Shown piece by piece: positions 1 through 64,000 of a stretch of DNA of 64,000 bases (position 1 is the stretch's first letter; each line of letters begins with the position of its first letter). The notes under the pieces were generated by a model. That model was not told the origin of the DNA and ran no database searches. It saw only the letters and a program-made list of their open reading frames with translations. The position numbers were made by a program, and so were the translations under genes. The stretch lies in the NCBI RefSeq assembly GCF_030269645.1, contig NZ_BSTR01000001.1:115740-179739 (forward strand). Reading direction: 5' to 3'. Origin of the DNA: Actinokineospora sp. NBRC 105648. Lineage in GTDB: Bacteria; Actinomycetota; Actinomycetes; Mycobacteriales; Pseudonocardiaceae.

Positions 1-1
1 G

Positions 2-3000
2 GAAGACCTGTGGCGCTTGGTGTCCGAGGGAACCGACGCGCTCGGCCCACTGCCGACTGACCGTGGCTGGGACCTCGCCGCGCTGCCCGGCTCACCCGAG
101 GGCGGGTTCGTCGCCGACGCGGGTGCGTTCGACCCCGGCTTCTTCGGCATCTCGCCGCGTGAGGCGCTGGCGATGGACCCGCAGCAGCGGTTGCTGCTCA
201 CAGCCTGTTGGGAGGCGGTGGAACGGGCGCGGATCGACCCGGGATCGTTGCGGGGCAGCCGGACCGGTGTGTACGCGGGCGTGATGTACAACGACTACGC
301 CACCTCCGTGCCGCCCGAGGCGTTGGACGGGTTCCTGGGGACCAGCAACGCCAACAGCGTGCTGTCCGGCCGGGTCGCTTACAGCCTCGGCCTCGAGGGT
401 CCTGCGGTCACTGTGGACACAGCGTGCTCGTCGTCGTTGGTGGCAATGCATTTGGCGGCACAGTCTTTGCGGCTCGGTGAGTGCTCGTTGGCGCTGGCGG
501 GCGGCGTGACTGTCATGGCCGGGCCGATGATGTTCGCTGGCTTCGGCTTCGAGGAGGGCACGGCCGGGGACGGGCGGTGCAAGTCTTTCGCCGAGGCGGC
601 CGACGGCACGGGCTGGGGCGAGGGCGTCGGTGTCCTGCTGCTGGAGAAGCTGTCGGACGCGCAGCGCAACGGACACCGTGTGCTGGCGCTCGTGCGCGGG
701 TCAGCGGTGAACTCCGACGGTGCGTCGAGTGGCTTGACGGCGCCGAATGGGCCCGCGCAGCAGCGGGTGATCGAGGCCGCGTTGGCATCGGCGCGGCTGC
801 TGCCGTCCGATGTGGACGCTGTGGAGGCGCACGGCACTGGAACTGTGCTGGGCGACCCGATCGAGGCGCAGGCGCTGCTGTCGGTGTACGGGCAGGACCG
901 GACCGAACCGCTGTGGTTGGGGTCGGTGAAGTCGAACATCGGTCACACCCAAGCGGCCGCGGGCGTGGCTGGTGTGATCAAGATGGTGTCCGCGCTGCAA
1001 GAGGGCGTGTTGCCCGCGACGCTGCACGTGGACGCGCCGTCATCGCACGTGGACTGGACTTCCGGTGCGGTCTCGCTGCTCACGGCGTCGCGCCCGTGGC
1101 CGTCGGTGGACCGACCCCGGCGGGCGGCGGTGTCGTCGTTCGGGGTGAGCGGGACCAACGCGCACGTGATCTTGGAGCAGGCGCCGGTTCCCGCTTCTTC
1201 CCCTGCTGGCGGAGAACCATTGGGGCCACTGCCTTTCTTGGTTTCCGCTCGCTCGGTCGAGGGGTTGCGCGATCAAGCCGCGCGGCTGCTGGCGTTGTCG
1301 GCCGCGCCTGCTGACCTGGCTTACTCGCTGGCCACCACCCGGGCCAGCCTCGACCACCGGGCCGTGGTGCTCGCCGATGATCCGTTGCCCGGCCTGCGGG
1401 CGTTGGCCGCCGGGGTCGAGTCCCCGGAGGTGATCACCGGCAGTGGTGCGGGCCAGGTCGGGTTCCTGTTCACCGGGCAGGGGTCGCAGCGGTCCGGGAT
1501 GGGCCTGGCGCTGCGGGTGTTCCCGGCCTTCGCCACGGCGTTCGACGAGGCGATCACGTTGCTGGGGCTGCACCTGTCGACGTTCGAGGACGACCTGGCA
1601 CCCACTGAGCTGGCCCAGCCCGCCTTGTTCGCGCTCGAGGTGGCGCTGTTCCGGCTACTGGAGTCCTGGGGTCTGCGCCCGGACTTCCTGGTCGGCCACT
1701 CGATCGGCGAGCTGTCCGCCGCGCACGTGGCGGGCGTGCTCTCGCTCTCCGACGCGTGCGCGCTCGTGTCGGCTCGGGGTAGGTTGATGGGCGCGCTACC
1801 ACCTGGTGGTGCGATGTTGGCCGTTGAGGCGGACTCCGTCGAGTTGCCTGATGGCGTCGACCTGGCGGCGGTCAACGGGCCGGGATCGCTTGTGGTGTCG
1901 GGAAGTGCGGACGCCGTAGCCCAGTTCGAGTCCGAGCTGCGGGCCAAGGGGACGCGGGTCAAGCGACTGACGGTGTCCCACGCCTTCCACTCCCGCCTGA
2001 TGGACCCGATGCTCGATGAGTTCACCGCGGTGGCTCGCGGCCTGTCCTACCGCTCGCCGACCATCCCGATCTTGTCCACAGTGGACGAGTCGGTGACCTT
2101 TGACGCCGCCTACTGGGTGCGGCAGGTCCGCTCGACGGTGCGCTTCAGCAACGCGGTGGCCCTTGCCGCTGATCAGGGCGTGACCCGGTGGGTCGAACTG
2201 GGCCCGGACGGTGTCCTGTCCGCGCGAGTGTCCGGCGTGGCGCTGGCCACTCAACGCACCGGCCGCGACGACGTGGCCACCCTGCTCCGAGCGGTCGCGG
2301 GTGCGCACGTGCACGGTGTCCCGGTCGACTGGCGTGCCGTGCTCGACGGCTGGGGCGGCCAAGTGATCGACCTGCCCACCTACGCGTTCCAGAACGAAGT
2401 CTACTGGCCGACCCGCGCCGCTGACACCGCGCTGTGGCGCTACCGGGCCGAGTGGACGCCGATCGCGTTGCCGTCCGCACCGGTCCTCACCGGCACCTGG
2501 CTGTTGGCGGAACCTCCCGGCCACGATGGTTCCGGCATCGCTGACGCACTGCGGGCGCACGGCGCGACCGTTATCCGTGGTGGCCTGGACGACGTGGTCG
2601 GCACCCCGACCGGCGTGCTGTCGCTGCTCGGGCTCATGGACACGCTCGCACTGGTGCAAGCGCTGGCGGACAAAGAAACCCGGCTCTGGGTCGCGACTTC
2701 GGGATCTTCACCCGACAACGCCGCGCTGTGGGGGTTCGGGCGCAGTGTCGCGCTGGAGTTCCCCCGTCTGTGGGGCGGATTGGTCGAGTTGCCGCCGCAG
2801 CTCGACGACCACGTCGCCACCGCGTTGGCGGGTGTGCTGACCGGAACCGGGGAAGACCAGGTGCGGATCGGCGCGGTCGTCGAGGGCAGGCGGCTGCGCA
2901 GAGCACCGACGCCGAACGGGTCCTGGCGTCCACAAGGGACTGTTTTGATCACCGGCGGGACCGGTGCGCTGGGTACTGAGGTGGCGCGCTGGGCGGCGCG

Positions 3001-3930
3001 TTCGGCCGGGCGGGTCGTCTTGGTGAGCAGGCGAGGCCCAGACGCGCCCGGCGCCGCGGAGCTTGCCGCCGAGCTGGGCGCTGTCGTGGTGGCGTGCGAT
3101 CTCGCGGACCGATCCGCGGTGTCGGCGCTGGTCGCGGCGTACCCGCCGGATGCCGTCGTGCACGCCGCCGGTGTCGGCGGCCTCGGACGAGTTCCCGAGC
3201 TGGATGCCGTCAGCCTGTCGGAGACCCTGTCGGGCAAGGCCGCGGGCGCGGAGTACCTGGACGAGCTGTGCCCGGACGTCGAGGCCTTCGTGTTGTTCTC
3301 CTCGGCCGCCGCCACCTGGGGCGGCGCCAACCAGGCGGCCTACGCGGCCGCCAACGCCTACCTCGACGGCCTCGCCGAACGCCGGCACTCGCGCGGCCAG
3401 GCTGCCACGTCGATCGCCTGGGGAGCCTGGGAAGGCGCCGGTATGGCCGCAGGGTCGACCGACGAGCTGGCCCGGCGTGGTGTGCTGGTCATGGCGCCGG
3501 ATCGCGCGCTCGCCGCGATGGCGGAGGCGGTCGGCTCGGGTGAGACCGTGGTGACCGTGGCAGGCGTCGACTGGACACGTTTCGGCCCCGCCTTCACCGC
3601 TTCCCGGCCTAGCCCGCTGCTCGCCGAGCTGCTGGCGGATCCGGTCGAGGTGGTCGACTCCGGCTGGTTCCTCGACCAGCTGACGGCCACCCCCGCTCAC
3701 GAGCGTGCGGAGCTGGTCTTGGACTTGGTGCGCACCCAGGCAGCGGCAGTACTGGGACACGCCGGCACCTCGGGGATCGAGGCTGGCCGAGCGTTCCGCG
3801 ACCTCGGGTTCGACTCGCTGACCGCGGTCGAGATGCGCAACCGGCTCAACGCCGCCACCGGTCTACCGCTGTTGGCCACGGTCGTCTTCGACTATCCGAC
3901 ACCGGGTGAGCTTGCCGCGCACCTGGTGGC
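2..3930 (+). other. PKS module (partial KS)-AT-KR-ACP; malonyl, A-type ketoreduction
   Basis: This is the only module of the truncated PKS. There is no DH or ER, so the product of this extension is a beta-hydroxy thioester. The KR has the full set of catalytic residues (Lys in LSGKAAG, Ser in LFSSAAA, Tyr and Asn in [11 protein letters not shown]). Chain position is unknown because the gene lies upstream of the loading-module gene. Confidence 0.85.
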
Positions 3931-4150
3931 CGAGTTCGGTCTCGACGCCGATGACCAGTCCGATGACCAGGACGTGCGGGCGGCGCTGGCCGCCATCCCG
4001 CTGTCCCGGTTGCGGGAGGCGGGTCTGCTGGACCCGTTGCTGCGGCTGGCAGGCCTGGACGTGCCTGCCGAGTCGGCGCCCAGCGACCTGGACACATTGG
4101 ACGGTGAGGACCTGCTGCGACTGGTCGCCGCGACCGACGGGGAGAACTGA
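2..4150 (+). CDS. Modular type I PKS, 5'-truncated by window edge: KS-AT(malonyl)-KR(A-type)-ACP + C-terminal docking
   Basis: The reading frame is open from base 2 and starts inside a ketosynthase ([10 protein letters not shown]...PTDRGW), so the true start lies before the window. The internal TTG at 17 is not a credible start. One module is seen: KS (to about 1195; catalytic Cys codon 425-427 in DTACSSS, then EAHGTGT and KSNIGHT), AT (about 1440-2400; GHSIGE Ser codon 1700-1702, HAFH at 1979), KR (about 2930-3500) and ACP (DLGFDSL, Ser codon 3815-3817). The AT motifs predict malonyl-CoA. The KR has no LDD motif and has Trp (codon 3317-3319) upstream of its catalytic Tyr (3341-3343), which predicts an A-type (L-configured) hydroxyl. 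The tail contains the helix [17 protein letters not shown] and then an acidic end, typical of a C-terminal docking domain. The next PKS starts 2 bases after the stop. The KS segment just after the active site is unusual (see findings). Confidence 0.97.
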
Positions 4151-4152
4151 GC

Positions 4153-7100
4153 ATGTCCGCCTCCATCGAGCAGTACGTCGAGGCGCTGCGCACCTCGCTG
4201 AAGGAGACCGAGCGGCTCAAGGCGCGCAACCGCGAACTGGCCGACGCCGCGCACGAGCCGATCGCCATCGTGGGGATGGCCTGCCGGCTCCCGGGCGGCG
4301 TCGACTCCCCGGAAGCGTTGTGGGAGCTGGTCTCCACCGGTGGGGACGGGATCTCCGACTTTCCCACCGACCGTGGGTGGGACTTGGGCGTGCTCTACGA
4401 CCCGGAGTCCTCGCGGGCGGGGACGTCGTACTCGCGCCAGGGTGGTTTCGTGCACGACGCCGGGTGGTTCGACCCGGCGTTCTTCGGCATCTCGCCCCGT
4501 GAAGCCGCTGCGATGGACCCCCAGCAGCGATTGCTGTTGGAGACCTCGTGGGAGGTGTTCGAGCGGGCGGGCATCGACCCGCAGTCGTTGAAGGGGAGTC
4601 GCACGGGTGTCTTCGTGGGTGCGGCCACCTCCGGCTACGCGACCGCCGACGCTGAGGGGTACGGGCTCACCGGCACCGCGACGAGCGTCCTCAGCGGGCG
4701 TGTCGCTTATGTTCTAGGGCTTGAGGGTCCTGCTGTCACCGTCGATACGGCGTGTTCGTCGTCGTTGGTGGCTTTGCACATGGCAGCGCGTTCGCTGCGC
4801 GCGGGTGAGTGCACGCTGGCCATCGCGGGCGGCGTGACGGTGATGGCCTCGCCTGCGGCGTTCGTGGAGTTCAGCCGCCAGCGCGGGCTCGCCGCCGACG
4901 GTCGCTGCAAGTCGTTCGCGGCGGGTGCCGACGGCACCGGGTGGTCCGAGGGTGTCGCGCTCCTCCTCGTCGAGCGGCTGGCCGACGCCCAGCGTCACGG
5001 CCATCGTGTGCTTGCCGTGGTGCGTGGGTCCGCGGTGAACTCCGACGGTGCGTCGAACGGTTTGACCGCTCCGAACGGGCCCTCCCAGCGCCGGGTGATC
5101 CTGGACGCCCTGGCCTCTGCTCGACTGCTGCCATCTGATGTGGACGCTGTGGAGGCGCACGGGACCGGGACCGTCCTCGGCGACCCGATCGAAGCCTCAG
5201 CGCTGTTGGCGGTATACGGCCAAGAGCGGGCCGAGCCGCTGTGGTTGGGGTCGGTGAAGTCGAACATCGGCCACACGCAGGCGGCCGCCGGTGTCGCCGG
5301 TGTGATCAAGGTGGTCCAATCCCTCCGGCACGGCGTGCTGCCCGCGACGTTGCATGTGGACGCGCCGTCGTCGCATGTGGACTGGTCGACTGGCGCTGTC
5401 TCGCTGCTGACCGAGCCGCGCCCGTGGCCGTCGGTCGACCGGCCGCTGCGGGCGGGTGTGTCGTCGTTCGGTGTCAGCGGTACGAACGCGCACACGATCA
5501 TCGAGCAGGCGCCTGGCGCAGTGGCCGAGCCTGGTGCGGACGAAGAGCTGCCCTGGTTCCTGTCTGGCCGCACTCCGGGTGCTGTTCGCGCACTCGCGGG
5601 TCGCTTGCGGGGTGTCGAGGAGTCGGTCGCGGATGTGGCGTTCTCGCTGGCCACGACCCGTGCCGCGCTGGAACACCGGGCAGTCGTGCTGCCGGGCGCG
5701 GACCGTGCCGCCGCGTTGACCGCGTTGGCCGCGGGTGTGGCCGACGAGTCCACAGTGGTGGGTGAAGTGGTGGCCGGGAAGGTGGCTTTCCTGTTCACCG
5801 GCCAGGGCGCGCAGCGTGCCGGGATGGGGCTCGCGCTGCGCGCCTTTCCGGTCTTCGGCACCGCGTTCGACGACGTGTGCGCCCGACTCGGTTTGGACGT
5901 CGCGGTGTTCTCCGGGCCGGACCTCGATCGCACGGAGCTGACCCAGCCCGCGCTGTTCGCTCTCGAGGTGGCCCTGTTCCGGCTCGCCGAGTCGTGGGGT
6001 GTCGTGCCGCAGTGCGTGGTCGGCCACTCGGTGGGCGAGATCGCCGCCGCCCACGTTGCCGGTGTGCTGTCCCTCGATGACGCGTGCACCCTGGTGTCGG
6101 CCCGCGCCCGCCTGATGGGTGCCCTGCCTGCGGGCGGCGCCATGCTGGCGGTCGAGTCGGCGTCCGTGGACCTGCCGCTGGACCTCGACCTGGCCGCGGT
6201 CAACGGTCCACGCTCCTTGGTGGTGTCAGGCCCCGCCGACGCCGTGGCCGCCTTCGAGGCGTCCCTGAGCGGCGTGCGGGTCAAACGCCTACCGGTTTCG
6301 CACGCCTTCCACTCCCGCTTGATGGACCCCATGCTCGACGAGTTCGCCGCCGTGGTGTCCGGCCTGACCTTCAACGCCCCGACGATCCCGATGACGCCCA
6401 CCGCCCCCGGCTCGGTGGACACACCGGAGTACTGGGTGGGTCAGGTCCGCTCCACCGTGCGGTTCGCGGACGCTGTGACCACGTTGCACGACAAGGGTTT
6501 CACCCGCTTTGTCGAGGTTGGTCCAGGCGGTGTGTTGTCCGCCGCCGTTCGGTCCTGTGTGGACGATGCGGTCACCATCCCACTCCAACGCGCCTCGCTC
6601 GACGAGCTGACAGCGTGGTGGCGCGCCCTCGGATCGGCCTACGTCGCGGGTATCCCCATCACCTGGCCGCACCCCGGGCGGGTGGTGGACCTGCCCACGT
6701 ACCCCTTTCAGCGGTCGCACTTCTGGCCGTTGCCGCCCGCGGCCGCGAGCCCCCGCTACAAGATCGAGTGGACGCCGCTGCCCTCTCCCGTCGCGACCTT
6801 GACCGGCAGCTGGCACATCCTCACCCGAGACCCGGCCGACCCCGTGGCTACCTGGTGCGCCGAGGCCCTGCGTGGTCACGGTGCCACCGTGACCACCGGC
6901 CCTGTCCTTTCCCCAGCTGACGGCGTGTTGTCCCTGCTCACGGACACGCACCCCGAACACCCGGATTTGACTCAAGGGGTAGTGGACACCCTCGCCCTGC
7001 TCCAAGACGCGACCGCGACCCGGGTCTGGATCGCCACCCAGGGTGCCGTAGTCGTCGGTGAGGAAGAGTTGGTCAACCCTGGCGCCGCCCCGCTGTGGGC

Positions 7101-10100
7101 GCTGGCCCGGGTGGCCGCCCTGGAGTTCCCCCAGCGGTGGGGAGGAGCGATCGACCTACCGCCCGTCCTCGACGCTGCCGCCGCTGGTCTTCTGGTCTCC
7201 GCCCTGAACGGCGTCGAAGACCAGGTCGCCATCCGGTCCGCCGCACCTGAGCCGGACCTCTTCTCCGCGTCTGCCCGTCGGGAGGCTCCCGCTCTGGCGG
7301 AGTCCGTTGAGTCCGCCCAGTCGAAGGCCCTCGCCGCTGTTCCTGAGGGGGCCCTTGCTGCCCTTGAGCCAGTGGGCTCCCCTCTGCACCCTGACTCCGC
7401 TGAAGGGAATGCCGCGTCCCTCTCTGCTGGTCCCGCCCGCCGCGTCGAGCTTGGTCGGGGTGTGCCCGCTGGTGCCGTGCGGGTGGAGTCGTCCACCCAG
7501 GTCGAAGGCGGGTCACACGGGGTTTCCGCTGCGCCGCTCGATGCCTCTTCGGTCCTGCCCAGTGAGTCCGGACTGCCCATTCCGTCCGGCATCACCGCGC
7601 GGCTCCGCTCACCCAGCGCGTTCGGGCTGTACGGGCGCCGGTTGGCTCCCGCTCCGGTAGTCCCCGCCGAGCCGTGGCGGGCGCGGGGCACTGTCCTGGT
7701 GACCGGGGGCACCGGTGCGCTCGGTGCTCACGTTGCCCGGTGGCTCGCCGGTCGCGGGGCCGAGCACTTGGTGCTCACCAGCCGACGGGGGCCTGCTGCG
7801 CCCGGGGCGGTGGAGCTCGCCGCGGACTTGGAGGCCGGGGGCGTTCGGGTCACCATCGCGGCGTGTGATGTCTCCGATGTCGACGCCTTGGCCGCGCTGC
7901 TCGCCGCCCACCCGCCGACGTCGGTCTTCCACGCGGCGGGCAGCGGTGAGTTCGGCCCGCTGCGCACGGCGACTCCGGCGGACTTCGCCGAGGTCATGTC
8001 CGCCAAGGTCACCGGCGCCCACAACCTCGCCGCCGCCCTGCCGGACCTGGACCGCTTCGTGCTGTTCTCCTCGGTGGCCGCGGTGTGGGGCAGTGGGTCG
8101 CAGGCCGCCTATGCCGTCGCCAACGCCGCACTGGACGCCCTCGCCCAGCAGGTGGGCGCCGTGTCGGTCGCCTGGGGTCCGTGGGCGGGCTCGGGCATGG
8201 CGGGTGCTGAGTCCACTGTGGACTACCTGCGCAAGCGCGGGCTCAACCCGATGGAGCCCGCCGCCGCGATCGCCGCCCTCGGCCAGGCCGTCGACGCCCG
8301 CGAGAGCGTGACGGTGGCCGACGTCGACTGGCCCCGGTTCATCCCCACCTTCACCGCGAGCCGCCCCAACCAGCTCTTCGAGGCGCTGGCTCCCCGGGTC
8401 GGGCCGCCGCCTGTCGCCGCGCGGGTGGTGGACCTGGACGAGCGCGCCCTGCTGGAGCTGGTCCGCACCGAGGTCGCCGCCGTGCTCGGCCACGCGGACG
8501 TGGCGGGGGTGGGTCCGCGCAGGTCGTTCAGCGACCTCGGGTTCGACTCGCTGACCGCCGTCGAGCTCCGCGACCGCCTCGCCGGAGCCACCGGCCTACG
8601 ACTTCCCACGACCATGGTCTTCGACCACCCCACCCCCACCGCCCTGGCCGCTGACCTGCGGATACGCCTCGAAAAGTTATCCACAATCCATCCACAGCCC
8701 CCGCCGCGGAGCCCCGATTCACCCGCCGCCCCGGTAGACTGGCCTGGGGCCGCCCCCCGGGTTGGGTGGGGGACGTCCTCATGGGGAGTGGGGGGTTCAA
8801 AGGAGTCTTTGGGGGCCGGGGCCGGGGCCGGGGCCGGGGCCGGGGCGGTCGCGGTGGTGGGGATGGCGTGTCGGTATCCGGGGGGTGTGCGGTCGCCGGA
8901 GGGGTTGTGGGATCTCGTCTTGCGGGGGGCGGATGGGGTCGCGGCGTTCCCGGATGACCGTGGGTGGGATCTTGGTCGGGTTTACGACCCCGATGGTGGC
9001 GACGGCACCTCCTACGTTCGCGAGGGTGCGTTCATCGACGGTGTCGCCGAGTTCGACGCGACCTTCTTCGGGATCTCGCCGCGTGAGGCGTTGGCGATGG
9101 ATCCGCAGCAGCGGTTGCTTCTGCAAGCCAGTTGGGAGGCCTTCGAGCGGGCGGGGATCGACCCGGAGTCGTTACGTGGCAGTCGGACTGGCGTGTACGC
9201 GGGTACCAGCGGTCAGGACTACCCGATGTTGCTCGCGGGGGCTCGTGATGTCAGCGAAGGTCATCAGGGGACTGGGAACTCTGCCTCTGTCCTTTCGGGA
9301 CGGATTGCGTACACCTTCGGGCTCGAAGGGCCGACGCTGACGGTCGATACCGCCTGTTCTAGCAGTCTGGTCGCGTTGCACTTGGCCGTGCGGGCGCTGC
9401 GGCAGGGCGAGTGCGATCTGGCGTTGGCCGGTGGTGCGACCGTGATGGCGACGCCGACGGCGTTCGTGGAGTTCAGCCGTCAGCTCGGGCTCGCGGGGGA
9501 CGGGCGGTGCAAGTCGTTCGCTGACGCCGCCGATGGCACCGGCTGGGGTGAGGGTGTCGGTGTGGTGCTGGTGGAGCGGCTCTCCGACGCGATCGCCAAC
9601 GGCCACCCGGTGCTGGCGGTCATCCGGGGCAGCGCGGTCAACTCCGACGGTGCCTCCAACGGCCTCACCGCGCCCAACGGTCCCTCGCAGCAGCGGGTAA
9701 TCCACCAGGCGCTCGCCGACGCGCGGCTGGAAGCGTCCGATGTAGACGTCGTGGAAGCACACGGCACGGGCACCCGGCTCGGTGATCCGATCGAGGCGCA
9801 GGCCCTGCTCGCCACCTACGGCCAACACCGGGACGAGCCGCTCTACCTCGGCTCAGTCAAGTCGAACCTCGGCCACACGCAGGCGGCCTCCGGTGTCGCC
9901 GGTGTGATCAAGATGGTGATGGCGCTGCGCCACGGCATCTTGCCGCGGACGCTGCACGTCGACGCGCCGTCGAGTCAGGTCGACTGGACCGAGGGCGCTG
10001 TGGAGCTCCTCGCGCGGCAACGGCCCTGGCCGGACCTGGAGCGGCCGCGCCGGGCCGCGGTGTCGTCGTTCGGCATGAGTGGAACGAATGCGCACGTCAT

Positions 10101-13100
10101 CCTTGAGTCCTATGTGGAAGAGCATCTAGCGCCCGAGGGGCAGCGGCCGAGGGTGGTCGCGTTGCCGATCTCCGCGCACGCCGCCGATCGCCTCGCGGCG
10201 CAGGCGGAGCAGCTGGAAGGTGATCTCGTCGACCTCGCCCAATCGCTCTCGACGCGCGGCGCGTTGGAGCACCGGGCTGTGCTGTTCAACGGCTTGTCCC
10301 TGGACAACGCGGTGATCGGGCGGGCGGACGACGGTCAGACCGCCTTTCTCTTCACTGGCCAGGGCTCCCAACGCGCGGGCATGGGGCGGGAACTGCACCG
10401 GGCTTTCCCGGTCTTCGCCGAGGCATTCGACGCCGTGCGACAGCGGGTGCCGTTCGACGAGGACGACATCGACCAGACCGTGAACGCCCAAGCCGCGCTG
10501 TTCGCCCTGGAAGTGGCGCTGTTCCGGCTCGTGGAGTCTTGGGGTGTGCGCCCAGATGTCCTCATCGGACATTCGGTCGGTGAGCTGGCCGCCGCGCACG
10601 TCGCGGGGGTCCTCGACCTGGACGACGCCTGCACTCTCGTCGCCGCGCGCGCACGGTTGATGCAAGCCCTGCCGACCGGTGGCGCGATGCTCGCCGTCGA
10701 GGCCGATGACCTGGACCTGGGCCCAGGGGTGTGCCTGGCGGCGGTGAACGGGCCGTCCGCGCTGGTCGTCTCCGGTGACGAGGACGCGGTGGCCGCGCTG
10801 GAGGCGAAGTGCCGCGCGGAGGGCCGCAAGGTCAAGCGGCTGGTTGTCTCGCACGCCTTCCACTCCCACCACATGGACCCGATGCTCGACGACTTCGCCA
10901 AGGTCGCCGAGACGCTGACCTACCGCGCGCCGACCATCACCCTTGAGACCACTGTGGATGGTGACCCGGCCACGCCCGGCTACTGGGTTCGCCAGGTGCG
11001 CGAGCCGGTCCGGTTCGCCGAAGCCGTAGCGCGCGCCAGCGGTGTTACCCGCTGCCTTGAGCTGGGACCCGACGGCGTGCTGAGCGCGACGGTGGACCTC
11101 CCCGCCGCGCCCGCGTTGCGCTCCGGTCGCGACGAGGTGGAGACCGTCCTGTGGGCTGTCGCCGAGGTGCACGTGCGCGGCGGCGAGGTCGACTGGCGGG
11201 CGATCACCGCGGGCTGGGGTGGTCGCCGGATCGATCTGCCGACCTACGCGTTCGCTCGCGACCGCTACTGGCCCACCCCGTCCGCGTGGGCTGGCGATGT
11301 CGCCGCCGCCGGACTGGGACTGGTCGACCACTCGCTGTTGGGCGCCGGTGTCGGCGTCGCGGGATCGGCCGGGGTGATCTTCACCGCGCGGCTGTCGACC
11401 CGCAGTCACCCGTGGCTCGCCGACCACCGCGTGCACGGCCGGGTTGTGCTGCCGGGCACGGCATTCGTCGAGTTGGCGTTGCGGGCGGGAGACGCGCTCG
11501 GGCTCGCCACCCTGGACGAACTGGTGCTGCACGCACCACTGGTCCTCGACCGCGCGGTGCAGGTGCAGGTCTCGGTCACCCCTGACGGCGAGGTCGGCGT
11601 GCACGGCCGGGAAGGCGAGGACTCCGGCTGGTCGGACCGGCCCTGGACCCTCCACGCCACTGGCACGCTGAGCGCCGCGGGTGAGTCGAACGCGGTCGTC
11701 GAATGGCCGCCGCCGGGTGAGTCGGTCGACCTGAGCGAGTTGTACACCGACCTCGCCGCCGCCGGGTTGGACTACGGTCCGGCGTTCCAAGGGCTGCGCG
11801 CGGCGTGGCGGGCCGAGGGAGCGGTCTACGCCGAGGTGGCCCTCCCGGACGGCAGCGACGCGACGCGGTTCGGGCTGCACCCGGCCCTCCTGGACGCCGC
11901 GTTGCACGCGCTCGCGGTCGACGTCAGCGGCTCCGGTGGTCCTGGCGTGCCGTTCGCCTGGTCGGGTGTCCGGCTCAGCGCGACCGGGGCGAGTGTCCTG
12001 CGGGTTCGGCTCACCAGCGGCGATGACGGCGTGAGCCTGCACGCGGTCGATCCGGCCGGCGCGCCGGTTGTCTCGGTGGACCGGGTGGTCTTGCGCGCCG
12101 CGGTGGTCGGCGGTTCAGTCGCGCCCCCGTTGCACCGGGTGGCATGGGTCCCGGTCGAGCCGTCCGAGCCGTCCGAGCTGCGGTGGGCGGTGGTCGGTGG
12201 CGACCCGTTCGGCGCGGCGGCGGGTCTGCGGGCAGCCGGTGCGACCGTGGTCGATGCTGATGACGCGGACGTCTTGGTGCTGAGCCCGGTCGGCGATGAT
12301 CGGCTGAACTTGTTGCTAGAGCGGGAAGAGCGGCCGTTGGTCGTGCTGACCCGAGGTGCTGTCGCCGCCGAGCCCGGTGACGATGTCCCGGACGTGGCGG
12401 GCGCCGCGGTGTGGGGATTGCTCCGGTCGGCGCAGACGGAGAACCCGGACTGGGTGCGCTTGGTCGACATCGACGGCGACCCGTGGACCGCCCTCGTGCG
12501 CTCCGGGAGCGAGTCGCAGCTGGCGATCCGGGCGGGCGCGCTCCTCACGCCGCGCGTGGTTCCCGACCCGGGAACGGATCTCGTCGCGCCCAGTGGACCG
12601 TGGCGATTGGACACCACCGAGCGCGGCACGCTGGAGAACCTCGTCCTGCGCCCGTTCGACCACGGCGATCTGTCGGTGGGCGAGGTCCGTGTGTCGGTGC
12701 GGGCGGCCGGGTTGAACTTCCGCGACGTGCTCAACGCGTTGGGCATGTACCCGGGCGAGGTGGCGATCGGCGGCGAGGCCGCGGGCGTGGTCACCGAAGT
12801 GGGCCCGGGCGTCACGCGGTTCGCCGTGGGCGATCGGGTCCTCGGGTTGTTCTCCTCGGCGTTCGCTCCGGTCGCGGTGACCGATGAGCGTTTGCTGGCA
12901 AGACTTCCGGACGACTGGACGTTCGTCGAGGGCGCGTCCATCCCGATCGTCTACGCGACCGCGTACTACGGCTTGGTCGATCTCGGCGGACTTCAGCGAG
13001 GCGAGTCGGTGTTGGTGCACGCGGCTGCCGGCGGCGTCGGCATGGCGGCGGTGCAGATCGCGCGACACCTGGGTGCCGAGGTGTTCGGCACGGCGAGCGC

Positions 13101-14757
13101 GAGCAAGTGGGCGGCGACCGGGCTGGCCGAGGACCACCTGGCGTCGTCGCGGGATCTTGGCTTCGCTGAGCGGTTCCCGGCTGTCGACGTGGTGTTGAAC
13201 GCGCTGGCCGGTGAGTTCGTGGACGCGTCGCTGGGGCTGTTGAAGCCGGGCGGCAGGTTCCTGGAGATGGGCAAGACCGACATCCGCCAGGGCGTTCCCG
13301 GGTACCGGGCCTACGACCTGGCCGAGGCCGGGCCTGACCGGATCGGCGAGATCCTTGCGTTGGTGCTGGCCCTGTTCGCGGCGGGGGTGCTCACGTTGCC
13401 GCCGCGCCGGGTCTGGGACGTGCGGCAGGCGCGCGAGGCGTTCCGGTTCATGAGCCAGGCGCGGCACGTCGGCAAGGTCGTGCTGACCGTCCCGCACGAG
13501 CCGGATCCCGCCGAGCCGGTGTTGATCACCGGTGGCACGGGTGCGCTGGGTGGTCTCGTGGCCCGGCACCTGGCGGCCGCCGGTCGGAAGAACTTGGTAC
13601 TGCTGAGCCGAAGCGGACCCGACGCGCCAGGTGTCCCCGAGTTGGTGTCTACTGTGGAGGGTCTCGGCGCGAAGGTCACCGTCGTGGCGGGCGATGCGGC
13701 GGAGCCGGACGCGGTCGTGCGCGAGTTTGGTGTGCGGTCGGTGTTCCACGCCGCTGGCGTCCTGGACGACGGCGTGTTCACCAGTCTCACCCCCGAGCGT
13801 GTCCGCGAGGTCCTGCACGCCAAGGCGGATGCCGCGTGGGCCTTGCACGAGGCGCTCCCGGACGCGGTCGAGTTCGTGCTGTTCTCCTCCATCGCCGCGA
13901 CCATCGGCACTCCCGGCCAGGCCGCCTACGCCGCTGCCAACGCGTACTTGGACGCGTTGGCTCAGCACCGACACGTGCGCGGGCAGTCGGCGCGCGCGTT
14001 GGCCTGGGGCCCTTGGGATCTCGACGGCGGCATGCTCGGTTCACTCGCGGACGAAGACCGAGACCGCTTGTCCCGCAGTGGCTTCCCTGCGCTGACAGCG
14101 TCGACGGGCCTCGCGCTGCTGGATCGGGCTCTAGCCGAGCCGACACCTGCGGTTGTCGCGGCGTTGGTGAACAACCGGGCGCTGCAAGACATCCCAGTGC
14201 TCCGGTCGTTGATCCGCACCACTCGACGAGCCGCGGGCGCCGCGGAATCCGCCCAGGGCTTGACGGACAGGCTGCTGGCCGCCTCGGCCACCGGGCGCGT
14301 CCGCCTGCTGGTCGACCTGGTCCGGGGCAACGCGGCCACCGTGCTCGGCTTCGCCGCCTCGACGGCCATCGACCCCGCCCGACCGTTCGCCGACCTGGGG
14401 TTCGACTCCCTCACCGCGGTCGAGCTGCGCAACCGCCTGGCCACCACCACCGGTGTCCGGCTGCCCGCCACCCTGGTCTTCGACCACCCGACCCCGGCGG
14501 CCCTGGCCGCCCGGCTGCTGGCGGAGCTCGTCCCGGCGCCACCGAGCCCGGCCGTCGCCCTGCTGGCCGATCTGGACCGGGTCGACGCGACCCTGGCCGA
14601 CCTCGGGGAAGGTGACGCCGCGCGGGTTCGCGCCCGGCTCACCGCGCTGCTGGCCAAGTTCGCGGCCGCCCCGGAACCCGGTGGGGACGAGGACCTCGCG
14701 GCGGCGACCGAGGACGACATCTTCGCCCTCATCGACAACGAGCTGGAGGGCGCGTAG
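4153..14757 (+). CDS. Modular type I PKS, two modules: KS-AT-KR-ACP / KS-AT-DH-ER-KR-ACP (3534 aa)
   Basis: The ATG lies 2 bases after the preceding PKS stop, so translation is probably coupled. The N-terminal 35 residues form a docking coiled coil ([20 protein letters not shown]). Module A has KS Cys201, AT Ser626 (GHSVGE) with HAFH at 717, KR NADPH loop at about 1184 and an ACP at about residue 1460. Module B has KS Cys1735, AT Ser2141 with HAFH at 2234, DH His2425, ER nucleotide loop HAAAGGVG at about 2956, KR loop at about 3126 and ACP Ser3419. The C-terminal tail (about 3470-3534) is a docking domain ending in acidic EDDIFALIDNELEGA, related in style to the tail of the loading-module PKS at 19920-35870. 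There is no thioesterase, so the chain passes to another protein. Oddities are a 125-residue insertion before the module A KR, a simple-repeat linker between the modules, and two in-frame TTA codons (8677, 9172). Confidence 0.98.
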   Translation: MSASIEQYVEALRTSLKETERLKARNRELADAAHEPIAIVGMACRLPGGVDSPEALWELVSTGGDGISDFPTDRGWDLGVLYDPESSRAGTSYSRQGGFVHDAGWFDPAFFGISPREAAAMDPQQRLLLETSWEVFERAGIDPQSLKGSRTGVFVGAATSGYATADAEGYGLTGTATSVLSGRVAYVLGLEGPAVTVDTACSSSLVALHMAARSLRAGECTLAIAGGVTVMASPAAFVEFSRQRGLAADGRCKSFAAGADGTGWSEGVALLLVERLADAQRHGHRVLAVVRGSAVNSDGASNGLTAPNGPSQRRVILDALASARLLPSDVDAVEAHGTGTVLGDPIEASALLAVYGQERAEPLWLGSVKSNIGHTQAAAGVAGVIKVVQSLRHGVLPATLHVDAPSSHVDWSTGAVSLLTEPRPWPSVDRPLRAGVSSFGVSGTNAHTIIEQAPGAVAEPGADEELPWFLSGRTPGAVRALAGRLRGVEESVADVAFSLATTRAALEHRAVVLPGADRAAALTALAAGVADESTVVGEVVAGKVAFLFTGQGAQRAGMGLALRAFPVFGTAFDDVCARLGLDVAVFSGPDLDRTELTQPALFALEVALFRLAESWGVVPQCVVGHSVGEIAAAHVAGVLSLDDACTLVSARARLMGALPAGGAMLAVESASVDLPLDLDLAAVNGPRSLVVSGPADAVAAFEASLSGVRVKRLPVSHAFHSRLMDPMLDEFAAVVSGLTFNAPTIPMTPTAPGSVDTPEYWVGQVRSTVRFADAVTTLHDKGFTRFVEVGPGGVLSAAVRSCVDDAVTIPLQRASLDELTAWWRALGSAYVAGIPITWPHPGRVVDLPTYPFQRSHFWPLPPAAASPRYKIEWTPLPSPVATLTGSWHILTRDPADPVATWCAEALRGHGATVTTGPVLSPADGVLSLLTDTHPEHPDLTQGVVDTLALLQDATATRVWIATQGAVVVGEEELVNPGAAPLWALARVAALEFPQRWGGAIDLPPVLDAAAAGLLVSALNGVEDQVAIRSAAPEPDLFSASARREAPALAESVESAQSKALAAVPEGALAALEPVGSPLHPDSAEGNAASLSAGPARRVELGRGVPAGAVRVESSTQVEGGSHGVSAAPLDASSVLPSESGLPIPSGITARLRSPSAFGLYGRRLAPAPVVPAEPWRARGTVLVTGGTGALGAHVARWLAGRGAEHLVLTSRRGPAAPGAVELAADLEAGGVRVTIAACDVSDVDALAALLAAHPPTSVFHAAGSGEFGPLRTATPADFAEVMSAKVTGAHNLAAALPDLDRFVLFSSVAAVWGSGSQAAYAVANAALDALAQQVGAVSVAWGPWAGSGMAGAESTVDYLRKRGLNPMEPAAAIAALGQAVDARESVTVADVDWPRFIPTFTASRPNQLFEALAPRVGPPPVAARVVDLDERALLELVRTEVAAVLGHADVAGVGPRRSFSDLGFDSLTAVELRDRLAGATGLRLPTTMVFDHPTPTALAADLRIRLEKLSTIHPQPPPRSPDSPAAPVDWPGAAPRVGWGTSSWGVGGSKESLGAGAGAGAGAGAVAVVGMACRYPGGVRSPEGLWDLVLRGADGVAAFPDDRGWDLGRVYDPDGGDGTSYVREGAFIDGVAEFDATFFGISPREALAMDPQQRLLLQASWEAFERAGIDPESLRGSRTGVYAGTSGQDYPMLLAGARDVSEGHQGTGNSASVLSGRIAYTFGLEGPTLTVDTACSSSLVALHLAVRALRQGECDLALAGGATVMATPTAFVEFSRQLGLAGDGRCKSFADAADGTGWGEGVGVVLVERLSDAIANGHPVLAVIRGSAVNSDGASNGLTAPNGPSQQRVIHQALADARLEASDVDVVEAHGTGTRLGDPIEAQALLATYGQHRDEPLYLGSVKSNLGHTQAASGVAGVIKMVMALRHGILPRTLHVDAPSSQVDWTEGAVELLARQRPWPDLERPRRAAVSSFGMSGTNAHVILESYVEEHLAPEGQRPRVVALPISAHAADRLAAQAEQLEGDLVDLAQSLSTRGALEHRAVLFNGLSLDNAVIGRADDGQTAFLFTGQGSQRAGMGRELHRAFPVFAEAFDAVRQRVPFDEDDIDQTVNAQAALFALEVALFRLVESWGVRPDVLIGHSVGELAAAHVAGVLDLDDACTLVAARARLMQALPTGGAMLAVEADDLDLGPGVCLAAVNGPSALVVSGDEDAVAALEAKCRAEGRKVKRLVVSHAFHSHHMDPMLDDFAKVAETLTYRAPTITLETTVDGDPATPGYWVRQVREPVRFAEAVARASGVTRCLELGPDGVLSATVDLPAAPALRSGRDEVETVLWAVAEVHVRGGEVDWRAITAGWGGRRIDLPTYAFARDRYWPTPSAWAGDVAAAGLGLVDHSLLGAGVGVAGSAGVIFTARLSTRSHPWLADHRVHGRVVLPGTAFVELALRAGDALGLATLDELVLHAPLVLDRAVQVQVSVTPDGEVGVHGREGEDSGWSDRPWTLHATGTLSAAGESNAVVEWPPPGESVDLSELYTDLAAAGLDYGPAFQGLRAAWRAEGAVYAEVALPDGSDATRFGLHPALLDAALHALAVDVSGSGGPGVPFAWSGVRLSATGASVLRVRLTSGDDGVSLHAVDPAGAPVVSVDRVVLRAAVVGGSVAPPLHRVAWVPVEPSEPSELRWAVVGGDPFGAAAGLRAAGATVVDADDADVLVLSPVGDDRLNLLLEREERPLVVLTRGAVAAEPGDDVPDVAGAAVWGLLRSAQTENPDWVRLVDIDGDPWTALVRSGSESQLAIRAGALLTPRVVPDPGTDLVAPSGPWRLDTTERGTLENLVLRPFDHGDLSVGEVRVSVRAAGLNFRDVLNALGMYPGEVAIGGEAAGVVTEVGPGVTRFAVGDRVLGLFSSAFAPVAVTDERLLARLPDDWTFVEGASIPIVYATAYYGLVDLGGLQRGESVLVHAAAGGVGMAAVQIARHLGAEVFGTASASKWAATGLAEDHLASSRDLGFAERFPAVDVVLNALAGEFVDASLGLLKPGGRFLEMGKTDIRQGVPGYRAYDLAEAGPDRIGEILALVLALFAAGVLTLPPRRVWDVRQAREAFRFMSQARHVGKVVLTVPHEPDPAEPVLITGGTGALGGLVARHLAAAGRKNLVLLSRSGPDAPGVPELVSTVEGLGAKVTVVAGDAAEPDAVVREFGVRSVFHAAGVLDDGVFTSLTPERVREVLHAKADAAWALHEALPDAVEFVLFSSIAATIGTPGQAAYAAANAYLDALAQHRHVRGQSARALAWGPWDLDGGMLGSLADEDRDRLSRSGFPALTASTGLALLDRALAEPTPAVVAALVNNRALQDIPVLRSLIRTTRRAAGAAESAQGLTDRLLAASATGRVRLLVDLVRGNAATVLGFAASTAIDPARPFADLGFDSLTAVELRNRLATTTGVRLPATLVFDHPTPAALAARLLAELVPAPPSPAVALLADLDRVDATLADLGEGDAARVRARLTALLAKFAAAPEPGGDEDLAAATEDDIFALIDNELEGA
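4255..8650 (+). other. PKS module KS-AT(malonyl)-KR(A-type)-ACP
   Basis: First module of the 3534-aa protein. GHSVGE and HAFH predict malonyl-CoA. The KR lacks LDD (HAAGSGEFGP) and has Trp in AVWGSGSQAAY, so an A-type L-hydroxyl is predicted. The structural half of the KR is interrupted between EDQVAIRSA and FGLYGRRLAP by about 125 extra residues. Confidence 0.85.
7243..7617 (+). other. In-frame insertion (~125 codons) in the KR structural subdomain, foreign codon use
   Basis: Sister modules run from EDQVAIR to a GVYARRL-like strand within about 5-10 residues. Here about 125 residues (about 1031-1155 of the protein) intervene, rich in Ala, Ser, Pro and Glu with no recognisable fold. Codon third positions are unusually rich in T (many gct, gtt, cct, ctt, ggt), unlike the GC3-biased flanks. 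That looks like DNA not originally coding in this frame. The insertion keeps the frame and the downstream KR is intact. Confidence 0.75.
8668..8811 (+). other. ACP-KS linker of non-coding-like sequence with a perfect DnaA-box 9-mer
   Basis: Between the first ACP and second KS the linker is about 60 residues instead of the usual 15-30, in low-complexity Pro, Gly, Ser and Trp. At the DNA level it starts with TTATCCACA (8677-8685, a perfect DnaA-box consensus) and a second TCCACA. It continues with GC-rich low-complexity sequence and an AAAGGAG purine run (8800-8806). Its TTA at 8677 is an in-frame leucine codon. It reads like captured intergenic DNA. Confidence 0.55.
8812..8846 (+). repeat. GGGGCC hexanucleotide tandem repeat, about 5.8 copies
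   Basis: Five perfect GGGGCC units followed by GGGGC, encoding an alternating Ala-Gly run immediately before the KS of the second module. A six-base unit changes length without shifting the frame. Runs of four G with CC spacers could form G-quadruplexes. Confidence 0.9.
8850..14520 (+). other. PKS module KS-AT(malonyl)-DH-ER-KR(B-type)-ACP, fully reducing
   Basis: Second module of the 3534-aa protein. DH has HxxxGxxxxP (His2425) and the LLDAALHAL Asp motif. ER has LNFRDVLNALG and [13 protein letters not shown] has HAAGVLDDGV, the classical LDD of B-type reductases. All reductive domains look active, so this extension yields a methylene. The start of the KS (about 8850-9370) uses more ggg, ttg and T-ending codons than the rest, including a TTA at 9172. 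Confidence 0.85.
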
Positions 14758-14761
14758 GGGG

Positions 14762-15145
14762 TCAGTCGCCGGTGGCGTTGACCGAGGGCACCGGGACCGG
14801 GTGCGGGTAGCGGTCGTCCCCGGGGAAGGTGCCGCCGAGCGGCAGCGCGCCGATGACCGGCACGGCGGCGGCGGGGGTGGTCATGTCCCACCCGACCCAG
14901 CCCGGGATGTAGCTGTTGCCGGGGCCGGTGATCTTGTTGCCGTCGATGTGGATGTGGCCGTTGACGCAGAGGCGGAAGCCTTGGTAGGTCACGTAGGTGA
15001 AGGCGTGCTTGGTCTTCTTGTCCTTCTTCGAGATCTCCACGAAGACGGCCTGGCGGAAGTCCGCGGCGTTGACCACGTTGGCGGCGTCCTGGTCGGTAAA
15101 GCTCGCGGGTGCGCCCCACTTGCAGGTGTCGGGGTTCCACGGCAT
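14762..15145 (-). CDS. Hypothetical protein, 127 aa, convergent with the PKS
   Basis: I do not recognise a family. The protein begins MPWNPDTCKWG, is polar, has a central section rich in Gly, Ile and aromatic residues (NGHIHIDGNKITGPGN) and a Pro-rich C-terminus. There is no signal peptide or membrane segment, and it has two cysteines. The start is supported by a strong purine-rich ribosome site (AGAGGAG read on the minus strand, about 6 bases upstream of the ATG). The gene ends 4 bases from the upstream PKS stop on the opposite strand, with no obvious terminator hairpin between them. Codon use is ordinary high-GC coding, and the frame is not simply antisense to another gene, so I judge it real. 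It shares the 15146-15332 intergenic region divergently with the carboxylase gene. Any role in the pathway is unknown. Confidence 0.7.
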   Translation of the reverse strand: MPWNPDTCKWGAPASFTDQDAANVVNAADFRQAVFVEISKKDKKTKHAFTYVTYQGFRLCVNGHIHIDGNKITGPGNSYIPGWVGWDMTTPAAAVPVIGALPLGGTFPGDDRYPHPVPVPSVNATGD

Positions 15146-15269
15146 GGTCCGCTCCTCTGTTCGACGGCAGGTCCACTCGATGGGAACAGCCGCCCGACCC
15201 CGCCGTCACCGTCCGCCGGGGCGGCTGTCGGCCCGCCCGGGCTGCCCCGGAGGCCGCACTGTCGGCATC

Positions 15270-15297
15270 TAGGGGCACCGGCGGGGGTGTTAGGGGT
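15270..15297 (+). promoter_or_regulatory. Heptamer direct repeat TAGGGGC-N14-TAGGGGT upstream of the carboxylase gene
   Basis: TAGGGGC at 15270-15276 and TAGGGGT at 15291-15297 are 21 bp apart start to start (two helical turns). The same pair with the same spacing occurs upstream of the loading-module PKS (19735-19762). The second copy lies where a -35 region would be relative to the candidate -10 box at 15320. Direct heptamers on one helix face are the style of SARP or OmpR-type activators. The actual regulator is not visible here. Confidence 0.55.
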
Positions 15298-15319
15298 GCT
15301 ACCGGTGACACGCCCGGCC

Positions 15320-15325
15320 TAGGTT
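15320..15325 (+). promoter_or_regulatory. Candidate -10 box TAGGTT for the carboxylase gene; possible leaderless start
   Basis: Matches the actinobacterial TAnnnT -10 form. It sits 7 bases before the GTG at 15333, so the predicted transcription start coincides with the start codon. No good Shine-Dalgarno precedes that GTG (only AGGCAG), which fits leaderless translation. Confidence 0.4.
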
Positions 15326-15332
15326 CAGGCAG

Positions 15333-15335
15333 GTG
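15333..15335 (+). promoter_or_regulatory. GTG start codon of the carboxylase gene without a clear ribosome site
   Basis: Only a weak AGGCAG immediately precedes it. Together with the -10-like TAGGTT seven bases upstream, the start may lie at the very 5' end of the mRNA. Confidence 0.35.
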
Positions 15336-16895
15336 ACCACCGCGGACCGGATCTCGGACTTGGCGGCCCGGCGTGATGAGGCCGTGGGGATCGCCGAGAA
15401 GCGGGCGGTGGACCGCCAGCACGCCAAGGGCAAGCTGACCGCGCGCGAGCGGGTCGACCTGCTGCTCGACCCGGGTAGCTTCGTCGAGCTCGACGAGTTC
15501 GCGCGGCACCGGTGCACCGATTTCGGGATGGAGCACAACCGGCCGTACGGCGACGGTGTGGTCACCGGTTACGGCACTGTGGACGGTCGCCAGGTCTGCC
15601 TGTTCTCCCAGGACTTCACCACGCTCGGCGGCAGCATGGGCGAGGCGTTCGGGAGCAAGGTGCTCAAGGTGATGGACCTGGCGATGAGCATCGGCTGCCC
15701 GATCATCGGCATCAACGACTCCGGTGGGGCGCGCATCCAGGAAGGCGTCGTCTCCCTGGCCTACTACGCCGAGCTCGGGATGCGCAACGTGCGCGCGTCC
15801 GGGGTCATCCCGCAGATCTCGTTGCTCATGGGGCCCTGCGCGGGCGGTGCGGTCTACTCGCCCGCGATCACCGACTTCACCGTGATGGTGGACAACACCT
15901 CGTACATGTTCGTGACCGGGCCCGAGGTGGTCGAAGCGGTCACCGGTGAGCGGACCTCGCTCGACGAGCTGGGTGGCCCGACGGTCAACGCCGAGGTCTC
16001 GGGCAACGCGCACTACGTCGGGCAGGACGAGCAGGACGCGATCTCGTGGGTGCAGACACTGCTCGGGTACCTGCCCGGCAACAACCTCGACCCGACGCCC
16101 AGCTACGACCACCCGAACACCGCCGAGGTGACCGAGCAGGATCGGGCACTGGACTCCCTCATCCCGGACGCGGACAACCGGGCGTACGACATCACCGAGC
16201 TGATCGCCGCCATCGTCGACGACGGGGAGTTCCAAGAGGTCCAGCCCAGCTACGCGCGCAACATCATCTGCGCGTTCGCCCGGGTCGATGGCCATTCCGT
16301 CGGTGTCGTGGCCAACAATCCGCTGTTCAGCGCCGGGGCCATCGATATCGCCGCCTCCGAGAAGGCCGCCCGGTTCGTCCGGTTCTGCGATGCCTTCAAC
16401 ATCCCGCTGCTGACCCTGGCCGATGTGCCCGGCTACCTGCCCGGCGTCGAGCAGGAGCGCGGCGGCATCGTCCGCCGGGGTGCCAAGCTGATCTACGCCT
16501 ACGCCGAGGCCACGGTCCCCAAGGTGACCGTCGTGACCAGGAAGGCCTACGGCGGCGGGTACGCCGTGATGGGCTCCAAGCACCTGGGTGCCGACGTCAA
16601 CCTCGCCTGGCCCACGGCCGAGATCGCGGTGATGGGCGCGACCGGCGCCGTGCAGGTGCTGCACCGCCGCTCGCTGCTCGCCGCCGAGCCGCAGGACCGG
16701 GCCCGGTTGGCCGCCGAACTCACCGACGAGTACCAGCGCACATTCAGCAACCCGTATGCTGCCGCCCAGCACGGGTACGTCGATCGGGTTATCCAACCCG
16801 CACACACGCGCATAGAGGTGTCGAGGGCGCTAAGACTCTTGAGGAACAAGAGAGTCCAACCGCCTACGCGCAAGCACGGGAACATCCCGCTCTAG
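15333..16895 (+). CDS. pccB: Acyl-CoA carboxylase beta subunit (propionyl-CoA carboxylase carboxyltransferase type), 520 aa
   Basis: Biotin-dependent carboxyltransferase subunit that transfers CO2 from carboxybiotin to an acyl-CoA, most likely making methylmalonyl-CoA. The length matches actinobacterial PccB/AccD5 proteins (about 520-550 aa). The N-terminal KLTARERVDLLLDPGSF is diagnostic. The two CoA oxyanion-hole segments are present: NDSGGARIQEGV (about residues 127-138) and YGGGYAVMGSKHL (about 405-417). Asp421 in GADVN sits at the position I recall as the substrate-specificity Asp (Asp422 of Streptomyces coelicolor PccB), favouring propionyl-CoA over acetyl-CoA. No alpha (biotin) or small epsilon subunit is next to it, so it would use partners encoded elsewhere. 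Its place beside a PKS whose loading AT looks methylmalonyl-specific suggests starter supply. Start GTG 15333 is chosen because the frame's homology begins within a few residues of it. Confidence 0.9.
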   Translation: MTTADRISDLAARRDEAVGIAEKRAVDRQHAKGKLTARERVDLLLDPGSFVELDEFARHRCTDFGMEHNRPYGDGVVTGYGTVDGRQVCLFSQDFTTLGGSMGEAFGSKVLKVMDLAMSIGCPIIGINDSGGARIQEGVVSLAYYAELGMRNVRASGVIPQISLLMGPCAGGAVYSPAITDFTVMVDNTSYMFVTGPEVVEAVTGERTSLDELGGPTVNAEVSGNAHYVGQDEQDAISWVQTLLGYLPGNNLDPTPSYDHPNTAEVTEQDRALDSLIPDADNRAYDITELIAAIVDDGEFQEVQPSYARNIICAFARVDGHSVGVVANNPLFSAGAIDIAASEKAARFVRFCDAFNIPLLTLADVPGYLPGVEQERGGIVRRGAKLIYAYAEATVPKVTVVTRKAYGGGYAVMGSKHLGADVNLAWPTAEIAVMGATGAVQVLHRRSLLAAEPQDRARLAAELTDEYQRTFSNPYAAAQHGYVDRVIQPAHTRIEVSRALRLLRNKRVQPPTRKHGNIPL

Positions 16896-16945
16896 CGGCA
16901 CAAGCGTGATCAGCGGTTCACTTTGGTGACTGCCCGCGACTGTAC

Positions 16946-16966
16946 GATCACCGCCGCCCGGTGATC
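16946..16966. promoter_or_regulatory. Perfect 8-bp inverted repeat (GATCACCG-N5-CGGTGATC) upstream of the ABC transporter genes
   Basis: Arms 16946-16953 and 16959-16966 are exact reverse complements with a 5-base spacer. The repeat lies 33 bases before the ATPase start and overlaps a weak TACGAT (16943-16948, TAnnnT-type -10). A repressor operator for the exporter is a reasonable reading. With only 5 bases in the loop it could also act as an RNA hairpin, but no U-tract follows, so it is not a typical terminator of the carboxylase gene. Confidence 0.45.
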
Positions 16967-16998
16967 ACGGGCAAAAGCACACGAAGGGGACTAGCAGC

Positions 16999-17802
16999 GT
17001 GAGCGCAGTGCAGCCGCAGGTAGATGACACAGGCGGTACGCCCGAGACAGCGGCCTTCCGTCTCCTCGGCCTGCACAAGGTGTTCGGGGAGTACACCGCC
17101 GTCGACCGCGTGGACCTCACCGTCGCCCCTGGCTCGTTCTACGGCCTCGTCGGCCCCAACGGCGCCGGCAAGACGACCGCGCTGTCTATGGCTGTCGGCC
17201 TGCTGCGCCCTGACGAGGGCCGTTCGCTGGTCTTCGGCGTAGATGTTTGGGAAGACCCTCTTAGCGCGCGCAAGCTCATGGGCGTACTCCCTGACGGTCT
17301 TGCCCTCCCCGAACGCCTTACCGGCCGAGAGCTGCTCACCTACCTGGGGCAGCTGCGCGGTCTGGACGCCAAGACCACCGCGGACCGCGCCGAAGAGCTC
17401 TTGCACGTCATGGAGCTGACCGGCGACGCCGAACGCACCCTCGTCGTGGACTACTCCACCGGCATGCGCAAGAAGATCGGCCTTGCCACGGCCCTGCTGC
17501 ACGGCCCGCGGCTGCTGGTCCTCGACGAGCCGTTCGAGGCGGTCGACCCGGTGTCGGCGGCCACCATCAAGCGGATCCTGAACCGGTTCGTCGGCGGTGG
17601 CGGCTCGGTGCTGCTGTCCAGCCACGTGATGGCCCTGGTCGAGCAGCTGTGCGACACGGTCGCGGTCATGGCCAGGGGCCGGGTCGTCGCCGAGGGGCCG
17701 CTCGCCGAGGTGCGCGGCGCCACCACGCTCGAGGAGACCTTCGTCGAACTGGTCGGCGTCCGGGTCGGCGGCGGGGAGGGCCTGTCGTGGCTGGCGTCCT
17801 GA
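16999..17802 (+). CDS. ABC transporter ATP-binding protein (ABC-2/drug-export type), 267 aa
   Basis: Cytoplasmic ATPase of an exporter. Walker A is GPNGAGKTT (residues 52-60, Lys58). The signature is degenerate, YSTGMRKKIG from Tyr152, as is usual for ABC-2 drug and lipid exporters rather than the canonical LSGGQ. Walker B is LLVLDEPFEAVDP with Asp176 and Glu177, and the switch His is His209 in SSHV. The GTG start at 16999 is preceded by an AAGGGG ribosome site at about 9 bases. The stop lies inside the permease start region (16-base overlap), so the two form a translationally coupled pair. Likely role by position: export or self-protection for the polyketide. Substrate is not shown by sequence. 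Confidence 0.92.
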   Translation: MSAVQPQVDDTGGTPETAAFRLLGLHKVFGEYTAVDRVDLTVAPGSFYGLVGPNGAGKTTALSMAVGLLRPDEGRSLVFGVDVWEDPLSARKLMGVLPDGLALPERLTGRELLTYLGQLRGLDAKTTADRAEELLHVMELTGDAERTLVVDYSTGMRKKIGLATALLHGPRLLVLDEPFEAVDPVSAATIKRILNRFVGGGGSVLLSSHVMALVEQLCDTVAVMARGRVVAEGPLAEVRGATTLEETFVELVGVRVGGGEGLSWLAS

Positions 17803-19682
17803 TCCGGATGAAGCTGACAGTCCTGCGGCACACCATCGCCGGGCCGCGGGCCACCTGGATGCTCACCGGCGGCCTGGTCGGGCTGGCCCTGGCGGCGGGC
17901 ACGATCGCGCTGGCCACCGCCGACGCCGCCCCCGGCACGGTGCTCGACCTGCTCGCGGTCACCTTCGCCATCTGGGCCTTCGGCTGGATGCTCGGGCCCG
18001 CCTTCGGCGGTGACCCGGTGCTGCGCGCCGAGCAGTTCGCGCTGGAGCCGGTGCCGCGCACGCGGTTGGCGCTCGGGCTGCTGGGCGCGGCCTTCGTCGG
18101 GGTCACCACGGCGGTCACGCTGGTCGCGTTCACCGCTCTGATCGTCTACGCGGCCCGGTTCGGGGTCCTGCCGGTGATCGTCTCGGTGCCGGGGCTGGTG
18201 CTCCAGCTGACCCTGGTGGTGCTGCTGTCCCGGCTGGCCGGGCGGTTCTTCGGCGCGCTGTCGCGCTCGCGCTCCGGCGCGGCGGTCACCGCGTTGATCA
18301 CCGCGACCATGATGGTGCTGAGCCAGTCCGGCTGGGTCGTGTTCATCGCCCTGGACGTGGTGCTCGAGACCGGGTTCTCGCCGACGTTCTCGCTGGTCGT
18401 GCGCCTGCTGCCGTCGAGCTGGGCGGTGCTGGCGGTGGAGGCGTCCGCGCGTGGCGATTGGCTGTGGACACTGCTCCCGCTGGCCGGGCTCGCCGTGCTG
18501 GTGGTGCTGCTCGTGCTGTTCTGGGGCAGGCTGCTCGGTCCGCGGCGGCTGGCCCGCCCGGTCGTGCGCGGGTCGAGTGCCCAGGCCGCCGCCCGGCGGG
18601 CCGATCGCGGTCCGGTGTCGGCGGTCTACGTCAAGGAGGTCCGCACCTGGCTGCGCGACCCGCTGCGGGTGCAGAGCCTGGTCGTCGCGCCCGCGTTCGC
18701 GATCTTGAGCGGGCTGCTGCCGCTGCTGTTCGACGCCACCGCGTTCCTGCCGTTCGTCGGCGCCATCACCGCGCTGATGGCCTCGGTGACCTGCGCGAAC
18801 CTCTACGGCCAGGACGGCACCGCGCTCTGGCTGACCCTGCTGCTGCCCGGCACCGAGACCGCCGACGTGCGCGGCAGGCAGCTGGCCTGGCTCACCCTCT
18901 TCGGACCGCTCTCGATCGCGCTGACCGTGCTCGGCGTCCTGCTGCACGGCGACCCGGCGCTCTGGCCGTGGGCGCTGGCCGCGACGTTCTCGCTGCTCGG
19001 CGGGGGTGGCGGCCTGCTGCTCGTGGTCGCGATCGACCAGCTCGTCCCCGGGCCGGACCCGCACAAGAACAAGAACTCCCCGCTCGACCACGGCGACGTC
19101 ACCGGCCAGGCCTTCGTGATGCTGCTGCTGGCGCTGAGCGTGGCCACCCCGGCGCTGGGGACGGTGCTCGCGGGCGAACTCCTCGACCAACCGCTGCTCG
19201 TCTGGGCGGGCGTGCCCGTGGGGCTGTTCGTCGGCGCGCTGTCGTACTGGCTGCTCGGTGCGGCCGCGGTGAAGAAGCTGATCGCGCGCGGGCCCGAGCT
19301 GCTCTACCTGATGCGCGCGGGCAAGGAGCACGAGGGCCAGGTCGGCGCGGAGACCGCCGTGCTCAAGGCCATGCCCCGGCACCGCCGCGGTCTGCTGTGG
19401 ACGAGCTTCTTCATCGGCTGCATCGCGCTGTTCCCGCAGGGCCTGGTGCCGCTGGGGATGAAGCTCAGCGGTGACATCGCCAAGGTCTGGTTCTTCCCGC
19501 TCTACCTGCCCGACGGTCTGCAATGGCCCGCGATCGCGTTGATGCTGGTACTCGGCTTGGCCGCGTTCGCGCTTTCCGGCTGGGTTTATCTCACCGAGAC
19601 GCGCAGGCTGCGGGAAAAGCTCGCGCGCAAGGCGGCCGAACGCGCCGAGCGGGTGGCCGCCGAAGCCGTTCCGGTGGGCTGA
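17787..19682 (+). CDS. ABC transporter permease, large polytopic membrane protein (~631 aa)
   Basis: Membrane partner of the preceding ATPase. I choose GTG 17787 because GGGGAGG (about 17774-17780) lies 6 bases upstream and the frame before it encodes only shadow sequence. This overlaps the ATPase gene by 16 bases. ATG 17808 is the alternative. The protein has about 12-14 hydrophobic segments, arranged as two halves joined near residue 250-290 by a basic, Ala-rich loop. That could be a fused pair of six-helix ABC-2 units. A long cytoplasmic stretch near 480-540 precedes the last two segments, and the C-terminus is basic (RLREKLARKAAERAERVA). No extracytoplasmic enzyme domain is seen. The assignment as a permease rests on hydrophobicity and coupling to the ATPase; I do not recognise a specific named family. 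Confidence 0.85.
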   Translation: MAGVLIRMKLTVLRHTIAGPRATWMLTGGLVGLALAAGTIALATADAAPGTVLDLLAVTFAIWAFGWMLGPAFGGDPVLRAEQFALEPVPRTRLALGLLGAAFVGVTTAVTLVAFTALIVYAARFGVLPVIVSVPGLVLQLTLVVLLSRLAGRFFGALSRSRSGAAVTALITATMMVLSQSGWVVFIALDVVLETGFSPTFSLVVRLLPSSWAVLAVEASARGDWLWTLLPLAGLAVLVVLLVLFWGRLLGPRRLARPVVRGSSAQAAARRADRGPVSAVYVKEVRTWLRDPLRVQSLVVAPAFAILSGLLPLLFDATAFLPFVGAITALMASVTCANLYGQDGTALWLTLLLPGTETADVRGRQLAWLTLFGPLSIALTVLGVLLHGDPALWPWALAATFSLLGGGGGLLLVVAIDQLVPGPDPHKNKNSPLDHGDVTGQAFVMLLLALSVATPALGTVLAGELLDQPLLVWAGVPVGLFVGALSYWLLGAAAVKKLIARGPELLYLMRAGKEHEGQVGAETAVLKAMPRHRRGLLWTSFFIGCIALFPQGLVPLGMKLSGDIAKVWFFPLYLPDGLQWPAIALMLVLGLAAFALSGWVYLTETRRLREKLARKAAERAERVAAEAVPVG

Positions 19683-19734
19683 GCCACCCCCCATTCGATG
19701 CCGCTGACCTGCGCGTTCGCCACACCCGGCAGGT

Positions 19735-19762
19735 TAGGGGCAGGGGCCGGGGCCATAGGGGT
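19735..19762 (+). promoter_or_regulatory. Heptamer direct repeat TAGGGGC-N14-TAGGGGT upstream of the loading-module PKS
   Basis: TAGGGGC 19735-19741 and TAGGGGT 19756-19762, the same pair and 21-bp period as at 15270-15297. A CGGGG between the two could be an imperfect middle copy. The distance to the candidate -10 box is 23 bases here and 22 at the other site. Confidence 0.55.
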
Positions 19763-19785
19763 TGGCCGCGCTGACACGGCCTAAC

Positions 19786-19791
19786 TACTGT
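19786..19791 (+). promoter_or_regulatory. Candidate -10 box TACTGT for the loading-module PKS operon
   Basis: TAnnnT form, placed at nearly the same distance from the heptamer repeat as the -10 box of the carboxylase gene. It would give a 5' leader of about 120 bases that includes the 22-bp palindrome. Confidence 0.35.
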
Positions 19792-19870
19792 CCAACCCGG
19801 GGACGCGTCCGAGGAGAATCGGAGGCAATTCACGTCGTTGGCGCGCCCTTTTCCGGTCCCGGCTTCGGTC

Positions 19871-19892
19871 GAGTTCCCGCGCGCGGGAACTC
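19871..19892. promoter_or_regulatory. Perfect 22-bp palindrome in the PKS leader (half-site GAGTTCCCGCG)
   Basis: The two 11-base halves are exact reverse complements with no spacer, centred about 38 bases before the ATG. It lies downstream of the candidate promoter, so it could be an operator for a dimeric repressor acting as a roadblock, or an mRNA hairpin near the ribosome site. Confidence 0.65.
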
Positions 19893-19919
19893 ACGGTATC
19901 GAGTGGGTTTGAGGCATTC

Positions 19920-35870
<15,951 letters not shown>

Positions 35871-35897
35871 GGCCGTCCCCGCTGGGAGTCGCTGACG

Positions 35898-38800
35898 ATG
35901 GCGAATGAAGAGAAGCTGCTCGACCACCTGAAGTTCGTCACCGGCGAGCTGCGCCAGGCGCACCGGCGGCTGCGCGAGGTCGAGGAGCGGGACGCCGAAC
36001 CGATCGCGATCGTGGCGATGAGCTGCCGGTTCCCCGGTGGGGTCGGCAGCCCCGAGCAGCTGTGGGACTTGGTCGCCGCGGGTACGGACGCCATCGGCCC
36101 GTTCCCGGCCGACCGGGGCTGGGACCTGGACGGGCTGTTCGACCCCGACCCGGACGTGCCGGGCACCAGCTACGGGCGCGAGGGCGGCTTCCTGCCCGAC
36201 GCGGCGGAGTTCGACGCCGCGCTGTTCGAGGTGTCGCCGCGCGAGGCGACGGCGATGGACCCGCAGCAGCGCGTGCTGCTGCAGGCCTGCTGGGAGGTCT
36301 TCGAGCGGGCGGGTATCGACCCGAAGTCGTTGCGCGGCAAGCCGGTCGGGGTGTTCGCGGGGACCAACGGCCAGGACTACGCCAGTGTCATCGCCGCCGA
36401 CCCTGAGGCCGCCGAGGGGTATCTGGCGACCGGTAGCGCCGCGAGTGTCCTTTCCGGACGAATCTCCTACACCTTCGGGCTCGAAGGGCCTGCGGTCACC
36501 GTCGACACGGCGTGCTCCAGCAGCCTGGTCGCGCTGCACCTGGCCATCCGGGCGCTGCGCTCGGGCGAGTGCACCCTGGCGTTGGCCGGTGGTGTGACGG
36601 TGATGGCCACGCCCGCGGCGTTCGTGGAGTTCAGCCGCCAGCGCGCGCTCGCCCCGGACGGCAGGTGCAAGGCATTCGGCGACGGCGCTGACGGCACTGG
36701 CTGGGGTGAGGGCGTCGGTGTCCTGCTCGTCGAGAAGCTCTCCGACGCTCAGGCCAACGGGCACCAGGTGCTCGCTGTGGTGCGAGGGTCGGCGGTCAAC
36801 CAGGACGGTGCGTCCAACGGTCTGACCGCGCCGAACGGGCCCGCGCAGCAGCGGGTGATCCGGGCGGCGCTAGCCTCGGCCGGGCTTGAACCATCCGATG
36901 TGGACGCCGTGGAGGCGCACGGAACCGGCACCCGGCTCGGTGACCCGATCGAGGCGCAGGCGCTCCTGGCCACCTACGGGCGCGACCGGGCGACGCCGCT
37001 GTGGCTGGGTTCGGTGAAGTCGAACATCGGGCACACCCAGGCCGCCGCCGGTGTCGCCGGTGTGATCAAGATGGTGCAGGCGCTGCGGCACGGTGTGCTG
37101 CCCGCGACCCTGCACGCGGATCGGCCGTCGTCGCACGTGGACTGGTCGGCCGGTGCCGTCGAGCTGCTCACCGAGACCCGGCCGTGGCCCGCCGTCGACC
37201 GCCCGCGCCGGGTGGCGGTGTCCTCGTTCGGGGTCAGCGGCACGAACGCCCACACCATCCTGGAACAGGCCCCCGAGCCTGAGCCTGCGGCGGCCGCCCC
37301 CGCGCCCGCCCTGGTGCCACTGGCCCTGTCCGGTCACACCGCCGACACCCTGCGGGCCCAGGCCGCGCGGTTGGCCGAGTTCCTCGCGGAGTCCGACGCC
37401 GCGCTGCTCGACACCGCATACTCCCTGGTCACCGGGCGTGCCGTGCTGCCGCACCGGGCTGTGGTCGTCGCGGCTGACCGGGCTTCGGCGATCGCCGCGT
37501 TGACCGAGGTGGCGCAGGGGCGCGACCTCGCCCAACGTGGCGAGGCCGGGGTCGCGACACCTGGCAAGCTCGTGTACCTGTTCACCGGTCAGGGATCCCA
37601 GCGCCCGGGGATGGGTGCCGAGCTGTACCGGGAGTTCCCGGTGTTCGCGGCTGCCGTCGACGCGGTGCGCGCGCGGGTCGAGTTCGCCGACGACGAGTCT
37701 GTGCACCAGACCGTCAACGCCCAAGCGGCGCTGTTCGCCCTGCAGGTCGGGCTCTTCCGGCTGCTGGAGTCCTGGGGCCTGCGGCCAGACGTCCTCTTGG
37801 GACATTCGATCGGCGAGTTGGCCGCCGCGCACGTCGCCGGTGTTCTCTCGCTCGATGACGCGTGCGCACTGGTCGCCGCTCGCGGACGGCTGATGCAGGC
37901 GTTGCCCACTGGCGGTGCCATGCTCGCGGTCGAGGCCGACGAGGTCACTTTGCCTGCGGGCGTTGACCTCGCCGCGATCAACGGTCCGCGTTCGCTCGTG
38001 GTGTCCGGTGACGAGGACGCGATCGACGCGCTCGAGGCCCAATGGCGCGCGGAGGGCCGGAAGGTCAAGCGGCTCACCGTCTCGCACGCGTTCCACTCGC
38101 ACCGCATGGAGCCGATGCTCGAGGAGTTCGCGCGGGTCGCCGAGCGGCTCACGTTCCACCCGCCCCGGATTCCCCTGCTCGCCACGGCGACCGGCGCGGT
38201 GGACACGCCCGGCTACTGGGTTCGACAGGTGCGCGAGACTGTTCGTTTCGCCGACGCCGCCGCACGCCTGCCCGAGAGTGCCCGCTGTCTGGAGCTGGGT
38301 CCAGATGGTGTGCTCAGCGCGTTGGTCGGTACGGGTGTTCCCCTGCTCCGTGCGGGTCGTGACGAACCGACGACCGCCGTGCGCGCCCTGGCCCGCGTCC
38401 ACACCCAGGGTGCCCGGCCCGACTGGACCGCCCTACTGCCCGGTGGCACCCGGGTCGACCTGCCGACTTACCCGTTCGAGCGGCACGCCTACTGGCCGCG
38501 CGCCACCGTCCGCGCCGATGTCACCGCTGCCGGACTCGGTACCGCCGACCACCCGCTGCTGGGCGCCGCCGTGTCGCTGGCTGCGGGCGGTGGGTTGCTG
38601 CTGACCGGGCGGCTCTCCGCGTCGAGCCACGGGTGGTTGACCGATCACCGCGTCCTAGGCGACGTCCTGGTCCCGGGCGCCGCGTTCGTGGAGCTGGCCC
38701 TGCACGCCGGTGAGCAGGCGGGCTGCCCCACCCTGGACGAGTTGGCCATCGAGGCTCCGCTGGTGCTCAGCGGGACCGCGCAGGTGCAGGTCAGCGTGGG

Positions 38801-41800
38801 TGCGCCTGCGGACGACGGTACCCGCGCGGTGCAGATCCACTCCCGGGTCGACGAGGGTGAGTGGATCAGGAACGCCGACGGTGTGCTGAGCCCGGCGGTG
38901 ATCACGCCCGAGCCGCTGACCTGGCCGCCGATCGCCGAGCCGGTCGACCTGACCGGGTTCTACGAGCGCGCCGCCGAGGCGGGCTTCCGCTACGGCCCGC
39001 TGTTCCAGGGGTTGACCGCCGCCTGGCAGTCCGGCGACGAGCTGTTCGCCGAGGTCGAGCTGCCCGAGCCCGGTCACCGCGACGCCGCGCGGTGCGGCCT
39101 GCACCCGGCCCTGCTCGACGCCGCCCTGCACCCCACCGGCCTCGACCCGGCTCGCGCCGGCCTGCCGTTCTCCTGGTCCGGGGTCGCCCTGCACGCTGTC
39201 GGTGCCACCAGTCTGCGCGTGCGGATCACCGCGCGGGGCCTGGACACCTACGCGCTCACCATCACCGACCCGACCGGCGCGCCCGTGGCGACGGTCAGCG
39301 CTCTCGGCCTGCGCAAGCCGACGGCCGTCCGGCCGAGTGACTCGCTGTTCGCCCTCGACTGGACCCATCTGTCGCTTGTGGACAGCCAGGCGACCGTACT
39401 CCGGGCCCAACCCGCCGACTGGGAGCCTGCCGACGCCGTGGTCTGGCGGGTGCCGACCGGCGCCGTCGAGTCCACTGTGGTCGATGGGCTGACGGCCCTG
39501 CGGACCTGGCTGGACGACGACCGGTTCGCCGAGTCCACCCTGGTCGTGCTGACCTCCGGCGCGGTCGCGGCGGGTCCCGGCGACGATGTCACCGATCTCG
39601 CCGGTGCCGCGCTCGGTGGCCTGGTGCGGTCCGCGCAGTCGGAGAACCCCGGCCGGTTCCTGCTGGTCGACGCCGATACCGAGCCCACCGACGCCGTCAT
39701 CGCGGGCATCCTCGCCCTTGACGAGCCGCAACTCGCGTTGCGCGGCAACGAGATCCTCGCGCCCCGGCTCGCGCGCGCGGCCACCGGCCTCGTGCCGCCC
39801 GAGAGCGCGGCCTGGCGTTTGGAGCCCGGCGCGGGCTCACTCGACGAGTTGGCACTCGTCGAGGTTCCGGATCGCGAGCTCGCGCCCGGCGAGGTGCGGA
39901 TCGCGGTACGCGCCACCGGTCTCAACTTCCGCGATGTGCTGATCGCCCTCGGCTCGTACCCGGAGCGCGCGCTCATGGGCTCCGAGGGTGCGGGCGTCGT
40001 GGTCGAGGTCGGTGCCGAGGTCGCGGACCTGGCGCCTGGGGACCGGGTGTTCGGCCTGTTCTCCGGCGGCTTCGGTCCTTCGGTCGTGGTCGACCGGCGG
40101 ATGGTCGCCCTGATGCCGAGCGAGTGGTCGTTCACCCAGGCGGCCTCGGTGCCGATGGTGTTCCTCACCGCCTACTACGGGCTGGTGGACCTCGCCGGGC
40201 TGCGCGCGGGTGAGTCGGTGCTCATCCACGCGGCGGCGGGTGGGGTCGGCATGGCGGCCGTGCAGGTCGCGCGGCACCTGGGCGCCGAGGTCTACGGCAC
40301 CGCGAGCCCGGCCAAGTGGCCCGCGACCGGCCTGCCCGCGGACCACCTGGCGTCTTCACGCGATCTTGGCTTCGCCGACCGGTTCCCGGCCGTGGACGTG
40401 GTGCTCAACGCGCTCGCGGGCGAGTTCATCGACGCGACCGTGCGGCTGCTCAAGCCGGGCGCCCGGTTCATCGAGATGGGCAAGGCCGACCTGCGCGCCG
40501 ACATCCCCGGCTACCGGGCCTTCGACCTGGGCGAGGCGGGCCCGGACCGGCTCGCGGAGCTGCTCACCGAGGTGCTCGACCTGTTCGCCCGCGGGGTGTT
40601 CACGCTGCTGCCGGTGCGCGCGTGGGACCTGCGGGACGCGCCGTCGGCGTTCCGGTTCGTGGGCCAGGGCAAGCACATCGGCAAGAACGTGCTGACCGTG
40701 CCCCAGACCTTCGATCCACAGGGGACGGTGCTGGTCACCGGCGGTACCGGGGTCCTCGGCGCGGCGCTCGTCCGGCACTTGGTCGCCGAGCACGGCGTGC
40801 GGCACCTGGTGCTGGCGAGCAGGCGTGGCCCGGACGCCCAGGGCGTGGCCGAACTGCTGGACCTGCCCGCGGACATCCGCGTGGTGGCCTGCGACGTGGC
40901 CGACCGGACCGCGCTCGGGGCGCTGCTGGCCGACATCGCGCGTGATCGACCGCTCACCGGTGTCGTGCACGCCGCGGGCATCGCGGACGACGGCGTGCTG
41001 GCCGCGCTGACCCCCGAGCGGATCAGCGCGGTGCTGCGCCCCAAGGCTGAGGCCGCGCTCGCGTTGCACGAGCTGGTCGGCGACGTGGCCGTGTTCGCGA
41101 TGTACTCCTCGGCCTCATCGGTGTTCGGCTCACCCGGCCAGGCCAACTACGCCGCCGCGAACGCGCTGCTCGACGGCCTCGCCGCCCACCGCAGGGCCCG
41201 TGGGCTCGCTGGGTCGTCGTTGTCCTGGGGCTTGTGGGCTCAGGCCAGCGCTATCAGCGGCGGCCTCGACACCACCGACTTGGCACGCGCCACCCGGATC
41301 GGCGGCGCGTTGAGCACCGAGCAGGGGCTCACCCTGTTCGACGCCGTGCTGCGCAGCCCGCTCGCGCACACGGTGCCCGTCCGGTTCGACCCCGCTGTCG
41401 CCCGCGGGTTGACCCCGTTGCCCGCGTTGCTGCGCGGTCTTGTCCGGACCCAGACCCGCCGGGCGGCCACCGCCACCGACGCGTCACTGGCTGACCGGCT
41501 GGCCGCGCTTCCCGCCGCCGAGCGGACGCGGGTGCTCGTGGCCATGGTCCGGACCGAGGTCGCCGCGGTCCTGGGTCACTCCACTGTGGACGGCATCGAC
41601 CCGGCCCGCCCGTTCAAGGAACTGGGGTTCGACTCCCTCACCGCCGTGGAGCTGCGCAACCGGCTGGCGGGGGCGGCGGGTCTGCGCCTGCCCGCGACGC
41701 TGATCTTCGACCACCCCACCCCGGCCGCGCTCGCCGCGTACCTGCTCTCGCTCATGCCCGACACCCAGGCTGCCGCTCCGCGGGCGCGGGTCGCCACCTC

Positions 41801-44800
41801 GACCAGGGTCGACGAACCGATCGCCATCGTGGGCATGAGCTGCCGGTATCCAGGGGGTGTTGAGTCCCCTGGGGACCTGTGGCGGTTGGTCGCCGAGGGG
41901 CGCGACGTCATCGGCCCGTTCCCGACCGATCGCGGGTGGGACCTCGACTCGCTCTACGACCCGGACCCCGAGCGGGTCGGCACCACCTACACCCGCGCGG
42001 GCGGGTTCCTCGACGGCGTAACGGGTTTCGACGCCGCGCTGTTCGGCATCTCCCCGCGTGAGGCGACCGCGATGGACCCCCAGCAGCGCCTGCTGCTGGA
42101 GGCCACCTGGGCGGCGTTCGAGGCGGCGGGCATCGAGCCCGGCTCGGTGCGCGGCACCTCCGCCGGGGTGTTCGTCGGTGTCGCGTCCTCCGGCTACGGC
42201 GTCAACGTGCGGCTGCCCGAGGGGGTCGAGGGGCACTTCCTGACCGGCAGCTCCACGAGCGTCGCCTCCGGCAGGCTCGCCTACACCTTCGGGTTGGAGG
42301 GGCCCGCGGTCACCGTGGACACCGCCTGTTCCAGCAGTCTGGTGGCGCTGCACCTGGCCGTTCAGGCGTTGCGGAACGGCGAGTGCGACCTGGCGCTGGC
42401 CGGTGGCGTGACCGTCATGGTGAGCCCTGGGATCTTCACGGAATTCAGTCGCCAGAAGGGGTTGTCGGTCGACGGCCGGTGCAAGTCGTTCGCCGCGGGC
42501 GCCGATGGGACCGGGTGGTCCGAGGGTGTCGGCGTGCTGTTGGTCGAGCGGTTGTCCGACGCCCAGCGCAACGGCCACGAGATCTTGGCTTTGGTGCGGG
42601 GAAGCGCGGTCAACCAGGATGGCGCGTCCAACGGCCTCACCGCGCCCAACGGTCCCGCCCAGCAGCGCGTCATCCGCGCCGCGCTGGCCAACGCGGGACT
42701 GAAACCATCCGATGTGGACACCGTCGAGGCGCACGGCACCGGTACCGCGCTCGGTGACCCCATCGAGGCCCAGGCGCTCCTGGCGACCTACGGCGCCGAG
42801 CGGACCGAGCCGCTGTGGCTGGGCTCGCTGAAGTCCAACCTCGGCCACGCCCAGTCCGCCGCGGGTGTCGCGGGCGTGATCAAGGTGGTGCAGGCCCTTC
42901 GCAACGGCCTGCTGCCCGCGACCCTGCACGTCGACGAGCCGTCACCGCACGTCGACTGGACCGCCGGGGCGGTGTCGCTGCTGACGTCGGCGCGGCCGTG
43001 GCACGCGGGCGATCGGCCGCGCCGGGCGGGGGTGTCGTCCTTCGGGGTAAGCGGCACGAACGTGCACACGATCATCGAGGAGGCGCCCGCCGCCGCGCGT
43101 CCCGCAGGTGTCAAGCCCACGCACCCGGTGCCGATCGCTGTGTCGGCGCACTCGCCGCAAGCGCTTGCCGCCCAGGTCGAACGGCTGCGCGCGCTGGTCG
43201 AGCGCGACCCGGCCATCCGGCCGGTCGACCTCGCGCACTCGCTTGCCGCCCGCCAACTCCAGGCACACCGCACGACCTTCGCGGCTCTGACCAGGGAAGA
43301 TGTGCTGGCGGGTCTGACGCCCGGTACCGGGGGGCGCGCGTCCACGGGTGTGGCGTTCCTGTTCACCGGTCAAGGTTCGCAGCGCGCGCGGATGGGGACG
43401 GAGCTTCACGCGGCGTTCCCGGTATTCGCCTCGGCGTACGACGAGATCCGAGCGCGCGTCGACTTCGGCGACGCTCTCGACCAGACCGGCGACGCGCAGC
43501 CCGCGCTGTTCGCGCTCGAGGTGGCGCTGTTCCGGCTGCTGGAGTCCTGGGGCCTGGTGCCGGATGTCCTCATCGGACACTCGGTCGGCGAGCTGGCCGC
43601 CGCGCACGTCGCCGGGATCCTGTCACTGGACGACGCCTGCGCCCTGGTCTCCGCCCGCGCCCGCCTGATGCAGGCGTTGCCCACGGGCGGTGCGATGCTG
43701 GCGGTCGAGGCCGACGGAGCTGACGGGCTCGACCTGCCCGCCGGAGTCGACCTGGCCGCGGTGAACGGACCCCGGTCACTGGTGGTGTCGGGCGACGAGG
43801 ACGTGATCGCCGCCCTGGAGGTCCAGTGGCGCGGCGAGGGGCGCAAGGTCAAGCGGCTCGCGGTGTCCCACGCGTTCCACTCGCACCGCATGGACCCGAT
43901 GCTCGACGAGTTCGCACGGGTCGCGGCCGGTCTGACCTACCACTCACCGTCGATCCCGATTTTGTCCACTTCGGATGGTGACCCGACGTCGCCGGACTAC
44001 TGGGTGCGCCAGGTCCGCGGCACGGTCCGGTTCGCCGACGCGGTGTCCCGTGCCAGCGTCGGCACCTACCTCGAGCTTGGTCCCGACGGCGTTCTGTCCG
44101 CCTTGGTCGACCACGGCATCCCGACGCTGCGCGCGGGGCGTGCGGAGGTTGAGACGCTGCTCGCCGCCGTCACCGCCGCGCACACTCGTGGCGCCCCGCT
44201 GGACCTGCGCGCCCTCACGCCCGGCGGCAGGCGCGTCGACCTGCCCACCTACGCGTTCCAGCGCGAGCGGTTCTGGCTCGACATTGCCCCAGAGGTCTCA
44301 GAGGTCCCTGAGTTCACCGCCGACCCGGCCGAGGCCCTGTTCTGGGCGGCTGTCGACGCCGGTGACGTCACCACCCTCGCGACCACGCTCGACCTGTCGA
44401 CGGCGGGGATCGACGCCGTGCTGCCCGCGCTGGCCACCTGGCGGAAGGGCCGCCAGTCTCAGGCCACTGTGGACTCTTGGCGCTACCAGGTTTCCTGGGT
44501 GTCGGTCGAGGCCGCCACCCCCGCCACCGGGACCTGGCTGGTCACGGACGCGCGAGTCGCGAAGGCGCTGCGCTCGGCCGGTGTCGAGGTCGTCGAAGAG
44601 CCCGTTCCCGGTCTGGCCGGGGTGGTCGCCGTCGAGCCGGACCTCGCCGAGGTGCTCGCGCTCGTCCACGCGGCCGAGGCACCGCTGTGGGTGCTGACCA
44701 GGGCCGCTGTGTCCTGCGTGGATGCCGCAGGGCGTCCAGGGGCCGCGCAGGTGTGGGGTCTGGGCCGGGTGGCCGCGTTGGAGCACCCAGACCGCTGGGG

Positions 44801-47800
44801 TGGTCTGGTGGACCTGCCCGCCGACTTGGACACGCGCGCCGCAGCCCGCTTGGCGGCGGTGCTGGGCGGCTCGGAAGACCAGGTCGCGATCCGTGAGTTC
44901 GGCGCGTACGCCCGCAGGCTCCGCCTCGCCGACTCGGTCGCGGCCCAGCCGTGGCGGCCCGATGGCACCGTCCTGATCACCGGCGGCACCGGGGCCCTGG
45001 GCGCGCACGTCGCCCGTGCCCTCGCCTCGCGGGGTACCCCGCACTTGATCCTCACCAGCAGGCGCGGCCTTGACGCGCCCGGCGCTGAAGCCCTCCGCGT
45101 CGAGTTGGTCGCCCTCGGCGCGCTCGTGGATGTCGTGGCTTGCGATGTCGCCGATCGGGCGGCATTGGCCGAGTTGTTGACGGACGAGGACATCGCTGCG
45201 GTCGTGCACGCGGCGGGTGTCACCGACGACGTCGCGATCGCCGCCCTAACTCCCGAGCGACTCACAGATGTCCTGCGCGCCAAGGTGGACGCGGCCGACA
45301 ACCTCGATGAACTGCTGCCCGACGCGGAGCTGGTCCTGTTCTCGTCGATCGCGGGCGTCTGGGGCAGTGCCAACCAGGCGGGCTATGCGGCGGGCAACGC
45401 CCACCTCGACGCGCTGGCCGAGCGCCGCCGGGCCCAGGGGCGCCGGGCGACCTCGGTCTCCTGGGGCCCGTGGGCCGACGCGGGCATGGCAGCACGTGGC
45501 GACGCCGCCGACTACCTGCGCAAACGAGGTCTCCGCCCGCTGGCGCCCGCGTTGGCGATCACCGCCCTCGATGCCGCCGTGGTCGATCCGGCGGCGTGCG
45601 TCACGGTCGCCGATGTCGATTGGTCCCGCTTCGCGCCGGTGTTCACCTCGACCCGGCCGAGTCCGCTGCTGTCCCTGGTGGCCCCGGAGGAGCACCGCGA
45701 AGCCGACGCGGGGTTGCTCGAACTGTCTACTGTGGAGTTCCAGGTCACGCTGCTCGACCTGGTGACCAAGGCTGTCGGCGCGGTGCTGGGCCACCGGACG
45801 CCGGTCGATCCCGGCATCGCGTTCGCCGACCTGGGCTTCGACTCGCTCACCGCCGTGGAACTGCGCAACCGCCTGGCCGAGGCCACCGGACTGGCGCTGC
45901 CGACGACCACGGCGTTCGACCACCCCACGGCCACGGCACTGGCCACTCACCTGGTGGTCCTGCTCGGCGGGGACGCCGCCCCGGTCGCCGCTCCGGTGGC
46001 GGTGGCCACGACCGAACCGATCGCCATCGTGGGCATGGCGTGCAGGCTCCCTGGCGGCGTCCGGTCGCCGCAGGACCTGTGGGACCTCGTCTCGGCCGGT
46101 GCGGACGGCATCTCCGCGTTCCCGACCGACCGCGGCTGGGACGTCACTGGCGCGGACTTCGCCGCACTGGGCGGTTTCGTGCACGACGCGACCGGCTTCG
46201 ACGCCGAGCTGTTCGGCATCTCGCCCCGGGAAGCCACGGCGATGGACCCGCAGCAGCGGGTGCTGCTGGAGGCGTGCTGGGAGCTGCTCGAACGCGCGGG
46301 CGTCAACCCGACTTCGCTGCGCGGCAGCCAAACCGGTGTGTTCGTCGGCGCGTCCAACTCCGGCTACGGCCTCGGGTCCGACACGCCGGACGAGGTGGCG
46401 GGCCACCTGCTCACCGGCAGCGCCAACAGTGTGATCTCCGGTCGAGTCGCCTACACGCTGGGCCTCGAAGGGCCCGCGCTCACCGTCGACACCGCGTGCT
46501 CCAGCAGCCTGGTCGCCCTTCACCTCGCCGCGCAGGCACTTCGTCAGGGCGAGTGCACCTTGGCGCTCGCGGGCGGCGTCACCGTGATGCCGACCCCAGC
46601 CGCGTTCACCGAGTTCGCGCGCCAGGGTGGCCTCGCCACCGACGGCCGCTGCAAGGCCTTCGCCGAGTCCGCCGACGGTACCGGCTGGTCGGAGGGGGTC
46701 GCGGTGATCCTCGTCGAGCGGCTCTCCGACGCGCTGGCCCAGGGGCGGGAGATCCTGGCCGTGGTGCGGGGCAGCGCGGTCAACTCCGACGGCGCGTCCA
46801 ACGGCCTCACCGCGCCCAACGGCCCGTCCCAGCAACGGGTCATTCGGCAGGCGCTCGCCAACGCGGGCCTGGTTCCGTCCGATGTGGACGCTGTGGAGGG
46901 GCACGGCACCGGCACCCGGCTGGGCGACCCCATCGAGGCGCAGGCGCTCTTGGCGACCTACGGCGCCGACCGGGCCGAGCCGCTGTGGCTCGGCTCGCTC
47001 AAGTCCAACATCGGCCACGCCCAGGCCGCCTCCGGCATGGCGGGCCTGATCAAGATGGTGCAGGCCATCCGGCACGGCATCCTGCCCAAGACACTGCACG
47101 CGGATACGCCTTCGTCCCATGTGGACTGGTCGACCGGTGCTGTACGGCTGCTCTCCGAACCGCGTGACTGGCCCATGACCGACCGTCCTCGCCGTGCGGC
47201 CGTCTCGTCGTTCGGTATCAGCGGCACCAATGTGCACACGGTCATCGAACAGGCGCCGATTGTCGAATCGGTGGCGGCCCACCGGGTCGCGCCGCCGGTG
47301 CTGCCGTTCGTGATCTCCGCTCGTGGGCCCGAAGCCCTGCACGCCCGCGCCGCCGAGCTGCGAGACCTCGACATGGACCCGCTGGACCTCGCGCACTCCC
47401 TGGCCACCACACGGGCGGTCCTCGACCACCGAGCCGTCGCCTTCAGTGCCGACGCGGTGACCGCGTTGGCCGCCGGGCATTCCGCGGCCGACCTGGTCAC
47501 CGGCGTCGCGGTGCCGGGCAAGCTCGCGTTCCTGTTCACCGGCCAGGGCTCCCAGCGGCCGGGCATGGGCCACGAGCTCCGGGCCGCGTTCCCGACCTTC
47601 GCCAACGCCCACGACGAGATCCGCGCCCGGGTCGGGTTCGCCGACGACGACAAGATCCACCAGACCGTCAACGCCCAAGCCGCGCTGTTCGCGCTTGAGG
47701 TCGCCCTCTTCCGGCTCGTGGAGTCGTGGGGACTGCGACCCACCGCGCTGGCAGGTCACTCCATCGGCGAGCTGGCCGCCGCGCACGTCGCCGGGGTGCT

Positions 47801-50800
47801 GTCGCTGGACGACGCGTGCACGCTGGTCCGCGCCCGTGGTCGGCTCATGCAGGCGCTTCCCACAGGTGGCGCCATGCTGGCCGTCGAAGCGGACGAGGTC
47901 GAGCTGCCCGCAGGGTTGGACCTGGCGGCGGTGAACGGCCCGCGGTCGCTGGTGCTCTCAGGGGACGAGGAGCCGATCGTCGCGCTGGCGTCAGAACTGC
48001 GGGCCGACGGCGTGCGGGTCAAGCGCCTGACGGTGTCGCATGCGTTCCACTCGCACCGCATGGAGCCGATGCTCGCCGAGTTCGCGCAGGTCGCGGCCGG
48101 TCTGACCTACCGGGCGCCACGCATCCCGATTTTCACCACCTCCTCCGGCGAGATCGACACGCCGGACTACTGGGTGCGCCAGGTCCGCGAGACCGTGCGG
48201 TTCGCCGATGCCATTGACGGACTGCGCACGGCCGGGGTCACCACGATGCTGGAGCTGGGCCCGGACGGCACGTTGACCGCGTTGGCGCGGCAGGGCGGCG
48301 AAGGTGTCTTCGCCCCGGCCTTGCGGGTCGATCGACCGGAGCCTGCCGCGCTGCTGCACGCCGTGGCCACCGCGCACGTGCACGGCACCGAGGTCGACTG
48401 GTCGGCCGTGGTCGCGCCGTGGGGTGGTCGACGGGTCGACCTGCCGGTGTACCCGTTCCAGCGGCGGCGGTTCTGGCTGGACGCGGCTGGGCGGTCCACT
48501 GTGGACCTGGATCGGTATGTCGTCGAGTGGGAGCGCTTGCCTGAGGTCGCGGGCGAGCGGCGCCGGTGGGCTGTGCTCAGCGCCGACGGCGTCGTACCAG
48601 CCGACTTGGCCGAGGTGCTGGACGCGGTCGGTGTCCGGTTCGGTGCCCCGATCGACGCCGATGGCGTGCTCTGTCTGGCTGAACGACCTGAAGATCTGCT
48701 GCACGTGGTCGGTCTTGACATCCCGGTGTGGGGTATCACGCGGGGTGCGGTGGCCGTTGCCGCGAGTGATGTCCCCGACCCGACCGCGAGCGCGGTGTGG
48801 GGCCTGGGGCGGGTCGCGGCCCTGGAGCTGCCGCAGTGGCGCGGCCTGATCGACCTACCGTCCACTGTGGATGACGCGCGCCTGCTTCGGAGCGTCCTGA
48901 GCGGCGACGAAGACCAGGTGGCCGTCCGTGAGACCGGTGCGTTCGGCCGCAGGCTGCGCCGGGCGGCCAAACCCGCGGGCGCGCGACCGTGGCAACCGGG
49001 CACTGTCCTGGTGACCGGCGGGACGGGTGCGCTGGGTGGGCACGTCGCCCGGTGGCTGGCGGGCCGTGGGGCGGCGAAGATCGTGCTGGCGGGCAGGCGC
49101 GGTCCGGACGCCCCCGGCGCGGCCGAGCTCGTCGCCGAGCTGACCGCTTTGGGCGCCGAGGCTGTCGCGGTGTCCTGCGATGTCGCCGACCGGGACGCGC
49201 TGGCCGCGTTGCTGGCTGAGCACCCGATCACCGCCGTGGTGCACACCGCCGGTGTCATCGGCGCGTCCCCGCTGGTCGAGACCACGGCCGATCACCTCGC
49301 GGAAGTTCTGCACGCCAAGGTGACCGGCGCGGCGAACCTGCACGAGCTGTGCCCGGACGTGGACGCTTTCGTGCTGTTCTCGTCGATCGCGGGCACCTGG
49401 GGCAGCGGCGGCCAAGCCGCCTACTCCGCCGCGAACGCCTACCTCGACGGCCTCGCCGAGCACCGTCGCGCACTGGGCCTGGCCGCCACCTCGGTGGCGT
49501 GGGGGCCGTGGGCGGGGTCGGGCATGCTCGCGGCCGAGGACGGCGAGGAATACCTGCGCAAACGCGGACTCACCGCGATGTCGCCGGAGCGGGCCATCGC
49601 GGCCCTGGCCCAGGCGGTCGACCACGGCGAGACGGCTGTTACCGTGGCCCAGGTCGATTGGGACCGCTTCGGCGCGACTTTCACCGCTGCCCGGCCCAGC
49701 CCGCTGCTCTCCGCTTTGATGCTGCATTCGACTGTTAATCGAAGGGTTGCTGGTTCGAGCCCCTTCGCGGACCTCCCCGTGGCCGAGCGCTTGCGCGCCG
49801 CGATCACCCTGGTCCGCACCGAGGCCGCCGCGGCGCTGGGGCATGACTCGGCGGACCGGGTCGCGCCGGACCGGGCGTTCGCCGATCTGGGCTTCGACTC
49901 GCTGACCTCGGTCGAGCTGCGGGACCGGCTGGTGACCGCCACCGGTCTCCGGCTTCCGGCCGGGGTCGTGTTCGACTTCCCGACCGCCATGGCGCTCGCC
50001 GCGCACCTCGTCGGTGATTCCACAGTGGACGATGTGCCGGCGCCGGTCGCGGTGACCGACGACCCGGTGGTCATCGTGGGTATGAGCTGCCGTTTCCCGG
50101 GTGGGATCGACAGTCCCGAGCAGCTGTGGGAGCTCCTGGTCGAACGCCGGGACGTGCTGGGGCCGTTCCCCACCGACCGCGGCTGGGACCTCGACACACT
50201 GGTCCACCCCGATCCGGACCACCCCGGCACCTCCTACGTCGACCGGGGTGCGTTCCTCACTGCGGCCGACCGGTTCGACGCGGACCTGTTCGGCATCTCG
50301 CCGCGCGAGGCCGTCGCGATGGACCCGCAGCAGCGGTTGCTGCTGGAGACCACTTGGGAGGTCTTCGAGCGGGCGGGCATTGATCCCCGTTCTCTGCGTG
50401 GCTCGCGGACCGGTGTGTTCGCCGGGACCAACGGTCAGGACTACACGCGGTTGACCCTCGCGGTCGACGTGCCGGAGGGGCATGTCGCGACCGGCGGCGC
50501 GGCCAGTGTGATGTCCGGGCGGGTCGCCTACGCGTTCGGGCTGGAGGGGCCCGCGCTGACCGTGGACACGGCGTGTTCATCGGCGTTGGTGGCCTTGCAC
50601 CTGGCCGCACAGGCGTTGCGCCACGGGGAGTGCACGCTGGCGCTCGCGGCTGGTGTGACCGTGATGGCGACACCCGGCGCGTTCGTGGAGTTCAGCCGTC
50701 AGCGCGGCCTCGCCGCTGACGGCCGCTGCAAACCGTTCTCCGACAACGCTGACGGCACCGCCTGGGGCGAGGGCGTCGGTGTGTTGTTGGTGGAGCGCCT

Positions 50801-53800
50801 CTCCGACGCCCGGCGCAACGGGCACCCGGTGCTCGCGGTCGTCGAGGGCTCGGCGGTGAACTCCGACGGGGCGTCGAACGGCCTCACCGCGCCGAACGGC
50901 CCATCGCAACAGCGCGTCATCCGGGCGGCGCTGGCCTCGGCGGGGCTCCGTTCGTCCGATGTGGACGTCGTGGAGGCACACGGGACCGGCACCGTGCTGG
51001 GCGACCCGATCGAGGCCGAGGCGCTGCTGGCCACCTACGGCCAGGACCGCGTCGACCCGGTGTGGCTGGGCTCGGTGAAGTCGAACCTGGGGCACACCCA
51101 GGCGGCGGCGGGCGCGGCCGGGGTGATCAAGGCGGTGCTGGCCCTGCGCCACGGGGTGCTGCCCGCCTCGCTGCACGCCGAGTCGCCGTCGTCGCATGTA
51201 GACTGGTCGACGGGCGCTTTGGAGCTGCTCGCTGATCCCCGCCCGTGGCCCAAGCGCGCGAATCCCCGTCGTGCGGCGGTTTCCGCGTTCGGCATCAGCG
51301 GCACGAACGCCCACGTGATCATCGGCGACCCGCCGATGTCTTCGACCCCCGAGCCCATCGACGGCCCGGCCTTCTGGCCGTTGTCCGCGCACACGCCGCT
51401 CGCGCTCACGGCGCGGGCCGGGCAGTTGGCCACGGCGCTGTCAGGTGAACTGCGGTCTGCGGTTGATGTCGGCCGCACGCTCGCCACCGGTCGAGCGGCG
51501 TTGAGCCACCGCGCGGTTGTGTTGTCCGGCGTGCCGGGGCTCGCGGCGTTGGCGGCCGGGACGAGCGGTCCTGGGGTGGTGCGGGGAACGGCGCGCCCGG
51601 GTCGCCCGATCGCGTTCCTGTTCACCGGTCAGGGTTCCCAGCGCGTGGGCATGGGGCGTGTCCTGCACGCCACCTTCCCGGTGTTCGCCGAGTCCTTCGA
51701 CGCGGTGTGCGCGCTGGTCGAACTCGACCGACCGCTGGCCGAGGTCGTCTTCGGCTCGGGCGGGGACCTGGACCAGACGGTCTACACGCAGGCGGGGCTG
51801 TTCGCGCTGGAAGTGGCGCTGTTCCGGCTGCTCGAGTCGTGGGGCGTCGTCCCGGACGTCCTCATTGGACATTCGATCGGCGAGTTGGCCGCCGCGCACG
51901 TGGCCGGGGTGCTGTCGCTGGACGACGCCTGTGCCCTGGTGTCGGCCCGTGGCAGGCTGATGCAGGCCCTCCCGCCCGGCGGCGCGATGCTGGCCGTCCA
52001 GGCCGACGAGGTCGACCTGCCCGCAGGTGTTGATCTCGCGGCGGTCAACGGTCCACGGTCGCTGGTGGTGTCCGGCGCCGAGGACGCCGTGGCCGCGCTG
52101 GAGTCGCAGCTGCGCTCCGAGGGCGGCAAGGTCAAGCGGCTGACGGTCTCGCACGCGTTCCACTCGCACTTGATGGACCCGATGCTCGCCGAGTTCGCGC
52201 AGGTCGCGGCCGGGTTGACCTACCACGCCCCGCGCATCCCGATCGCCACCACGGCCTCGGGCGACATCGACACCCCGGACTACTGGGTGCGCCAAGTCCG
52301 CGAACCCGTCCGTTTCGCTGACGCCGTGGCCGACCGTGACGCCACGTACCTCGAACTCGGCCCCGACGGTGCCCTGTCCGCGCTGGTCGAGGACAGCACC
52401 CCGCTGCTGCGCCGTGACCGCGACGAGGTCGAGACCGCGCTCACCGCGCTGGCACACGCCTACGTGCACGGCGCGACCCCGGACTGGGCCGCCGTGTTCC
52501 AGCCGTGGGGTGGTGGTGGGCATGTCGACCTGCCCACCTACCCGTTCCAGGGGGAGCGCTACTGGCAGCACGTCCCGCCCACAGGCGACGTGACCTCGGC
52601 GGGTTTGCGTTCGGCGGGTCACCCGTTGCTAGCCGCCGTTCTCACCCCGGCGAGTGGTGACGGGCTCGTCCTCACCGGGAGGCTCTCGCTGGCGACCCAC
52701 CCGTGGCTGGGTGAGCACCGCGTGCACGGCACGGCTGTTGTTCCCGGCACGGCGTTGCTGGACATCGCCCTGCACGCGGGTCACCTCGTCGCCCGACCGG
52801 TCGTGGACGAGCTGACTCTGCACGCGCCGCTCGCCCTGCCCGAGCGTGGCGCCGTCGAACTCCAGGTCACCGTCGCCGACGCTGCCCTGACGATCCACTC
52901 CCGTGCCGGCGACGGACCCTGGACCCATCACGCGTCCGGCACCCTCGCCGCGGACAACCCGACCGAGCACGCCGCCGCCGAGACCTGGTCGCTCGACACC
53001 GCGGACTCCGTCGACCTGGGCGATCACTACTCCAGGCTGTCGGCCGCCGGTCTGGACTACGGCCCGCTCTTCCAGGGACTCCGCGCTGTCTGGTTGGACG
53101 ATTCACCAGTTCAACCTGTGAACAATCCTGATGTTCACTTGTCCTCACGTAGAATTGTTGAACGATCTGCCTGGGCCGAGGTGGGGTTGCCGGGGCGGCC
53201 GGACGCGGGTGACTTCGGGGTGCACCCGGCGCTCCTCGACGCCGCCCTGCAAGCGATCGCCGTTGTGGGCAGTAGCAGCGTTGGTAGTGACGGGGCGGTT
53301 GGCGACGGGGTGGCCCGGGTGCCGTTCTCCTGGTCGGGTGTCCGGCTGCACGCGACCGGGGCCACCGAGCTGCGGGTGCGTCTCGCCCCCATCGGCCCGG
53401 ACACGATCGCCGTGCGGGCGGTCGACGCCGATGGCGCACTGGTGCTCACGATCGACTCGGTGACCCTCCGGGTGACCGCCGCGACCCGCCCGGACTCGTT
53501 GTTCGAGGTCCAGTGGGTGCCGGTCCCGCCCGCTGCCACCCAGATCGGGCTCGCCGTGGTCGAGCCGTCCACTGTGGACGAGGCGTTGACCGCCGTGCGA
53601 GGCGGCGGAGACCTCGTGGTCCTCACCCGAGGGGCCGTTGCCGCGATCCCTGGTGACGACATCACCGATCCGGCGACGGCCGCGATCTGGGGGCTCGTTC
53701 GTTCGGCCCAGTCCGAGCAGCCCGGCCGGTTCACCCTCCTCGACACCGACGACACCCTGCCGCCGAGCGCCGCCCACGGCGAACCGCAGGCCGCCATCCG

Positions 53801-56800
53801 CGACGGTCAAGTCTTGGTCCCCAGGCTTGCCCGCTTCCGTCCGACACCGCCCCCGGTCACGCCCTGGTACCTGACCCCCGGCGGTCGCACCCTCACCGAA
53901 CTCGACCACACCCCCGTCGTCGAAGCTCCGCTCGCCCCGACCCAGGTCCGTCTCGCCGTGCGCGCCGCCGGGGTCAACTTCCGGGACGTGCTCATCACGC
54001 TCGGCGAGTACCCGGAGGCCGCTGACCTGGGCTCCGAGGGCGCGGGCGTGGTCACCGAGGTCGGCCGGGAGGTGACCGGCCTGCGGCCGGGGGACCGCGT
54101 GTTCGGTCTGCTCGGCGCCGGATTTGGTCTACAAGCGACAGTCGACCACCGGTTGCTCGCGCCGATTCCCGACGGCTGGTCGTTCGCCGAGGCCGCCGCG
54201 GTCCCGATGGCGTTCCTCACCGCCTACTACGCGCTGGTCGACCTCGCGTGCGTCCGGCCAGGTGAACGCGTGCTCGTCCACGCCGCCGCCGGTGGGGTCG
54301 GGATGGCCGCCGTCCAGGTCGCGCGACACCTCGGCGCGGAGGTCTACGGCACCGCGAGCCCGGCCAAGTGGCCCGCCACCGGTCTCGCCGACGACCACCT
54401 CGCCTCCTCCCGCGATCTCGCGTTCGCCGAGCGGTTCCCGCAGGTGGACGTCGTGCTGAACGCCTTGGCCGGTGAGTTCATCGACGCGAGCGCGAGCCTG
54501 CTGAGGCCGGGTGGGCGGTTCATCGAGATGGGCAAGGCCGACCTGCGCGACGGCATTCCCGGCTACCGCGCGTTCGACCTCTGGGAGGCGGGTCCGGACC
54601 GCCTCGCCGAGATGCTCGCCGAGGTGGTGCGCCTGTTCGACGAATCCGCGCTCGCCGTGCCGCCGGTCCGCGCATGGGACATCGGGGACGCGAGTTCCGC
54701 GTTCCGGCATGTCGCCCAGGCCAAGCACATCGGTAAGAACGTGCTCACCGTCACCCGACCGATAGATCCACAAGGGACAGTGCTGATCACCGGTGGCACC
54801 GGGTCCCTCGGGGGTCTCTTGGCCCGCCACCTCGTCACCGCGCACGGTGCGACGAACCTCGTCCTGATCAGCAGGCGCGGCCCCGACGCCCCCGGTGCGG
54901 CGGAGTTGGCCGACGACCTCACCGCGCTCGGCGCGACCGTCGAGGTCATCGCTTGCGACGCCGCAGACCGCGCCGCGCTCGCCGAGGTCATCGCGGGCCG
55001 GACGCTCACCGCCGTGGTGCACGCCGCGGGAACCGTCGCCGACGGTGTGATCGAAACCCTTACACAGCAGCAACTTCATGCCGTTGACGACAAGGTCGTC
55101 GCCGCTCGCAACCTGCACGAGCTGACCCAGGGCCACGACCTCGCCCTGTTCGTCCTCTACTCCTCGGTCGCCGCCACCCTCGGCACCCCCGGCCAGGGCA
55201 ACTACGCCGCCGCCAACGCCCAGCTCGACGCGCTGGCCCAGCACCGGGTCGCCCGGGGCCTGCCCGCCGTCGCGCTGGCGTGGGGGCTGTGGGACCGGGC
55301 GAGCGAGATCAGCGACACCGCCGACCGCGATCGCGCCACCCGACTCGGCGCCCCGCTCTCCGACGCGGGCGGCCTCGCCCTGTTCGACGCCGCCATCACC
55401 GCCGGCCGCGCGCACCTCGTCCCGGCGAACCTCGACCTCACCCGGCTCCGCGGCGACGTTCCGGTGGTGCTCAGCGGGCTGACCAAGGCTCCGGTGCGTC
55501 GAGCCGCACCCGCCCGGCGGATCGAGGCGGGTCGGACCGTTCGGTCGCTGACCGAGCTGATCCGGGCCGAGGTGACCGCCGTGCTCGGCCATTCCACAGT
55601 GGACCCCGAGCGCTCGTTCACCGAGCTGGGCTTCGACTCGCTCACCGCCGTCGAGCTGCGCAACCGGCTCGGCGCGGCCACCGACCTGCGGCTGCCCGCC
55701 ACGCTCGTCTTCGACCACCCGACTCCCGCCGCCCTCGCCGTCCACTTGCACGCGCTGACCGAGCCACGACGCCCGGTGGCGGCGGAGGCGAGCGACCGCC
55801 GCACCGACGAGCCGATCGCCATCGTCGCGATGAGCTGCCGCTTCCCCGGTGGCATCGACTCACCCGAGGCGCTGTGGCGGGTCGCCGCGGACGGGGTCGA
55901 CGCTGTCGGGGCGTTCCCGACCGACCGCGGCTGGGACCTGAACACGTTGTTCGACAACGGAAAGCCCGGTAGCACCTACGCCCGCACCGGTGGGTTCCTC
56001 GACAGCGCGGGCGCCTTCGACGCCACCCTCTTCGGCATCTCGCCGCGCGAGGCGCTGGCCATGGACCCGCAGCAGCGGCTCCTGCTCGAGGCCGCCTGGG
56101 AGGTCTTCGAACGGGCGGGCATCGACCCGCTGTCGGTGCGCGGCACCCAGGCCGGTGTGTTCATCGGCGCCGCCGCCTCACTGTACGGCGCGGACATCGC
56201 GGCCGCCGAGGTCGAGGGCCACCGGATGACCGGTGCCGCGACCAGCGTCGCGTCCGGCAGGCTGTCCTACTTCTTCGGCTTGGAAGGCCCGGCCGTCACC
56301 GTCGACACCGCGTGTTCGAGCAGCCTCGTCGCGCTGCACTGGGCGGTGCAGGCGTTGCGCGAGGGGGAGTGCACGATGGCACTCGCCGGCGGTGTGGCCG
56401 TGATGGCGACGCCCGGGATGTTCACCGAGTTCTCCCGCCAACAGGGCCTCGCCGCCGATGGGCGCTGCAAGTCCTTCTCCGCCGACGCCGACGGCACCGG
56501 GTGGTCCGAGGGCGTCGGGATGCTGCTGGTCGAGCGACTGTCCGACGCGATCGAACGCGGTCACGAGGTTTTGGCCGTGGTGCGGGGAAGCGCGGTCAAC
56601 CAGGACGGCGCGTCCAACGGGCTCACCGCGCCCAACGGCCCGGCGCAGCAGCGCGTCATCCGCCAGGCGTTGCGCCGGGCCGGTCTCACGACGTCCGATG
56701 TGGACGTTGTCGAGGCGCACGGCACCGGTACCACGCTCGGCGACCCGATCGAGGCCCAAGCCCTCCTGGCCACCTATGGGCAGGACCGGGAAACCCGGCT

Positions 56801-59800
56801 GTGGCTGGGATCCCTCAAGTCCAACATCGGTCACGCGCAAGCCGCCGCCGGTGTCGCGGGCATCATCAAGGTCGTCCAGGCGATGCGCCACGACACCCTG
56901 CCCAAGACGCTGCACGCCGAGCAACCCTCCCCGCACATCGACTGGAGCACCGGCAACGTCGCCCTGCTGACCGAGCCGCGCGCCTGGCCGCGCACGGACC
57001 GCCCGCGCCGCGCAGGCGTCTCGTCGTTCGGCGTCAGCGGGACCAACGTGCACACGATCATCGAGGAAGCGCCCGCGGTGCCGCCGGTCGAGCGCGCGGC
57101 GGCGCCGACACCCCCGGTCATCCCGTGGCCGGTCTCGGCCGGATCAGCGGATGCGTTGCGGGAACAGGTGAAGCGGCTCGCCGAGGTGGATGCTCCGCCC
57201 ATTGAGGTTGCCCGCGCGCTGGTCGCAACCCGTGCCGATCTGCCCCACCGGGCGGTCTTCCTCGGTGCCGAGAACCTGCTTGCCACACCGGCCGCCGAGG
57301 GGGTCGCCACACCCGGTCGAACAGCTTTCCTGTTCACCGGCCAGGGATCGCAGCGCGCGGGCATGGGCAGTCAGCTGCGCGAGCAGTTCCCGGTCTTCCG
57401 CGCGACCTTCGACGCCATCCGCGAGCGCGTTCCGTTCGACGACACCGCCATCGACCAGACCCAGCACACCCAGGCCGCGCTGTTCGCGCTGCAGGTCTCG
57501 CTCTACCGGCTCGTCGAGTCCTGGGGCTTGGTGCCCGATCACCTCGTCGGCCACTCGATCGGCGAGCTGGCCGCCGCGCACGTCGCCGGGGTGCTCTCCT
57601 TCGACGACGCGTGCACGCTGGTCCGCGCCCGAGGCCGCTTGATGCAGGCGCTCCCCACGGGCGGCGCGATGCTGGCCGTGGAGGCGGAAAGCCTGGAACT
57701 GCCGGACGGCGTGGACTTGGCGGCGGTCAACGACCCGCGGTCTCTGGTGGTGTCCGGCGCCGAGGACGCCGTGGCCGCGCTGGAGTCGCAGCTGCGCGCG
57801 GAGGGCCGCAAGGTCAAGCGGCTGACGGTCTCGCACGCGTTCCACTCGCACTTGATGGACCCGATGCTCGCCGAGTTCGCCCAGGTCACGGCCGGAGTGG
57901 CCTATCACTCACCCGCCATCCCGATCACCACGACGGCCGCGGGCGAGATCGACACCCCGGAGTACTGGGTGGGTCAGGTCCGCTCGACCGTCCGCTTCGC
58001 CGACGCGGTGGCGCAGCTGCCGGACGCGGGTGTCACCACGCTGGTCGAACTAGGGCCCGACGGCACGCTCACGGCGCTCGCCCAGCAGTGCCTCGACGGT
58101 CGAGAGATCGTCGCGGTGCCGACCCTGCGAGCCGACCGCGACGAGCCGACCACGGTGCTCAAGGCCCTGGCCACGGCGTTCGTCCACGGCGCCAAAGTCG
58201 ACTGGGCCGCCGTCGTGGGCGACGGCCCGCGCGCGACCCTGCCCACCTACGCCTTCGACCGCACCCACTACTGGCTCACGGCCGAACCCGAGGCCGAGGA
58301 CTCCTGGTTCTACCGCGCCGAATGGACCGAGATCACTCCCGGCGCGCCGGCGCGCGGGAAGTGGCTGGTGGTCGGGGAAGGCGAGCCCGAAGTCCTCGAC
58401 GCACTCCGAGTCGAGGGCATTGATGCGGTGCCCACCTCGATCGACGCTGTCGCCACTACCGAAGCTGACGGTGTCTTGGTCCTGCCCGCTGACGCGGCGA
58501 CTGTCCTGCGGGTGCTGAAGACCGCCAACGCGCCGGTCTGGTCCACGACCCGCTCCGCCGCGAGCGATCCCGACCAGGCCCAGGTCTGGGGCCTCGGCCG
58601 AGTCGCCGCGCTCGAGCAACCCCGCCAATGGGGTGGGCTGGTCGACCTCGACGGTGATCTCCGCGCGCTGCCACGGATTCTCACCGGGGGTGAGGACCAG
58701 GTCACCCTGCGGGACGGCAGGGCCCTGGGCAGGCGCCTGGTCCGGGCCGAGCGGCCATCCGGTCCACAGTGGACACCAATCGGTCCGGTGCTGGTCACCG
58801 GTGGTACCGGGGCGTTGGGCAGGCACGTCGCCCGCTGGCTGGTCAGCCGCGGCGCCACCCACCTCATCCTGGCGAGCCGCAGCGGCCAAGACGCCCCCGG
58901 CATCAAGGACTTCGTCGCCGACCTGGGCATCCGCGTGGACGTGGTTGCCTGCGACGTCGCCGACCGCGCGGCGGTGGAGCGGTTGGTCGAGTACCGGCCC
59001 GCTGTCGTCATCCACGCCGCCGGGATCGCGGGTACCACCCCGATCGCCGACACCGACCCGGCCACGTTCGCCGAGGACCAGCGGGCCAAGGTGCTCGGCG
59101 CCCGTCACCTCGACGAGCTCCTGCCGGACGCCGAACTCGTCCTGTTCTCCTCCATCGCGGGCGTCTGGGGCAGCGGCGGCCAGTCCGCCTACGCCGCCGC
59201 AAACGCTTTCCTCGACGCGCTCGCCACCCGCGGCCGGGCGAGTGGCCGCCGGGTCACCGCGATCGCGTGGGGCCCGTGGGCGGGCGCCGGCCTCGCGGCG
59301 GGCGAAGCCGAGGCGTACCTGCGTGAACGCGGGCTGCGGCCGATGGCGCCGGGCCGGGCGGTGGCCGCGCTCGGTGCCGCCCTCGCCGGGAACCAGCCGT
59401 GCGTGACCGTCGCCGACGTCGACTGGGAGCGGTTCGTGCCCGCGTTCACCAGCGCCCGGCCCAGCCCGCTGCTGGCCGCCTTCCGCAAGGAGGAGCAGCC
59501 CGACGGGCTCACCGACCTCGCCGTCGACCTGACCGGAATGTCTGATGTGGACCGTGAGCGGGCGCTGCTCGACCTGGTCCGCGGGCAGGCCGCCGCGGTG
59601 CTCGGCCACGACGGTGCCGCCGCCGTCCCGGCCCGGGCGGGCTTCGCCGACCTGGGCTTCGACTCGCTGACCGCCGTGGAGATCCGCAACCGGCTCGCCG
59701 AGGCCACCGGGCTGCCGCTGCCGACCGCGCTGATCTTCGACTACCCGACCCCGGTCACCCTGGCCGCGCACCTGGGCACCGAGTTGCTCGCCGCCACCCC

Positions 59801-60020
59801 CGACCCCGCCGAGGCCGAGCTGCGCCGCGCGCTGGCCGAGCTGCCGATCGCCCGCCTGCGCGAGGCGGGCGTCCTGGACGTGCTGCGCTCGCTGGCGGGA
59901 CTCACCGCCGCCACCACTGACCCCGCCGACCCCGCCCCGCCCGCCGAGTCGGCGGCCGAGATCGACCTGATGGACGTCGACGCCCTGATCCAGTCCGCTT
60001 TCGACAACCCGGGCGCGTGA
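35898..60020 (+). CDS. Giant modular type I PKS, modules 4-8 (8040 aa)
   Basis: ATG 35898 follows GGGAG by about 9 bases. N-terminal docking coil: [26 protein letters not shown]. Five modules: 4 (KS Cys206, AT Ser637, DH His917/Asp1074, ER about 1444, KR about 1614, ACP Ser1913); 5 (KS Cys2144, AT Ser2562, KR about 3028, ACP Ser3316); 6 (KS Cys3534, AT Ser3955, KR about 4373, ACP Ser4668); 7 (KS Cys4893, AT Ser5326, DH His5607/Asp5781, ER about 6128, KR about 6298, ACP Ser6581); 8 (KS Cys6806, AT Ser7220, KR about 7634, ACP Ser7923). All ATs carry HAFH, so malonyl. The tail has [17 protein letters not shown] and an acidic end, the same docking class as the truncated PKS at 2-4150. Anomalies are a tRNA-like segment in the module 6 linker and an AT-rich insert in the module 7 DH. 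No thioesterase. Confidence 0.98.
35998..41750 (+). other. PKS module 4: KS-AT(malonyl)-DH-ER-KR(B-type)-ACP
   Basis: Fully reducing. [12 protein letters not shown] and [21 protein letters not shown] and [18 protein letters not shown] with Tyr1751. The ER section [16 protein letters not shown] is shared exactly with module 7, and differs from the fully reducing module at 8850-14520 (EVFGTASASKWAATGL), so 4 and 7 are close duplicates. Confidence 0.87.
41815..45960 (+). other. PKS module 5: KS-AT(malonyl)-KR(ambiguous stereotype)-ACP, with dimerization element
   Basis: AT GHSVGE/HAFH. Dimerization element [16 protein letters not shown] at about 44330-44380. The KR has both TDD (Asp3110, Asp3111) at the B-type position and Trp3155 at the A-type position. 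The catalytic Tyr3163 is in [10 protein letters not shown] hydroxyl is predicted, but its configuration cannot be assigned from motifs. Confidence 0.85.
46015..50010 (+). other. PKS module 6: KS-AT(malonyl)-KR(A-type)-ACP
   Basis: KR lacks LDD ([10 protein letters not shown]) and has Trp4501 and Tyr4509, predicting an L-hydroxyl. The KR-ACP linker holds the tRNA-Asn-like segment (49723-49763). The ACP is otherwise normal ([12 protein letters not shown]). Confidence 0.86.
49723..49763 (+). other. tRNA-Asn 3'-half-like segment embedded in the PKS reading frame
   Basis: TTCGA (49727-49731), loop CTGTTAA (anticodon GTT at 49734-49736) and TCGAA (49739-49743) form a perfect 5-bp anticodon stem with a canonical 7-base loop. 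GGGTT follows as variable loop, then GCTGG and TTCGAGC as T-stem 5' strand and T-loop. Similarity stops after about 49763: the 3' T-stem should read CCAGC but reads CCCTT. There is no D-arm or acceptor stem, so this is a remnant and not a gene. It is translated in frame ([13 protein letters not shown]). Confidence 0.75.
52062..52205 (+). repeat. Near-identical AT segment, copy 1 (module 7), paired with 57744-57887
   Basis: 144 bases covering the C-terminal half of the AT, including the HAFH motif. By eye, 140 of 144 bases match the module 8 copy, with no gaps. Flanking AT sequence is much more divergent, which suggests recent gene conversion. Confidence 0.85.
53098..53168 (+). other. AT-rich in-frame patch with nested inverted repeats inside the module 7 DH
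   Basis: About 43% GC over 53101-53165 against over 70% around it. Outer arms are GTTCAAC (53110-53116) and GTTGAAC (53158-53164). Inner arms are GTGAACA (53119-53125) and TGTTCAC (53133-53139) with a 7-base loop. A TAGAAT hexamer lies at 53151-53156. It encodes about 20 residues absent from the other DH domains. It has the look of an operator/promoter region rather than coding DNA. Confidence 0.75.
55810..59780 (+). other. PKS module 8: KS-AT(malonyl)-KR(A-type)-ACP
   Basis: KR lacks LDD ([10 protein letters not shown]) and has Trp7757 and Tyr7765, so an L-hydroxyl is predicted. The AT shares a 144-base near-identical segment with module 7. The ACP (Ser7923) is followed by the C-terminal docking domain. 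Confidence 0.86.
57744..57887 (+). repeat. Near-identical AT segment, copy 2 (module 8), paired with 52062-52205
   Basis: The partner of the module 7 segment, offset by 5682 bases. The four differences lie in three codons (tcc/gcg, ggc/cgc, gcg/gcc). It ends where the two ATs diverge at gcg versus acg. Confidence 0.85.
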
Positions 60021-60037
60021 CGCGTGTGGAGCCGAAC

Positions 60038-63000
60038 ATGAGCCGTGAGCAGCAAGTCGTCGAGGCGCTGCGGGCGTCGCTGAAGGAAACCGAGCGGCTG
60101 CGCAAGCAGAACCGCGAGCTGGTCGCCGCGGCGGGGGAGCCGGTCGCGATCATCGGCATGAGCTGTCGGCTGCCCGGTGGCGTCGGCTCGCCGGAGCAGC
60201 TGTGGGACCTCGTCCTCGCGGGCGGTGACGGCATCACCGGCTTCCCCGGCGACCGCGGCTGGGACCTGACCAGCGAGGTCGAGTACGCGCGGGCGGGTGG
60301 GTTCGTCGACACCGCCACGGGCTTCGACGCCGCGCTGTTCGGCATCTCGCCGCGCGAGGCGCTGGCCATGGACCCGCAGCAGCGGTTGTTGCTGGAGGCG
60401 AGCTGGGAGGCGTTGGAGCGCTCGGGCCTGGACCCGCTGTCGCTCAAGGGTTCGGCCACCGGGGTGTTCGCGGGTGCGTCCACCTCGTTCTACGGCGCCG
60501 GTCAGCCGCTGCCCGCCGAGGTGGCGGGACACGCGCTCACCGGTACGCACAACAGCGTGATCTCCGGCCGGGTCGCCTACGCGCTCGGCCTGGAGGGTCC
60601 GGCGGTCACCGTCGACACCGCGTGCTCCAGCAGCCTGGTCGCCTTGCACCTCGCGGCTACGGCGCTGCGCCGGGGCGAGTGCGCGATGGCGCTGGTCGGT
60701 GGCGTGACCGTGATGCCGAACACCGCCGCGTTCGCGGAGTTCGCGCGGCAGAAGGGCCTCGCGCCCGACGGTCGGTGCAAGTCGTTCGCGGCGGCGGCCG
60801 ACGGGACCGGCTGGTCCGAGGGCGTGGCCGTGCTGGTGGTGCAGCGGCTCTCCGACGCGCTGGCCAACGGACACGAGGTCCTTGCGGTCGTCCGTGGCAG
60901 CGCGGTCAACTCCGATGGCGCGTCCAACGGCCTCACCGCGCCCAACGGGCCCGCGCAGCAGCGGGTCATCCGATTGGCGCTGGACTCGGCGGGGCTGGTT
61001 CCGTCCGATGTGGACGTTGTCGAGGGTCACGGTACGGGGACCCGACTCGGCGACCCCATCGAGGCGCAGGCGTTGTTGGCGGCCTACGGCCAGGACCGGC
61101 GCGAGCCGCTGTGGTTGGGGTCGCTCAAGTCCAACATCGGGCACACCCAGGCCGCGTCCGGTGCCGCGGGCATCATCAAGATGGTGCAGGCCCTGCGCCA
61201 CGGCGTGCTCCCGCGGACCCTGCACGTGGACGCGCCGACCCCGCACGCCGCGTGGGCGCGGGGTGCGGTGGAACTGCTTACCGCACAACGAGACTGGCCG
61301 TCGGTGGAGCGCCCGCGCCGCGCGGGCGTGTCGTCGTTCGGCGTGAGCGGCACCAACGCGCACGTCATCCTGGAGTCGCACGAGCCGTCGGCGCCTGTGC
61401 CGAGTACCCCGGGTGAGGGGCCCTGGCTGCTGTCGGCGCACACCCCGCAAGCGCTTGCGGCTCAGGCGGAGCAGCTGCGCGAGCTGCCTGGGTCCGCTGT
61501 GGACATCGGGTGGTCGCTGGCCACCACGCGGGCGTCGCTGGACGAGCGGGCCGTCGTGCTGGGTTCCCGTGCTGAGGGCCTGGCCGCGCTCGCGCGGGCC
61601 GAGTCGGCTCCGGGGGTCGTGCGTGGCACGGTGACCGATGGCGAGCTGGCCTTCTTGTTCACCGGTCAAGGCGCGCAACGGGTGGGCATGGGTACCGGTC
61701 TGCGCGCCGCGTTCCCGGTGTTCGCGGCGGCCTACGACGAGGTGCTCGACCGGGTCTCGATCGGCGACGACCTCGTGCGCACCGGCAACGCCCAGCCCGC
61801 GCTCTTCGCGCTGGAGGTGGCGCTGTTCCGGCTGGTCGAGTCGTGGGGGCTGACACCGGACGTGCTGGTGGGGCACTCGATCGGCGAGGTCGCCGCCGCG
61901 CACGTGGCCGGTGTTCTCTCGCTCGACGACGCGTGCGCACTGGTCACCGCGCGCGCCCGATTGATGGACGCGCTGCCCGCTGGCGGTGCGATGCTGGCGG
62001 TCGAGGCCGAGTCGGTCGAGCTGCCGGACGGCGTGGACCTGGCGGCGGTGAACGGACCGCGTTCACTGGTCGTGTCCGGTGCCGAAGTCGCGGTCGACGA
62101 GCTGGAGGCCCGGTTGCGGGCCGAGGGCGTCCGGGTGAAGCGGCTCGCGGTGTCGCACGCGTTCCACTCGCACCTGATGGAGCCGATGCTCGCCGAGTTC
62201 GCCGCGGTCGCGGGGCGGCTCACCTACCACCCACCGCGCGTCCCGATGATCCCGACCTCGTCCGGTGCGGTCGACACGCCGGACTACTGGGTGCGCCAGG
62301 TCCGCGAGACGGTCCGGTTCGCCGATGCCGTCGCGGGTTTGTCGAAGGGGACCCGTTGCCTGGAGCTGGGGCCGGACGGCGTGCTGTCCGCGCTGGTCGA
62401 GCACGGTGTCCCCACTTCGCGCGCGGACCGCGACGAAGCCGAGACCGTGCTCACCGCGATCGCGCGACTGCACGTCGTCGGTGTCCCGGTCGACTGGCGC
62501 GCGATCTTGCCCACCGGCAACCGAATCGCGCTGCCCACCTACCCGTTCCAGCGCGAGCGCTACTGGCTGGCACCCGCTGAGTCCACAGTGGATGACTGGC
62601 GCTACCGGATCGCCTGGCGACCGGTCGCACCCACACCGGCGGATGGTCGTGGCTGGCGGATCGTGGGCGAAGATCCCACCATCAGTCTGACGAGTTCGGA
62701 CGAGCCCGCGGGCGTGGTCGTGCTGCCCGGCGCCGACGTGGCCACCGTGCTCGACGTCCTGCGCACGGCCGAGGCGCCGGTGTGGGTGCTGACCCGGGGC
62801 GCGGTGTCCGTCGGTGCCGACGACCCGCTCACGGACCCGGCACAGGCGCAACTCTGGGGCCTCGGCCGGGTGGCTGCCCTGGAATGGCCGGACCGCTGGG
62901 GTGGCCTGGTAGACCTGCCCGGCGAGACTGATTCGGCCCAGCTCGCGGCTATTCTCGCGGGCTCCGAGGACCAGGTCGCCCTGCGGCCGCAAGGTGTGTT

Positions 63001-64000
63001 CGCGCGCAGGCTCGTGCCCGCGCCCGCGAGCAGTGGTACGCCTTGGCGGCCCACTGGTTCGGTGCTGATCACCGGCGGGACCGGTGCTCTTGGCGCGCAT
63101 GTCGCCCGCTGGCTGGTTGGGCGCGGTGCCGAACACCTGATCTTGACGTCCCGGCGCGGTGCGGCGGCGCCCGGCGTGGCCGAGCTGGTCGCCGAGTTGG
63201 GCATCCGGGTGGACGTCGTCGCCGCTGATGTCGCCGATCGGGCCGCTGTGTCCGCGTTGGTCGCCAGGCACGACATCACCGCTGTCTTCCACACGGCGGG
63301 CGTGGTCGGCACGGGTTCGCTGGCCGAGACGACCGCCGCTGAGTTCGCCGATGTCCTACGCGCCAAGGTCGATGGCGCGCGGAACCTGCACGAGCTGCTC
63401 CCCGAGGCGCACCTGGTGCTTTTCGGCTCTATTGCTGGGATCTGGGGAAGCGGTGGCCAAGCGGCGTACGCGGCGGCCAACGCCTACCTCGACGCGTTGG
63501 CGGAGCACCGACGCGGCCGGGCGACCTGCGTGTCGTGGGGTCCGTGGGCCGAGTCCGGGATGCTGGTCGACGAGGGCGCCGAGGACTACCTGCGCAAGCG
63601 GGGCCTGACGCCGATGGCCCCCGCGCGGGCCTTGGCCGCCTTGGGGCGCGCGCTCGACGCGGGGGACACCAGCGTCACTGTGGCCGATGTGGACGGTGAG
63701 CGGTTCGCCGCTGTGTTCTCCTCCGCCAGGCCGAGTCCGCTGCTGGCGGAATTGCCCTGGGTGCCCGCTGTCCCGGTCTCGACCTGGGCGGGTTCGCTGA
63801 CTGGTGTGTCCGATGTGGAGCGATCGCGGCTCGTGCTGGAGCTGGTGCGCACTGAGGTGGCCGCGGTGCTGGGGTACCGCGGCTCGGTCGAGGCGGCGAA
63901 GCCGTTCAAGGACCTGGGCTTCGACTCGCTGACCGCGGTCGAGCTCCGGGACCGGCTCGTCCAGGTCACCGGGCAGGCCTTGCCCGCGACCCTGGTGTTC
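60038..64000 (+). CDS. Modular type I PKS, 3'-truncated by window edge: module 9, KS-AT(malonyl)-KR(A-type)-ACP
   Basis: ATG 60038 lies 17 bases after the previous stop, with GGAG (60028-60031) as ribosome site. The frame is open to the last base (1321 codons seen). The N-terminal docking coil ([20 protein letters not shown]) is almost the same as that of the PKS at 4153. KS Cys196; AT Ser614 (GHSIGE) with HAFH at 707; KR NADPH loop about 1012, no LDD, Trp1136, Tyr1144; ACP Ser1297 in DLGFDSL. The residue before the KR catalytic Ser is Gly (LFGSIAG) instead of the usual Ser, which should not abolish activity. An L-hydroxyl is predicted. The window ends inside the ACP, so whether more modules or a thioesterase follow is unknown. 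Confidence 0.96.
60143..64000 (+). other. PKS module 9: KS-AT(malonyl)-KR(A-type)-ACP (ACP cut at the window end)
   Basis: The KS uses the short loop variant ([16 protein letters not shown]) in place of the longer DPDP...GTxYxRxGG loop. All catalytic residues are present. The ACP 4'-phosphopantetheine Ser codon is 63926-63928, and the sequence stops about 24 codons later. Confidence 0.85.

Follow-up and report, generated by a model that had tools for sequence, protein, structure and literature searches.

A segment of the host's own tRNA-Asn(GTT) gene stands in frame inside a modular polyketide synthase (PKS) gene of Actinokineospora sp. NBRC 105648, and by our own estimate it is nearly certain that this piece was derived from tRNA-Asn and inserted. 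Sequence of tRNA found outside tRNA genes is usually taken for what an integrative element left behind. Here, four unrelated places in one bacterial family each carry a solitary internal piece whose ends are nearly fixed, one of these places being within the coding sequence of a megasynthase, and such a recurrence of nearly equal ends hints at a so far undescribed route of tRNA sequence into chromosomes. The case is concrete and testable, both for another entry route of tRNA sequence and for the gain of residues in PKS linkers.

The tRNA-Asn segment in the polyketide synthase gene

Within the window, by which we mean the whole stretch of 64,000 nucleotides analysed, the piece is identical to the tRNA gene at every base from nt 24 to nt 59 (Table 1), the gene itself lying on another contig than the PKS gene (G000:C15:43335-43407, minus strand, G000 being the window's own genome). 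A BLAST search of positions 49700-49790 against that genome gave 38/39 identical bases over 49724-49762 (E=4.8e-12), base 60 being C in the piece and T in the host tRNA-Asn. The remaining 26 matches had E values of at least about 0.03 (best 0.0295), and the core of the piece was covered by just one of them (query 31-64, E=8), which falls within the tRNA-Lys gene C7:192865-192937. An exact 36-mer would turn up in the genome by chance with P about 4e-15 on a uniform-base estimate, and the 17-base anticodon arm, TTCGACTGTTAATCGAA, is present at two places there, one in the PKS gene and one in the tRNA gene. The original prediction had recognised a stem-loop with a GTT anticodon, a variable loop and a 5' T-arm as matching actinobacterial tRNA-Asn; alignment to the host gene bears this out, the identity over 36 bases leaving no substantial difference between the two. 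The piece keeps the 5' strand and the loop of the T-arm but lacks the T-stem 3' strand, the acceptor and the greater part of the D-arm. The placement in a KR-ACP linker was likewise right, Pfam domains of both kinds being found on either side. Read in the PKS frame, the codons of the piece are CTG CAT TCG ACT GTT AAT CGA AGG GTT GCT GGT TCG AGC CCC.

Table 1. Position of the tRNA-Asn-derived piece and of the surrounding PKS features in the window
Feature	Coordinates	Strand	Basis or content
tRNA-Asn(GTT)-derived insertion, nt 24-59	49724..49759	+	36/36 identity to G000:C15 tRNA-Asn
Insertion content			D-stem last bases, anticodon arm, variable loop, T-stem 5' strand, most of T-loop
Possible extension to nt 62, with a mismatch (T60 to C)	49760..49762	+	BLAST 38/39; agreement at two bases could be coincidental
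Translation of the insertion in the PKS frame (14 residues)	49722..49763	+	Missing from five orthologues
KR domain, upstream of the insertion	48999..49514 (about)	+	Pfam PF08659
ACP domain (PP-binding), downstream of the insertion	49812..50009 (about)	+	Pfam PF00550
Modular PKS ORF, 8040 aa, carrying the insertion	35898..60020	+	Open reading frame; five congeners have orthologous frames of 7802-7921 aa

No complete cloverleaf can be drawn from the piece, and ARAGORN reported no tRNA in the window. The place of the piece was not listed by an RF00005 search at E<=10, a search that is uninformative on other fragments because it misses even this one. A function as structured RNA was considered and rejected: with its flanks the piece folds no better than shuffled sequence (z = -0.28), and the anticodon arm is not predicted to form in the context of the PKS mRNA. 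No function is implied, and nothing suggests that the piece works as a tRNA or as an att site.

That the linker gained the piece, rather than always having held it, was examined in orthologous modules. The module was searched for in 100 genomes (own genome included), of which 15 are other members of the genus; a module-like match at E<=1e-30 was present in 29/100, and a syntenic module in five congeners (G004, G005, G008, G011 and G015). From SPLL to LVR the linker counts 33 aa here vs 19, 22, 22, 22 and 22 aa in the orthologues, and without the tRNA residues it comes to about the orthologous length. The insert-free linker that was to be looked for in homologous clusters is what these five modules have, neither the peptide nor the bases being recognisable there; in the 15 kb around each of them the best ungapped match to the 38-mer is 20-22/38, and none of the five encodes the peptide by other codons. 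Identity to the five orthologues is 84-86% for the ACP-KS flank and 58-62% for the KR-side flank, other modules of the same cluster giving values as high as 61.8% along a shorter alignment; in bits, the lead of the orthologues at the KR flank is moderate, 363-415 vs up to 311 for the other modules of the cluster. In each of the five loci, both flanks find their best match in one and the same module. A recombination breakpoint at the piece was rejected, identity to the orthologues varying by domain on both sides with no step at that point. The KR-ACP linkers of the window and the orthologues hardly align.

Bare pieces in other genomes of the family

When 390 genomes of the family were scanned for the 36-mer with up to 3 mismatches allowed, 257 matched, and 7 of them had two copies (confirmed for all 7). 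Both copies are complete tRNA genes in three of these (G276, G280 and G025), and the other four carry a bare second piece: the window genome (G000), a congener of it (G009), Saccharothrix sp. ALI-22-I (G149) and Umezawaea endophytica (G427), the last two both placed in the Pseudonocardiaceae by the NCBI taxonomy. Nt 24-59 of tRNA-Trp, used as a control, matched 378/390 family genomes with two copies in 2 (G306 and G374); the recurrence of bare pieces comes from scans for tRNA-Asn, and this control does not settle a preference for that tRNA.

The pieces outside the window lie between an IclR-type regulator gene (PF01614, PF09339) and an L-PSP/RidA-type gene (PF01042) in the congener, between convergent GH42 and GH67 genes in Saccharothrix, and between two ABC-transporter genes, with a RamC-type lanthipeptide synthetase gene alongside (a lanthipeptide operon), in U. 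endophytica. The left end is at nt 24 (nt 22 in the congener) and the right end at nt 59-61, so that the segment from nt 24 to its right end measures 36-38 bp. Were the ends uniform in the gene, all four pieces would agree within 3 nt at both ends with P about 4e-6, a rough figure given that the search itself required nt 24-59 as a minimum. The four sites have no neighbour genes in common, and no similarity between their flanks exceeds the 95% shuffle level (2/6 right-flank pairs equal it), so the shared unit is the piece; compared with the flanks of the tRNA gene, only the right flank in the congener rises above that level (23 vs 19). No decayed further copies scoring above shuffles lie beside the window, congener or Saccharothrix pieces. 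As with the five PKS orthologues, relatives have insert-free sites: the Saccharothrix site is without the piece in four Saccharothrix genomes spanning it (L158-L161), and the congener's site in seven genus members spanning it (the window genome among them; L178, not one of the seven, aligns on one side only), although the gap there is >100 bp longer in the congener than in its relatives, which means that more than the piece changed. Judged from these comparisons, the PKS insertion appears to belong to a recurring type whose limits hardly vary.

A wider collection of 84,980 species was scanned with a degenerate pattern for nt 24-59 and a non-A base at nt 23. Eight stretches were found in all: two complete tRNAs (L147 and L151), a tRNA-Asn whose anticodon arm is duplicated (L149), three partials running to the tRNA 3' end (L148, L153 and L154) and, as bare pieces, those of Saccharothrix and Umezawaea only. 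A stricter form of the pattern had no match in this collection. The scan covered tRNA-Asn of similar sequence, pieces with A at nt 23, such as that of the congener, being missed and the window genome and those near it being perhaps absent; the statement that bare pieces occur in one family only thus holds for tRNA-Asn of this general sequence. Among the titles and abstract openings listed by literature searches, none told of an internal tRNA fragment of such a kind.

The Umezawaea locus appears to have a longer history. In U. endophytica the pristine copy lies in a 276-bp gap that measures 121 bp in relatives, and two other Umezawaea species carry a decayed copy at the same site (30/38 and 29/38, with shuffle maxima of 20 and 21). 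We compared four stretches of the gap with three queries, gaps allowed, and two of them (c1 and c2) resemble older copies: their score against the G037 piece was unmatched by any of 2000 shuffles, and against the tRNA piece they gave p 0.0005 and 0.0025. For c1 the comparison with G428 was not significant (p 0.07), and the fourth stretch was negative. Left of the pristine copy, the reverse complement of the piece also scores fairly high (p 0.01; forward 0.002), and for this reason older tRNA-Asn copies in the gap are likely but not certain. Whether the Umezawaea copies might be a conserved element preceding AmfB was considered and rejected: matches were present in 90/199 genomes, and among the best 30 AmfB-type loci, the 27 outside Umezawaea match the piece at 15-18/38, the range of shuffles. 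Between the ABC-transporter genes of U. endophytica, the gap at about 9678-9908 of L155 also contains, together with the tRNA-Asn-like copies, short ORFs with a stretch resembling a particular 10-residue peptide.

An assembly or contamination artefact is hardly credible as the origin of the PKS piece. The genome is a draft in 149 contigs, but it is rated 100% complete and 0.07% contaminated, the piece lies in frame inside a 425-kb contig, three other assemblies hold similar pieces, and in Umezawaea the same site is occupied in three species.

Attachment-site and spacer readings

The original prediction had offered either a past site-specific integration and excision, the piece being an att core, or a permissive linker that captured tRNA DNA. 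Capture has held up, whether the source was DNA or RNA, and the att reading has not, given where the pieces end. Partial tRNA copies at the ends of elements are described in PMC9897764, and the attR/attP partial tRNA genes of tyrosine-integrase phages, ICEs and AICEs resemble the PKS piece in being partial tRNAs away from the functional gene that contain anticodon-arm and T-arm sequence. The 11 such partials met in viral contigs (see below) run, however, from about the anticodon arm through the 3' end, whereas the PKS piece is internal, single, in a coding sequence and with no element seen.

Viral contigs (IMG/VR) were searched with two overlapping patterns (51 and 26 stretches) and one further search, which together gave 62 loci, one row each. 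Eleven of the 62 rows are att-type partials of tRNA-Asn, nine of them flagged by script and two (L191 and L203) added by eye for having a 5' side that is not tRNA; three (L193, L228 and L229) have one surrounding in common. All 11 run through the T-stem 3' strand and the acceptor to the tRNA 3' end, as do the partials L148, L153 and L154 of the collection scan. The piece in the PKS gene and the three others end at nt 59-61 instead, and the att reading is therefore unsupported. In that reading, an integrative element using tRNA-Asn would have entered the PKS gene and later been lost, leaving the piece as its footprint. This tRNA is indeed in use by viruses, and in its anticodon arm a perfect inverted repeat encloses a loop of 7 bases, the arrangement of tyrosine-integrase cores. 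We nevertheless hold such a footprint to be very unlikely, since, besides the difference in ends, the arm has no further genomic copy apart from the tRNA gene that could flank an element (a copy without the arm would escape this comparison), and precise excision restores the sequence as it was before insertion, so that no 36-bp core stays behind. On both sides the piece is surrounded by a single PKS ORF (35898-60020). No phage record contained the 38-mer in its A49 form. Two plasmid records did, the place listed for them belonging to a match of 73 bases to tRNA-Asn (with a second place in one of the two), and no plasmid record contained the G49 form. The whole tRNA-Asn matched 1037 phage records, and the 60 matches listed cover 93-100% of the tRNA.

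Another known system in which a tRNA piece of this size was captured as a unit is the CRISPR spacer of Thermococcus nautili, which came from a viral tRNA, spacers there being about 36 bp (PMC9897764). That spacer stands in a CRISPR array, unlike the PKS piece, around which direct repeats are at shuffle level (score 21 vs a 95% shuffle level of 23). A CRISPR-like target duplication was rejected, as direct-repeat scores were below the 95% shuffle level at all six loci tested; for the U. endophytica piece the score was 21 vs 22, and the aligned stretches are translation starts.

Inverted repeats gave a different picture. In the window, positions 49400-50100 contain an imperfect inverted-repeat match between the left and right sides of the piece, scoring 28 vs a 95% shuffle level of 24 (maximum 32), and in Saccharothrix an inverted repeat around the piece is also above that level (22 vs 21).

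Source and route of the inserted sequence, and further tRNA-like loci

Compared with the tRNA-Asn of their own hosts, the pieces carry T60C in the window, A37G and A43G in the congener, and A59G in both Saccharothrix and U. endophytica, whose pieces are identical 38-mers with G59 although the tRNA-Asn of both hosts has A59. In these two genomes the resident gene may thus not be the source; G59 is present in tRNA-Asn genes of other genera of the family, which makes an outside donor possible.

The most likely mechanism, to which we give about an even chance, is a short-patch templated insertion, in which a replication template switch or end joining would have copied or captured a small patch. 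The internal segment of tRNA-Asn (nt 24 to 59-61, 36-38 bp) entered the KR-ACP linker in the lineage of the present species, with its ends presumably set by the folded tRNA or by the tRNA gene, and it was probably retained for being in frame, stop-free in that frame and in a linker that tolerates changes of length. The complete identity to the host gene, the five orthologues without the piece and the pieces of similar limits at unrelated sites in three genomes speak for it; against it we count the G59 mismatch, the larger gap differences in the congener and U. endophytica, the low identity of the KR flank, and the inverted-repeat match around the piece in the window. Short-patch illegitimate recombination and templated filler likewise produce short templated insertions without the flanks of the source, but we know of no preference there for one tRNA with nearly fixed ends, which is what the present pieces display. 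The recurrence of one tRNA with the same ends is the point at which a plain patch process is weakest as an explanation.

An RNA template is another possible route, which we consider unlikely as things stand. A tRNA-Asn fragment (about nt 24-61) would have been reverse transcribed and the cDNA joined into the chromosome, a reverse transcriptase being common to some members of the family, and if the source was RNA, the pieces would be a bacterial case in which a fragment of a cellular tRNA was retro-inserted. Nearly fixed ends with no tDNA flanks point in this direction, as do the copies of varied age at one U. endophytica locus. All five differences between pieces and hosts are A-to-G or T-to-C, at positions 37, 43, 59, 59 and 60, and would fit an RNA template by lying at or near positions 37 (t6A) and 58 (m1A), which are modified in such tRNAs; five changes are, however, too few to decide, A-to-G drift is ordinary, G59 is also found in the tRNA-Asn genes of other genera of the family, and position 58 itself is unchanged in 4/4 pieces.

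Less likely again is that the 38-mer is a small mobile or selected unit, for example a protein-binding palindrome or a coding cassette, spreading horizontally in the Pseudonocardiaceae. The identical 38-mers of Saccharothrix and Umezawaea, unlike the tRNA of either host, and the copies of varied age within one 276-bp gap are what such a unit would leave, but otherwise there is one copy per genome, and neither flanks nor neighbour genes are common to the sites. Returning from this unit to the pieces as a whole, we put forward only tentatively that some Pseudonocardiaceae have a process that repeatedly pastes nt 24-61 of tRNA-Asn into new places, biosynthetic genes included and in Umezawaea repeatedly at one spot, possibly by reverse transcription or as a 38-bp mobile unit.

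Some further loci met in these searches have unusual tRNA-Asn arrangements of their own. The 92-nt tRNA-Asn gene of Streptomyces aurantiacus JA 4570 (L149:4565-4656) has its anticodon arm tandemly duplicated, which may be an assembly error. In a Desulfotomaculum MAG (L153, about 1500-1620) the 3' part of tRNA-Asn is fused as a chimera to the 5' part of another tRNA. In a Planctomycetota MAG (L154, about 3974-4030) tRNA-Asn sequence begins at about nt 24, after unrelated sequence, and continues to the 3' end of the tRNA, in the manner of an attR. About 600 bp past the tRNA-Asn of G002, a tRNA-like RNA with its 3' half before its 5' half is encoded (L091:2155-2267); it matches the Rfam family YrlA (Y RNA-like, RF02553) with 38.4 bits (E=1.3e-6), under the gathering score of 69, and its fold is stable (z = -2.81).
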